From positions 1 to 64,000 of the forward strand of contig NBIV01000203.1 in the NCBI GenBank assembly GCA_003194525.1: 64,000 nucleotides of DNA. The letters are read 5' to 3'. Under the pieces are notes generated by a model. The model had not been told where the DNA came from, did not search any database, and saw nothing but the letters and a program-made list of their open reading frames with translations. Numbering within the stretch: position 1 is the stretch's first letter; every line of letters begins with the position of its first letter. Position numbers and translations under genes: made by a program. Below, one piece after another: positions 1 through 64,000 of this stretch. The stretch comes from Gracilariopsis chorda. Taxonomy: Eukaryota; Rhodophyta; Florideophyceae; Gracilariales; Gracilariaceae.

Positions 1-110
1 AGTCCACCAAGCTCCGCGTCGCTGCCTCGGTTTCTATACCGGCTGAGTCCCAAGTCTGGGTGCAGTAAATTCCGTCAACACGGTCTTCGGGTTATACAAC
101 CCCTCGCTCG

Positions 111-2842
111 TTGTACGAGAAATCCCAGCTGGCGCTGGCTAATGGAATTGTCTCCATTTCCCCGGATGTCCCTTCCCGGATATTGGTTGCCAACCTTGGC
201 AAACACCCCCAGTATCTGGTCAAACACCAAGTAATTGGGAGTGTAAACCCCCCATCCTATGGGAATGCTGCCAACAAAGATGACAGCCGCCGATGTACTC
301 GGAGTTACCACCTCTTCTGAGGAGTTCGCCCCGCCGTCCGAAGACGTCAAGTCTAAGGAGGGGGAGGAAACCGCTACTTCAGCGCCGAACATACCGAGTA
401 ACTCGGAATTGCGAACCACACCTGTTCCACAGGACAATGCTCCATCGAGCAATGACCGGATTGATCCGGAAAAAGCACTTGAAGCGCTGGAACTTCAGCC
501 ACGTGCCAGAGTCGCACCGCGACAAACTCCGTACTATGTTACGGGAATTCACCACAATGTGGGATGGCTCGCTTGGCGAGATTAATGCAACGGAACACCG
601 GATCGATTTAATCCCCGGTGCGCGACCGGTTGCACAACCCCCTTACAGGGCAGGTCCTAAAGCTCGGGAAGAGGAGCAGTCCCAGGTGGACAAGATGCTC
701 CGCGCAGGTGTGATTGAGCCCGCTCAATCACCCTGGGCATCTCCAGTTGTACTGGCTTTAAAGGCCGACGGAACCTGGAGGTTCTGTGTCGACTACCGCC
801 GGCTCAATGCCGTGACTGTTATGGACACGTACCCCATCCCTCGTATGGACGAGTGCATTGACTCCCTTGGAGACGCCACCGTATTCACGGCCCTTGATGC
901 CAATTGGGGATATTGGCAAGTACCTGTCAGACAGGAGGATCGCGACAAAACCGCATTCACCTGCCATGCAGGAACGTACCGCTTCAAGCGGATGCAATTT
1001 GGGTTAGCCAACGCCCCCGCCACCTTTCAGCGTGCAGTAGATATTCTACTCAACCGCTTTAAGTGGCGGAGTTGTCTGGTCTACCTTGATGATATCATCA
1101 TCTTCTCCAACTCGTTGGACGACCATCTCACTAACGTCCGAGACGTGCTCACTGTACTCCACGATGCGGGAATTACCCTCAAGTTAAGGAAATGCGAGTT
1201 TTTCACAGATACTGTGAAGTATCTGGGTCACATTATCCGTCCTGGAGGGTTAGCGATCGAGAAAGCTCGAGTCAAATCCCTCGTTGAGGCGAAAGAACCC
1301 CGTACTCAAACGGAACTGCGCTCCTTTCTGGGACTGGTCAACGTCTATCGACGGTTTATCCCGAACTATTCGGATACTGCAGCGCCCCTGAACGCGTTGT
1401 TGCGAAAGGGGAACCCCCCAAAACTGGAAACATTTACGCCCGAGCAATCGGAAGCTTTTAACTCCTTAAAGGAGGCTGTCACATCAGCACCAATCCTACA
1501 TCTCCCAAAACTTGGGTTGCCATACTCCGTAGATACGGACTCGAGCGACTACCAAGTCGGGTGTGCTCTTTTTCAAACCACCCCCGAGGGGGAACGGCAT
1601 CCAATAGGTTATTGGTCACGTTCGCTCAATGTTCATGAGCGGAACTACTCCGTATCGGAGAAAGAGTGCCTCGCCGTCGTATGGGCGATGACCACTCTGC
1701 GCCCCTACCTTATGGAAATTCACTTCACCGTGTACACGGATCATTCCTCATTGAGGTGGTTGATGAATATCTCCCACCCGTCGGGACGCCTCATGCGCTG
1801 GAGACTCCGCCTCGCGGAATATGACTTTCAAGTCATTTATAAAAAGGGTGCGCAGAACACCCAGGCCGACGCTTTATCGCGGTTACCCACAAGTGGGGAA
1901 GCACTCCCAACGGAGGATGATGAAGTCCCATGCTTCATGGCTACAGACCCGGATAATCCGGAACATGCCGTCGAGGCTAGGCCAGAAACCTGGGACGAGG
2001 ATGGTGATTTTGACGAACTACTCGCATCGCGAGATAAATCTGAGAACCCGTTACCGGGAAACTTTGTACCGGTATCACCGGAAGAAATGATCCGAGAACA
2101 ATTCGGCGACCGATTCTGTACGAGAATTCGTGCCCGTATCAACGGTGGTGAAGATCTCCCTTTCGGGGTAAACGACAAAGGCTACCTCGTAAGAAAGGTC
2201 GAAGCCCGCCCACAGATTGTGGTACCACATTCCCTGCAATCGCGGGTGTTACATCTATCACACTACGCCCCCATTGGAGGTCACCCAGGTGGGAGGAAAC
2301 TCTACCTAACCCTGCGAAGGGATTTCTATTGGCCCGCAATGGCGGTGGATTGCTACGCAACTGTGCGGTTTTGTAGCGAATGCGCGAAAAATCGCGTCAA
2401 ACTCCGCAAAAATGCGAAGAAGATGAAACTATTCCCCGCAAGGGCGCCGCTCGAGTTTATTGCGGTCGATACTCTCGGACCATTACTCACCACGAAACGT
2501 GGAAACAAGTTTCTACTCGTCATTACCGACCGCTTTTCTAAGCTGGTACGGACTGTCCCTCTTCGGAGGATAACCGCTCTCACGGTGGCCCAGGCTCTGG
2601 TGACGCACTGGATTTTTGTCTACGGTCCCCCTGTAGAGGTGCTCTCTGACAACGGGAAGCAGTTCGTGAGCAAGTTCTTCCAGGATGTTTGTCGCATCCT
2701 GGATGTCAAGAACTTGTTCACGACTACCTACCACCCCAGTGTAATGGGAAAGTTGAACGGTTTAACCGGACGTTACTCGCGGCGTTACGTTCCTACGTCG
2801 CTGACCACCCAACGAATTGGGATCTCTACGCTGATGCGGTAA
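111..2842 (+). pseudogene. Gypsy pol: post-protease linker, RT, RNase H, integrase N-terminal half
   Basis: Three frames must be combined. Frame one (to about 290) holds the segment that follows a retropepsin, with NPPSYG. The frame then changes near 290 and again near 490, the latter beside a run of A, before the RT linker at LREFTTMWDGSLGE. The reverse transcriptase (about 640-1250) has the motif VYLDDIIIFS at 1080-1110. RNase H (about 1480-1880) begins SVDTDSSDYQVG. The integrase has an HHCC zinc module near 2250-2390 and the first two catalytic aspartates in AVDTLGP and LSDNGKQF. The frame fails at about 2738, where a run of four C looks one base short. The product would copy element RNA into DNA and insert it. 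Confidence 0.85.
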
Positions 2843-4926
2843 CCTACGCGTACAATACGCAGGTACACCGGACTACCGGAGTTTCGCCATTCGAGTTAGT
2901 TCTATCTAGAACACCCTCGCCTGTGGCGCTGGAACCCCAAGCTACCTTGGACAATTTCCCATCTGTGGGTATCTACCGGCAGCAATGGAAGCAATGGCTT
3001 CCCAAGCTGGTCCCCGTGGCGCGGAAGTCTATGGCACGGGCCCAAGCCGCTTACAAGCGGGATTTTGACGCTCGCTTGCGAGGAAAACCGTCCCCGATTC
3101 GGGCAAATAACTACGCCTTCATCAGGAAGGAATACTACAACCCGGAACGGGAGAAGCGTCACAAACTCTCGCCTGTGGCGGATGGACCCTTCAAGGTCAT
3201 CTCTGTTAACACCGACACTGTCGTGGTAGAGATGGGGGACACGCACGAACGGATTTCCCGTGATCGTGTTGTCCTTGCCCCTCCTCCCTCGTCAGAGGTA
3301 GTCCTGGGTCCAGGCAACCCCGTTTCTACGGACTCCGCTACACCGGAACAATCCGGGAGTACTAGACCTACGGTACTACCACACCCCAGCCGGGGACTCT
3401 CAGACCTACCGACTCTGTCGGACTCACCGGCTCAGCCGGGTAATTCGGGCCCCTCAGCGCCCGCCCCTACCACATCTGCCGCACTGGCGCGCATTTATAC
3501 CCGCCAGGCGGGGAATGTTATCCCTTATCTCGCCGCTCCGTCTAAGGAGGGGGAGGAGAACACTCGTTTTCGAGGAACGATATCACCGTCGCAACGGGAA
3601 ACACACCGTAACATACGGAACACTGACCGTGGAGCACGGTGTATGTCACGCGACACTAATCCCCCGTTCCCGGGCAGTGCTGTGCAACAGGAACCAGACG
3701 CGCAGGCCCCGCAAAAGCGGCAAATACACCGTTTGTCACGGGAAAACGAGAAGCCTCACTCGAAGACCGCAGCAGCGGAAAGGCAATCGCCCGATGCCTC
3801 GAAGCCGCCGTTGGCGGAAGTCCCCGCGGAAGCGGTTCAATCAGGTCGATCAGACCCGCGCCCTGGGGAGAAGGGGCGCCCAGATACGCCGGCCTCACAG
3901 GGGAATACCCACACCCCTCTTGGGGAAAAAGGCGGCCAAGCTGCAGTCGAAGCTTTAAGCCCTGGCTCGCAAGCACCGGAAACGCCTCCCGTCGTTTACG
4001 GAATTAAAGCCCCCGCTACGGGGAATAATTTGCGCCAACCCCCGCATCGCTGCGGCGAAGAACCGAGAAACTCGGGAATAACGCGCGCCATCGCACGCTC
4101 GAAACCGGTCGTACCGGACGCTGCTCCTCATCACGGAGATGGTGCACTGCGCTCAGCGGCAATTCCCCTGAAAAGGGTGTCATCGGCACCTGCCCAGAAC
4201 CCCCCAAAGGGGATTTTTGACCAAAATACCGGTGTATCGGAGTTAGCCCCAGGCAACCCGTCAGTAGCCGGGGACACCACGGCGTCGCCGGAACGTATGG
4301 TGCAGAGCGCTCGTGCACCTGGCAGGGAGGCGGTTTGCCACCCAATCACCGTGTCGCACGGGACCCCCCAGGGGATTGTGGAAATGACGATCCCGCAGGA
4401 GCGGTCATCTTCCCGCAAACTCGCGGCTCGTGAGCTCAACCGCGAAGGCGGAGCCCAAGTCCCCAGCCAACTGGCGGTTCGCCCGGCCTACCGTGAAGAC
4501 GGGAACAACGACACCCCAATGGGGAATGACTTGCCGGGGAAAACCGTGACACCACACACTCTCTTGAGGGATATTTTCGCGCATGAGCAGCGGCCACTAG
4601 GACAGCGCACGGCAACGTCGGAGTTATCGCCGAAGACCCTGCTAAGGGACATTATACCGCACATCGGGCAGCCCTGGCAAGGGAGTACAACCACCACCCG
4701 GCACGGCCGGCAGGTCTACGAACGAGAGTTCGTAGTAGACCGACTTGTCGGACACACCTGGAACCAGGATGGTATTCTACAATACTGCGTCCGCTGGTAC
4801 GAGTACGACCCCAGTGGGGATACGTGGGAGCCAAATGAACACCTCCCACGGTCGCAGGTTCTGCGATACCACCGTCAGACGGGAACTGCAGCTCCAGCCA
4901 CGCTGGTTAATGCCCAAGTTGGGTAA
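2740..4926 (+). pseudogene. Gypsy pol: integrase C-terminal part, long linker, chromodomain
   Basis: This frame continues the integrase after the shift near 2738 and supplies the third catalytic residue in NGKVERFN. A GPY/F-type module follows (KLSPVADGPFKVI, about 3160-3270). Next comes a linker of about 460 residues rich in P, S, T, G, E and R, far longer than in typical chromoviruses. The frame ends in a chromodomain at about 4720-4890, with VDRLVGHTW, YCVRWYEYD and TWEPNEHL. Chromodomains of this class are known to steer integration to particular chromatin marks; that this one does so is inference. The frame is open to the stop at 4924-4926. Two copies of a TLLRDI motif lie just before the chromodomain. 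Confidence 0.8.
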
Positions 4927-5117
4927 CGTTGCCGCGCGAGCGGAGAGCGAAAGGAAAGGATAACAAGGCAAAGTCCGTCGAAGACGGGGAACTCAACCGA
5001 GAAGCACCGTTCTAAACGGGAAAGTTTATTCAGGGGAGCAGCTATCTCCCCACAATACTACACTACACTAACTGGCATAGCCAGGGAAAGAAGAACCAGG
5101 AAACTGGACCAGAGGTT

Positions 5118-6904
5118 TCACTCACCCCCATCGTCCGGGGCGTAACCACCAGCGAGGCGGTAGGCCAACGCGTCCGCCATGGTGGTGACATCCCCCGATA
5201 CCTCGGCAGCGCTAAGACCGGCACCCCGGAGGAAACGTGGGATGATTTCGTTTTCATTCGCCGTCACCCCGCTGGGGATTGAAGGTCCGGCACTTGCCGC
5301 CGAAGGGTCAGCAGCCGGCTCGGCCGGAGATGCCCCCTCTGGGAAAGCTTCCGCGCTAGCGCCGGTTTCCTCTACGTCCATCTCCCCGGGTTCTTCTGGT
5401 TCGTTATCGACCATTGGGTCATCCCCGCCGTATGCGCGGTAGTAGTCGTCGGAATCGACGTACCCCACCGGGTGGTCTTCCGGCACATGCCGGGGCGTAT
5501 CGCTAAGCTCGCGCGCCTCCTCGGAGGAAATTTCCCGGAACTCCCAGGGGTCGAAGTAGATAAAATCCCCCGCAAGGGCGGTGTTTCTACCGAGTCCCGG
5601 ACCACCGGTGTTACCGCTACCGCCATCCAGACGACCGCTTTGCTCCAGCGGGACCTCACTCCAGCTAACGCTGTCGATGTACCCAAGTAATTAGAGGACC
5701 TCTTCATTGTTGGCCTGGCCCCAAGGGGGATGCGAAGATCCAGGTTTCGGATCGCTGCCCGCACACGCGGTTGAAGGAACCAGAGACGATACTGGTCGTA
5801 CGCCTCGTTGAGGATATAAGCCGCACTGCGGGCCGCCCACTCCGTAACCACTACGGACCACAACCCCGACCGGGGATCCTGCATGAGCAGCGAACCGAGG
5901 TACGTAAGTACCGGCGGGAGTTCTATGTAGCACACCCGGCAGGCTTCATGGAAGCGCCACCACTCGGGGAGTGCTACATACCGACCTAGTCGGTGAGGCG
6001 GCGCAATCCGCTCTATCTCCACGTTCTGATACGGGATAAAATACCCGAATCGGGATCGCCAACGCCGCTCGTAGCGGATGAAGTTTTGGAGAAAGTTGGA
6101 CCGGTATTGCCGGGGAAGGTACCTGAACTCCGCCCGAATAATCGGTCGCTCCCAGCAAAGGGCCTCTTGCCGCGCTGCGGGGAATTTCCTCCAAGCGAGG
6201 GTCTCGAGGTGGAACAGGTTCTCGCCGTACCCAATCTCCCCGCGAGTGCGGAAGTAGCTAACGTCGAAGCCAAACTCCGGTGGGACCGGTACATCGAATG
6301 GAGCCCGGCTCTGCCGTTGATACGCCATGCGCGTCAGCGCAGTCTGTGCCGCAGTGACTGTCTCGCCCGAGTTTCTTTGGAGGTGGTGACGCGGAATCGC
6401 AATCCGGTGACGCCAATCCCACGATGTGGTGACTGCTCTGGGCAGATCCCCCGGAAGGGTGTCTGAACCATCCGCATAAGCGGTGACCAATCCCTCATTG
6501 AGGACGGCGACCGGGTGAAACCACGGGGCAAGGCGCAGGCGCGACGCGTGATTCCGATTCATTGGGTTGAGCCCCACCACGGTGTTGTAAGTTGGCCAGT
6601 TGGACACCGGAGTGGTTCCGGAGGACACCACCGAAGGTGGTAGTGCGAAGGGATGGTCGGCTGCCGCAGCCATATTCCCCGGTTGTACCGGATTTCGATC
6701 GCCCTGAGGCAGGGGAACTGACCGGAAACCGGTGGTGTATCGCCCGAGAAGTCTCGGCGGTTGGCTGTGGTTGCTGATATTGTTGTCGTCGTTCACTTTT
6801 CCCTTTTGGAGGGTGGCTGTTGTTGTCGTTTGCGTGCTTGGTGACTCTGGTGCAGAGGGATTTACCGGAGAACCGGAGACAAAGCACGCGCTTTTATCAC
6901 CCAT
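5118..6904 (-). pseudogene. Antisense frame inside the Gypsy element, unknown function
   Basis: A long frame runs opposite to pol. From 6904 it codes a Q/T/P-rich N-terminal part, then a central region of about 250 residues rich in W, R, Y and F (for example LPEWWRFHEACRVCYIELP). At about 5685, beside a GGG run, the sensible reading moves to another frame. That frame gives FIYFDPWEFREISSEEA and a strongly acidic C-terminal part ending at 5118. The combined product would be about 595 residues. I do not recognise the family. Antisense frames after pol are known in some plant Ty3/Gypsy families, and the position here is similar. A gag-like or regulatory role would be guesswork. Confidence 0.55.
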
Positions 6905-6954
6905 TTTCGTCTGGGAATCCTCCGCGTCCGCGGTCGTTTTCCCGTCTTAAGGGG

Positions 6955-7765
6955 GGTTATATGAAGTGCAACGCCCTCAGGGAGGGATTCTGGGTACTTG
7001 AACGCTTTCCTGATATTATCGGTTGTGTAGTGTGTATATGAACCACGCCCCACAATGGTGGGTATGGACACGTGGGACACGGTTTTGGGTCAATTGGCGG
7101 TTGGCCACAGTAGTGGATGTTGCCACGGAATGTGGAGTATTTTAGTTAATTTTATTTATTATTTTCACACCCATTTCTGGGAAGCTAGTACTTAGTGCGA
7201 CGGCGCACTGCCGTCGCACCAGTAAACCTTCCCCAACAAGGGACCCCAACCTGGGGAATTGGCTCTGAGCTTTACCGCCTCCGCGTGTTCTCAACTCCTC
7301 CTTGGAGGGAAGCACCGTAGTGTACGGAAGTTCACCCCCCTTGCACATCTAAAGGAGACCCATCATTGGGAGTACTAATTGTTCCAATCATATTGGTGTT
7401 TCACCCTGTATAGGGAGTCCTGTCCACCGGCATTGCCGTATCTACTCGTCGCTCTCGCGACCCACTTCGTCCTTCCTGTTTCCCCTTTTTAGGGTAGCAC
7501 CTCCCGCTATCCGCGGCCCTCGTGTGCGCATCCGCCCACACACCCCCACTTACGTGGAAACATACCTCTACTGAGGATCACACCCCGCTCACGCGGATAC
7601 CGAATCTTCGCCTTCACCTCCCTGCACGAGTCGCGACAGGTGTCCCTGGTCTTACAAACCGGCTTCGCCGTGACACCTCTGGGAGGGCTCTACCCAACTG
7701 GGTTCACCTCGTGAGAGGAAGATCCTAGACGTCTTTCAGTGTTTTTCCCCTTTGGGGCATTGCAC
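6955..7765 (+). other. Probable 3' terminal region/LTR of the Gypsy element
   Basis: This stretch has no convincing coding frame. It starts with a purine run AAGGGGGG near 6951 that could be the polypurine primer, and it stays inside the same small-hairpin pattern as the rest of the element. The pattern stops after CCCCTTTGGGG near 7748-7758. An 8-bp perfect stem, GCGACGGC/GCCGTCGC, lies at 7197-7217. The exact LTR start is not determined because the 5' LTR is not in the window. Confidence 0.45.
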
Positions 7766-9282
7766 CACAAATTTTGCGTTGAGAGCAAATTACATTTTCC
7801 TTCGTGTGAATGAATGGATGCGAGCCCTGACAGGCAAAGAAGGCGTGAGGGTGTTCATTAACTGTTTCCTGGATCTTAAGTATGGTCTAGCAGGTCGCCA
7901 GCGGTATTGCAAGGTGCAGTCTGACGTGGTGTGACTGTTTTTGAGATAGGCACGGTGAGCAATAGTGGTTTTGTTGCGGTTTGGCAGTCCCGGGTGTCGC
8001 GGAGCGTGTCGTCGGAAAGAGTTACAGGTGTAGTGGGATTGAGATGTCGAATGGCGGTGATAAATACTGGTCTATAAGGCAGTTTGGTTAGGATGTGAGT
8101 CTACATCTGGTTTGATGACATGTGTTGGATGTCGATATTTCTGATGTTCCAGTATGAGTTCAGGTATTAAAAGCGGACTGTTGGTTGCGTACGACGCGCG
8201 GAAGAAATGAATGGGACTCGCAGCTCTGCGAGAAAGGCAAGAACACGGGCAAAAGCCCTCAGAAGACTGTCTCCCGTTCCCCTTCCTCCAAGGCCACTTC
8301 GTTTTGGAAGTCGGGCTTTTATTCTGCGCTCCAGTTCCGCACAGAGCCTCTGGCAGTCTGCTGCATAGGGTGCTCTGTCCGGTACCTTCTGAAAGCCACC
8401 TACGACTACGTAAGTTGCCCGCGCATGCTCTATCAAAATCAAAGTAATTCAATTCGATATCACATTGGGTAACGCTGGTTGCCCAATTGGCGTAGACTGC
8501 ATCAACTAATGCTGTCGAATATTCTCGGTACATCAACACGGACGTCAATAAACTTTCTTCTTTTTGTGAGGGCAGTGCTAAATACAACTTTTGTTGTCTC
8601 TTGGTTGTCGATATTTTGAGTGGTGGTGTGTTTGGGCAGTTGCTACAGGTTTTGTAGTAGAGCGTAAATCCAGGTTTTTCCTGAGTAGCTTTCGTGGTGG
8701 CTAATGTATTCAGCTTTGCAGGTTTTGAGGGCGACGGACTTCTTGCCGCCTCGTTTCTTTGGCGTACTGAGCACCTGAGAAGATGTTCAGCGTAGTGCTG
8801 AGGGTTTGAGAGTCAGTGATGCTTATGGCTGGGTTGTGCGCAAGATACCTTGGTATGCATTTAAGTTGGAACCAGTGGGGTATTTTGGGGTTGTGCGTAG
8901 TAGCAGCAAGCTTTTTGATGGAAAAAAATTGGCTTTGTACTATCTGAGACATAACGAAGCTTTCTCAAAATGTTTGGTAGACCTCGACCTGGGGCGGTAA
9001 CAACAAGTTGGTGGTATCCTCTTAGGTTGTGTAGTTGTTTTCACATGGGGTCTTTTTTAGCTTTTAGATGGAAACGTTGGCTTTGTGGGGATTTCGTGAA
9101 TGCTGTGGAATTGAGAGAGGTGTATCGCGTCGTTTGAAGTGCGTGTTATTTTGAAGTTGATGCATTAGGTGAATGGTTTCATTAGCTTCAAAGTTTATTT
9201 TCTTCGAAGATAGTGGTTAAAGTTGGTGATTTATGATGTGGTGGGAGCGGCCACCAAAAATTAAGGTGATTATGAAGATGAC
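7766..9282. other. No recognised gene
   Basis: This stretch separates the Gypsy element from the Helitron array. Minus-strand frames at 8072-8587 and 8167-8442 overlap each other. The second reads as plausible helical protein (AELERRIKARLPKRSG) but resembles nothing I know. From about 8590 to 9280 the DNA is G/T-rich on the plus strand with many stops. I support no feature here. Confidence 0.5.
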
Positions 9283-9785
9283 AAGTGGATGCGCCCTACG
9301 GCCGCAGGCGGCGCTGTGCACCGTGCCAATTTGGTTGCTTGGTTTATTGAGTAGCTTTCGGAGGCTCTCCAGGCGCTTTGCTCGCTAATGCTGGCGATAG
9401 CCTCCGTAAAGCCCAGGAGGGCTACCACGCCTAGATTATAAATAGCAGTACAGTCTACAACAGCTTTGTTGTGACTGATTTGCTAATCACTGCATTGCAC
9501 TAATTGCTTAAAATGACTGCAGTGCCAACCAATGAGACTAAAGCACTACATGATGATCACTGTAACTGGCTGACACCGCAGTCGTTATGGAAGTGGTTTC
9601 TACTGAGCGGTAAGCTTTGCTGCTGCTGCTGTTGCTGAATGTTACGAATGGGAAAGAAGTGTCGCTAGATATAGAACTTTTTCATGCCCGTACAGAATCA
9701 TGCAAGGCAGTTTATTGGCGCAACGCCTCAATTCCATCTAAACCACGCCCCTAATAGTTGAATAAATTATTATAGTTGAGAGACG
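9283..9785 (-). mobile_element. Short non-autonomous Helitron copy A of tandem array
   Basis: Read on the minus strand, the copy starts near 9785 with an AT-rich head containing ACTATAATAATTTATT. The conserved GCGTTGCGCCAATAAACTG segment, a CAGCAGCAGCAG run and the GGTTGGCACTGCAGTC segment follow. It ends near 9290 in CGCCTGCGGCCGTAGGGCGC, which corresponds to the 3' end of the large Helitron at 11263-11277. There is no coding frame. It has about 500 bp and keeps the order of segments seen in the other copies. Confidence 0.5.
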
Positions 9786-10261
9786 AGAATATGCCTAAGG
9801 ATTCATATTTATCTTGGCGCAGCAAAAACGGTTTTTCATGCTGCAATAGGCCAAAACTATCCTTGATGGATGCGATGAGATCGTAGAAATACAACTTCAA
9901 ATTTTGGTTTCTTTTGACCAAAGCATTGCCTTAAAAATGCACTTCAATTCAACTGGCTAACGCTTCAAAAATGAATCCAATGCCGGTCCATCTGTTACTC
10001 AGTGGCTTCCGCTCCTTTTTTGACAGGCGCTCAGCAGCAGCGCCAGTCCACATATAGCAACAGCCGATGCGTTTTGATATTTGCTTCGGCTACTGCTGCC
10101 GCTGCTGCTGCCACTGGTGAATGCTTTGAATATAAGGGAGTGGTTGCGTTTAGAGAGGTTTCGGCAAGCATTCTAGGGGTATGCGAGGGACTTTCTTGGC
10201 GCAGTGCCTCCCTTGAATCAACATGTACCTCCTATTTCTTTTACAAATCTATAGAAGGGAG
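9786..10261 (-). mobile_element. Short non-autonomous Helitron copy B of tandem array
   Basis: This copy has the same segment order as its neighbours: a GGGAGGCACTGCGCCAAG head segment near 10200, a GCAGCAGCAGCGGCAGCAG stretch near 10090-10115, and a CACTGAGTAA segment near 9996. Its 3' end near 9790 is too decayed to place exactly. It is the least well conserved copy of the array. Confidence 0.4.
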
Positions 10262-10730
10262 AGACAAGTAGAAAAGGCCTTCGGACGTGGGCGCTGCGGG
10301 CCGCGTATTTTTGTAGCTTTTTTGATTTAGCAGCATTCGGAGGCTCTGCGAGCACTTCGCTCGCTTGCACTCACAATAGAACTCGTAGAACCCTGGGGCG
10401 CCGCCGTGCCTAGAGTATCTTGATCCGCAAAGGTTTGGGCATAGGTGCCTAAATTGACTGCAGTGCCAGCCAATGAGGGGAAAGCGCGACACGTTGCTTT
10501 CTGTAACTGGCTGGCACTGCATTCATTATGGAAGTGCCAGCCACTAAGCAGCCATCTTTGCTGCTGCTGCTGCTGAATGTTTTAAATGGTAGGGACGCAT
10601 TGCGCCAAATGGGAGTTTTGCATGCGCTTAGGGGGCATACAGAGCAGTTTATTGGCACATCGCCTCCATTCAATCAAGAAAACTATTCTCATACGCATGT
10701 AAATGCTTACGAGTGGGGTTTTGAGACAAG
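10262..10730 (-). mobile_element. Short non-autonomous Helitron copy C of tandem array
   Basis: On the minus strand it begins near 10730 and carries GGAGGCGATGTGCCAATAAA near 10670-10650, a CAGCAGCAGCAGCAGCAAAG run at 10557-10575 and paired AGTGCCAGCC segments at 10463 and 10530. It ends near 10265 at CTTTTCTACTTGTCTC, matching the end of the neighbouring copies. The paired AGTGCCAGCC/GGCTGGCACT segments can fold on themselves. Confidence 0.5.
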
Positions 10731-11245
10731 TAGAAGCGGCCTACGGCGGTGGGCGGCACTGGGCGCAGCTGAACAGGGGTAACATTGGGGGATCTGCAGG
10801 CCTCTTTTGCTCGCCAACGCTCGCAATCGGCCTGCAGGCCAATGAAGACCACTGCACCAAGGTTTAATATGGACTACAGTTGCAATTCAGCGCCCGTGCA
10901 TTGGTGAGTGGCTTGCGTTCCAGTTGTGGATGGAGAGTACTGTGAACTTTAATTGGCGGGCACTGCCAAACTGGCTGCAGTGCTAACCACTGTGCAGCGG
11001 CATGGGTAGCAGATGTGTAGTGCCAGCCACTGAGAAGGATCAACAGTCAACATAAAGCAGCAGCCAACTAGTTTTGAGCTGTGCTGCTGCTGCTGCTGAT
11101 TTTTTTAATTTTCGGGGAGGCATTGCGCCAAATTGGAAATTGCATGCGCTGAAGGGGGCGTGCAAGAGGATATTTTGGCACAACGCCTCCCGTCAATCAA
11201 CAACACCCCCCCTAATACATGAACAAATAATTATAGTAACGAGGG
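10731..11245 (-). mobile_element. Short non-autonomous Helitron copy D of tandem array
   Basis: It abuts the 3' end of the large Helitron. On the minus strand it starts with TCGTTACTATAATTATTTG at about 11243, then GGGGGGTGTTGTTGATTGAC and GGGAGGCGTTGTGCCAA, which closely match the head of the large Helitron at 17910-17790. A run of CAGCAGCAGCAGCAG lies at 11083-11097. It ends near 10735 in a degenerate GC-rich hairpin followed by CTTCTACTTGTCTCAAAAC. Confidence 0.6.
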
Positions 11246-11262
11246 TTTTGAGACAAGAGGAA

Positions 11263-11277
11263 GCGGCTTTCGGCCGC
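11263..11277 (-). other. 3'-terminal hairpin of Helitron 1
   Basis: GCGGC and GCCGC form a perfect 5-bp stem around the loop TTTCG. Helitrons are known to carry a short GC-rich hairpin just before their 3' end. Related GC-rich ends recur in the short copies at about 9290, 10270 and 10740, which supports the assignment. Confidence 0.55.
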
Positions 11278-11399
11278 AGGCAGCGCTGCGCGCCGCGGTA
11301 GAGGAGTGGTAAAAGCGGTGGCAAGAAGAAAGGGTGGAGAAAGCAAAAGCAGAAAAGAAAGTAGGTTCATTCAATGAATGAAGAACGCAAGAAATATTA

Positions 11400-13913
11400 T
11401 TACAGGTGTGGAGGGATGCAGAACTGAATGGCTTCAGGCAGCACTGGATTGGCGATGGCCACAGGTATGGGATGAATTGTGTGGGCATTCGCGGATGTAA
11501 CCTGCGGGTCATGCAGGAGCAGCACATGTTCGTTCCTTCGAACGCGCGACAATGCGACATACAACTGACTGACGCAGAAGAAATTGGATCGCACATCCAC
11601 AACCAAGCCATACAAGGTCTTTCCTTGTCCTTTGTGAACGGTAGCTGCAAACGAGAGACTAATGGGGAACCGCCTTCGAATCATGCCAATGTCTGCGAAA
11701 GAAAAGTCGAAGTCAATACGATGCAGGAGCTGTCGTTCCATCACCTGTCCGTTCTCGTCGAATGCAGCTACCTGCATCTTAAACTGATCGACACGCACAA
11801 CTATGAACAGCTTTCCATTGACCACAGCAGGATGCAGCACGTTATGAATTACCATACCTGGCACACCAATCTTCAAGTCCAAGTTATTAGGTGATACTCC
11901 AGTAGGCGCATACTGACTCGGGAACGATAGTACTGGCAAACTCAGACTCTGGGTTCTGTCTGCGATCATGTTGCACGGTTTTCGCTGACGGAAGAGTGAA
12001 GCGATCACCATGAAACAGATCTAGCGCTGCCGCATTATGTTCGTCGACCAACTGGTTTGTAGACGCAATGAGCATTTTGGTGAGATCCACATCCTCCTTG
12101 CATCATGTTGTAACCCACTTTCACAGGAATTTGTAGGCTGTTTGCATGCCACCGATAGATCTGAGTGGTAGTAGAGCGTTGTTGGATATTGTGTAGCATG
12201 CAATAGAACGTAACAGCGACGCAAATTCCAGATCATCGGCTTGGCGTACTTGTTCGGTGAGATACAGCACTTGAACCAAGCACAACGTCCACAGATCACT
12301 CTTCCACGGCAATTCGTTGAGAATATTTGTGTACACTCTTCTCAAATTTCCACTTGGCTTGGCCTCCATGCACACCTGCGGCACCGCTGGAAGCAGCTGG
12401 GAGTAGTCGCAGGATAGAACGATGGTCAAGCCCTCAAACGGAGGCGCGTTCTCCACTCCACTGCAGCGAAGATCTTTGAGCAACGCATCCATGAGTTCAA
12501 AGACCGTTCTTGAGAGCATGGACGCCTCATCCAAGACGAGCAGTTGTATGTCGCGAAGCAGTTGCGCACGTTGATATCGGGGACCGTACTTTGACAAAGT
12601 GGCTGTAGTGCTGCTTGTACTGTCCTTGTCATCAACACCCAGTCCGAGCAGGCTATGTAAATTGCGGCCACCTTCGTAAAACGATGCTGCAATGCCTTTT
12701 GTAGCAGTCATTTTGGCAAGCATTCCTTGCGACTCAGCGATGTCAAAAAGGAGGTTGTGCACGTATGTCTTTCCGGTTCCTGCGGATCTTTGCACAAAGA
12801 ACACCTTTACAGGAGTGCTCGTTCGCTCCTGCAGCGCGTGCCATTGCTGAAATTTTGCATTGACGGTGCCAATGACTTGTCTTTGGCGAGGTTTTAAGGT
12901 GGCATACCTTGACTGCAACGTTGATGCATTTCGTACCACTCGCGCGTTTCGAGTTGTTGTAGCGCGATTCGCCTCAGTCAATACTGCCTCATCCTGCTGT
13001 AGGTGTTGTGAGAAGAAGCTGTGAACGCGTAGCAGTCGGCCACCGTGCCGGTCTGAGATCTCCCCCACACGTCGATACATTTGTTGCTTTCGTTGCTGCT
13101 CATCTCCTGTATGTATGTCGCTACATAGCGCCTCCCAGTTTTCGACGGCCATGTTCTCTGGGTCTGCGCCTTGTTGGTATAGTGTGACAATCAGGCGTCG
13201 TAGCTCGGAGGGCGTGCTGTAGATCCCCACTACTTCTTGAAATGTAATACATAACTGGGATCGTCCACGAGCAGTCTGATTGCAATCGCAGCTTCACGAT
13301 AAGTTTCATACTGCTGTTCGTTGACAGTCCTTGCGACTTCATAAGAGCTCGAGCTGTGATTCATTAGCAGCAAATGCAGAGCAAATAGCTCAATGTCAGA
13401 CGGTGAAACATCTCTGATCCTTGCAACGCACTGCTCGTCTTCCGTGCGCTCTACCACGTACATGGGCGGATCTCAGTCGTCTGTGGGCACCTGAGTGCTG
13501 TCTCCTTCGTATTGGTTAAGCACGCAGGCAAGAAATGTGCGATACAATCGCCCTTTTTCAAAGTACGAAAGGTAGTCGAGGTCAGCATATGCTTCGGGCC
13601 TTGCAAAGTATCTCTCCAACGTAGACGGCTGCGATGCGGAATGGATTTGATTTGGTCCTCTGAGCAGAAACATCCGCTTTTCTTCCAAATGATTGGCCAG
13701 TCGCTCTAATTTTTGTACCATGTGAACATGTCGAAACTCGAAAATTCTCCACGCTGCGTTGACCGCCCCCAACACACGCCCCCGCATGTATGCACGAATG
13801 TCATTCTGCGCCTGCGGCTCATGTTGCGGCTCGTTCTGTGTGCCTGTCTCATTAGCACCACTCAAATTGAGCACCACATCCTGAGCTTTGGGCTGCTTAA
13901 ACGTGTACTTCAT
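11400..13913 (-). pseudogene. Helitron PIF1-type SF1 helicase domain
   Basis: The helicase is read from several frames on the minus strand. The N-terminal segment at 13913-13473 has the Helitron-typical GRVLGAVNAAWRIFEFRHVH. The segment at 13463-13230 has RIRDVSPSDIELFALHLLL. The core at 13230-12121 has Walker A GTGKT, Walker B LVLDEASML and a glutamine-containing motif LSCDYSQLLP. The C-terminal part (12090-11400) has STNQLVDEHNAA, ATVHKGQGKTL and SQLYVALSRV. Frameshifts near 13465, 13230 and 12000-12120 break it. In a working Helitron this domain unwinds DNA during rolling-circle transposition. Confidence 0.85.
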
Positions 13914-13991
13914 CAGATAAGCAACTGCGCCCCCTCCTTGCGTGCGTTCTACGTTGATATGAGAGCGATATTTCTTCGTCAGATTTGTGCT

Positions 13992-15509
13992 CTACGGCAC
14001 AATCTTGAGGTAATGGTGCCTTCTTCTGCGGTAGACCACGTGATTCGTGCCTTCTTCAGTGTAAGTCTCCGGCAAAATCATGTTACTGTCGTATCCAAAC
14101 TTGCAACAACCAGTGCGATTCCGGCAATAGGGGGAGTGGCGGTGCCTGTGTATGGAACGAATGAGGGCACGCAACGCGTGGTCTTCTCCGCGAAGGGGAA
14201 GTTCTGCAGGAATCAGCTCTTCGATCAAATCAACTTCTTAAATCACGCCTCTTTCGAGCCAACCGACCATGTGGTGATGAGGCACATTGCGCTTTTGAAA
14301 TTCGAGCTTTGATGCAAGCCTCATGCACTTCAATCCAAAGATGTGGTTTGAGTTCTTCTCCAAGTCCTTCATGAAGTAGTTTGCGTACTGATTGAAAACC
14401 CTTTCAATCAGATCCAGTCAGTCGAACAGTCGAGGGCGGCTGCTCTCTGCCATAAATGCGCTTCAATTGCTGGTATCCATACCAAGGAGCTGGATGTCCT
14501 TTCCAAATTTTCATTTTGATTGTAATGAAAAGAGAAGGCACTCTTCTCCGCGCTACGATCGCGTGTACATCCATGCGCTTGTTCTTCCAGTATACTGCTG
14601 ATCTGACCGATTCATCCGGCAGAAATATGCGTCCCATTTGTGCGAATTGTGATGGTGACATATGACCTGTTCGCTGTTGTGCGTGCTGGATCTCTTGCTC
14701 TTGTACAATACCTTCCGGTTGTTCTCTCTCCAGGAATCGTAGTGGCATGTCCCCAATTTTTGTGTGCGTGCGGAGCATCCTCGTCTGCATTAACGGTCCA
14801 CTGTTTAAGAGGATGTTGTCTGAGTACAGACGTCGCTTCGCGTTCTCAGCCCAGCTGAGCTTTCGGAGCTTCTACTCACTGACGCGGAGATCTGAGCTTT
14901 ACTGTGTAAGTTTTATTGCATCCAGAAACCGGCCGATGTCAAACGGTTCGTTTTGTTCATCGTACGGGTAGAGAAGAGGGAAAGTGCCCTTCTCCGCAAG
15001 TTTGGATGCCAGTTTTAGAAGTCTGTACCACACTTGCATCTTGTTTGGGGCATGCGTAGTCGCCCCCTGCTCCACCAGCAGCAGCAGTAGTCACTGCAGC
15101 GTGCTCGTCAGATACCGTTTTCTTCTACCAAGCGCGATACTTGACACTACACTCGGTACAGGCCAGTCGGGTCAATGACGAGAGTTCTCATCATGCTTGG
15201 CCCCCCACCAGGATCGTCTTCAGGTAGACGGCTAGCACCTGCATGAGTAACATTGACTGTAGCACTTCGGATTCCTTCGTATCCACGTACGAATACTCCT
15301 TGTTCCGATGCTTGCACGCTGATATCCACGGCCATCTCCGCATTTTGTGGTAGTTGTTGCTGTTGCGTGCTAAGCATGGATCGGTAACGTTCGCGCATCA
15401 CGTCTGGCTTGGGCTGGATCACATCGTAAAACTTGGGTACGATGTCTCTTACGTTGATTTCCTGAATAAACGCACTCATAATGGCATGTGCATAGTGAAA
15501 TAGATCCAA
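13992..15509 (-). pseudogene. Helitron Rep (HUH) domain
   Basis: Segments on the minus strand give a Helitron-like N-terminal region (15509-15147, with FYDVIQPKPDVMRERY), then PSLFITIKMKIWK at 14404-14790, corresponding to the FITIT.NP.W motif of Helitron Rep proteins. The HUH motif reads VPHHHMVGWLERG, with the three histidines at 14271-14279. An in-frame TAA follows at 14238-14240, after which the same frame continues at 14228-13992. HUH endonucleases nick and join single-stranded DNA. The stop between the HUH motif and the rest of Rep shows that the gene is dead. Confidence 0.75.
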
Positions 15510-16118
15510 GAAAGGCGCACCGGTACCCCACAGAAATTAGTAGCGCGTGTTTTTCTGATTCTGCTTGGGCAGAGCGAGAGCTGCGTTGCCCTCAATTCTG
15601 AGAAGGAAGAGATCGCCTCCCGTCGCATACGGCATGTCCATAAACTCTTACGTAGTCACGAAGAGCGTATTCACGTGAGCAAATGGCTTTGAAAGCCTCT
15701 CATGCTATAAAGACTACGAATAAGCTCTCTGCTATGCCTTGTGCGGAACGTGACGCCCCATCCTGACATTCTTTTCATTCCACAGCACACTCCAATGGTC
15801 TCGCTGCAAAGCAAAACGCATCCGCAGTACTTGCAGCTATGAATTGCCAATGTCCAGTCCGTTTACTTGCAGGAGGAGACCGTTTGTGCGTACGTATTCG
15901 CTGCATCTTCCGCATAGCCTTTGAACCGCAGTGGAAAGCGTCTCAAACTCAGGAACGCTTGCACGGATGGCTGGATCATTCCAAGCTACATCTGCCACGG
16001 TATCCCACGAATAGTAAACGCGATACAGTCTTCGATTCGGACGTCCAACACAATGCATGATCGTCGTATCACGATGCTGCTGTAGGTGCTGCAGCTGCTG
16101 CGGTTGCTCCGGTGGTGG

Positions 16119-16421
16119 TTAAAAGATGTGACGAGTGATCTTGTCCTCTCTAAATTCCATTGGAACTGGCATCTGCTCTTTTTGTTTCTCGGCTTGTGGC
16201 AGAGCAGGTTGATGTGGCGGCTGTGAGGGGGCGGGAGTGATCTCATCCTCTTCCATTTCCATCGGAATGGGCATCTGTAGTTCTTTTTCAACGTGCGGCA
16301 TAGAGCGCTGCTGCAGCGGCTGTGAGAGAGCAGGATTAATCTCGCCCTCTTCCATTTCCATTGGAACGACCATCTGTTCTTCTTCTTCAACTTGCGGCAG
16401 AGGATGCGCATCTCTCTCCAA
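16119..16421 (-). pseudogene. Repeat-containing N-terminal part of Helitron 1 protein
   Basis: The frame contains two full and one partial copies of a 33-34 residue unit that starts PMEMEE(G/D)EI and ends QMP(I/V). The matching DNA repeats every 99-102 bp between about 16138 and 16380. It lies between the repeat-rich start at 16851 and the Rep domain, so it is most likely a low-complexity linker of the same polyprotein. I know no function for the repeat. Confidence 0.5.
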
Positions 16422-16461
16422 GGTTGTGCTGCACTCATCATCGACAAGGCATTAGTGGGAA

Positions 16462-16851
16462 TCATGGAGGCATAGGAGAGGAAGTAGGTGGTGATGTGGG
16501 CCTGGAACCACTCGACCCAGTGACGCCGGTATGCGCAGGAGTAGTTTCGTCCTGTTTCACGGCTGAAACAATGGATTCTTGCACGTGCGCTCCGCTCTCA
16601 TTTATCTGCATCTCATCTGGAGTGGGAGGAACTGGCAATCGTCGAGGTCGACCAGCTCCTGGCCTTGCGCCGCCTGAGTTCACCCTGGCAACTCCCGAAT
16701 TTGCTCTGGCGCCTCCAGAATTTGCCCTGCCACCTCCAGAATTTGCTGTAGCCTCTCCGAAACTGGCTCTAGCACGTCCAGAATTCACTCTGGCTCCTGC
16801 AGAATTTGGTCTGGCTCCTCCGGAGTTCGGGTGTGGACCTTCTCGCGCCAA
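16462..16851 (-). CDS. Repeat-rich N-terminal frame of Helitron 1 protein
   Basis: The frame begins MAREGPHPNSGG and contains about nine copies of an eight-residue unit GGARANSG, then a GRPRRLPVPP basic stretch and an S/T/P-rich tail to the stop at 16462. Helitron proteins often begin with variable, repeat-rich sequence before the Rep domain, which fits the position here. The product is basic and probably disordered. The next repeat frame (16421-16119) overlaps no further than a shift near 16450, so the two were probably joined once. Confidence 0.5.
   Translation of the reverse strand: MAREGPHPNSGGARPNSAGARVNSGRARASFGEATANSGGGRANSGGARANSGVARVNSGGARPGAGRPRRLPVPPTPDEMQINESGAHVQESIVSAVKQDETTPAHTGVTGSSGSRPTSPPTSSPMPP
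16676..16845 (-). repeat. 24-bp coding minisatellite (GGARANSG units)
   Basis: About seven 24-bp units in a row, seen on the plus strand as variants of CTGGCNCCTCCAGAATTTGC. They encode the eight-residue repeat of the Helitron 1 N-terminal frame. Units differ at a few bases each, so the array is not recent. Confidence 0.65.
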
Positions 16852-17049
16852 ATTAATTTACCAAAATAAAAAGGAAAACACTATTTACTAAACCCCAACA
16901 ATTTTGCCATAGTTCCAGAATATGTTTCCAATACTGAAAATTTTGAAAGTTGAAGACTGATTGGAGTTTGTTGCTTTGCACTCACCGTGCCTATTGGCAT
17001 GAGCAATTGAAAATAAATGCTGCAAGACTAATATTTTCTGGATGCAGTC

Positions 17050-17475
17050 GTGCGCAGCACAGGGACTCTCGACACACTCCTGTTAGATTATGACGGGTGC
17101 AGTGTGCCCAGCCGGTTTTCAAGCAGTTTGATGTTAAACCCACGTTCAGATGAATGGATTGGTCTGCCTTTACTCACACACCCAAATGTTCTTTCCGGCC
17201 CCAAGAGGTACTACACGGCTGCTGCTCCGGACGCTGCACGGCAAGCTGGTATTAGGTCCCGGAAACCCCGAGACTTCCTGATCGCCTTCAAACGACCAGT
17301 TTACCACAGAGGAGCACCTGACCTTTCCCAGATCCGTGGTACTCAGTGGGCTACTCTTGTGGTGGTCTGCAAACGAGCTGGGCCTGGACTAGGTCCCAGG
17401 CCAGCAACAGTGCCCAAAGTAGCAAAAGGTTACGGAACTGTGTTATTGGCCAAGCCTGGACGGGATGCCAAATAG
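17050..17475 (+). CDS. Unrecognised frame, opposite strand to Helitron 1
   Basis: An open frame of 141 residues on the plus strand, within the 5' region of Helitron 1. It starts MRSTGTLDTLLLDYDG and ends LLAKPGRDAK. I see no domain, signal peptide or membrane segment. It could be chance, a captured gene fragment or a shadow. I do not assign a function. Confidence 0.2.
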   Translation: MRSTGTLDTLLLDYDGCSVPSRFSSSLMLNPRSDEWIGLPLLTHPNVLSGPKRYYTAAAPDAARQAGIRSRKPRDFLIAFKRPVYHRGAPDLSQIRGTQWATLVVVCKRAGPGLGPRPATVPKVAKGYGTVLLAKPGRDAK

Positions 17476-17502
17476 TGTTTAGGGTGAGCAAGAGAGATGC
17501 TT

Positions 17503-17564
17503 GTTGCACTGCGCCAGTGCAGCATATATGCTCTGTGCATTGTTCCGCACTGGCGCAGTGCAAC
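17503..17564. repeat. Perfect 18-bp inverted repeat
   Basis: GTTGCACTGCGCCAGTGC at 17503-17520 is the exact reverse complement of 17547-17564, with a 26-nt loop that itself contains CATATATG. It lies in the 5' subterminal region of Helitron 1, next to a second weaker inverted repeat (CTGAGTG...CACTCAG, about 17603-17650). Confidence 0.8.
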
Positions 17565-17779
17565 ATGCCAGCCACGTGTGGCACAAGACAGCTGCTGGTG
17601 CTGAGTGATTGGCACTGCAGTCATTTACTGTAGTGCCAGCCACTCAGCATCAGAAGCAGTCCACATGCAGCAGCATGCAGCAGCAGCCAATAAGCTGTAC
17701 GTCTAGAAGCAACCAACCTGCAGCAGCATGCAGCAGCAGCAAATAAGCTCTACGCTCTGCTGGTGCTGGTGCTGCTGCT

Positions 17780-17915
17780 GAATTTGGTGAATGGAAGGGA
17801 GGCGTTGCACCAAGAGAGGGTTTTGCACGCGCGGGTTTATTGGCGCAACGCTTCCCGTCAATCAACAACACCCCCCTCATACATGAACAAGTCATTATAG
17901 TACGGGGGGTGTAGA
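17780..17915 (-). repeat. 5' head segment of Helitron 1, shared with the tandem copies
   Basis: The segment contains GGGAGGCGTTGCACCAA and, about 35 nt further on, its near reverse complement TTGGCGCAACGCTTCCC, so it can form a long hairpin. The same pair is found in the short copies at about 11115-11195, 10590-10665 and 9700-9735. Its conservation across copies marks it as a functional or founder part of the element. Confidence 0.6.
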
Positions 17916-18267
17916 GATGTGGCCAGCAGATACACGTTTATTGTAAGTAGTGTAATTGTAATACACGTAATGATTCTATTGAACATAATATAGCCTTCAG
18001 AGTTCAGAAAATTGTAGATGTACGGCTCAAAAGGTTTGGTTGATTCTTTTGGGAAGGATACTTGGGATGTTTATGTGTTACAATGTCTTATCAAAGCGCA
18101 GCAGTTGCTTGGCATAACCTGTGTGGTTGGGATGATATTGGTCCTGCGGGTACGCTCTCTTGGGTGGTTTGCAGGTTTTTACAGTGGTTTTGATGAGGTT
18201 ATAGTAGAGATTGGGTAGCCTGCGATCGCGTAGTACGGAGCAGTGGGCTTTGACTTTTGTAAGCTTT

Positions 18268-18304
18268 CTAGTGTCTATCTGACCAGCGACCTCATATGAG
18301 GTCA
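18268..18304 (+). repeat. Left terminal inverted repeat of piggyBac element
   Basis: CTAGTGTCTATC is followed by TGACCAGC and the perfect 16-bp palindrome GACCTCATATGAGGTC at 18288-18303. It pairs with the right end at 21056-21101. Confidence 0.7.
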
Positions 18305-18475
18305 ATCTTAATTACTCTAGAACTTTATCAAAACCTTAAAACTTTTCCAAAAACTTTTTCGCTTTGATCTTCTCATCATGTCTTCTACGCCGGCAGCGCT
18401 GAACCATGTCCACAACACATCACCAACAGTCGTAGCTGTCACATCAAGCACTATCGTCAACAACATTCGTACACA

Positions 18476-20579
18476 ATGGCCCCGTCCACAGATCTTCGCA
18501 GAACTGTTGGAACAACTGTCAACAGTCGTACTCGTCTGGTTACAAATGACACTGAATGCAAACGTTATTACGGATCTCTATGGAAGTCAACAACGGTACA
18601 CGGTTCTGTCCTCAATGTTGACATACGTAAGATCAACAATCGAAATCTCACTTTTCTGACTGTGAAGTTTCGTCTACCGAACCGAGAACAAGAAGTAACT
18701 CTACCTCTATCTAGTGTCAAGCTAGGTACCGTTGTTGACGAAGCCGTGAATGCTGCAGAAGAGCCTATTACCGAGGTTGAACCCATTAATACGCAAAATA
18801 TCGAGGAAGATGCTCTTGTCACACCATCTCAGATGCAAGTTTTGCAGCCGCAAACAAGTTTATTAAGCGACAATGCACCTGTCCAATCAACTGTGATTCA
18901 CGGTCGTGTGTGGGAAACCTGTACGACGTTGAGTCCTCTGAATGGTTGTATGCAAATGCATCAGTGGAAAGTGGTTGGCCCAGCTGGAGATTTTATCTCA
19001 CCGCGTCACGTTCCTCCAAACATGAGTGCATTAGATTTCTTTCTTTGGATGTTCCCTATGCAGCATTTGCAGTTCAGAGTGAACAGAACAAATGTTCGGT
19101 TAGAAAGCAAAGACGTTCGGAGGACTTCAGGGGGAGTATTGCTCAAATTCTTTGGAATTCTTATCCTCATGACTCGCATTGAGTTCTCTAACAGACGGGA
19201 TCTTTGGAGCCTCGAGCCTTTTTCTAAGTTTATTCCTCAGCCAAATATTGGTCTTGCGATGTCACGGAACAGATTTGAAATGCTTAGAAGTTCAATATGC
19301 TTCAGCGGAAATGGTGTGACTGAAGAGCAGGGAATCGCGCGTTGGTCCTTCGTAACAGATTTTGTGAAGGCAATCAATGACCATCGTCGGTCTTTTGTCA
19401 CGCCATCACATGCCTTATGTGTTGACGAAGGAATGTCACGATGGTACGGATTAGGCGGTAATTGGATTGATGTCGGGCTTCCGCACTATACGGCAGTAGA
19501 TAGAAAGCCGGAAAATGGTCTTGAAATGAAGGCCGTATGTTGTGCACGAAGTGGCATAATGCTGAATATTGAGCTCAATATGGGTGCAAATATTCCGGAA
19601 CAAGTTTCTGATTCTGATAACGCCCATGAAACGGCAGTCTTACTTCGCTTAGTGCAACCATGGTTTGGATCAGGACGGTTGGTATGTGCGAATTCCTTTT
19701 TTGCGTCTGTCAGTACAGCGAAAGCATTACTGGAAATAGGTTTAAGGTTTACTGGAGTTGTCAAAAATGCTACTCGTGAATATCCGATGACACATCTCTC
19801 CGAAACTACTTTATCAGACAGGGGAGATTTTGTATCTATGCTATCGAAAGGAAGCATTATCAATAATGATATAATGGCTGTAATGTGGATGGACAGAGAA
19901 AGAAGGTATTTCGTATCAACCTCTGGCACGGTTAGTCCTGGCTGTCCTATTATTCGAGAAAGGTGGAGAAGGGAGGGAAATATTTCTAAGAAAGTGGAAA
20001 TGGAGGTCGCAATTCCCGAAGTGTGTGAAGAGTATTACAAAAACTGTTCAATGGTCGATCGCCATAACAGATGCAGACAAGATGATCTGAATCTGGAGAA
20101 GAAAATTGAAGTGAAAGAGTGGTCATTTCGAGTGAACTGCTCTCTTTTATCGGTTTGTATTGTGGACGCCTGGAAGTTGTACAAAGCCGCAAATGGAACC
20201 CGAAACGTGAAAAGTCCGCACCACTTCTATTGCCAATTGGCTGATGAACTAATTGAGAATACATGGGATACCACAGGTCTAATGAGCAGAGATGAGCAAG
20301 AATGTGAAAATGATCATGAGAAGCCAATGTTTATAGGCACTGGCTTGCATTTAATGCAGACGAATAGAAGGAGAAAAAACAAGGATGGCAAGATTACAAA
20401 AGCTTTATATCAAGGACGATGCAGTTTCTGCCAAGGTAATACAAAGTCCAAGTTTTTATGTTCTGGCTGCTAAATCAGAAAGCGAAAAAGAAGTGTTTTT
20501 ATGTCACACTGGTACTAATAGAGATTGTTTTATGAAACACATTGAAGAGTGTCACGGTATAATGAAGTTCAGAAGCTGA
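18476..20579 (+). pseudogene. piggyBac-family transposase (DDE_Tnp_1_7 type)
   Basis: A 665-residue frame with the piggyBac transposase domain from about residue 150 to 580, followed by a C-terminal cysteine-rich part. The first catalytic aspartate is D317 in CVDEGMSRWYG and a later one is D528 in SMVDRHNR. The position that is normally aspartate in the ADS(F/Y)FAS motif is asparagine, N406 (CANSFFAS). The frame stops at 20471-20473 after two CxxC pairs, but the rest of the zinc ribbon (FLCHTGTNRDCFMKHIEECH) continues in another frame to 20579. The N406 change and the frameshift both argue for a non-functional enzyme. A slightly longer start in another frame (18378) is possible. Confidence 0.8.
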
Positions 20580-21055
20580 AGAAGATGTCCACAACCTTGT
20601 CAACCTTCGTTTTTTATATTAAAAATCTATGTTTGAATGCAAAAGTTTACAATAAGTTCATTTTACCTTTAGCCCCCTACTAATTCAATCCGCGTTATTT
20701 AGACTTGCTAGATTATTTAAACTCTATTACGAAACTGCCCCTTTAACAGATGTCACCGTATTCTTTCTGCTGTTCAAGTGGGTGTTATAAACGTTCTGAG
20801 AGTTTAAAGATATTTAGAATTAGTCCAGGTCCCGAAGGAGTTTTGGAGTTTTATGAAACTCAGCGAGGTTCGAACTCATGTTTTGCTGCTCGCATGTGAC
20901 CTGACGACCACTGAGCTGCTGATATGGCTCAGTGGTCGTCTTCTACAAGTACTTATAGTTGAAAGACCACCCGGTAGGCCATGTTTCAAGTTCAAAATTT
21001 GAAATGTGGGGCCATGCGGATCAGATTTCATTTTTTTTTTATTTTGCGTGCCGTT
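20580..21055 (+). other. Non-coding 3' part of the piggyBac element
   Basis: AT-rich sequence without a supported frame. It contains the tRNA-like inverted repeat at 20865-20940 and a run of T at 21030-21042 just before the right terminal palindrome. Confidence 0.5.
20865..20940. repeat. tRNA-like inverted repeat (A-box and B-box-like words)
   Basis: GACGACCACTGAGC (20903-20916) and GCTCAGTGGTCGTC (20927-20940) are exact reverse complements around a 10-nt loop. The right arm with its loop reads TGGCTCAGTGGTCG, close to a tRNA A box. GAGGTTCGAACTC at 20865-20877 resembles a B box. On the minus strand the A-like and B-like words are in the right order and about 50 nt apart, but I cannot fold a full cloverleaf. 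It may be a tRNA pseudogene or SINE fragment. Confidence 0.35.
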
Positions 21056-21101
21056 GCGCTGACCTCATATGAGGTCAGCGCACCGGTCCGATAGACACTA
21101 G
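21056..21101 (-). repeat. Right terminal inverted repeat of piggyBac element with 26-bp palindrome
   Basis: The palindrome runs from GCGCTGACCTCAT to its exact mirror and spans 21056-21081 with no loop. Outward follow GGTCCGATAGACACTAG, the reverse complement of the left end with two mismatches. Confidence 0.75.
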
Positions 21102-21187
21102 TGGTGTCTGTTTTTCAACGAAACTTCAACTGTAGAGGAATTAGTTTAGAGGGACGCGTGTGTTTAGTATTCAATTGAATGACTCTG

Positions 21188-21670
21188 TTACGTCAGCAGG
21201 TCGAGTTCTGTGTTGTCTGCTTGGCCCCATTTGTGTTCGTCGTGGTATTTGGTTGCCCACTTTTGTGAGAATGGTGGGGATGAGGTTGCAGAGAGTATGG
21301 CAGAGATGGTATTGATGCGCTCATGAGCTTTGAAGGCAAGGTTTGGGTCTAATAACGGGTCTTTTGTGAGGTCTAACGGGTGAAAATCGGTGATCCTGAA
21401 TGTGCGACATATGTGTTGCCAGATCAGTTGCAGTAGTATGAGATTGCGTTTAACTTGTGTATGTACTAGGCGAGTTGCGCTTTTGGTGAACGTCTGGTGC
21501 TGCATTTGAACGTGGGGCATGTAATATGTCTGAGTTTGCTGACCGTGAAAATAGGTGGGGGTATTGGGCGTTGTTGAAGCCAAGTCTTGTATGATAGACG
21601 TTATGTGGTCTTTTAAAGGGTGATATTGCATTTGAAAGTAGCGTGGAGAGGAGAGTCTTTCAAGTACCAT
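21188..21670 (-). CDS. Hypothetical protein, 160 residues
   Basis: An open minus-strand frame starting MVLERLSSPRYFQMQYHPLKD and ending NTELDLLT. It is rich in T, Q, H and L with no signal peptide or membrane segment. I recognise no domain. It begins 570 bp beyond the right end of the piggyBac element. It could be a genuine lineage-specific gene or chance. Confidence 0.25.
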   Translation of the reverse strand: MVLERLSSPRYFQMQYHPLKDHITSIIQDLASTTPNTPTYFHGQQTQTYYMPHVQMQHQTFTKSATRLVHTQVKRNLILLQLIWQHICRTFRITDFHPLDLTKDPLLDPNLAFKAHERINTISAILSATSSPPFSQKWATKYHDEHKWGQADNTELDLLT

Positions 21671-24477
21671 GGTTTGCGTTTAACCTAATGTAATGCTGCT
21701 TTTTAGCATTGACTAGTGTTTTGCTGAATCGCTAAGGTAAAGAGTTCATTTATGGGGTTTGTAGCACTCACGGAATGAAAGTGATGCAATTGTGGTCGTA
21801 GAAATCGTAAATGGTGGTAGAGAGGTACTTCTTGGCGTTGATACAGCTGGAAGAATTTGAGTAAGTGGCCGCATTATGTTTTTGACTGGTGTATGTGTTT
21901 GATGACGAAGTACCGAACGAATTTGCGTGTGTTCGTGCAGTTGAAAAAGACATAGCTGGATTTATTGTCAACGAAGTTCATGAATTAGTTGTTTTACTGG
22001 TTGATAGTGATAGATAGAGAACTGCAGATATCAGCAGTGTAATTTTTAAGGATAAGTGGGAGGTGGTATACTTCTTTTACGTATGGTGAAGTGGCTATGA
22101 TGCGGCGGAGTTGTAGGTAGTGGCAAGTGATTATCTGGGCTTTGTTGGACTATTATTCAACCTGCCCAAATTGGTGCTGGCGTTCGTGGACTGGGATGAG
22201 TTTTAGGCTGCTATGGTGGTGAAAAACAGCGAAAATACTGCCTTGTATGCTGTCTCGAAGCATAAAAGGGGTGTTTCCTGTGTATGTGAGGTGTGATTGG
22301 GGAGCAATATCCTATCACTGAAAATCCTTCCAAGATGTTCGTGACATTGCATTCTTGTGAGCTAGGCTCAGCAATAGAGCCCTCCGTACCACAGCACCAC
22401 ACGGTGTTCGAAGGCTAAACCAAAATGGCTCCTGGAAATAACTGCCGGGGTAATACAAAGAGACAGTGAGCCTGGTGCCTGGTTTGACGTGCGAATTATT
22501 GCGAGCAGTAATCAAGTGCCAGGGAATCCGAAAGCGTAAAACGGCCAAAGAAAAGAGGACCAAATTAGAAAGTACGAACCAAACTGGGCATGTCGAAAAG
22601 CGAAAGACATCCGGCGGCGGTGAGGGCGATGCTTATTTAGTCAGTGCAACAAACATCAGTGACGAGTCAAACAACTAGCCCAAAATAATAAAGATAACCA
22701 AAACGGTTATGAAAGCTGACACTGCGCCATTCCCCAGGACAAAAAATATCAATCTTCTTGTAAGACACTGTGCAAGTGAATATCACGAGGCCAGACGCAG
22801 TGAGATTACGAGCAGAGTTAGCAACTTTCCCTATAAATAGGAACAGTAGCCTGAGTATGGCCAACTTGTTACGGAGATGTTGCCGTATAAGTCCATAATT
22901 TTAGAGAACGGGTAGAAAACGAAGACTAACATGTTTTGTTTCAAACGATGTGCCTAGAATATGATCAACGTTTTACCGAGATATGACCAATACGCTGCTC
23001 ATATTTCTTGTTTTCGATAAGATACACGGTCTCCAAAGTTTTTGACTTAAAAGTGCTGCATCACATATTGGACATATCTCGGCCATTTTTGATGTTTATT
23101 GAGATGTTTTCAAAGCGGTAAATTCAGATCTGAGTTCGTGACGGTGAAATGGCAGTTCCGTCCTCTGTTAAGTGCTCTTGAGTCATTTCAAACTACACTA
23201 GTACTGTAAAGTGCAAAGATTGTGGTCCACACAGCTGTGTGGGTGGCATAGCTGGCTACGGTACAACACGACATTTTTGAATCATGGGAGCAGTAAAAAA
23301 ATGAGTTCTCACACGCCTGCCCGCGTTCATGTGTTCCAAATATCAGAATGTGAGCCTGTAAGCGTATCAAATCATCAGCTAACATTCGCGCTGAATTTCT
23401 CCCAAAATTCCAGGGGTTCACTCATATCTGAGTTTGACAGATGCTATTTCTGTACGTCATTACTTAGGACTCATCTCGCTCAGAGGGCATGGGAACTCTC
23501 ATTGCTCTACATTAATGGTTTTCTGGTAACGTTGCGAGAGGGTACATCATAAAAGGGGTGCATTGTGAGGTACGGTGTGGAATGATGAATGGGTTAGGAG
23601 GCACATTAGAGGATATATGTACAGCTCTCGGAGTTCTGGATCTGGTGTTGGCCCATGTCGTTGTCTGGTTGGAGGTTATCATATGGGTGGACCAGAGAGG
23701 TGATTTGGATGTAATTCTGTGTAAAGTATTTGTATTCTGCATTGTGGGGGCCTGGTTTGTTTTTCTGGGACTTGCGACGCTAGGAAAAGCATTCGTTGCT
23801 GTAGGCAGAGTTTTGGTGACAGGAGCACAAGACTTACTGGCGATGGTGAGGATCGTGGCGGTAGTAGTGATGGCGGCGGTAGTATGTAAGGTTATTATAG
23901 CGGAGAGCTCAACGGTGGCTGGGTTCATGTTTGATGTCTGGTGTAGGTGGAGTAATGCAGGAGAACGGTGTGGAGGGCATCTCTTGGCGGAAGAGGCTCG
24001 TTCGCCTGATTTGAGTTGGGAATTTCTTAATGCTCTCTGGCGGGTTAGAGGAGATGTGTTGACCAATGGTGGTATATAAAGGCAACCCAACTCTCAAGGC
24101 TGGAAAGCCTCAACAAGGAGACGGAGCGGCATCAGAATGAATCCGACTCGAGACCACAGGCTCCAGGTGAGGACGAACGCTCGGGCTTCAGACAAGGGCC
24201 CAAGACCGACTTGGCAATGGTCTTACGCACAGCGCATTATAAAGTGCGCTTCTCTTCTTGGTCATTCTCAACTCTCAGGTGCAGATGGGGATCACTGATG
24301 AGCTCGAAACCGGCACGGGAACGAACTTTATCGACAAGAACGTTCTTCTACTAAGATGGAAATCAAAGCTGCTTACGAAGTGGCACGCCAATATCACGAA
24401 TGCGTTTGGTAACAGTATGGCAGTCTTGGGAGACATCTGCCTTTCGATAGGAATTGGTACTCTGGAGGTGCGGGAAC
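21671..24477. other. No recognised gene; two overlapping frames at 23512-24090
   Basis: The stretch holds an inverted repeat at 22976-23082 and two long frames on opposite strands at 23512-24090 (minus) and 23558-24079 (plus). The minus frame is T/P/S-rich; the plus frame is V/L-rich and would look like membrane segments, the usual mirror of a T/N-rich frame. Neither has a domain I know. The part from 24080 to 24477 resembles neither neighbour. Confidence 0.4.
22976..23082. repeat. Imperfect 19-bp inverted repeat
   Basis: CCGAGATATGACCAATACG at 22976-22994 pairs with the reverse complement of 23064-23082 at 17 of 19 positions. The spacer is about 70 nt. It could be a small foldback element or MITE remnant. 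Confidence 0.5.
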
Positions 24478-24690
24478 TTTTCCAAGTCGAACGAGGAGCT
24501 TGACTTACTCGTCACTCATGGGCCACCAGGCTTGTTCTTCTATAGACGTAGATGAACTTTGGACTTACAGAGAATATCGACGAGGTACTATTCCTTCATG
24601 ACACAATTCAATATGACACGTAATCTGTAAACCTGTAAACAGAGTGTGTAGAATGTAGACACCAACGTAAACAATTCAATATCTATGTCA
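24478..24690 (-). repeat. 3' LTR of Copia 1
   Basis: It starts on the minus strand with TGACATAGATATTGAATTG and ends CTTGGAAAA. It matches 31070-31282 along its full length. The outer end is not the usual CA, so the border may be off by a few bases. Confidence 0.8.
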
Positions 24691-24702
24691 CTTCCACCCA
24701 TT

Positions 24703-24811
24703 CTATACAGTCTCATCAAAATCAAGTCCCATGTTATGGCAATGCTTCTTGTGACTCAGGATGTTGAGTGGCTTTGTGAGCACATCTGAAGCATTGGATG
24801 TCGTCCCAACG
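24703..24811 (-). pseudogene. Copia 1 pol, last part of RNase H
   Basis: The frame ends VGTTSNASDVLTKPL...HCHNMGLDFDETV, which is the standard end of a Copia RNase H. Its upstream continuation lies beyond the pogo insertion at 27065. The two pieces meet at GGAGTA/TACGTTGG when the insertion and one TA are removed. Confidence 0.8.
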
Positions 24812-24813
24812 TA

Positions 24814-24840
24814 AAGGGGGGGACAGCAATAGTTGGACAA
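24814..24840 (+). repeat. Left terminal inverted repeat of the nested pogo element
   Basis: It begins with AA and seven G and continues ACAGCAATAGTTGGAC. It matches the right end (27035-27062) apart from the G-run length and a few bases. Confidence 0.75.
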
Positions 24841-25141
24841 AATCCAAACAAAACCCTGTACCTCCGTCACCTGACAGGCTTCAGAGACGTTCTTGATGTC
24901 CAAAGAAGCGTTACACTCCTCTCATGTCAGACCTGAAATATGAAAGCGAGCGGCGTAGAAACAACTTACGAACGGCCAATCAGCCCCATTCGTTCGTGCG
25001 ACACGAAACGGTGGCATTTGATCGGACAGCCACGGCGCATTCGCCCATCAAAACGTGCTTTTTATGAAATTAAAACGCGTTCAACACGTCACGAAAAGGT
25101 TTGCCGTCTTACGGCAGCTCTACGTCGAGCTATCGCGCGCT

Positions 25142-26752
25142 TCAAGGCCATAGGACGCTGTCTCTCCTGAAGCGCACGATGCTAGTGCGGCACAACATCG
25201 CGCGGACACGACAACGCTCCGCATTGAAACGCTCTGCTGCCTGCAAGTGAACTTGCAATCGTTCATCCGCTGCCCGTGCTCGCTGCAACTGCTTCCATTG
25301 GTCCTCCGCGCGTTTCGCCAAATCCGTAGCACGTTTCGACCGAGCCAAGTCCATCACAGTGTCCGACGTCATCACGCAGCCGTTAGTTGTATCAACGTAG
25401 CCACAGTCCAACAACGTAGCGTCAGAGCCCAGCACCTTGTCCTTGTACTCTGCGCAACGCTTCTTAAAGAGAACTTCCAACTCTTCAACAGACAGAACTT
25501 TATTCACCTCGGCCGTTTTGGGACGGGGAACCCCGAGCAATCGCTCCGGGGCAATAGGCCATAGCCCTGCACGACGAAAACCTGCCTTAATCACATCTCT
25601 ATTAAACGCACTGTAGTACGCCTCACGTAGCATATACATAAAAGAAAACAAGTCAATAGTAGTTTCGCTTCCATTCATAGTAATTTCCGCACTCACTCGA
25701 TTCAAGTGCGAGTTGAAGGCGGAAAAGGTCACAGCGTCCAAAGGGTGCGTCTTTCCTGACGTATGGGCGGGCAGTGTGTAAGCAATGATACTGTTCTCGT
25801 GAAATAGTTCCAACACTTCTAAAGATATGTGTGCCCTGTACGCATCATAAACCAAAAGAACCTTCCGGCCGTTAGCAGTCAAATCCTTGACATACGCTAC
25901 GAATTTGTGTGCCCATGAACGAAAGTTGACACTGTCAACTCCCCCATTTTCAGCTCTAGTAGCAATCGCAGTGCCTCGCGGTAAATTGACACACGTTGTT
26001 TCGTGAACTACCACTCCGTCACGAAGAACAGTGCGGTACGGCAAACGATTACCCTTCAACACAACCAGTAGTGGGCCTGTATCTCCCGCCGCGCTTACCA
26101 CAGGAATCATGGTTATCCGGTGTTTGTATCCAAATTCGTTAATCACCATGTCTCACGACCCCTTCTTGGAGAACAGGCGGCGGAGAGAAGTCACCCCAGT
26201 GACTTCTTTGTCAGGGGTCACTCCAATCTCATCCAGATTAAATATTCGAGTCTCATCGATACCGTATTGCCGCACTAATTTGGTTACCGTTGCGAAATGA
26301 TGGGTCAACGTCTGGGCATTAACGGCTTTAAACCGCTTGTTTTCCTGTGATAATGATGGTCGGGAAAAACTTATTTTGTCAGCATGGCGCTGACGAAATC
26401 TGCGAAGGAAGTAGTCGCTGATATGTTTGTGATTGAATGGTAAAGACTGCAGTCGTTCTAGAGGTAGCGTTGCGCAGTATGTTTCAATTGCTTCACGCAA
26501 GTGGTGTGTTGTCAGAGGTGTCCCACGAGCCGCAAAGCGCAAAAGGAAAGACACTATGCATTGTTCGTCCTTGTCTGTTAACCCACGGCGTCTACCTGGT
26601 TTTCTGTTTTGATAATGGTGTTTCCTGTAGTGAAAAGTGGCTCGAGGAATGCCATACTGCTTCTCCACAGCACGGTGCGCCTTGCCGGTCGCCAAAGCGG
26701 CCAGTGCTTCTTCCAGGACATCCTCAGTGCACTGATTGGTTTGGGTGGTCAT
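25142..26752 (-). pseudogene. pogo/Tigger-like transposase with one nonsense codon
   Basis: The N-terminal frame (26752-26153) has a Psq-type helix-turn-helix (KAHRAVEKQYGIPRATFHYR), a CENP-B-like segment (TTHHLREAIETYCATL) and the first catalytic aspartate in FNLDEIGV. The same reading frame continues at 26149 after a single TGA at 26150-26152. It has the second aspartate in LLVYDAYRAH and the pogo-typical AHTSGKTHPLDAVTF with the third. A basic, coiled C-terminal tail ends at 25142. With one codon changed the frame would run about 536 residues, so this copy is much younger than the Copia around it. A CGA to TGA transition would explain the stop. Confidence 0.85.
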
Positions 26753-27034
26753 TGTCTCGTAAGGAGTTGGAAGGGGAGTGTCTTTCGCTTGGTGGGGCCT
26801 ACATCACCAAAGCAGTGATTTGCATCCAGTTGCACAACTTCTCATTTGAATTTGCCAGAAAGTCCGCCATTACTGTTTCAAATAGTGCTGAGTCCAAAAC
26901 TGAGATTTTTTTTTAATTTGTCCACAGGTTTTCAAGAAATGTTGGCAAATTGGGCTCAAAACTAAAATCTCATTACCAAATACGGCGAAATCGTTAATTT
27001 TTGATATAATTTCAGAGTTCAAGTATTAGTGTCC

Positions 27035-27062
27035 CGTTCAAATATTGGTCGCCCCCCCCCTT
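27035..27062 (-). repeat. Right terminal inverted repeat of the nested pogo element
   Basis: On the minus strand it reads AA, nine G, then CGACCAATATTTGAAC. The TA at 27063-27064 is the target duplication. Confidence 0.75.
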
Positions 27063-27064
27063 TA

Positions 27065-28553
27065 CTCCAAAACAACATCACCTCGTTCTACATGATCCCT
27101 GAGAAAATTAAAACGTACATCAATACGCTTCGTGCGCTCGCTGCATACTGTGTTACTGCTCAGACGATTTGCGCCCTGATTGTCACAACCAATCAACATG
27201 TCTCTCCCCTTCCATAAGCCAAGTATTTTCATCATAGATCCTAACCAAAGAGCTTCTCGAACCGCGTAAGAAAGTGAACAACTGAGCTTCAACTGTAGAC
27301 TGCGCTAAAAAAGGTTGCTTTTTAGATCTCCAGCTCACAGCTGCACCTGAATTAATAAACAGAAAACCGCCTGTAGACTTGCGATCAACTGTATCGCCTG
27401 CAAAATGTGAATCAGAGAACCCCAACATCTTGCTTCTCTGCTTTGAGAACACCAATCCAAGATTCTGCGTTCCTTTCAAATACCTCAAGACTCGCTTCGC
27501 TGCCTTCCAATGCTCTTGACTGAACCTATCCATAAAACGGCTCAAGTACCTTACGGCAAAAGAGATGTCTGGTCTGCAGTTATTTGATAGGTATATCAGT
27601 GCACCGACAAGTTCTTTGAATGGGATGCAGTTCTGATCCTCAGATGGGCTAGAACTCAGAGAACAGTGAAGCATTATGGGGGTTCTAATGGGTGCACAAA
27701 ATTCCATGTCGAACTGGTGTAACAGACGACCGATTATGCCTGCGTTATGAACGTTCAGTGTACCACTCTCGCTTCTAACCACTGTCATGCCAAAGAGTTA
27801 GGCATCATCGGTCTCTATTCGAAGATGTACATGATTCTAAAAGAAAGAAACCACACTCTGTAGCTCTTCTGTGCTGCGACAGGCAACCAGCACATCATCA
27901 ACCTAAACTATTAATATCAACAAGTAGGAGCCGTTGCGCATGAAGTAAAATGCTGGATCTTCGTGAGAGCATTCAAAGTCAAATTGAAGCAAGATAGGAT
28001 AAATAAGGTTACAAACAGCCCTTGATGCCTGCTACAAACCATAAATAGCACGTTTGAGTCTGTACACATTCCCTTTTCGCTCTTGCACTTCGAAACCGGG
28101 GAACTGATGCATAAATACCTGTTCTTCAAGTTGTCCGTACAGAAATGCGGCTTCGATATCCAAGCGAATGAATTCCATTTGTTGATCACCAATGATGGAT
28201 AAGACCAGTCCTAAAGTAGCTTACTTGACAACCGGGGAAAAGATTTCGTCATAGTCAATCCCGAGTCGCTGCATAAAACCCTTTGCCACAATTCGGGCTC
28301 TATGCCCCGTGACAACTCCACTCCAGTTACGCTTACGATCAAACACCCACCAGCACTCAATTGGAATAACATTTGGAGGGCACGTATCGAGTTCAACCAC
28401 ATCCGTACCTATCAGACTGTTCACTTCATTCTTCACTGCTGCACACCATTCCTTGCGCTCAGAGGAGTTCATAGCCTGTTCAAAGGTTTGTGGCAAGTTA
28501 TCTTCTGTGACCCTTAACATGCAGTTCGCCATAACGTCTCTGGCGAATACCAC
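27065..28553 (-). pseudogene. Copia 1 pol, reverse transcriptase and RNase H
   Basis: The RT begins at 28553 with WVFDRKRNWSG, HRARIVAKGFMQRLGIDY and EIFSPVVK, then a stop. The middle part (28192-27880) reads through several stops, with a VDDVLVAC motif near 27900 that corresponds to the YVDD active site. The last part from 27788 has VGALIYLSNNCRPDISFAV, YLKGTQNLGL and the RNase H motif DRKSTGGF. It is cut at 27065 by the pogo insertion. At least four stops or shifts separate the blocks. Confidence 0.85.
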
Positions 28554-29689
28554 TGGGGAGCGGAACGCTGGCGAGCTGACCGTCTCGGAGGTTGGTCATG
28601 GGTAGCGTCAGGTGGTGGCAACGGGTCTTCATTTGCTTCAGCAACATCGCCACCTAAATATGAATATCCTGCGGCAACAGGGACTTCTATGTCGAGCTCT
28701 TCAATTCCAGATTCTAGATCATCGAAGAGGGTTTCAAAGTTGAAAATTTCCGCAGCTTCTTCCTGTCCATTTGTAGTCTTCCAACCAAAGCACCGTTCAT
28801 CAAACTTCACATCAAGAGATATTCCAAAGCTTCTTGACTCTGGATAGAAGATTTTGTAAGAATTACCTCTCTCAAAGGCGACTAACACTCCTCTTCTCGC
28901 AGTTGGTGAGAACTTTCCACTTCTTCGCGTCTTAGGAATGAGGGCGTATGCAGTAAATCCAAATATCCTTACATGGGACATATTTGGCTTTCTTTTCCAC
29001 ATAGCTTCAAGAGGAGTCTTTTCAGTCGTAACAACGCTGGAATACATTCGGTTCCTCAAGAAATTAGTAGTGCTGACAGCCTCTGCCCACAATTGTTCAC
29101 AATGAGGTTCCAATAAGTTGGGAAGCATTGATCTGGCGGAGGTGGTCAAATTCCTGTTCAACCCTTCCGCCTTACCGTTCGATTCAGGGCTGTATGGCGG
29201 AGCAGGTTCAGAGAGTGTTCCTCTATGCTTAAGCCAGTTCTGCATATCTTGAGATATGTATTCCTTAGCGTTGTCCATACGAACTGCTCTGACAGGCTTC
29301 TGGCTTGTGGCTTCAAACTCGACAATCATTTCTTTAACAGCGTGCGGAACTTCTGACCAACGACTCAAGAATCGAACAAGAGAGTATGCCGTAACCTCAT
29401 CGTACAATGTAAAGTAATACTTTGCCCCACCGAAGGATGTGCATTTCACTGTAACTCAGACGTCTGTGTATACGAGATCGCCAGGTGCATGGCATCGGTA
29501 ACGAGTCACTCTTGGTCTTACATCACGAATTGGCTTCAAAAATTGACATGATTCACAGGAATACCAGTCAGAGACACTCGTGAGGCCAGTTTCATTAACC
29601 AAGGGAACAGCTGCTCTCAAATGGGATGCAAAAAATATGACCAAGACGACAGTTCTATAGTATCGACTTCTCATTCTTGGATGCCGCAA
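28514..29689 (-). pseudogene. Copia 1 integrase
   Basis: The zinc-binding part is in 29689-29456 (MRHPRMRS, then CESCQFLK). It ends at a stop just after VYTDV, which holds the first catalytic aspartate. The core continues from 29449 with RMDNAKEY (second aspartate) and SPESNGKAEGLNRNL (third residue, glutamate). A GKFSPTARRGVLVAF segment typical of Copia follows. All three catalytic residues are still present although the frame is broken. Confidence 0.85.
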
Positions 29690-29816
29690 CCAGCGCTTTT
29701 GTTGTATTTTGTTCAGGATTAGGATGCAGAATCAGTTCATAAAGTCCACGCTTACTCCTTCCGATAGGCACAAGAACAATGTCCTTAGTCTACGGATCGC
29801 ACACCTTACAAGTTCT

Positions 29817-30185
29817 CTACCCTCCTTCCTCCAACTCAAACAGAACACTGCACCCTCTCCTCTGAAGGGCGCTGACTGACAGTAGGTTACATCCGAGCTT
29901 TGGCACTAGCTGTACCTTCGTGAGATTCAGACACATCTCCTTTCTGGACACAATTGCAATGCACGGCACAATTCCTTTCCCAGTGACGTCAAATTTCGTT
30001 CCATCACCGACCTCAACATGCATTTTCAAAGACTGAACAATACCAAAGGCAAATGCAAATGACTCATTACACATGTGCTCAGTAGCACCTGAGTCCACAA
30101 ACCACTTTCTTGACGATCCTGGAATACCAGCAACAAGAGCTCGAGCTACATATAAGTCAATTACAGAATCACTCGCCTTCTTCAC
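29817..30185 (-). pseudogene. Copia 1 protease
   Basis: The frame contains KWFVDSGATEHMCN, the aspartic protease signature of Copia elements, followed by LVPKLGCNLLSVSALQRRG. A stop at 29817 separates it from the integrase. The frame is otherwise open. Confidence 0.85.
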
Positions 30186-30956
30186 ACGTCCAGGAACACT
30201 TGTGTGATTCTTGGAAAGATACTTTGCGGTCGCTGGATCGTCATATCAGTCAGCCACTCTATGGTTTGGTCGACCACAGTAATGGCACTTAAACTTCTTC
30301 TTTCTTGAGGCATTCACTTTGGCATCCAGCGCTTTTGCACTGTCTGTACCGGCCACGTCCTTCTGAAGAGACGTTTCCTTCGAAATTAAAAGAGTGAGTG
30401 AATCTGGTAGAGTCCTTCCCATGCCGCGGATTACTTCAGAAGTGACCTGAAACTCCTCCCGAAGACCTCGAATGAACGCCTTCAGTTTTCCTGCATCGTC
30501 CAGCGAATAGGCAATGCAAACTAGTGCGGATTTTAGCTCCGCCAAACGAGCACGGTACTGCAGTACCGACTCATCAGAACTCATCTTCATGCTCTGATAC
30601 CTGTCAAGTAGAGCGTCACGACCAGCCTGACTGACACTTTGGTGCTCGTCTTTGAGAGCCTTCCAAACCTGAGAGGGCTCGGTTATCTCCAGGACCGGTG
30701 CAACACAAGAATCATGCACCAAGAGGAAAATTGTAGATAACGTAGTGTCTCTGCGACGAGCATACTTGTCGTAGCCGTTATCTTGCAGTTCCGGCTCAGA
30801 CTCGGTGCCGTTCACGATAGCCCACAAGCCCTTGCTTTTCAAAACGAATTCCAGCTTCTTTGAACACATGAAATAATTCGACGACGTTAAGAGAGGCAAG
30901 AGCACTTTTTGAAGATTAATCCCAGCAGACGACTCGGGATCACCAAAGACACTCAT
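30186..30956 (-). pseudogene. Copia 1 gag with stop in zinc knuckle
   Basis: The frame starts MSVFGDPESSAGINLQKVLL and contains a UBN2-type gag domain (SQVWKALKDEHQ, YRARLAELKSAL). It ends in the zinc knuckle CHYCGRPNHRVAD. A TGA at 30243-30245 stands exactly where the last cysteine of the CCHC knuckle is expected, and the frame continues beyond it toward the protease. Gag would form the particle and bind element RNA. Confidence 0.85.
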
Positions 30957-31069
30957 GAAAATAAAAAACTTGATTCACATTAATAAAAACAAATGAAGTA
31001 GAGATTTTGACAGAAATAGTTTCAACAAAAGAAGCTCAAGGTAGTTGTCGTGAACCTGGGCCCATAAAA

Positions 31070-31282
31070 TTTTCCAAGTCCATTGATGAGCTTGACTTAC
31101 TCTTTACTAATGGGGGCCCAGACTTGTTCTTATATAGACGTCGATGAACTTTGGACTTACAGAGAATATATACGAGATACTATTACTTCATGAGACAATT
31201 CAATATGACACGTCATCTGTAAGCCTGTAAACAGAATGTGTAGAATGTAGACACCAACGTAAACAATTCAATACCTATGTCA
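31070..31282 (-). repeat. 5' LTR of Copia 1
   Basis: Full-length partner of the LTR at 24478-24690. It drives minus-strand transcription and contains a TATA-like box. Confidence 0.8.
31129..31137 (-). promoter_or_regulatory. TATA-like box in Copia 1 5' LTR
   Basis: CTATATAAG on the minus strand, about 60 nt before the inner LTR end. In the 3' LTR the same place reads CTATAGAAG, so the box survives only in the 5' copy. Confidence 0.5.
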
Positions 31283-32369
31283 GGAATCTTTCGTGGTTTC
31301 CGCAAATCTGGCCAAAAATGTGATTATTGGCAACAGAATTCATGGAAAATGACGTTTTGGCCATATACCCACTGCGGAAACAAGTCATATTCCTTCATTT
31401 CCGATCAGTTGCTTTAATTTCAGCGACTATACGGGTTCAAAACATTAAATTTCACGAGTCCTCGTTAACATCGGAAAACTCGACATCCAAAAAATTCGGG
31501 TAGCCCAAGCGGTTGTTATACCGCCCAGAACCGAAGGAGAACTTCAGGTCACCGCAGACGTTGGAGGAATTCCAGTCCCCCAACGTAATCTAAAAATGTC
31601 AAGAAAGGTATTATGCTAATGGCCAGTGTCCTTGTAGATCTTATATGGAAGCATTTATTTCGAGTGCTGGTTTCTAAATTTGCACATGCACCTATTCATT
31701 CGGCTAAGAATACCATATTCGCATTCGCTATATCCGCCCTGGTTGCCTCGTGTTCCCCATCCCCATTCTTCGACAACCATAAAACTACGGGGAACAGCTA
31801 GCTCCTGTGGAACAAAGCAGGAACAAAAGCTCGCAAGGTGTTGCTTGGGTACGCTACGTAAGTGCACGCCGACTATGCTACGGTGTGAAACAAAGAACTG
31901 AACAGGCACAAAGACCTCAGAGGTCCTATTGAGGCCACTTTCTCTCTCCAGAGTTCTTCCTCTGGAGGTTGACTTTCATTCTCTCCTGCACCTTCTCTTT
32001 GTTTGGAAGCGGATAATATATTCCTTGCATGTGTGTTGCGCTATCTTACACGCAAATGAGAAAGCTCTAGTTCGGGTCCTGTGTTTCTATTGGGAACGCC
32101 TGTTTCCTATTTGTGCAGTTGCGATATCCATCAAGAGCCCCCTATAATCCAACGGTAAGTTTGATTATCGTAGATTAGCGTTGTGATCAATCCATCGCTT
32201 GTGCTGAGTTCCTGACACTCGTAGATCTTCGACATAAACTTTTACCAGTATAGGAACTTCGTAATCAAGAGAATTGTACGCCACCTGACCTGCTCACTCG
32301 TCGCTGGAGCCTTTCTAACTCACTAGCAGCTGTATCAGGTTTGCACTTCTCCGAATATCCTTGAATTAT
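31283..32369. other. No recognised gene
   Basis: No frame of this stretch resembles a known family. The frames at 31613-31909 overlap on both strands and are short. I see no clear repeat structure. Confidence 0.5.
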
Positions 32370-33120
32370 TCGAGGCTCAGTACTCCCTTTTCTTGATACC
32401 TAAATGGTCTTCAATGTCCTGTGTTATTTCAAAATTCTTGTTGCTAAAGAACTTCAAACGCTGGCCATGTACACAGTCCTTCTTACCAGTAGACAATCCT
32501 TCTACTTTGAAGACGTTGTTGTCTCGGCAAATTGTCACGCAAAGCAGTCCTGACCAAGCTCATCTCTGATCTTGCGTGCTTCTGCAGTACGCCACAAAGA
32601 ACTTGCTTACCCTGCAAAAGCTGTCGGTCGCACCCCGACTTGGCAATTTTTTGACTCACCGGCCCTTTTGCATTATTTTCCTGTGCGATCAACACACTCA
32701 GGATGAATCTTCTTGAGAGAATCCTGTAGCTTCTTAATGTTAAGAAGTTCTTCTCGCTTTTGGTTTAGTGATTTCTTCTACCTTTTTGATGATATGTTGT
32801 GTGTTTGGGTATCCGGTACAGCGGAGAGTAGCGCGGGAAGCAAGAAAAAACCGTAAGTAGCCACCTTATGTCTTGCCTGCGAGGTGGTGCGTTGTTGAGC
32901 GTGGACTGAATCAGGGTGAGCACGGATGGCCATACAGGATTCAGGAGCTAGAGATCTAATATTATTGCTCTGAGTGCTCTTAACAGTTCATAGCATACAA
33001 CTTCCACCGATCCGTTTCTCTATGGTCAGTTCAGAATAATAATATGATGTTCAGCCTTGAGGGCATCGGCAATATGTTCGATCAGTTTGGTCTTGGGGTA
33101 GCGTACTACATCAGATATTC
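32370..33120 (-). pseudogene. Ty3/Gypsy integrase C-terminal remnant
   Basis: Reading the minus strand through stops and shifts gives KLIEHIADALKAEHH, then PYRETDRWKLYAM, and near the end VHGQRLKFFSNKNFEITQDI. These match the integrase tail and the VH..RLKF block of a Gypsy group different from the chromovirus at 1-7765. There is no open frame longer than 70 residues, so it is very old. Confidence 0.5.
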
Positions 33121-33741
33121 AGCACTTTAAAATAGAACTGTGCAATCCAGTCGTGTATTATTGTTGCTTTAACCTTTTTGCTGGCGTCTGTTGTAGTTTT
33201 AAGTGAAAACTAGCCAGATAGGTCGCCATCGGCGATAATTATGTATAGTAAATTGCCTTTTTCGGGCTTCAAATAGCATACATCAGAGTAGAAGCGAATG
33301 CTTAAGCACCAATGATTTTACTCACGGCTCCTGTCAAATACGCGTTGACATCACCTGGCAGAAACTCATTTCCGTCCAGTCGCCATACGAAAACTACTCA
33401 CGAAAAAGGACACTGCAAGGAAGAGTAGAATCCAGGAACAATTTTCGTTCAGTCACGAGCAAACAGTTTGGGAAAATCTGGAGCACATGCTACAATAGCT
33501 CGACAATTATTTAATATACGCCAAGACGGAGTGTAACCTGCTAGCGGAGATTCAAGCGTTTCTAACGATTTGCAAGGATATAGATTTGAAAGACAACAAC
33601 GCAAAATCTTGTTTCTTTTGTAAATAAGTGAAATTATGGGAAAGGATCATATCACGCGAGGGAGTCTGATTCGGCCTATATAACATCAAAACACTGTTGA
33701 GCATACGAATAACATATATTGGAGGCGATTTGCAATAGCTG

Positions 33742-34496
33742 ATGTGTGCCACCAACTGGTTGAAGACCTTTATACCAAACTATTCGAAGATAGTAAAAAT
33801 TCTGCACGATTTACTTGAAGAGACATATAAGAAAGCTGGTAAGCGAAGGAAGAGAGTGGAAGGAAAAATATGCATACTACTGAGAGTGGTAGAATACTAC
33901 TTCGTGTGGGAATATGAGGTAGTAGCCCAGCAGGGGGTGGTGTTGGCAGAGAGCTAGCCACTCGGGTGACAATTCACTGGTTACACTAGTGATGTGAATG
34001 CCAACTGGCAGGGTGGAGCAATGGGGTGGCGCTATCCCAAGTTTCTACAGGTCTTGAAGCGATGGATTCGATACAGAACTTCCTCCTAACAGATGCTTTA
34101 AACGAACACTGGTCTGCCATCTTGACATTGTGGGCCAAGTGGGCCAAGTCGGAAGAACATAAGCTAGCTGATGAGCAGACTCACGAACCGATTTGTTTTC
34201 TGTCGGGCGCGTTCAAGCGCTCATCTGAAAGACGGAGCGTTCCGAAGAAGGCAGGCTATAACATTGTAGAAGGAATGTGCAGGATGGGCTACCTTACCGC
34301 TGAAAACAAGACATCGATTTACACCAACGATGGCAAAGTCGTGATCATCTATTATACATGTGTGGAGAACCCAGGAACCACTCGCCATACCATGAACAAC
34401 CTTATTCTTTGGACTCTGAAACTGAGGGCATTGCGTTATATCATAGAGCATATCCCGGGCGACAAGAATGTCTGCACCGACATGCTTAAAAGATGA
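33742..34496 (+). pseudogene. Ty3/Gypsy RT-tail and RNase H remnant, opposite strand
   Basis: The plus frame at 33742 reads ATNWLKTFIPNYSKIVKILHDLLE, the connection segment after a Gypsy RT. The frame at 34026-34496 holds HEPICFLSGAFKRSSERR, YNIVEGMCRMGYL, SIYTNDGKVVIIYY and IEHIPGDKNVCTDMLKR, the RNase H blocks of the same group as the integrase remnant at 32370-33120. It lies on the other strand from that integrase, so the two halves are inverted relative to each other. TND replaces the usual TDH. Confidence 0.65.
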
Positions 34497-34864
34497 GCTG
34501 TGAAACCATATAACAATGTGAGGCAATTAAACTTGGGAATGCTCTGTGCACTTATGGTCACCTTAATCAGTCCAGGGGTAGAACAAGACTTCGAGGGGCC
34601 ATTACGGCATCTCACAACCACTACGCTCCCAAAGCGCCAGAACCTATTCTCTAGGAGAAAATCCATTTAAACTGACATGTGGTCAGGTTTGGATCCCTGC
34701 GTTTGGCAGAAAGTAGCATTCAAGAATTTCAATCTCTGCAAACCCCAGAAACGGAGGACAGAGAGCTTTCGAACCGACAATAAAGTCCGTTGTGGTGCAT
34801 GTTTGGTAAAACAAATCTCCGAATCGAGAGTCACCAGCTCGTGCGATCTTGGTTACACTGCAAA

Positions 34865-35974
34865 TCATTCGAGCCTGGTTATATCCTGCCAAGGCCACGG
34901 AGACACGCAATGCATGCCACTAAAACTAACAAAATCGTTCAATTCGCGCTTTGCTAGTCCATTGATGTTGCGTGGGCCGGGTCGGACTCCTTCGCGTAAT
35001 ATATTCCTTCCTAAAACTTCACTTCTTTGCAAAAGAACAAGAAAATCATCGCCGTTGTTGGAGAACCCGATTATATCGCCGAGATACACTAAGTAGGTTG
35101 TCAATATGAACCTGGCCAATAGAATATGTCTGGCACGTTGAAACAAAGCAACTGCATTGGTTAACCTCAAAAGCATTCGTTTAAAATGATATAGGTCTTG
35201 GCGATTCAATAAAAAGGTTTTATCGCAGTTCTCTGTTCGAATAGGAATTTGCCAATAAAGTCAATTGGCGTCCAGAGCCGTGAACACCGTAGCAATCCCA
35301 AGTGATTCAATGTCTTAGTACATCCGAAAGATCGGGTAAACGTCCTTGACGGTAACTGTGCTAGGACGTCGGTCATTCCTAGAAAACCTTCACGGTCCCT
35401 CTGATTTCGGAACAAGAACGACTGGTGACGCCCAGAGTGATTGTGCTGGTTCAAGGACGCCAGCGCATAACATCTTCTCAAGTTTGGACTTTTCCTCTTC
35501 AAGGTCTCTTGGCCTGGTCTAATAGTGATACTGTGTAGCTGCCAGAGTTTTCGGTAGCAAATCAAATACGGTGCTCCGTTACTTCTATTATTTCAAGAGA
35601 TTCATCCTACGTAGGGGTACACGCACGACGAGGATCCCGTTTCTTTTCGTAGTGAGATTTTAGGAAATAGTCCAACTCGAGCTTCTCGAGTTTTACTCTG
35701 GGATTCGTTCATTTTGAACCATATGGTAGTGAACAAGTTTCCGTAGTTCGCCCATTTCCGAAATCGGGATCCCAACAACGCTCAGCGCTTACGTATTATC
35801 GTCCCCGTTTTTAGAGTCTTCCACTCCAATGACAGTAGCCACTGGAATATTCGTTAGCAGTGATATCCACGGGTGTGAGAGAACTGAATACAGGACTTGG
35901 TTTATACGTAACCACTGAGTGACTTTGCCAAAGTTGGGAACCAGTACATTAAGAGCAACATCAGTGTTGATCAA
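34865..35974 (-). pseudogene. Ty3/Gypsy RT remnant
   Basis: The frame at 35209-34865 has LLRLTNAVALFQRARHILLARF and LVYLGDIIGFSNNGDDF, where the active-site YLDD has become YLGD. Upstream pieces read EPAQSLWASPVVL and TVFTALDANW in a second frame (35565-35206). The piece at 35974-35789 (LNVLVPNFGKVTQWL) resembles the post-protease segment. The motifs are closer to the chromovirus at 1-7765 than to the RNase H remnant beside it. Confidence 0.65.
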
Positions 35975-37480
35975 AACGACTCCGTTCGCAAGTACTAGTT
36001 GAACCTGATCGTATAATGAAAAATGCAGTTAAACCACATGATATGCACTCTGTTTCAAAACAACTGTGGCCCAGATTTAGGACTCTTGTGGTACGGAAAG
36101 TGAGTGTGTAGTAGGAAGGTTTGTAGAAATGGGATCTTTGTTCTGCATTTTCTTAGCGTCTTTTATCGTCCAACGCTCTTGCATAACACGATTAAGAGGT
36201 TCCCAGACAATAGGTAACATACAACCGTTAGCCATGTGCATGGTTTTTCGCACAGGGGCTAATGGCTCCAGCGAAGCAGTCACAGAAGTCACAAACAAGA
36301 ATCCCTGGTGGCTCAAGTTTATCGGGAACAACAAAGTCCAGCTGAACCATACACTTAACCAATCTTACGACGATGCAAACGTACCCCATGGTCTTTCGGG
36401 GATTGTTGTTCATTTCAGCGATATTCAGGCCGAGCACCCAGCAAGTATGAGCCCGAAGAGACGGGAGTACTAGTTCATAAGTAAAATGGACAAAGACACC
36501 CTGTTTCTCTTAAGGAGATTATTGGCGAACCATAGATTGGATGGACAGACCAAGACGGGCATAAAATTAGTAGTTTATCTTGGCCATGACTAGAGCTTTA
36601 TCCGGAATATGGAAAGTACGAGAAACAACCCATGGACAACGTAGAATGAAAATGGTTTCCCAGCTAGTGGCAGTTGCAGCTACTTTCCTGGTTGTGACCC
36701 AGCACAATGCATGCAGAGGCAGTGGTTTGCTCTGCACGTGGGCGTAATACGCCCACGTGCAAAGCACGCCAATGCCACTTTCTTCAATCATGTATTGCAA
36801 GAACGAGCTGTAAGCGGACTTTCTATACAGACGCACGTCATGTTTGCTTTTTCACAAAATGAGACCTTTGATTAAGCTTTTCTGTACTACTGATGCTGCA
36901 GTCAACAGATAAATCCTAACTGTGGTACAGCCAGTGGTGAAAAAAACGTCCGTAGCATAGGACTTTTAGATTTGCCCTAACAGATAAGTGCCAATAGGTG
37001 GTGGTCTCTCTAACATAGGAGCAGTGACTGGGGGAATCCTGAAAGGAGATCCGCAAGCACCAAGCGGGGAGCAGGTGTACTGGGCGGAAGATAATCCTAC
37101 AGGCACTGCTATGGGACGCGCTGGGTATCGGTGGCTTAGAAAACACCCCTAGAGGATGACGTAATAGTGTACGTTAAGGTGAGTATCACGAGGTTGAACC
37201 AGATGAAGTAGAACAAGCCTCGAGGGTGCTTGGTTTACTTCCCCGGAGGTGTAGCTCCAGCGGCGCACTATATACAGTGCCACCAGCTCACCTCGACGGA
37301 AACTCTGTACTGTACCCTATAAAATTATAAGTTACGTTATTCTACCTAATCGAATTACAGTCCGCTGGAATGAATCCTCTGGAGTGGTGAGCTATAGGGC
37401 ACCAGTTAGAAAATACAGATACTCCGTTAGGAATCTTCCGTAACAGCCCATACTTAGGAGCGTATATAGTACCCACTGTA
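35975..37480. other. No recognised gene; old repeat-derived sequence
   Basis: Minus-strand frames at 36077-36437 and 36567-36836 lie upstream of the Gypsy RT remnant and may be decayed gag or protease sequence, but no motif is certain. A perfect palindrome sits at 36734-36760. From 36840 to 37480 I see nothing. Confidence 0.4.
36734..36760. repeat. Perfect 27-nt palindrome (13-bp arms)
   Basis: GCACGTGGGCGTA is followed by a single A and its exact reverse complement TACGCCCACGTGC. The arms contain CACGTG. It lies in otherwise decayed sequence, which makes the perfect match notable. Confidence 0.8.
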
Positions 37481-37484
37481 CTTC

Positions 37485-37516
37485 ACTAACGCCTGCCTGC
37501 GAAGCACGCACAGGAG
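37485..37516 (+). repeat. 3'-end fragment of a Helitron abutting Helitron 2
   Basis: CTAACGCCTGCCTGCGAAGCACGC followed by ACAGGAGCCCC matches the 3' ends of Helitrons 2 and 3 (AACGCGTGCAAAGCACGCAA then TGGAGCCACTT). It ends where the head of Helitron 2 begins, so a third copy probably once stood directly upstream. Confidence 0.5.
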
Positions 37517-37789
37517 CCCCTCGTCCCCCCACTTATAATAAAGCGGAAGTTTGTCTGTCTGTGTGTCTGTGTGTCTGTGCGTCAGCAAACGCTCACTCAT
37601 TGGCTGCGAAATCGGAAAGGAGGCTGCCATGTGAAAACGTGGCATTTTAGGCCCCCCAAGAGGCATCTTGCACCGCATAATGCGACACGTTTCCATCTGG
37701 CGCTTTTTGCACGCTACAGTACCCTAGCCGTTTGACCAAAGTAGCCCATCCGTTACACTACAGTAACCGACTCATTGCAGTGCAGCTGT

Positions 37790-40071
37790 TCTTCCGGGAA
37801 GAGGATCAGCACTCCGCTGCTAATAGAGAGCGGGCAGGAACCAAGCTGACTGAGTGATTTGTGGTCAACCAGAAATACCCCGGCACACAGCATATCCTTT
37901 ATGCCCAGTTCCCGAGGTACTTTACTTGGAACAAATCAAACAATTGCTGCAAGCCGCATGCATGTCTTCGACGTCGTTCGGTGTCTCAAAGCCAGCCCAA
38001 ATCCTCCTCAGCGGCCACTGCAGCAGATCTATATGTCTTCACTGGCAGTGGTGCGCATATACTTGGGCGCATTTACACTGCCAGTCTACGAGAGGGTGAG
38101 CGGTACTACCTCCGCTTACTCCTCACCCACACAGCGGGTGCTACTTCCTTTCAGCATCTCCACACCGTGGGTGGTCAGCAATGTGGTAGCTTCAGGGAGG
38201 CCTGCCTCAAGAAGGGCCTTCTTGCCGACGACAGCGAGTGGAGACGGGCACTACGTGAGTCCTTTCGCTCGTCATTTGCTCCGCTCTTCTCATTTTTTTA
38301 CCACCATCTTGCTTTAATGCGAGCCGTCGGACCCCCGTTTTCTGTGGGAACGGCATCTATTGATGTTCCTGCAGGATATACGCGCTCGACATCTCGAAAT
38401 GATGCAGGCACTGGCCGACCACGAAAGAGCCAGCTCTTACGTTCTCTTAGAAGTGCAAAAGGCATTGCAAGAAATGGGTGGCCCACTGGCGCCTCTGTCA
38501 TCGTAAAGTCTTCCGACAACCATGCAGGACCTACCGGAAAGGCGCGCTCCAGCTCGGTCTCGGCAGAGAATCCAGTCGGAGCTGAACGAGACTGTGCAAG
38601 ATGCCCTCCCTCTCTTCAATGAGCGTCAGCATCTGGCATTCAATACCGTTGGGGGGGCCATACTTCCTGGTTTGTCCGTGGAGAGCTTGCAGGGTCTTGG
38701 TGGTCCTTCTACGGTAACACAGCCAACCACTCGCGTCTTCTTTTTGGATGCTCCAGGTAGAACCGGCAAGAACTTCCTCTCCAAGGCAATTCAGGCCACG
38801 TTACGCCTTCGTGGCAAGTCCGTCCTTACGGTAGCCACGTCTGCTGTAGCAGCTATACTGCTTGAAGACGGTCAGACGCCCACTCGTTGTTCAGGATTCC
38901 CATCCCAGCCACCGCTGAGAGCACGTGCAACATCTCAGTCAACTCCCACCTTTCCAATCGGATAAAGAACGTCGACCTCATTATCTGGGACGAGATCGTA
39001 ATGTGTCATCGCTTCTGCGCCGAAGCCGTTGAATGCACTCTCTGTGACATAACGCGCTCGCAGCTCCCCTTTAGAGGCAAGTTCGTATTGCTTTCTGCCC
39101 AATCTTGGCAGATTCTCGCCGTTGTTCGTGGGGGCTCTCGATCACTGATCGTCAACGCATTCATCAAACGATCAAGTCTATTTTATCACTTTCGCACCTT
39201 GATATTGGCTGAGAACATGCGGCTTTCTGCGCTCCCTCGAGACCCCACAGCGACAGAGAAGGCACTGCAGTTTCCAAACACGCTCTTGCAGATTGGAGAG
39301 GGCAGACTGCCAGGCACTGTCCCGCCAAAGGACCCCTTCACCCTGCCAGAGTCAGTACAATGTGTGGAGTCGTTCTGCACCATGGTCCGTAAAGTCTTTG
39401 ATGTTATCGCTCAAAGGTACATAGATGCAGATTGGCTAACGTCAACGGTGATTATAACCGCACGAAACTATCGCCTACCAGAGCTCAACAACTATGTAGG
39501 CCACATGATACCTGGAGCGTATCGCATGTACCTCAGTGCGGACAAGGTGAGTGACGCAGACGGTGCCGCACTGCAGTAACTTGTCGAGATACTCAACACT
39601 CTGACTGCCAGGTCAGCGCTGCCGGACCACCGCTTCAAACTCAAAAAGAGCTTTGTGGTTATGCTCCTTCGCAACTTGGATCCATCAAACGGCCACTCCA
39701 ATGGTGCCATCTATACCGTAGAGGACATGTGAAGCAACGTACAGTTCCTTCGGCTCGCTTCTGGAGTAAATCGTGGCAACGCACTATGCCTGCCGCGCAT
39801 GCCCTGTGGACCTGGAGAAGACAACTTTCCCGTTCCCAACTTCACTTGCACCCAGTTTCCAGTACGTGTCTGTTTTGCCATCACTACCAATAAGGCACAG
39901 GGTCAGTCGTATAGTGGTCGCATCGGACTCGATTTGCGTGATGGCTGTTTCACGCATGGCCAGCTGTACGTCGCCTTTTCTCGGACCATCAACACGTCCA
40001 ACATCGTGGCCTGTCTCCCTGCCGATAGCACCTCTACCAATAATTTAGTGTACCCCGAAGTTCTTTCGTAG
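37790..40071 (+). pseudogene. Helitron 2 helicase
   Basis: It is pieced together from three frames. The first part (37861-38622) has GERYYLRLLLTH, ACLKKGLLADDSEWRRAL. The next (38522-39579) has Walker A region DAPGRTGKNFL, where GGTGKT has become GRTGKN, and the Walker B segment LIIWDEIVMCH. The last (39799-40071) has AITTNKAQGQSYSG and THGQLYVAFSRT, ending with the stop at 40071. Frameshifts occur near 38600, 38890 and 39580-39800. The changed Walker A would prevent ATP binding even in a repaired frame. Confidence 0.8.
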
Positions 40072-40232
40072 AGAAACTTGATAGCTTTAAGTAAACTTAT
40101 TCTTTTTTCTTTTATTTTTTTGTTTTCTTCTCCCTTCTTACTCCCCAAAAATACTTGCATTCTACAAACAAATTACCCAAAACACGCTACCCACATACTC
40201 CTTTCACTCTAATGCTTCTTGTACTCCTTAAC

Positions 40233-40247
40233 GCGTGCAAAGCACGC
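40233..40247 (+). other. 3'-terminal hairpin of Helitron 2
   Basis: GCGTGC-AAA-GCACGC is a perfect 6-bp stem with a 3-nt loop. It is followed by AATGGAGCCACTT, shared with Helitron 3, after which the two copies diverge. Confidence 0.65.
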
Positions 40248-40330
40248 AATGGAGCCACTTTTCTGATATCTAACCTAAGTAAGGATTTGTGCGACAACGA
40301 CCTTCGCACCCCTTAAAAAATTAGTAAAGT

Positions 40331-40466
40331 GCACGATTTCGGTTTTTTGGCGCAAACTGCGCCAGCACCCAAAATCGTGCTTCACGTTCATGTTTTGAGC
40401 CTTTTGGTTCGCCAACTTTTTGCGCCAATGATAATCAAACGTTTTGGAGAACCGAAACGTTTGATT
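40331..40466. repeat. Two unrelated hairpins between Helitrons 2 and 3
   Basis: GCACGATTT (40331-40339) pairs with AAATCGTGC (40372-40380), and inside it GGCGCA (40349-40354) pairs with TGCGCC (40358-40363). AATCAAACGTTT (40433-40444) pairs with AAACGTTTGATT (40455-40466). All arms are perfect. Confidence 0.75.
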
Positions 40467-40494
40467 CTCAGGTTTGTGACCGCTCAACCTCCGG

Positions 40495-40687
40495 CCCTAT
40501 CACTCTTTCCTGCAGGCAAGATACAGACGTCACAACTGCAGGAAAGAATGGTAGGCCGGCCCTACCACTCTTTCCTGCAGGCAAGATGCAGACATCACAA
40601 CTGCAGGAAAGTGTGGTAGGGCGGCGCTACCACTCATTCCTGCAGGCAAGATGCACACGTCACAACTGCAGGAAAGAGTGCTAGGGC
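40495..40687. repeat. Three tandem ~64-bp units, each a hairpin
   Basis: Units start near 40495, 40559 and 40625. Each runs TACCACTCTTTCCTGCAG, a 20-nt spacer GCAAGATGCAGACATCACAA, then CTGCAGGAAAGTGTGGTA; in the middle unit the arms match at 17 of 18 positions. The units differ from one another at only a few bases. Confidence 0.8.
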
Positions 40688-40990
40688 CGAAGGTACTTCT
40701 TACCCTTGTAATAAAGATAATGTTTGTGTGTGTGTGTTCCTCTATGGCCAGTCATTAGCTGGAAAATTGGCAAGGAGGCCACCAAGTGCAAACGTGTAAC
40801 TTTATGCGCTCCAAGAGGCATCCTTCACCGCATAATGCGACACGTTTCCACATGGCGCTATTTGCACGCCACAGTAGCCTAGCAATTTGACTAAAGTAGC
40901 CCACCCGTTACAATACAGTAACTGCGCCGTACCATTGCAGTGCACGTGACCGTTTCAATTACCATTTTCCAACGCTCATGTGCACCAATG

Positions 40991-41021
40991 GCATTGCACG
41001 CTATATAAAGGGGTGCAATGC
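40991..41021 (+). promoter_or_regulatory. TATA box inside a perfect hairpin
   Basis: CTATATAAAG at 41001-41010 lies in the loop between GCATTGCAC (40991-40999) and its exact reverse complement GTGCAATGC (41013-41021). It is in the non-coding head of Helitron 3, about 700 bp before the first frame at 41701, so it is the likely promoter of the element's gene. Confidence 0.5.
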
Positions 41022-41700
41022 ACTCGCCAACGGAGCGCTAGCGTTCTCTTTCGCTGTATTGTTAACTTACGGGTGTGGTTTCTAGCGCTCTGGGCAAGTC
41101 AGGGCGTCTGAAAATGGTACGCTGGCGGTACTGGAGGGATCTGTTAAGTGTAAAGTTCTCTTCGAATAACGCGTTCGCCATCCAGGTTTAATTGGTTCGG
41201 CAACTATTTATGGGGGGCGTTCACGTGAGGTAGGATAGCTCCCCACCAAATGTGCTCTGCACGGAAGGAGTAGCCCTTAAAGAGTCTAGAAAGGGTACAA
41301 CAGAGTACTAGTCGAGAAAAAGCGGCTCTGTCTGGATCTAAGGAACTGTTAAAGAGAAACGGTCTTCGGATTAAGTACGTGCAGTACAGATTTGCCAAGC
41401 GAATTTGGGATTGTTCATCTCGCAGTCCTTGCAGAATCTCCAAGCACGGCCCCCTGTTTGCTCTGTACAGCTTTGTCCTCAATCTAGATGGTTTCTTTGA
41501 GGTCAAGATATCTTATCATAATTGCAAAAATCCAAAATGTGGGTGCTTGGTGCATAAAAGGGTTTTGCAGCCCGTAGCACAGTTGTTACCGACCACATAC
41601 TTACTTTCCCTTTTTCTTTCTTTTCCGTTTTTCTTCTTTTGCTTTTTGCTGATCCTGGATTGTTTTATTTTCTTTCCTGTGGATTTACCTCATTTTCATA

Positions 41701-42293
41701 ATGCCTCCAACGCGGCCTAGTGTTTCAGCCGATGCCAGTTGTGACCAAAACCGTCAAAGTACCGCTTCGAGACGTCAAATGGAATCAAAAGAGCAACCGC
41801 CTGAGAGGACAAGTCGTGATAGAGACCGAGCTGGCGCATCAAGAGCAAACGAAACTGCAGTGCAGCGTGAAACACGAAGAGAAGCTGATAAGGAACGTGC
41901 AAGAAGGAGGCGAGCTAGAGCATCTGTCGTGCAGGCTGATGACATTCGCGAGGCCGACCGTAGGGCAAGGGCTTCTGCACGGGCTTCAGAGACTCCACTT
42001 GATCGTGCAAATCGTCAGGCAAATGATCGTGAAGTCTGTCGGGCTGCAAGGTTACAGAGACGTCCTTAGACTCAACGCTATCTGCATGACTCAAATCAAT
42101 GATCTATGCAAGAGTCACGAGTCTTGGAGGGAGAAAACTGATAAACAGCAGAGTCTCGAGGCTCAAACCCAGAGGCAAAACGTCCCCTCGGCGACTCTTT
42201 GACTCAGGGAATGTCAATGAGAGTGGCTACATAGACCTTGGTCTCATGAATGTAGACTGCGGTTTCTGCAAGGCGTTGTATTTCAAAGCATAA
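41701..42293 (+). pseudogene. Helitron 3 protein, arginine-rich N-terminal part
   Basis: The frame from 41701 reads MPPTRPSVSADASCDQNRQS and then an R/A/E/D-rich stretch with RETRREADKERARRRRARA. This matches the charged, repeated start of many Helitron proteins. It stops at 42067-42069; later pieces (to 42293) with VDCGFCKALYFKA belong to the following cysteine module. The part is probably a coiled, DNA-binding leader. Confidence 0.65.
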
Positions 42294-44305
42294 AGGGTTC
42301 TGAGCAGCTCTCGCTCGCAAATTCTTTTCTCCAAGTTCTGCGCAAAGAGGCATCTCAGCTTCCCTCCGCTTCTGGAGCCTCCAGCTCTTCTTTGCCAACT
42401 GCTGACTGCGACTGGGACCCAAGAGAACCAAGTTCCTGCTGGGATCCGTGCCTAGAACACAGTTCTGTCCATGGCTTCCGTCAAGGCAAACTGGGTGAAC
42501 CGTAGTCTAGGAGACTCTACCGTCAATCCCACGGTCACCATGTAGGGACAGATCTATCACTACATTGGTCAACTCATTCTCGCTCAGGGTTTCCAGCACG
42601 CAATTCTGTCTGTCTGCATCCAGGACACAGACTATGATGCGCAGTCTGCGCGGAGAGCGGGAATAATGCCCTGTCTCCAACCGGAACTGCTATCTGAGTT
42701 CGAAGCCATGTTACACAAGTCGAAACCCTATACGTGCAAACATTCTGGAGCTTGCCTGAGTGAGCTATCACCGATAGGCCAGCGATTTCGTATCAAACAG
42801 TGATTCATGCTGATAGATGCACCCGTGGCGAGCCTTTTCGTCCCTAAAAAGGGCCCGAGGCGTCGCAAGTTGCCTCTATCATTTCAGGGGATGAGAACAG
42901 AGAGGTTGGGACGCACGATATGGTTTTGCCTAAGCGTGGAGAGCTGGCTGTAAGTGCTTATGAGGTTCTGGACACTATCCGTATCAGTCACAGATCGTAC
43001 GATCCCTTGAGCTACGTTCTTCTGGTCCCAGGTAGCCATGATGGATGGCATCCTGAGATGAGGTAAAGCCCACTAAACGCCTCGCGAGAGAAGAATGTGA
43101 ATAGGCCGATGTATTATTCGCGGCAGCTTTTCAAGGGACCGACCGAGTTCAGTACGATTCTACGTAGCAAACGGCTCTTCTAACAGTACATGGTCAATTA
43201 GTTCTGAAAGATTGAGTCGGAGCGTTTCTTTTACTTTCCGAACAACAAGGAGAGACATCGAGCTACAGACTATACATCTTTGCGGGAGAGCCTGGGCGAC
43301 TCTCTCATGGGCGTGGATTAGGCTGATGCTGTTCGCGCTGGACGACAGTTCGTGTTGCCGTCGACATTTTTTGGAGGGGACCAATACATGAGAAAGCAAA
43401 TGCACGATATCATCGCCATATCCAACACGATTGGGCACCCCGATATCTTTCTCACGATTAAATGCAATCCGAACTGGTCCAAGATCACCAGAGTGCTGTT
43501 CGATGGTCAGCACGCTCCCAATCCACCCAATCTTTGTGCTCGATTGTTTCGTCTCAATATGAATCCTTGATGTCGTTGGTCATTGATAAAATTCTTTTTG
43601 AATCCGTTTTTGCTCACGTGCGGGTGGTCGAGTTTCAAAAGCGAGGCCTAGCGCACGCCCACATCATCTTGTTCTTGAATGAGAATGCGAAGCAGCAGAT
43701 CTGAGACCTTGCCAACATTGACGAGCTCATCTCTGCTGACAATTCTCCTTCCTCTGACGCAACTTTACAAAACATGGTGTTCGAGCACATGATTCACACT
43801 CCATGTGGTGAAGGCAACTGGTCAGCACCGTGCATGTGCGAGGTGACCTGCTTGAAGCGCTTCACGAAGCCGTTTCGCTCCGAAACTGCACAGCTGGAGA
43901 ATGAGTACTACATCAACTCCCGACGACGTGCTTGTTCCGAAGGCAAGTTTTCTGTAAAGCGAAGCAGTAGGGTCGGGCGTGGACAGCGCATAGTGACGTT
44001 GAACAATTTGTGGGTGGTTTAACATTATTCAGAGCTTCTCTACCGGCTTGCGTGCCACATCAATGTTGACCTATACGTATCGCGACTTGGCGGTATCAAG
44101 TACTTCTTCAAGTATATGTGGAAGGGTTCCAAAAGAGTCACCATGGAGATTGTAGATGATAACGGACGTCATGACGAGTTCCAGAACTTTCAGGATGCGG
44201 GCTATGTGTCAGTCTAGGAGGCAGCCTAGCGTACGCTTGCGTTCGAAATTGTTGAGCGCAATCTGCCCGTCGTGCTGCTTGAAGTACACTTGAAAGATCA
44301 CCATA
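42294..44305 (+). pseudogene. Helitron 3 Rep (HUH) domain
   Basis: Pieces include IYHYIGQLILAQGFQ and ILSVCIQDTDYDAQSARRAG (42550-42660), the Helitron-like N-terminal domain. After several shifts come LPSTFFGGDQYMRKQ and HPDIFLTIKCNPNW (43352-43500), then the HUH motif in VVEFQKRGLAHAHIILFL (43625-43680). Next come CGEGNWSAPCMC and YFFKYMWKGSKRV (to about 44130). A TGA at 43702-43704 and other stops interrupt it. The catalytic histidine pair is still present. Confidence 0.75.
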
Positions 44306-44308
44306 CGG

Positions 44309-46509
44309 TGTTCTTCCGGGAGGGCGACGAGCATTCTGCTTCTTACAGAGAGCAGGCAGGAACCAAGCTGACTGAGTAGTTTTTGGCCAACCAAAAGTAC
44401 CCCCGCGCATTTCATATCCCTTATTTCCAGTTCCCGAGGTACTTTGCTTGGAACAAATCAAACAAATGCTGGCAGTCGCGTGCGTGTCTCTGACGTCGTT
44501 CAGTATCTCGAAGCTAGCGTATCTCCTCCTCAGCCGCCGCTGCAGCGGATCTGTATGACTTCACTGGTAGCAGTACGGATGTAGTTGGGCACATTTATAC
44601 TGCCAGTCCACGAGAGGGTGAGCGATACTACCTCCCCTTACTCCTGACCCACACACAGGGTGCTAGTTCCTTTCAGCATCTCCGCACCGTGGATGGTCAG
44701 CACTGCTGTAGCTTCAGGGAGGCCTGCCTAAAAACGGGCCTTCTTGCAGATGACAGCGAGTGGAGACGCGTACTGCGTGAATCCTTTAACTCCTCATTTG
44801 TTCCGCTCTCCCATTTGTTTGCCACCATCATGGTCTACTGCCAGCCATCGGACCCACGTACTCCATCGCAGCAGCATCTATCAACGTTCCTGCGGGATAA
44901 AAGGGCTTGACATCCCGGCATGATGCAGGCACTGGCCGACGACGACAGAGCCAGCTTTATCATTCTGTTAGAAGTCCAAAAGGCACTGCAAGAAATGGGT
45001 GGCGCATTGACGTCTCTGTACACGTAAGGTCTTCTGAAACCCATAGAACACCAACAGGAACTGCGCGCTCCAGCTCCGTCTCCGCACCAAATTCAATCGT
45101 AACTGCAAGAAACTGTGCAAGCTGCCCTCCCTCTCTTCAATGAGCGTCAGCGTCTGGCGTTCAATACCTTCGTGGGGGCCATCCTTTCTGGCGTGTCCGC
45201 AGAGAGCTTGCAGGGTCTTGTTCGTTCTTCTACGGCAACGCAGCCCAACACTCGCGTCTTCTTCTTGGATGCCCTTGGAGGAACCGGGAAGGATTTCCTC
45301 TCCAAAGCAGTTGAGGGCACGCTACGGCTTCGCGGCAAGTCCGTCATTACGATATCCAAGTCTTCCCTAGCAGCCATACTGCTTGAGGGCGGTTCAATGG
45401 TCCAATCGGTGTTCGGGATTTCCATCCCAGCGACCGCTGAGAGCACGTGCAACATCACAGTCAACTCCCCCCTGGCCAATCGCATGAAGAACGTGGACCT
45501 CATTATCTGGGACGAGATCGTAATGTGTCACCACTTCTGTGTCGAAGCCGTAGACCGCACTTCCCGTGACATAACGCGCTCGCAGCTTCCGTTTGGAGGC
45601 AAATTCGTATTCTTCTGTGGTGGCTTTTGGCAGATTCCTCCCGTTGTTCGTGGTGGCTTTCGATATGTGATTGTCAATGCATGCATCAAACGCTCAAGTC
45701 TCTTCTCTCACTTTCGCACCTTGAGAATCTCTGAAAATATGCGACTCTCTGCGCTCCACCGGGATCCTACAGCGACACAGGAGATATTGAAGTTCCCAGA
45801 CACTCTCTTGAAATTTGGGAGAGACGCTTTCCAGAGACCATCCCACCACAACAACCTTCTACCTTGCCGAAGTCCGTAAAATGTGTCATTATTATAACCG
45901 CACGAAACTATAGGCTACTAGAGCTCAATGCATATGTAGGCCACATGATACCTGGAGCGTATGGCACGTACTTCAGTGCAGAAAAGGTGAGTGACAAGGA
46001 CGCTGCTGAGCTTTAGTACCCAGTCAAGATGCTCAACACTCTGACTGCCGGGTCAGCGCTGCCGGGCCACTGCCTCAAACTGAAAAAGCGCTTTGTGGTT
46101 ATGCTTTTTCGCAACTTGAATACCTCAAATGTCCACGTTAATGCTGCTATATATACCGTGGAAGACATGCAATGCAACTTACTGCTCTTTTGACTCGCTG
46201 CTAAAGTAAATAGTGGCAATACACTATCCCGCCGCGCATGCCATAGGGACCTGGAAATGAAGAATTTCTAGTTCCCGACTTCACTAGCACCAAGTTCTCT
46301 GTACGTGTCTTTTTTCCCATCTTTACTAATAAGGCTCAGGGGCAGTCTTATAGTGGTTACATTGGACTAGTATTTTTGATGGCTGTTTCACGCATGGCCA
46401 GTTATATGTTGCGTTTTCTGGGACCACTAACCCGTCCAATATCGTGGCGTGTCTCCCTGCCTGTACCGTATCTACTAATAATATAGTGTACCCCGAAGTT
46501 CTTTCGTAG
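44309..46509 (+). pseudogene. Helitron 3 helicase
   Basis: The sequence runs parallel to the Helitron 2 helicase. It has ACLKTGLLADDSEWRRVL near 44720, Walker A DALGGTGKDFL near 45265 (GGTGKT with D for T), LIIWDEIVMCHHFC near 45495 and FCGGFWQIPPVVRGG near 45615. The C-terminal part has FTNKAQGQSYSG near 46325 and ends at the stop 46507-46509. Frameshifts and stops break it at about 44500, 45000, 45880 and after 46010. About 40 codons present in Helitron 2 near 39370-39450 are missing near 45880. Confidence 0.8.
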
Positions 46510-46641
46510 AGAAACTACATAGGTTGACTTAAACGTCTAAGTTTTTTCTTTTACCGTTTTCTTTTCTTCTTCTTTCTTACTCCCTTAAAATACTTGCATT
46601 CTACAAAACACGCCACCCAAATGCTTCTTTCGCTTCTTAAC

Positions 46642-46656
46642 GCCTGCAAAGCATGC
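46642..46656 (+). other. 3'-terminal hairpin of Helitron 3
   Basis: GCCTGC-AAA-GCATGC forms a stem with one mismatch and is followed by AATGGAGCCACTTG. It corresponds to the perfect hairpin of Helitron 2 at 40233-40247. Confidence 0.6.
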
Positions 46657-46668
46657 AATGGAGCCACT

Positions 46669-48426
46669 TGTCAGTTCCTCTCGAGAGGCGAAGAAAATAT
46701 CTCACAGCTCTAGCTGAGATGCGCTTTACACCGTCAGCAATAGCTTCATAAATCATTCATTGTGCAGTGGGAGCTTTATTGATGTTTGTCAGGAAAATTT
46801 GGCGCACTCTTTTGTTCGTTGAAACTGCTTCGGGTGGCGGAGTTGTGGATGGATTGATTTTATTATTTGAGTCTGTGTCTGGTGAAATGTTTGTTGTACT
46901 CTCTGTCGTTGTGAAGAGAGATCGTGCAGTTGGATTCTGTAAGCCTATGTGGGCGAAAGCGTTAAACAACAGTGAGGCATTGAGAGCCATATTTGATGCT
47001 TTGTGACAATTGGGGTGACTGTGGTTCTGAGATGACCATTGGAGGGTCTTGATGCATGTATGAGTTCAAATTTGGCCCCAGTACCATCGTGATCCACGCT
47101 ATTTCTGTATGGGGTCGTGGTAACCACACTCGAAATAGTGTGGACCACACTAATCTGCGTGTTTATACTATTTCAGAAACCACACTAATCTGCGTGTTTA
47201 CACTATTTAAAGAACCACACTAACAACAGCGTTCACCTTTACCTTCGAAGGTACCTCACTCATTTGCAACCTTCCAACTCAGTTATGATCGAAGATGAAA
47301 GGTTTAATCATCCATGGAAGCAATCTGGCCGCCTCTGCTCGCAGCGTCCAGAGATATTTTTTGGTCAGAGTTATACTAATTTACACAAAATAGATGACCA
47401 ATTCCGGCGCTTTTGTGCTTGCTGTACGCATCAACAGATGCATATTTTATATGTCAATTATTGTTCAACTTTAATCTGCTAAGATCTTTACGTGGTTTGG
47501 GTTCAGGATGATGACAGCGTATACACTCTGAGCATCTGGTAGCGGGGAGGCATAACCCGCTACCGACAGCAAGAAGAAGCACTTCGTGGTGCTCCTGGGA
47601 TGGGGCTGTGAGTATTCAATGACATTTGATGACTGGGCCTCGCGGTTGTCTTTCATCCGGTCTTTGATGCTTGCGAGTCAAAAGAACCGATTCGAGAGCT
47701 GCATCGGAGATGACGGAGAAGCGGTTCCACTGCAAACGCAGCGCAAAAGTGTCAAATGAATAAATTTCTTCGTGTCCTTAAAAATCCAATGTTCTTAATG
47801 TGGGAGAAATTGGTATGCATCACCTTGGACAAGTCGCTTCTGCGGGCGAAGGTCTAGGTCTAGTTATTGAGCAGCTCTCTGCATCTGATTTTGGAAGTAG
47901 TGATCATGATAAACACTGCCGTTATTATTGTTTTTGGTCTTCATCTGCTTGAAGACTACGACTAGACCAGAAGCATTAGATTAATCCCGTATTTGGGACT
48001 CAATGGTTTTGATAATTCCAAAAAACGAACGAAAGAGAGAGAAAACAAGTGCCAAGTGCTCAATGAAGAGCAGCTGATCTGCAAAGAACAACAAAGCGTA
48101 GACTACAGAAAACGGCAATGAAAATATGTCCAAACCTTGGTTCGATAAGGAATGAAACTTTTCGCGGAAAGGCCGCAGAAATCGGCCTCTGTCTCCTAGC
48201 GAATTTGTCTAATTGGCTTCAACCTTCTTTAGCAACCAAAGTAAATAACCTCTACCTCTACTGCAGAAAAAAGGTGAAGAGGTCGTACAAAAGGCGAGCT
48301 ACACTGACCACAAACAACCCTACTATATGGCTCAGAAAACGGGTTTACTGAAAATCGGCAAGACATATGCGCCTTCTGGGCCACATGACCGTTTACGGTC
48401 TCTAACAATCCAAACCAAACCTCCGT
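46669..48426. other. No recognised gene; contains a small tandem repeat
   Basis: Short frames at 46757-47006 lie on both strands and show no domain. The tandem repeat at 47124-47224 is the only clear structure. From 47230 to 48420 I see nothing I can support. Confidence 0.45.
47124..47224. repeat. 35-bp tandem repeat preceded by a short palindrome
   Basis: Two full 35-bp units (47145-47179 and 47180-47214) begin CCACACTAATCTGCGTGTTT and differ at about three positions. A third unit is cut after CCACACTAA. CCACACT-CGAAAT-AGTGTGG at 47124-47143 is a perfect 7-bp stem that uses the same word. Confidence 0.75.
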
Positions 48427-50080
48427 CTACAGCCTCTCCACCCCACCACAAGCGAGTTCCCTCACGCACGCTTTGGCTCTGCGCAGCTCCCTTTGCGCCT
48501 TGCGCGTCTGCACAAGACGATAGCGCTGACTCTTGCGAACCGGTGCAAGCTGCACTAAACCCCTGATGTCTGATTTTGGCTCTTTAAATTCCGCCGTGAG
48601 TTCACGGTCCTCAGCCTCTCTGCGTCTCCCTTCTTGAGCCGACTTTCGCTGATTCACCGCCTCCAAAACTACATCAAAAGTTAAATGATCGTCTGCGGTG
48701 GTGTTGATGCGCACACGGCAGTATTCTTCAACCACAGCATCTCGAAGCAGCGTACAATGCATTGTGTCAAACTTGGCAAGAAACTGTTCTATTGTGACCG
48801 TAAATAACATCCTTCCGCACGTCTGCATCATGGAGTACCTCAACGGGGCAACGTTTGGCCCCATTAACTCCATGTCCCAAATCCCAATTTTGTTGATACC
48901 TGATCGAATGTTGTTGGGGGTATGGGAACTGGCATATGCATTACTGATACGCTGCACAACCTCAAACAAGTTCAGTTTCTGCGTCTGCCTTGCCGCATTA
49001 TACAGTTCATTCTGCATGTGTGATTTGTACGAATTGAAAATGGTAACTTCTACTGGCTGCGTAATGTGCGATGTGTGCGCCAGAAGAGCGATTACAATGA
49101 TGTTATTATCTTTGAGCAGTTTCAGTGTGTTGTATTGAACATGGGCTTCGCATCCATCAAATAGAAGAAACAAACGCTGGTTGTCCTTTCGAAGGTTCTC
49201 CGTCTCTTCCGAAAATTCTTATGCCCAATTGAGAACAATTTCTGTGTTGAAACCTGAATTGTTGCACTGAAAAATGTAACACGGAGGCAGTACCGAGTGA
49301 AGCGATTTAATTCGTCTTCCAACCTTACTTTAGTGCGCAAGTCTCCCCGGAAAGACAATCGGTGGCTTGTAGCTTTCTCTTTAAGCGGATACAACTGACA
49401 TGATGGTTACCCTATCAAGGCTGCCTTTTGTCGTCAAGGCTTTGTGCACCAGTCGCGCATTGTTTTCTCTAATTCCCTTTAGAAGGCTTCGCCCTTTTAT
49501 TTCTTCAAACGAAGTGCCGAACGGATCGGTATTGAAGACATAATTTGGGGTCTGTGATGTTGTAGCGTTTGATTGCCGCTTCGACTCTGGCTATGTGCTC
49601 AGTGACATTCTCTGGTGTGGCTGCGTTAACTCTTTTGTCCTCCATCATTTAGAATCGCTGCACATGGAGATCATTGCGCTTCAAATACTTTGATACTCAG
49701 TTGTTGGACGGACGGTTGTCAAAGAATCCTATTTAATTTTGTCTCTCTTGCGGTAACATTGAAACGTAGTCTTCAACAAGATTACAAATTCCCTGTCGGG
49801 TTAGCGGTATGTTGTTATCCGCATAGTACAACACACATTGAGCAATAACATCTTTTTCGTCTCGGGTCAGTACTGGTGGTCGTCCTATCGTCAGAAGGTT
49901 CAAATAAATATCCTTGGCTTGTGTTGGTTGTGATTCAGGATATTTCCTCACCGAAGAGGCGTACGCACGACTCAAGACTCCCGCATGCACTTTGTGTTTG
50001 CCTGATAAAGCTTCCCACGACAAGCCATTCTGGAAGCGTTCAAAGACCGCTGATTGCAGTATCGCATATTGAGGTTCCAT
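48427..50080 (-). pseudogene. Second pogo/Tigger-like transposase, decayed
   Basis: Three blocks on the minus strand line up with the transposase at 25142-26752. The first (50080-49733) is a helix-turn-helix region with LTRDEKDVIAQCVLYYADNNIPLTRQGI. A middle block (about 49620-49450) reads through shifts and has VFNTDPFGTSFEEI with the first aspartate. The last (49173-48427) has LLFDGCEAHV and AHTSHITQPVEVTIFNSYK, where the usual QPLD has become QPVE. A K/R-rich tail follows. The last catalytic position and the shifts make it inactive. I found no terminal repeats. Confidence 0.75.
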
Positions 50081-51350
50081 CGCTTCCTGTTGAAACAGTT
50101 TTCATTGCGTTGTTTGCATATGTTGTAGGGCCGGTGGCTGCAATACATAGTGTTCGAAAGAAAAAAGGGCGCGCTTTTTGAATATATCTTTACAACGACT
50201 AACCCAAGAATAGATATCTCACAGTATGAGATGAACTACTTCGATGTTGCCATCGTTTTCCCTTATGAGCAAGACTCGTGAAAATGGGGACAAAAAGGGG
50301 CTTGTCAATTTTGGGATTTCTGTCGAATTAAGATGCGGACGGATACATGAAAGGTGGCAATTGCAACACTTTTTAAGTCAGTTCACCGTCTTTCTGGACC
50401 TAATGCTTTAGCAGTGACATAGAACCTCAAAATGTTTTGCCTCACAGAAATCTCATAGGCTTTGACAACCGCTTTGAGAGAAATCTGACGATTTTCCGAG
50501 CCAGCTTCTCTAACTTGTCAATCCAGCATCGAATCTACTACCTTCGGATAAGAAGCGCCCCCGTTTATCATGCATCAAAGATGAATACGTAATCTCAACT
50601 TTTTCGCCTTCTTTTTCTTCCTCTTTCTCTTCTTCTTATTCTCCTTTAATTTGGTCTGATACAACCAATTATGTAACACCAGGAAAGCTATCCCACAAAT
50701 AGTTCTTCCTCCTGAGAAAGACCAAAAGCATTGACTGCCATCTTCTAATCGACTCTAGAAAGGAAATGTCCTTTCTTTCTCGCGATATAGATAACTCATC
50801 TCGCCGAGAGGCATTGGTCAGCGGGCATCGAAATAAGAAGTGGTTTACATCTTTTTTCGCCTTTGTGCCGCACTCGTATCAAGCATTCTTATTGTCCATG
50901 TACGATCCTACAGGTGTGGTGACTGTACATGACAGCTGCAGATTGAAGCTATTATTGCTTCAACACCTCCAGCCATGTGCCCTCGGCAAGCACATGAGAG
51001 GCCACCACTCAGCGGGTAACCACCGTGAGTACTTTCTACTGAAGACCGTGAAGCCAGGATAGAGTCCTGCAAAGGCGACATCCCCCAGTTCTCTACAAGA
51101 ATATTACATCTTCGTTTTACCTTTGCCCAAACCAAATCTCTGAATTCCGCCATTGGTGCACGTTGTACTAACCAGCGCACTAGCATTTTGAAGCAGGACG
51201 CAGGGGAAAGGGTGTACTACTGGCCTTTTACAGTTACGCCATTTGTTATTGTCGATTTATTCTATTGAGGAGCTACATAGAAACAGGTTGTGGGAACCGA
51301 AGCTCTTCAAGTTTCTTGGGCCCATCCTCCGTGAACGCCGATCCTTCTGC
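50081..51350. other. No recognised gene
   Basis: The stretch between the pogo remnant and the first VWA gene has short frames only (for example 50766-51062) and none resembles a known family. The part at 50590-50650 is T/C-rich. Part of it should hold the 3' flank of the VWA gene. Confidence 0.45.
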
Positions 51351-52049
51351 TTACAAATCGAGAGAGATTCCACAGATCTCGGCCACTAGATCTTCCACCT
51401 TCTCGGACAGTTCATCGTAGTCATCAACAGTGAACACGCCTCCATTTTCTCCAGCAACCTCGCTCAGAATACGCTCGCCTTCCTTACCAGGGTATCCAAT
51501 GCTAACGGTTGAAATTTCACCGCCGACTTTGCGCCTGAAGTTGTTGGCACGACGAATAGGGTCACCTCCCAACGTGTTTCTTCCATCGCCAATCACCACC
51601 ATCTTGTTCACAATATTTGCGTCGGCGGCCTTCTTCCTTGCTCTACGCAGCTGTGAGTGACAGAATACAATGCCAGATCCGACTGAAGTCTGGGAGTCGT
51701 GCCTGTATGGCGAAAACCCGACTTCTGTGTTGAAGGTGGCCACGTCACCGGTCATAGACGCGATCTTGTACGTGCGTCTTCCGTACTGTCCGGCGGCAAA
51801 TTTGGTTCGGCGGTCATTGCCAAGAATAGCAGTGATATCGAGGATGAAATCCCTTCCGTAGAAGAACTGCTGCTTAGTTACAGAACCACTTGTATCCAAG
51901 GCAAAGCAGACATGAGCGAGACATCCACGGGCTTCCACTGCTTCTGAAGCAGTCCTTATGGTGTTTTGGTATCTGAGCTTTGCTTCCTCAACAGATCGAC
52001 AGCTGGCGTACGCAAACAGCAAAGCGAGAACAAAGAAAAACTTTAACAT
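51351..52049 (-). CDS. Secreted VWA-domain protein with intact MIDAS motif
   Basis: A 232-residue protein with a clear signal peptide (MLKFFFVLALLFAYASC) and a single von Willebrand factor A domain from about residue 46 to 225. The metal-ion site motif DxSxS is D52-T-S-G-S56, and a later metal-site aspartate is D155 in VVIGDGRNTLGGDP. VWA domains bind protein or matrix ligands through a divalent metal. This one has no membrane anchor, so it is probably secreted, and its partner is unknown. The frame is uninterrupted. A TATA box lies about 100 nt upstream of the ATG. A divergent relative lies 1.2 kb away on the other strand. Confidence 0.85.
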   Translation of the reverse strand: MLKFFFVLALLFAYASCRSVEEAKLRYQNTIRTASEAVEARGCLAHVCFALDTSGSVTKQQFFYGRDFILDITAILGNDRRTKFAAGQYGRRTYKIASMTGDVATFNTEVGFSPYRHDSQTSVGSGIVFCHSQLRRARKKAADANIVNKMVVIGDGRNTLGGDPIRRANNFRRKVGGEISTVSIGYPGKEGERILSEVAGENGGVFTVDDYDELSEKVEDLVAEICGISLDL

Positions 52050-52150
52050 TTTTGTGATTGCGTTTGTGGTAGATGGTACTGGTTAGGAAGACTGATCAGA
52101 TGAGTAGTTGAGGTGAGTTGAAGTTTCGCCGACTAAACCACAAGCTGGGT

Positions 52151-52160
52151 TATTTATATA
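52151..52160 (-). promoter_or_regulatory. TATA box of the VWA gene
   Basis: TATATAAATA on the minus strand, 102-111 nt before the ATG at 52047-52049. It is the best TATA match near any host-like gene in the window. Confidence 0.6.
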
Positions 52161-52510
52161 GAGGTCAAATGTGCTCCTGTTCTTCGACTATCGCCTCCTG
52201 CATCAGCAACACGTTGAATTGGATTAACAGGAAGTAAAGTCCAACAGAAGATTGTTGCTGACTTCTATTCATACAACACGAAAGAGCTTCTGCATATTAG
52301 GTGGCTGCCAATCTTCTCCATTAGAACCACGTTATGCATTCGATCTAACCCACAGGTACGGCTATTTGAAAATACAGGTCATGAGCAACATGAAAAATGT
52401 TACCGGATCAAGTTCCGCTTGTGTCGTCATGAATTTGTTCCATGCGTACTTTGCCTACATGATCCACACTCACTGTGTTTTGCACCCCTTGCGAACACGA
52501 AAACTTCTCC

Positions 52511-52531
52511 TATCACGTTTGAAACGTGATA
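52511..52531. repeat. Perfect 21-nt palindrome between the VWA genes
   Basis: TATCACGTTT, a central G, and AAACGTGATA form two exact 10-bp arms. It lies between the divergent VWA genes and could be a shared regulatory site, but this is a guess. The remaining intergenic DNA (52161-53269) has only short overlapping frames and no recognised gene. Confidence 0.5.
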
Positions 52532-53269
52532 AATATCTTCGCAACCGAACAAGGAATTGTTAGCGTCGAGCTGTACACTGGCTCGGGAACCGCTCTTCTG
52601 GCAATAGTATACAGCCAACAAAGTTGCGTTGAGAACAGTCTTACCCTCGAGAGTGCGTCCTTTGCTGACGGGCACACCATGAACGAGATTTACGGTATTG
52701 CTTCTGCATTGGTGTCACGATGGAGGTAGACTGCCACAGTTTTTTAGACAGAATTAAGTAGGTTCTTAACTCCCAAAGCCATCAGCGAGCATATATGCGT
52801 ACCTTCTGCAGTGCACACTCCTGGCTGCAGCGTTTGATGAAGTGTCCTGAGCACACAAGCTCGTGTGGCGTCGACGCGTCGCGCACCGCTGGTGTCTGCC
52901 TTGCTAATTTTATACTGCGGTTTGCCTGGCTCAAACTGGAAACGCCGCTGTAATCCTTTTGTATGCAACAAGTTGTAAAGCCAGCGAACTCAAGTCCAAC
53001 ATCCTTGCAGCCGCCACACCTCACTTCCCTTTCGGAGATGCTTTATGGAAGCTGGGCTGCTGGAACCATCGACAGGAGGGTTTAGTTCTTGGGACATAAG
53101 CAACTGTCAATGTTTTTCACGAAAAGCAAGAATGCCAGCGATACGTAGTCTGTTTCCGATTTCCATAGTGCGTCTATGTCAAAGATTCCGTTCGCCAGCT
53201 TCAAAACTCGCTTTCTGTCTCTTGTAACCCTGGCTTCTTCCGCAAACGAAGTTCCCCTACTGTGGTCAA

Positions 53270-53950
53270 ATGAATTCGTCAAGGTCCACGTACCTTCTGA
53301 TGGCAATATGTGCCTATTACGCCTTCTTCCTTTCCGATCGCTCAGTCGCAGCAGACGCACTTTGTTCGGAAACCGTAAACGTTCGGAAATCAGAGAAAAC
53401 TAAACGTCGTTTACCGTCGTGTCCCGTATCCGTGTGCTTTGGGATAGACGGAGGGAGGCTAACAAGGACCCAGGTCAGACTACAAAGGAACTTCTTTCGA
53501 GATCTCTTGAAGTCTCTTTCGAGGCGTAAGCACGTCAAAGTGGCCGCTGTGGAGTTCGGAGCAGCAAACAGAAGGTTATTCAAACTCACCTCGGACTTGG
53601 CTGAGGCTATAGAGATAGCTTCAAATATTCCGTTCAGGGGAGATGAACTTGCAAGTGTGAGTAGCTCGATTGTGTATTGCGACAGCATACTTCGCCACGA
53701 AGAAAAGAGATCAGTGCGAATGGTTCTCTTTAGTGACGGAACTAATACCCTAGGAGGCAGCCCAGGGCGAAGGGCAGAGGTTTTCCGAACGAGGGCGGAA
53801 GGTGATATCATAGCCATCTCTCTGACGGATTCGGACAATAAGATACTGAAGGAAGTTACTGCTAAGAACACTAGAAACATCTTTGTTCTAGATTCAGATG
53901 AGTACGATCCGCTCCTTAGAAAAGTGACTGATCGATTGTGTGATGTGTGA
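53270..53950 (+). CDS. VWA-domain protein lacking the MIDAS serines
   Basis: A 226-residue paralogue of the protein at 51351-52049. It has an N-terminal hydrophobic segment (TYLLMAICAYYAFFL, residues 7-21) that may be a signal peptide or anchor, then a VWA fold from about 55 to 226. The shared signature is SDGTNTLGGSPGRRA, matching GDGRNTLGGDPIRRA in the other copy. The DxSxS motif has become D60-G-G-R-L64, so both metal-binding serines are lost while D156 remains. The frame is open and ends VTDRLCDV. It probably keeps the fold without metal-dependent binding. The first in-frame ATG at 53270 sits in good position before the hydrophobic segment. Confidence 0.75.
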   Translation: MNSSRSTYLLMAICAYYAFFLSDRSVAADALCSETVNVRKSEKTKRRLPSCPVSVCFGIDGGRLTRTQVRLQRNFFRDLLKSLSRRKHVKVAAVEFGAANRRLFKLTSDLAEAIEIASNIPFRGDELASVSSSIVYCDSILRHEEKRSVRMVLFSDGTNTLGGSPGRRAEVFRTRAEGDIIAISLTDSDNKILKEVTAKNTRNIFVLDSDEYDPLLRKVTDRLCDV

Positions 53951-54660
53951 TCATGTCATCCGATGCATGGAAGATGATTTAAATGAGTATACATGCATCG
54001 GTGAGAGCTGTGAGTGAATAAATGAGTCCGTCGTGCGTGCTTTGCGTTCGTACTATATTGTACAATCATTTCTACGACACAATTTACGCTCATTCAAACG
54101 TAATCTAACCAACGCAGAGTTCAAACTTAGCTTCCGACTGCGATTTCAAAGAAACACAAGCTGTGTCACTCATCCCACAAACATATTGTAAGTTTATTTA
54201 AGATCTTACGCAACCATGAGTACTATAACCACAACTTCTAGTGCAGTTCACTTATGTAAACGACTCTCGCGCAGAGCCTCTTCACAATGTGAAGTTCACA
54301 TGCAGTGTGCTCGTCGAGGATCGTAGAAGCTTTTCCCGAACCTCGTCCATCCCAACATGAAAGAGCTAATGTGCGCATGGGATGAATGCATGGAGTGCGT
54401 AACCAAAGCTGCGGTTCTTTGCTGGAAAGAAGGTCATTGGCACCATTCCGCCTCCACAACGCGAAATAGAGTTACACAGCAATGCATCGAGCAAGCAATT
54501 CTTTCAAGCTTCGCGAGAGCCTTATTTCAACAAACGGACCAATAAAATTGCGTTTTTGGCGCGCTTCACACTGAAAGGCACCGTCCTTGCTGTATCTTCT
54601 TCCCGAGGCAGTCTCGTGCTCGAGAAAGGCAAGGACTGGGACAGCAGGGACCAATGTGAA
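53951..54660. other. No recognised gene
   Basis: The 3' flank of the second VWA gene. It contains AATAAATGAG at 54017 as a possible polyadenylation signal. Short frames at 54238-54545 on both strands show no domain. Confidence 0.4.
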
Positions 54661-54711
54661 CGGCTGTACCAGCCGTTCAGTGAAACGTGTAGACGTACAC
54701 GTTTCACTGAA
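54661..54711. repeat. Two adjacent perfect hairpins
   Basis: CGGCTG-TAC-CAGCCG spans 54661-54675. It is followed immediately by TTCAGTGAAACGTGTA (54676-54691), a GACG loop and the exact reverse complement at 54696-54711. A 16-bp perfect stem with a 4-nt loop is strong secondary structure. It lies about 300 bp before the Harbinger transposase region and might mark one end of that element. Confidence 0.75.
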
Positions 54712-55013
54712 CCTGACGGTCAGAGTATCAATGGGGCTTTCCAAGAAAAGCCACTCTGAGAGATTGACAAAGTTATAGCCAATGAGCTCCTATAGAATGG
54801 AACCGCACTCGCTGAAAGTTTCTCAGTATGGAGTGGGTAAGTCGACCCCAGTACAAAACGACAAATCTCGATTTCTACGTAAGTTGCACAACAGATACTC
54901 CCATTTTATGAATACAAGCAGCAACATAACTCCTCGAAACCAATCTCTCCATCAACTTATGACCGTCAACATTACCGTAACCAACAAATTGTGCCACTCA
55001 TGTTGCACGATAC

Positions 55014-56237
55014 ATGTTTTGCTTCGTTCCGCATCCGAAATGTACACTCCAAATGGGTCCAGAAACCGTACAATCCTTGAACGCCTTCTTATTGTGCCAG
55101 TGGTGCATAGCATACACAATCAACCTGCTCGACTCAGAATATTGTCTAACCTCACGTCAAACGATATCGAAGCCTTTGAAGTACACAAAAAACGGAATCA
55201 AGCGGGCTATTCACACCAGATGTACCACTGGTTGGTACCAACTGGTATCATGCGGACGTGATGTTGACTTTATCGTCAGCATCAATATACGAAAATCTGA
55301 CTTTTTAAACGAACTTCTTCCCCAGTTTGAAAATATGCGCGCACGAATGCTTGCTAAATCTCCATACAGCAAAGCGGCTAAACAGAAAGGACGTATTGGT
55401 TGTATGCGACCGGTTGATGTACTTGGTTTAGCACTGTGGTATCTGAAAACCAGCAATAGGATGTTCAAACTTTGCCCGACGTTTGGATTGGTTCCAACCA
55501 GTGTGGGGGACTGGCTTGAATATGGAATGAGCGTTTTCTATGCCCTGTTTAGTTCGGAGGCTGTTCCAAATGCTACAATAATATGGCCGTCAGTGACTGA
55601 AATGGAACGCTCTTCGCAAGCGCTGGCAAAAGCGAAACCGAATATTGCGATGTACCTGAAGGGTGTGTTTGGGGTTGCAGATGGTGGAAGATTTCGGTGT
55701 GCAAATTATGATGATGCAAATCTCCAAAACGTATACTTTGAAGGGTACACGCAGAGTACCGAGGTCACTAACCTTTTCGTGTGGAACTTCTTTGGTGAAA
55801 TTATTCATGCTGCAGTGAACTATCTTGGGTCATGGCATGATAGTAAGCTAGCCGGAATTTCAGGGCTTTACTGGCTGAGGTTGTCGGACGAAGAGACCCC
55901 ACCAGGCTACGCAATTCTTGGTGATAGTGCGTTTACCACCCACCCGAACGTGACCAACGCAAAAATACTTCGGTTTCGTAAGCTCAATGAAGCTGGAAAG
56001 GCTTACAAGTCCTTGGAAATGGCAGCGGTGGATTGTGTGCTTCAAAGTCTGTATCCTGCGTACAGACAATCTGGGGAATGGGGAGTAAATTCGCTCAAAG
56101 GGCCGTTTCGAAGACTGACTACAGTGCTTCCGGCGGATAGTTGCAAACGGTATAGGATCATTGCTTTGTGTTGCTATTTGATGAATTATCGAACGCGCAC
56201 CATCGGCCACAACCAAATTAAGTCCGTGTTTAGCTGA
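55014..56237 (+). CDS. PIF/Harbinger transposase (DDE_Tnp_4 type)
   Basis: An open frame of 407 residues. The catalytic triad is complete: D223 in GVADGGRF, D304 in LGDSAFTT and E355 in SGEWGVNSLKGPF. Between them lie family words such as VTNLFVWNFFGEIIHAAVNY, SWHDSKLAG and TPPGYAILG, and after them a KRYRII...CYLMNYRTRTIG segment. The first 90 residues are less typical, so the true start may be further upstream or reached by splicing from a frame at 54782. The enzyme would cut and reinsert its element at short target sites. No inverted ends or target duplication could be fixed by eye. It is the most intact transposase here. Confidence 0.85.
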   Translation: MFCFVPHPKCTLQMGPETVQSLNAFLLCQWCIAYTINLLDSEYCLTSRQTISKPLKYTKNGIKRAIHTRCTTGWYQLVSCGRDVDFIVSINIRKSDFLNELLPQFENMRARMLAKSPYSKAAKQKGRIGCMRPVDVLGLALWYLKTSNRMFKLCPTFGLVPTSVGDWLEYGMSVFYALFSSEAVPNATIIWPSVTEMERSSQALAKAKPNIAMYLKGVFGVADGGRFRCANYDDANLQNVYFEGYTQSTEVTNLFVWNFFGEIIHAAVNYLGSWHDSKLAGISGLYWLRLSDEETPPGYAILGDSAFTTHPNVTNAKILRFRKLNEAGKAYKSLEMAAVDCVLQSLYPAYRQSGEWGVNSLKGPFRRLTTVLPADSCKRYRIIALCCYLMNYRTRTIGHNQIKSVFS

Positions 56238-56241
56238 AAAC

Positions 56242-56733
56242 ATGGCTGATCAGGAAGAGGTTGAAGAAGACTTCCCCAGAAAAGTACCTGAACAAGAAAA
56301 ATGTAGTCGCAGTGCATTGGAAAGTGACGGTATTAAAGTTCGGAAACAGTTCAAAAATCATCAGAGCACCAGCGAAAGATCTGCGAATACTGACAAAACA
56401 GGGGACCTCGATGCCATTTCCGATCGGTTTGGTGAGTATATCGACCGCTTGATGATGATGCTTAAGAATTTTATCTCTCAGTATGACATAAGATCGATGG
56501 CTGATGCTCCATGCCGAGCAAATTCTCATTAGATGTCTGATTTCTTGGAAAATAACGCAGAGCAAAACCAGAACTTCAAGTACTACTGCCTTGATACAAA
56601 CAAGAAGATCTTGCAGACCGTGCAGAAGCGCGTCAGCACGACAGTAGATGGCAAGTATATGAAACGGAATTTGGGAAGGAGGGTTTGCCGAAAGTGGACC
56701 TCGTTTTTTCTTGGACAGGACTCGAGAACATGA
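56242..56733 (+). pseudogene. Possible second frame of the Harbinger element
   Basis: It starts 5 bp after the transposase stop, on the same strand. The frame reads MADQEEVEEDFPRKVPEQEK, then GEYIDRLMMMLKNFISQYD. A TAG at 56530-56532 interrupts it, and it goes on with MSDFLENNAEQNQNFKYY to 56733. It is highly charged with short helices and no domain I know. Harbinger elements commonly encode a second protein needed for transposition, so position suggests this role. The sequence alone does not show it. Confidence 0.35.
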
Positions 56734-57126
56734 AGGAGAGAAACGTATTGTGATATCTCCATAAACTGGGTGGCTCAGGACGCAAGCACAAACTGAACAT
56801 GCTTGGAAGTCATTCTGGAGCACTTGCTCGGAGCGGAAGTGCGGAGGAGATCGCCAGGTTTACAGCAGACGGCAAACCACACAATTTCCAGCCACATCCA
56901 TTCTACTTGGCGAAACCAATGCGAATAATTGGATTCCTAAAGAAATACTGGAATGAAAATCAGTTGTATGTATACAAGTGTTGGGAGATGTATCCAAAAC
57001 GCAACTGAGAACTGAAAGTCGCTGTGGTAGCACGTGAAACGCTGCAAATGCTCCGGGAATATCATTGAAGATCAGAATTCGAACCAGAGTTCGTTCGCAT
57101 GGTGTGAATCAATTTGAAGCTTTGTA

Positions 57127-58332
57127 ATGTGTATGCCTCCTCGTTCTGGGCCTGTTGCAAAGGAGGAAAGGAACATGGAGAATTTGAGAAGCATACAACT
57201 CATCAAGAAGAGCGACGATGAAGGCTCCACCGGTGCGGAATTGTTAGATACGGACAAAGCAGAATACTTTGGTGCGCGTTTGCTCGCTTATCTTAACAGC
57301 GGTGCTGTCGCAATGCTGATATCTATGGGACATAAGCTTGGACTTTTCGAGGCGATGGCCAAGCTACCGGCGGTCACAAGTGTAGAGCTGGCGCAAACAA
57401 CAGAACTCCATGAAAGATACGTAAGAGAGTGGGTCGCCGCAATGTACGTCGGCGGCATTCTGGACTTGGAAGAGGAACGGAACAGCAAGCAGCAAGATAA
57501 TCGGTACTCGCTTCCAAGGGGGCATGCTGCATTTCTTACTTGGAGACGAGGCCCGGAAAACGTCGCAGTGCTAATGCAGTACATCTCTATTTTGTCATCC
57601 TTTGAAGACAGAACCATGGAATGCTTTCGAAGTGGAAAAGGGATATCTAACAGCGAGTTTGGAGAGCTCAAGGCCATCATGGCCGCAGATTCTGCTCAGA
57701 CAATTGCTTCCTCTTTGATTGGATGGATTCTTCCTCTGGGTAAATACATGATAGTGCAAGACTTGCGAGCCGGAATTGACGTTGTAGATGTGGTATGCGG
57801 GAATGGAACCAATCTGATGACAATGGCGAAAGAGTTTCCAAAGAGTTGGTTTACGGGCTACGACACGAACCCTGCACTCATTGCGGCGGCTAAGGAGGCT
57901 GCCGAAAAAGAAAAGCTACAAAAAGTCCGGTTCAAGTGCTCGCAAGTCACTGATTCCTCTGAATCATCTGCTTATGATCTAGTGACCTGCTTCGGCAGTC
58001 TTGTGGAAACTGGAGATGTGAAAAACGTGGTGAGAGGCATTTATCAAGCCTTACGTCGCGGTGGAACTTTCTTGTTGCAAGATGTAGCATCCAATAGCGA
58101 TGTCAGGGCGAATCGTTCACACCCTGCCGGCTGTCTGCTGTATTCGATTTCTCTTATGTTCTCGTTGCCGACAACCATTGATAAGACCGGAAGGGAGGAA
58201 GATGCAGAGAAGGTTATGTGGGACAATGATGTTGCTCTGTCCATTATTCGCGACGTGGGATTCAAATGTGATGGTATGAAGCGCCTTTCCGACGACAACT
58301 GCAACGCTTTCTTCTTTTGCACGCGTGATTAG
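57127..58332 (+). CDS. SAM-dependent methyltransferase with N-terminal winged helix
   Basis: A single 401-residue frame. Residues about 50-140 form a winged-helix module (AVAMLISMGHKLGLFEAMAK, VTSVELAQTTELHERYVREW), as in Rv2258c-like and O-methyltransferase-type enzymes. The Rossmann fold follows, with motif I VVDVVCGNGTNL at about 217-228, motif II FTGYDTNPALIAAA, and YDLVTCFGSLV. Motif I usually reads DxGCGxG; here the first glycine is valine (DVVCGNG). The substrate is unknown, but the layout suggests a small molecule. The frame has no interruption and no signal peptide. An alternative start is M17 at 57175. It is likely a working host gene. Confidence 0.8.
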   Translation: MCMPPRSGPVAKEERNMENLRSIQLIKKSDDEGSTGAELLDTDKAEYFGARLLAYLNSGAVAMLISMGHKLGLFEAMAKLPAVTSVELAQTTELHERYVREWVAAMYVGGILDLEEERNSKQQDNRYSLPRGHAAFLTWRRGPENVAVLMQYISILSSFEDRTMECFRSGKGISNSEFGELKAIMAADSAQTIASSLIGWILPLGKYMIVQDLRAGIDVVDVVCGNGTNLMTMAKEFPKSWFTGYDTNPALIAAAKEAAEKEKLQKVRFKCSQVTDSSESSAYDLVTCFGSLVETGDVKNVVRGIYQALRRGGTFLLQDVASNSDVRANRSHPAGCLLYSISLMFSLPTTIDKTGREEDAEKVMWDNDVALSIIRDVGFKCDGMKRLSDDNCNAFFFCTRD

Positions 58333-58523
58333 GAAAGGAGTTCAGCACGATTCGCTTGTTATGTTAGTGTGCGTCCAGTAAAAGTTCGAGTTATCAAAGG
58401 CAAAGGATGAAGTTTCCAGTTAGCCAGAGGTCATGTGGATTTGTGTATTACAAGTGTAGTAACTTGAGTTTCTTTAGCCAGTTGGACGACACCCTGGTAT
58501 GTACAAAGGAAGATAATGCGTGG

Positions 58524-59633
58524 CTAAAATAAAACTTCGTCCGGGGCTGCTTTGTGTGTTGGATGAGCAACCAGTCCGCGTTTATAATCAGGCCAACGTT
58601 CGAAGTTGCATTCATCTAGGTACCAAGCCACGGTATTTCGTATACCTTGTTCCCATGACACCTTCTGTGTCCATCCAAGTTTCTTGAGCTTTGAGGAATC
58701 AATGCGATAGTGATGGTCGTTTACCTCTCTGTCCTTCACGAATGTGATATACGCATTGGGATTGCTGGGGTCTTGTAGACCAGACGTCCGTACACAGTCG
58801 CGAACAACTTGAAGGTTGGTTTTCTCTTCGTCTGAACCAACATTATAGACACCGCCAACATTGCCGCGGTGCATGATTACATCGAAGGCTTCTGCCATAT
58901 CGGTGACATACACATAATTCCGGCAGTGGTCTCCATTGCCGTGAATATAAGCTGGAGACTTCTGAGAGAGAAGGACACAGGACTTGGCAACAAGTTTGTC
59001 CAGATACTGTCTAGGTCCGTAAACGTTATTACCGCGGGTGATGATGATGGGCATTGAAAAGGACTTCGCATAGCCACGACAGATGAGTTCAGCCGCTGCC
59101 TTTGTGCAGGCATAGGGATTTGTAGGGGCCATGACGGAATCTTCTCTTTCAAAGTCGGTTTCACCGCCGTAAACTTCATCGGTGCTGACGTGGATGAAAC
59201 GCTTAATACGACCGTATTCGCGAGCGGATTCGAGTAGGACATGGGTACCAACGACATTGTTGGAGGTGAAAGAAATGGAGGAATGAAAGAAGTTATCAAC
59301 GTGAGTGCTTGCGGCGGAATGCATGATGGTGTCAATGTTTTCGGAGCGCAAAAGGTAGTCGACGAGACACCGGGAACGGATGTCGCCACGGCACCATCTG
59401 AGATTCGGCCGGTCGAATAGCGGTGAGATATTCTGCTCTGCGGCGCAGTAGTCGAGTTTGTCGAGTACGTCGACGTGGTAGTGTGAGTACCTGTTGACGA
59501 GCAGCTCCACGACGTGGGATCCGATGAAGCCGGCGCCGCCGGTGAGGAAAATGGACTTGGGGGTGTACGGTTGAAGGGTACCATTCGGGCCAGTCGGGTG
59601 ATGGCCTTTGAGAGAAGCGAAGTACGAAGACAT
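58524..59633 (-). CDS. UDP/dTDP-glucose 4,6-dehydratase
   Basis: A 369-residue short-chain dehydrogenase of the extended type, counted from the ATG at 59631-59633. The NAD-binding motif is TGGAGFIGS at residues 31-39. The catalytic residues are T151-D152-E153 in STDEVYGG and Y174-x-x-x-K178 in YACTKAAAE. It also has the RGNNVYGPRQY and RNYVYVTDMAEA blocks of the 4,6-dehydratase family. The enzyme converts a nucleotide-linked glucose to the 4-keto-6-deoxy sugar, the first step toward rhamnose and related sugars. In plants and algae the UDP form is usual; in bacteria the dTDP form. The frame is open a further 64 codons upstream, but that extension has no domain, so the later ATG is preferred. 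Confidence 0.9.
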   Translation of the reverse strand: MSSYFASLKGHHPTGPNGTLQPYTPKSIFLTGGAGFIGSHVVELLVNRYSHYHVDVLDKLDYCAAEQNISPLFDRPNLRWCRGDIRSRCLVDYLLRSENIDTIMHSAASTHVDNFFHSSISFTSNNVVGTHVLLESAREYGRIKRFIHVSTDEVYGGETDFEREDSVMAPTNPYACTKAAAELICRGYAKSFSMPIIITRGNNVYGPRQYLDKLVAKSCVLLSQKSPAYIHGNGDHCRNYVYVTDMAEAFDVIMHRGNVGGVYNVGSDEEKTNLQVVRDCVRTSGLQDPSNPNAYITFVKDREVNDHHYRIDSSKLKKLGWTQKVSWEQGIRNTVAWYLDECNFERWPDYKRGLVAHPTHKAAPDEVLF

Positions 59634-59821
59634 TGTGGGGCTGTTGGTCTGAAGGAGGGTGCGTGTCGGGAGTGAGACAAAAAACGGAAACAAAGAAGGG
59701 AGCAGGCGGAAAAGGCGGTTCGGGTCAGAACCGACAGAGGGAGGCTGCCTATAAAGGCATCGCGGGTAGCACACATCGTAAACCGTCACAACTGATGCGC
59801 CGCCTGAGCTCCCGCAAGTCA

Positions 59822-60367
59822 TCAAACGCTCCGCAAAGTTCGTTCCTTGTTCTCAGAGACGGTACCAGTACCAATTTTGAACCCATCAATACAAAAGGAC
59901 GGATATGAAACGGATAAAACATGTTCACCTACGGCATAAAGAGCCTGTTTCAGGGGATTCAACGAACGGGGTGTATCCAATGCGCAGAAGAATGACGGAC
60001 CTGTGTCCAAGTGAAAATCTCGTTTGGCGACTTTTACTGTGAAACCGTGTGTTACGCCGCCAGGGCTTTATTGCAATTCTAGCAGCAAGGGTCGATGAAC
60101 GTATGCGGTGAGTATTGCGGCGGCGCAAAGACCTCCCGAACCTGAACCTATTATGATCATATCGTGGGTGCTGCTGTGAAGCTCTCGGCCGGAACGCATA
60201 GACGGTTTTTTGCGGAAGCTTGAAGTTATGAGGCGTCTTCTACCATTGCTGTCAAGGTTTTGACGGTCGGTGGGGAGTGATGGAATGCATTTGGAAGATA
60301 TGAACAATGGTAAAGTTACCGGCGGCGTGAAAAATGGTGCGAGGAAGGTGAGGGCGTTGGAAAGCAT
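59822..60367 (-). pseudogene. N-terminal fragment of a carotenoid isomerase/retinol saturase-like FAD enzyme
   Basis: The frame from 60367 has an N-terminal leader and then the FAD-binding motif DMIIIGSGSGGLCAAAIL, the dinucleotide fold of the CrtI/CrtISO family. A TAA at 60068-60070 interrupts it right after LLLELQ. The same frame continues with SPGGVTHGFTVKVAKRDFHL and DTGPSFFCALDTP, the next two blocks of that family, and ends at TGA 59822-59824. About two-thirds of the usual protein is missing. It sits just upstream of the dehydratase gene on the same strand. It is a truncated relic. Confidence 0.75.
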
Positions 60368-60470
60368 TCTGTAAGGCAGCTTGTGGAGGGGAAAGTACGC
60401 AAACGCATTATATGCTCAGTAACAGGCAATTCATCTCCTCATTGAACATGCAAGGCAGTTCTGGGGCGAT

Positions 60471-61382
60471 CTATATGTCACTGCCAGATCCATCGATGGA
60501 TTCGTTCTCATTATTGGACGTTTTCAGCATCTCTTCGATACTCGGAAGGGGTTCCGTGCGTGAAATAGAACCAGCACGATTTGCCGGTAGTACTAAGTCT
60601 GTGAGTGCGTTGCGCAGCACCCTTGATGTTTCTTTCTGTATAAGTTCCTTGATCATTGGCAGTGGTACGACACTGGACTCATGATTAACTGCATGCTTCA
60701 CACAATTGGAAACCTCTACCATTGTGTTATTCATGATTTCCATATGCTTTCCAATATCAACCTGCATACGCTTTGCTAATGGAAGGCGACAATCATCCGA
60801 AATTCTTCTCTTGCGTCTTTGGCCTAGCACTCCTGTCGTATGTACGGCTCGCTGCATCTGCTAGTGTGAAGGTGCAAGGTTTTCGTTGTCATTACCAAGA
60901 GCCGTTGCTTGCGCTTTGGCCTGAATATCCTGATATATCCGCTTTGCACGGCGCACTTCTGGTTTGATGGTTGGGTCTCCTGTTTTCTTCCTGGTGTACG
61001 CAAGTTTATCAAACTTGTCTTTCAGACTGTCTAATGTTCTTGGAGGCCTTTCGTTGGTCTCCGCCCAGCGTTTGAACTTTTCGGCTACCACTGCCCAGTG
61101 ATTCCTACCCAAGGGTTCTATGTCTGCCACTAAGTCCAACAGATACTCCACATCATCAGGGCTATAGTTAAGGCTTCCTTTTCGAGAATGTTTTCCGGTT
61201 TCGCAGATTTTCTCCACTTCGCCCATTATCTCTTGTAATCTGTGAACGTTAGAACGGTAAAAACTTAGCTGTCGCAGAGTCGGAAAAGAAAAGAATACTG
61301 CGTATGCTTCTGAGCATGTTGACGGAGAGAGAAGTCTTGAACGAAACTCCATGGTCTCCCTAGCGCACAAATGGCCATGCAA
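60471..61382 (-). pseudogene. SANT/Myb-like (DUF6818-type) protein with one nonsense codon
   Basis: The upstream frame (61382-60861) contains GSLNYSPDDVEYLLDLVADI, GRNHWAVVAEKFKRW, RTLDSLKDKFDKL and KPEVRRAKRIYQDI. This is the three-helix Myb-like pattern that I know from DUF6818 proteins of oomycetes and other protists. A TAG at 60858-60860 interrupts it, and the same frame goes on (60857-60471) with a basic RRKRRIS stretch, a possible coiled segment and an acidic tail. A CAG to TAG transition would explain the stop. Such proteins probably bind DNA and are often multicopy. Without the stop it would be about 303 residues. Confidence 0.65.
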
Positions 61383-61417
61383 CTTCGATTAAGGTATAGC
61401 CATTTGTACGCTAGGGA
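61357..61417. repeat. Near-perfect 19-bp inverted repeat
   Basis: TCCCTAGCGCACAAATGGC (61357-61375) pairs with 61399-61417 at 18 of 19 positions, around a 23-nt loop. It overlaps the start of the SANT-like frame. It may be a small MITE or an element end. Confidence 0.7.
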
Positions 61418-61715
61418 GATTCGCGTACTGATCTTTTCTGACAGCCGTAAGTGGCCAAAATTTGGCAAGGACGTCTCCAAGTCTCTCAAGTGTCATTGTG
61501 TCCGTTTTTGGAAAGCCCCAATAAAGCACCGCCGGCGGCTCTGGCTGACCTCGTGCGGGGGTCAAGCCGCCAGGCACTACCCTGCGTTTTTCATGGTGGC
61601 ATCGCGGTAAAAAACTCCCACCCTGGGTTCTCACCGCCTTTCTCTTCCCTTTTCCCTTTCTGCTTTCCTCGGAGAGTTCGCACGCGCCCCACCCGACGCG
61701 TCTACAACTGTTCAC

Positions 61716-62270
61716 TTGGTTAGAGAACTTTCGTTGGCGAGTCTTTTAAAAATACATCAGCATTGCACCTCATTAGAAGTATGGGCGAAGTTGGAATCAA
61801 CCTATAAGAAGGACAGCATCCAGTTGAAGATGAACCTCTGTCAACGTCTAAGCGGTATGATATTCCATGATAGTGACGACATACAGAAGCACCTACACGA
61901 CATGGAAACCATCTTCTTAGAGCTTGCACGCTTAGGAGATCGACTACCTGATCCCGAACGCACCGCTTGCCTACTTAGAACACTCCCCGAATCTGTAATG
62001 GCGATCAATCTCTTAGCTGACGCCAATATCATGGAATACAATCAAGTCGTTTTCCTCGTACGTTCTGAAATGGACAGAAGAAAGCATCGAAAGTTCGCAA
62101 CTACCTCTGAGGCACAAGAAACAAATAAAGGGCGACAACATCCGTACCCTTAAGCCCAGATATATCACGCCCGACCAAAACACTCCACATTCAAGTCCAA
62201 GAACGTCAGATGCTGGAACTGTGGTAAACTAGGACACATTCGCGCCGAATGCAGATTAAAAAGAACGATT
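61716..62270 (+). pseudogene. Copia 2 gag
   Basis: The frame at 61716-62153 has the gag core of Copia elements: LEVWAKLESTYKKDS, LHDMETIFLELARLGDRLPD and LLRTLPESVMAIN. After a stop the zinc knuckle CWNCGKLGHIRAEC appears in another frame at about 62212-62255. The N-terminal part of gag and any 5' LTR were not found, so the left end may be truncated. Gag would package the element RNA. Confidence 0.8.
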
Positions 62271-62447
62271 GACCGCGCAAATAACGGACATCCTAAACGC
62301 GAAAGAAATTGGTTCCCCAGGAGAAACAAGAACAGAAATAAAGGACCATGGGACTCAAACAGGCATGAACAAAACCCACACCGAAGCAATAGCCAACTAT
62401 ATAACCCTGAACAAGAGCCACGAGGTTTCGTTGCAATTGCTAAGGCT

Positions 62448-64000
62448 ATGTCTTCCTGCTTTGATAGTGAAGTCAACACATGGCTTGACTGTGGTGCGAC
62501 ACATGTCGTTGTCAACGACAAATCATTGTTCTGGGACTATCACCGTACTGGAGACCAAACAGTTCGCACATGCGACCGCCAGTCTAGGATCGAAGGATAC
62601 GGAACAATAAGACTCCCATTAGGAGATGGATTGAGTCTTCCCGCAAAACACACACCATCCTTTGACTCTAACCTCATTTCCCTCTCAATCCTAGCACAGC
62701 ATAATCGGGTAGAATTCTTGAACAACATAGATTCCACGTGCTTCATCATCAAAAATCCGAACTCTGGTGATGTACTCTACCGGTCACAACAGAGGGATGG
62801 ACTAATCCGTTTCCGAACCCCATTCGCCCGCCAAGAGCACAAACGGCAACCCCGTTCCCAGGTGACACCGCCAAAGACTGGCACGACAGACTTGGTCACA
62901 CAGGAAAGGATAGGCTCTTGTCCTGTTCGAAACAATCGATAGGGATCCCAAACCTCTTACGCTCCGAGGTATACAACATCCAATGCGCAGACTGCATTGA
63001 AGCAGGGACAAAACGGGCTGCCGTGGAACCCTCATCGTCAACGGCCACAAAACCCCTAGAGCTGGCGCATACAGACCTTACTGGTCCGATTACCCCACCT
63101 TCATTACAAGGCTCGAGGTATATGCAGGTTCTCCTTGATGACAACACAAGGTCGTCATCTATATACTTTATGGACAGGAAACGGCAGTTCTTCCCTTCCA
63201 TAAGATGGTACAAGGCGCGTGCAGAGAACGAGTTACGAGGTCATAGACTCTACTGCATTCGCCTTGACGGGGCGGGTGAGAACCGATCTGATGACTTCAT
63301 TGCATACTCGTCAGAAAACGGAATCGTCCTCGAGTACACTCCGCCATACGCCCACCAGTCGAATGGAGCAGCAGAAAAGATCATCCAAGACCTTTGCAAA
63401 GCTGCAAGGACAATTCTGCACGCTTCAAAACTCCCTCTAGAACTATGGGAAGAGGCGATATCCCACGCAAACTGGATACGTAACCGCCTACCGAACTCCC
63501 GTGTAGGTATGCAGATTCCCTACACACTATGGTTCAAGGGAAAGCCAGACTTCTCGAGACTTCTGAAGTTTGGACAAAAGGGACATGCATTTATCTACAG
63601 GTCAGAGACTGTTCCCAACAAAAAGATTTTGCCTCGAGCACTTCCCGGACATGTTTTTGGAATGCAAAGCCTACGCACTCTGTACAAGATCTACATTCCT
63701 TCGCTACGCAAGGTTGTGAAATGTAGGCAACAGGACTTCACGGTCACAAAGGAAAGACTCCCTTCAATCAATCAACTGATTGATTTCTCTTCATTGAAAC
63801 GAAAAGAAGCCGAAAGCAATATGCGAGATGCCGACGAGGAACATATGGACGCATCTCTAGCTCAGTGCTTGGTACCAAGGGCAAGGTATGACAATGAGGA
63901 ACAAGAAATCACGGTTCCAAAGACCTTTAGAGATGCACGCAACATTCCAAAGTGAGCCGATGCAATCGATAGGGAGTACGAGGCTCTAACAAGCAGAAAG
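62448..64000 (+). pseudogene. Copia 2 pol: protease, integrase, start of RT
   Basis: The protease segment (62448-62942) has WLDCGATHVVVND, with DCG in place of the usual DSG. The integrase zinc part starts in another frame (DWHDRLGHTGK, near 62878). The integrase frame at 62918-63955 has AHTDLTGPI, RLDGAGENRSDD and HQSNGAAEKII, so D, D and E are all present. It ends at a TGA at 63953-63955 exactly where the conserved tryptophan that opens the Copia RT is expected; the same frame then continues ADAIDREYEALTSRK to the window edge. The element runs out of the window. Confidence 0.85.

What the first reader, a model, noticed from the sequence alone, without database searches (positions are those of the whole stretch)
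1..7765. A retrotransposon carpeted with tiny perfect hairpins in coding and non-coding parts
Stems of 4-8 bp with loops of about 3-5 nt recur every 25-35 nt along the whole Gypsy element, with a strong preference for C in the left arm and G in the right. The pattern crosses RT, RNase H, integrase, the linker, the antisense frame and the 3' terminal region, and stops at the element border. Codon choice seems to have been adapted to keep the stems. This suggests selection or a mutational process at the level of RNA or single-stranded DNA, such as packaging, protein binding, or resistance to silencing. I know of no described Gypsy family with this property.
Basis: partly seen in the sequence, partly recalled or inferred. 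Interest (0 to 1): 0.88.

Follow-up and report, generated by a model that had tools for sequence, protein, structure and literature searches.

The report
Seaweed retrotransposon tiled with tiny hairpins
A jumping gene of a red seaweed carries a short, exactly paired hairpin every few dozen letters along all of the part that could be read, and related families show some of these hairpins re-paired with new letters, which points to a structural or copying constraint that we do not know from other retrotransposons.

Summary
In window 1-7768, the 3' part of a Ty3/Gypsy chromovirus in a genome most likely of the red alga Gracilariopsis chorda, perfect short stems are 2.4-2.8 times as dense as in shuffles that keep protein, codons and dinucleotides (92 vs 32, 78 vs 32, 54 vs 23). 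The excess covers RT, RNase H, integrase, linker, a conserved antisense gene and the LTR, and stops at the element border. Geometry is tight: CC-N7..9-GG, span 11-13 nt, neighbours preferentially about 20 nt apart. Pairing is strictly Watson-Crick: G-T pairs are as rare as other mismatches. At least four related families carry the array; hairpins at homologous places have altered arms, 14 of 28 with a true two-sided replacement. Thirty Copia loci lack it; of two distant Gypsy loci one lacks it and one has a weak excess without the CC motif. Best reading: a selected array of short hairpins on the single-stranded genome, probably a protein-binding or packaging lattice (inferred). Main rival: a copying process that templates one arm from the other. 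Close copies mostly show plain decay, so recent selection on stems is only weakly supported.

The parts
1..7768 (+). 3' part of a Ty3/Gypsy chromovirus carrying the hairpin array; left end is the start of contig C203, right end the element border
   Evidence: (homology of copy L069 to the window ends at 7769)
761..1237 (+). reverse transcriptase, 37.5 stems/kb in 761-1240 vs 11.4 expected
   Evidence: Pfam RVT_1 1.9e-34; density
1433..1822 (+). RNase H domains, 37.5 stems/kb in 1431-1830 vs 11.0
   Evidence: Pfam RT_RNaseH_2 and RT_RNaseH
2222..2737 (+). integrase zinc-binding and core domains; in this copy the integrase runs on in another frame (2650-4926)
   Evidence: Pfam Integrase_H2C2, rve; ORFs
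3300..4728 (+). linker between integrase and chromodomain, 32.9 stems/kb vs 12.3
4729..4854 (+). chromodomain
   Evidence: Pfam Chromo 7.9e-9
5118..6946 (-). antisense gene (aORF) of unknown function; in this copy split over two frames (5372-6946 and 5118-5690)
   Evidence: 60 of the 70 long matches listed (a capped list) show no stop; stems 54 vs 22.6 in 5375-6946
6949..6956 (+). polypurine tract AAGGGGGG (inferred)
   Evidence: sequence
6957..7768 (+). 3' LTR (limits inferred), 40.6 stems/kb vs 11.1
   Evidence: in L069 the homologous stretch is followed directly by gag; density
7195..7219 (+). one long hairpin (10-bp arms, 5-nt loop) in the LTR, identical in copy L069
979..991 (+). example of a re-paired hairpin: CCGCTtcaAGCGG; family A has CCGATtcaATCGG, family B TCGCTttaAGCGA at the same codons
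1648..1660 (+). example of a re-paired hairpin: CTCCGtatCGGAG; A CTCTGtgtCAGAG, B CTCGGtgtCCGAG
1806..1818 (+). example of a re-paired hairpin: TCCGCctcGCGGA; B TCCGActcTCGGA

Best explanation
A clade of red-algal Ty3/Gypsy chromoviruses has evolved all of its genome that was read here into a quasi-regular array of short hairpins (CC-clamped, 4-5 strictly Watson-Crick pairs, loop of 3-4, neighbours about 20 nt apart). Shown: the excess, its geometry, its independence of coding content, its presence in at least four families, and altered arms, half of them with two-sided replacements, at homologous sites. Inferred: the array is kept by selection because the hairpins form on the single-stranded genome (genomic RNA and/or the cDNA made from it) and are bound by a repeating protein subunit, most likely the element's Gag/nucleocapsid, each subunit sitting on one hairpin and one linker, as a dispersed packaging or coating signal.
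For: Excess survives codon- and dinucleotide-preserving shuffles in three frames. Density is similar in catalytic domains, linker, antisense gene and LTR (26-46/kb) and hairpins start in all three codon phases (21, 21 and 19 of 61 in 284-2839), so it is not a coding artefact. Fixed geometry: the CC..GG excess peaks at span 12-13, all four inner WC pair types exceed the product of marginals, and the pair just outside CC/GG is less often WC than expected. Neighbour preference: 153 pairs at 16-24 nt vs 101-130 under hard-core nulls, deficit at 26-35 nt. Hairpin centres coincide between families (within 2 columns): pol W-A 17 of 61, A-B 19 of 72, against 1-6 at shifts of 6-15 columns; antisense gene 14 of 40, 18 of 40, 17 of 32 against 0-3. 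Same-centre hairpins with altered arms: 5, 4, 10 (pol) and 1, 5, 3 (aORF) against null means 0.35-0.63, above the null maximum in 5 of 6 comparisons; 14 of these 28 hold a two-sided WC replacement, the rest differ in arm length or register. In the antisense gene, stem positions of one family diverge less than other sites between the other two (0.27-0.32 vs 0.30-0.41). A rather than T flanks hairpins on the genomic strand (A/A 89, T/T 41 of 485), also in family D, whose fetched part holds the gene of the other strand; this fits a single strand rather than duplex DNA.
Against: G-T pairs are as rare as other mismatches (12 vs 30.7, 13 vs 34.9), unlike most selected RNA stems. RNA folding z is only about -1 (W, A), -0.3 to -0.5 (D), much the same on both strands. 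No loop motif; loops are AT-rich and nearly A/T-symmetric. Flank bias is significant in only 4 of 8 sets. Close copies: no compensated pair inside aligned element sequence of six D copies, and stem, loop and outside diverge alike when stems are taken from a third copy (0.030, 0.030, 0.032). Among 30 W rows one shared two-sided change (T-A to C-G at about 4675/4680 in 5 copies) kept three pairs but lost the outermost one; the other two-sided cases involve the diverged copy L030 or a stem found in a single copy. Among 29 W copies lineage variants avoid stems relative to loops (10/908 vs 12/371, p=0.015) but not relative to all other sites (p=0.14), and singletons go the other way (111/908 vs 29/371). 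In pol, stem positions of one family are not more conserved between the other two, and centre coincidence of W with B is weak (8 of 61; background 1-8). No order beyond nearest-neighbour spacing (gap-permutation null). No binding protein is identified.
Confidence: 0.48

Rival explanations
1. Mutational origin: during reverse transcription the growing strand folds back on a short GC clamp 11-13 nt away, copies its own arm and returns to the template, so imperfect short inverted repeats are steadily converted to perfect ones (quasipalindrome-type template switching).
For: Strict Watson-Crick pairing with G-T treated as a mismatch is what templated copying gives; all regions are affected alike; the CC..GG polarity is the same on both strands; weak RNA folding gain. 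Template-switch mutation at imperfect inverted repeats is described for E. coli (PMC7202029, title and abstract start in the listing).
Against: CC..GG itself is in excess at spans 12-13 (143 vs 64.2, 131 vs 61.6), although as a prerequisite it should not be; stems have an upper size limit and a preferred spacing; flanks are strand-asymmetric. Clusters of 4 or more changes in 16 nt between close copies occur (25 places in W, 8 in D, 7 in E, 0 in A and B, but also 8 in Copia); most are seen in one or a few pairs of copies. The largest shared one (7 differences in 16 nt, one allele a perfect hairpin) alters both arms, loop and flank, not one arm only; another, in L020 and L033, swaps one perfect 4-bp hairpin for another in a shifted register. 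Ty3 RT has its two active sites ~13 bp apart (PMC5371799, passage), which does not match 20 nt.
Confidence: 0.27
2. Shield against the host: hairpins about 20 nt apart leave no open stretch long enough for small-RNA targeting, and no long dsRNA, protecting the element RNA from silencing or decay.
For: Spacing close to small-RNA length and few stems longer than 6 bp.
Against: Thirty of 30 Copia loci in the same genome lack the array, as does the distant Gypsy locus L073; no small-RNA data; G-T pairs would serve as well but are absent.
Confidence: 0.1
3. Duplex DNA sites with dyad symmetry (for example everted CGG triplets) bound by a DNA-binding protein.
For: CCG..CGG is common among the stems.
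Against: Variable but complementary inner bases with all WC types are not expected of a fixed protein site; flanks are strand-asymmetric.
Confidence: 0.05
4. Artefact of codon usage, GC content or protein repeats.
For: The element is GC-richer (52-60% in 2-kb windows) than much of the window.
Against: Codon- and dinucleotide-preserving shuffles, LTR and antisense frame all show the excess; the rest of the window and Copia do not.
Confidence: 0.02

Closest known systems
Ty3/Gypsy chromoviruses (LTR retrotransposons with a C-terminal chromodomain)
   Same: RT, RNase H, integrase, chromodomain order by Pfam; gag with a CCHC knuckle (recognised by eye) upstream in copy L069
   Different: Array of short perfect hairpins over all parts read; antisense gene between pol and LTR. 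Antisense ORFs in some plant Gypsy lineages are recalled, not checked here.
Dispersed RNA packaging signals of small +ssRNA viruses (MS2, STNV, STMV)
   Same: Many short stem-loops spread through coding RNA, varied in sequence, alike in structure; STMV RNA was modelled with 30 stem-loops (PMC3662417, passages)
   Different: Here 231 non-overlapping stems in 7.8 kb (about a third expected by chance), strict Watson-Crick with a CC/GG clamp, in a retroelement; no protein binding shown
Genome-scale ordered RNA structure (GORS) of RNA viruses
   Same: Structure spread over the whole genome (recalled; one search gave listings only)
   Different: GORS, as recalled, is a folding-energy property; here the folding gain is small and the unit is an 11-13-nt hairpin
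Quasipalindrome correction by template switching
   Same: Works on imperfect inverted repeats through a template switch (PMC7202029, abstract start)
   Different: Known (recalled) as hotspots, not as a tiling of a whole element with a fixed clamp and spacing

Membership tests
Ty3/Gypsy chromovirus | RT-RNase H upstream of integrase | tested here: met
   Pfam order RVT_1, RT_RNaseH, Integrase_H2C2, rve
Ty3/Gypsy chromovirus | chromodomain C-terminal to integrase | tested here: met
   PF00385 at 4729-4854 above its cut-off (35.8 vs 25.1 bits)
Ty3/Gypsy chromovirus | paired LTRs and target-site duplication | tested here: inconclusive
   The window holds only the right end; in L069 an LTR-like stretch lies between an element tail and gag; no duplication was looked for
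Dispersed packaging-signal array | many stem-loops across coding RNA beyond codon-preserving controls | tested here: met
Dispersed packaging-signal array | stems conserved by pairing rather than sequence | tested here: met
   between families (14 of 28 two-sided); close copies give little or no sign of it
Dispersed packaging-signal array | a common recognition motif in the loop | tested here: not met
   no dominant loop; the common part is the CC/GG clamp
Dispersed packaging-signal array | binding by the structural protein and effect on packaging | not testable with these tools
   needs experiment
RNA structure under selection (general) | G-U pairs accepted in stems | tested here: not met
   GT 12 vs 30.7, TG 13 vs 34.9
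Template-switch (quasipalindrome) mutation product | single-step events copying one arm from the other | tested here: inconclusive
   clusters of changes exist, but in the largest shared one both arms, loop and flank differ

The most novel reading that the evidence does not exclude
A retrotransposon clade has turned its whole genome into a hairpin array with a preferred repeat of about 20 nt: a physical code written over genes on both strands and over the LTR, read by a protein that counts hairpins, with wobble pairs forbidden because the fold must hold in both the RNA and the complementary DNA strand.
Probability: 0.3. Interest if true: 0.95.

Novelty: new variant of a known kind. Interest (0 to 1): 0.85.

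Why it matters
If selected, it would be a retroelement whose genome carries a structural code along every part read here, making retrotransposon packaging and the cost of overlapping codes directly testable. If mutational, it would show a reverse transcriptase writing inverted repeats into its own genes at a rate that shapes their evolution. Either outcome is unexpected, and the sequence statistics are strong.

Tried and rejected
Rejected: coding/GC artefact; a habit of the whole genome (rest of the window; Copia); a strong gain in RNA folding energy (z only about -1); fixed duplex-DNA site. Named host genes were not tested: the HSP70 control did not complete. Weak or negative: vacant places in double gaps are not clearly filled by 3-bp stems (87 gaps, 5 at the midpoint against 0-7 elsewhere); viral-contig scans with the pol protein and with P0002 found no relative, so nothing outside this genome was tested at DNA level; no order beyond nearest neighbours. 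Distant Gypsy locus L074 has a modest excess (24 vs 13.7, z 2.8) without the CC motif, so a faint form outside the clade is not excluded. Families A, B and L088 are known here from pol and D and E from the antisense gene; D or E may be the other end of A, B or L088, so only four families are counted. Literature: ten searches listed no paper on such a retroelement; one search listed 10 of 192 papers; only open-access PMC is held; listings were seen, and two papers by passages only.

Rows dropped: L030 (92.7% identical) from the variant counts and from the haplotypes; L078 (99.5% like L077); L039, L040, L049, L050 from the Copia alignment. One search tested 11 Gypsy loci (L001-L009, L020, L030; L009 is the window itself) of the 38 then held.
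Full report
WHAT IT IS. The window begins at the first base of contig C203 of a 91.3-Mb, 1081-contig genome. A protein named as Gracilariopsis chorda BWQ96_03215 matches this genome at 100% identity over residues 1-491 of 617, so the host is most likely that red alga (Rhodophyta). Window 1-7768 is the right-hand part of a Ty3/Gypsy element: RT, RNase H, integrase and chromodomain by Pfam, an antisense gene at 5118-6946, a polypurine tract and an LTR (the last two inferred from sequence and from copy L069). In this copy the integrase and the antisense gene are each split over two frames.

THE OBSERVATION. Perfect stems with loops of 3-6 are 2.3-2.6 times (arm 4 or more) and 3.4-4.3 times (arm 5 or more) as frequent as in dinucleotide shuffles in the element's two 4-kb blocks and near 1 in most of the rest (the block 8001-12000 gives 1.3x and 2.1x). 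The excess sits in a narrow class: arm 4/loop 4 (70 vs 18.5), arm 5/loop 3 (43 vs 5.1). Thirty of 38 200-nt windows inside, 16 of 281 outside, pass p<=0.05.

ANATOMY OF THE UNIT. Stems begin with CC 12.4 times more often than in shuffles, with GG no more often (149 vs 12.0; 12 vs 12.8). CC..GG pairs peak at span 12-13 (143 vs 64.2, 131 vs 61.6), while GG..CC shows no such peak (74 vs 62 at both). Inside, every Watson-Crick pair type exceeds the product of its column frequencies; just outside, A-T and T-A are below it (3 vs 9.3, 7 vs 12.8 at span 12). Given that the other inner pairs are Watson-Crick, A-T is 96 vs 24.6, T-A 99 vs 28.5, G-C 187 vs 55.7, C-G 131 vs 71.3, while G-T is 12 vs 30.7 and T-G 13 vs 34.9, no better than most other mismatches (0.17-0.55 of expectation, six sequences: W, gag of L069, A, B, D, E). 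Loops are AT-rich without a motif. A rather than T flanks the stems on the genomic strand (A/A 89, T/T 41), significant in 4 of 8 sequence sets: W 1-4926, W LTR, B pol and D; the other four (W antisense gene, gag, A pol, E) are not significant.

SPACING. 231 non-overlapping stems, mean spacing 33.6 nt. Pair distances favour 16-24 nt (153 against 101-130 in hard-core nulls, z 3.0-6.7) and avoid 26-35 nt (z -3.0 to -4.4). A local period of 20.5-21 nt has z 4.5 against random placement, but permuting the observed gaps gives the same: there is a preferred neighbour distance, not a long-range lattice.

SPREAD. The excess is found in 11 of 11 tested loci of W, A and B (one of them is the window itself), in six of six loci of D, in ten of ten antisense-gene sequences of W, D and E (35-68 vs 16-24), and in L088, a further relative (22 vs 9.4). 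By RT there are at least four families (W, A, B, L088; 78-82% alike); D and E are known only from the antisense gene and may belong to these. Family B prefers TC and CC starts. Thirty of 30 Copia loci show none (34-53 vs 38-51). Two distant Gypsy loci (about 35% RT identity): L073 none (9 vs 13.5), L074 weak and without the CC motif (24 vs 13.7; C-start 4 vs 2.9). The array is thus mainly a trait of one Gypsy clade.

CHANGE OVER TIME. Between W, A and B (63-66% DNA identity in pol) most stems are not kept column by column: 8 of 92 W stems remain perfect in A and 7 in B. But hairpin centres coincide above shifted alignments (W-A 17 of 61, A-B 19 of 72; W-B only 8 of 61, barely above its background; in the antisense gene 14 of 40, 18 of 40 and 17 of 32; side peaks near 21 columns). 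Same-centre hairpins with altered arms number 5, 4, 10 in pol and 1, 5, 3 in the antisense gene against null means of 0.35-0.63; W-L075 (1) is within its null. Fourteen of these 28 hold a two-sided Watson-Crick replacement; the others differ in arm length or register. Examples are CCGCTtcaAGCGG / CCGATtcaATCGG / TCGCTttaAGCGA and CTCCGtatCGGAG / CTCTGtgtCAGAG / CTCGGtgtCCGAG. Against this, copies of 90-99% identity mostly show plain decay: in D no compensated pair within the element, and equal divergence of stem, loop and outside. In W, variants shared by three or more copies are rarer in stems than in loops (10/908 vs 12/371, p=0.015), not rarer than elsewhere (p=0.14), and singletons show the reverse. 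Five W copies share a T-A to C-G change at about 4675/4680 that keeps three pairs but loses the outermost. One block of seven linked differences in 16 nt (about 3888-3903) replaces a broken stem by CCAGCgccGCTGG or CCAGCaccGCTGG in 12 of 30 rows; since both arms, loop and flank differ, it looks more like a patch from another lineage than like one-arm copying (inference).

MECHANISM. Shown: a force acts on Watson-Crick pairing in a unit of fixed size, clamp and preferred spacing, over genes on both strands and the LTR. Inferred: the unit is recognised on the single-stranded genome. The strand-asymmetric flanks, size cap, clamp and spacing favour a binding lattice; the element's Gag, whose knuckle CHLCYAHGHTSPQCIC is seen in L069, is the obvious candidate, the antisense protein another. 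The missing wobble pairs are the main difficulty: they would follow if the fold must hold in cDNA as well as RNA, or if one arm is copied from the other. I give selection for a binding array 0.48 and templated copying 0.27.

NOVELTY. Ten library searches listed no description of such an element (see Tried and rejected); the library holds open-access papers only. The element is an ordinary chromovirus by domain order; the array is what is new. The nearest analogy is the dispersed packaging-signal model of small RNA viruses (PMC3662417, passages).

Noticed in passing
window 5118-6946 (-); L075-L087: An antisense gene of about 610 aa between chromodomain and LTR is conserved across families (54% identity upward to P0001), without stop in 60 of the 70 long matches listed, and has no Pfam match above cut-off; P0002 shows a relative from another source.
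   Followed up: partly
window 7195-7219: A 10-bp perfect hairpin in the LTR, unchanged in copy L069, much longer than the array units; possibly a regulatory stem.
   Followed up: no
L069 1-4500: Two element copies appear to share one LTR: tail of one copy, LTR, then gag and protease of the next.
   Followed up: partly
L069 2599-3348: Only about 250 aa of open frame follow the LTR before the protease frame, with a CCHC knuckle but no capsid recognised by eye; gag may be short or deleted in this copy.
   Followed up: no
window 37787-39365 and 44309-45886; 39451-40263 and 45891-46672: Large direct repeats, 79-81% identical.
   Followed up: no
window 40487-40694: Short direct and inverted repeats of about 65 to 210 bp.
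   Followed up: no
window 11400-12020 (-): ORF that by eye resembles the end of a Pif1-type helicase (ALSRVR); not checked by a search.
   Followed up: no
window about 3888-3903 (copies L011, L012): Two alleles with seven linked differences in 16 nt, one a perfect hairpin, in copies otherwise about 1% different.
   Followed up: partly
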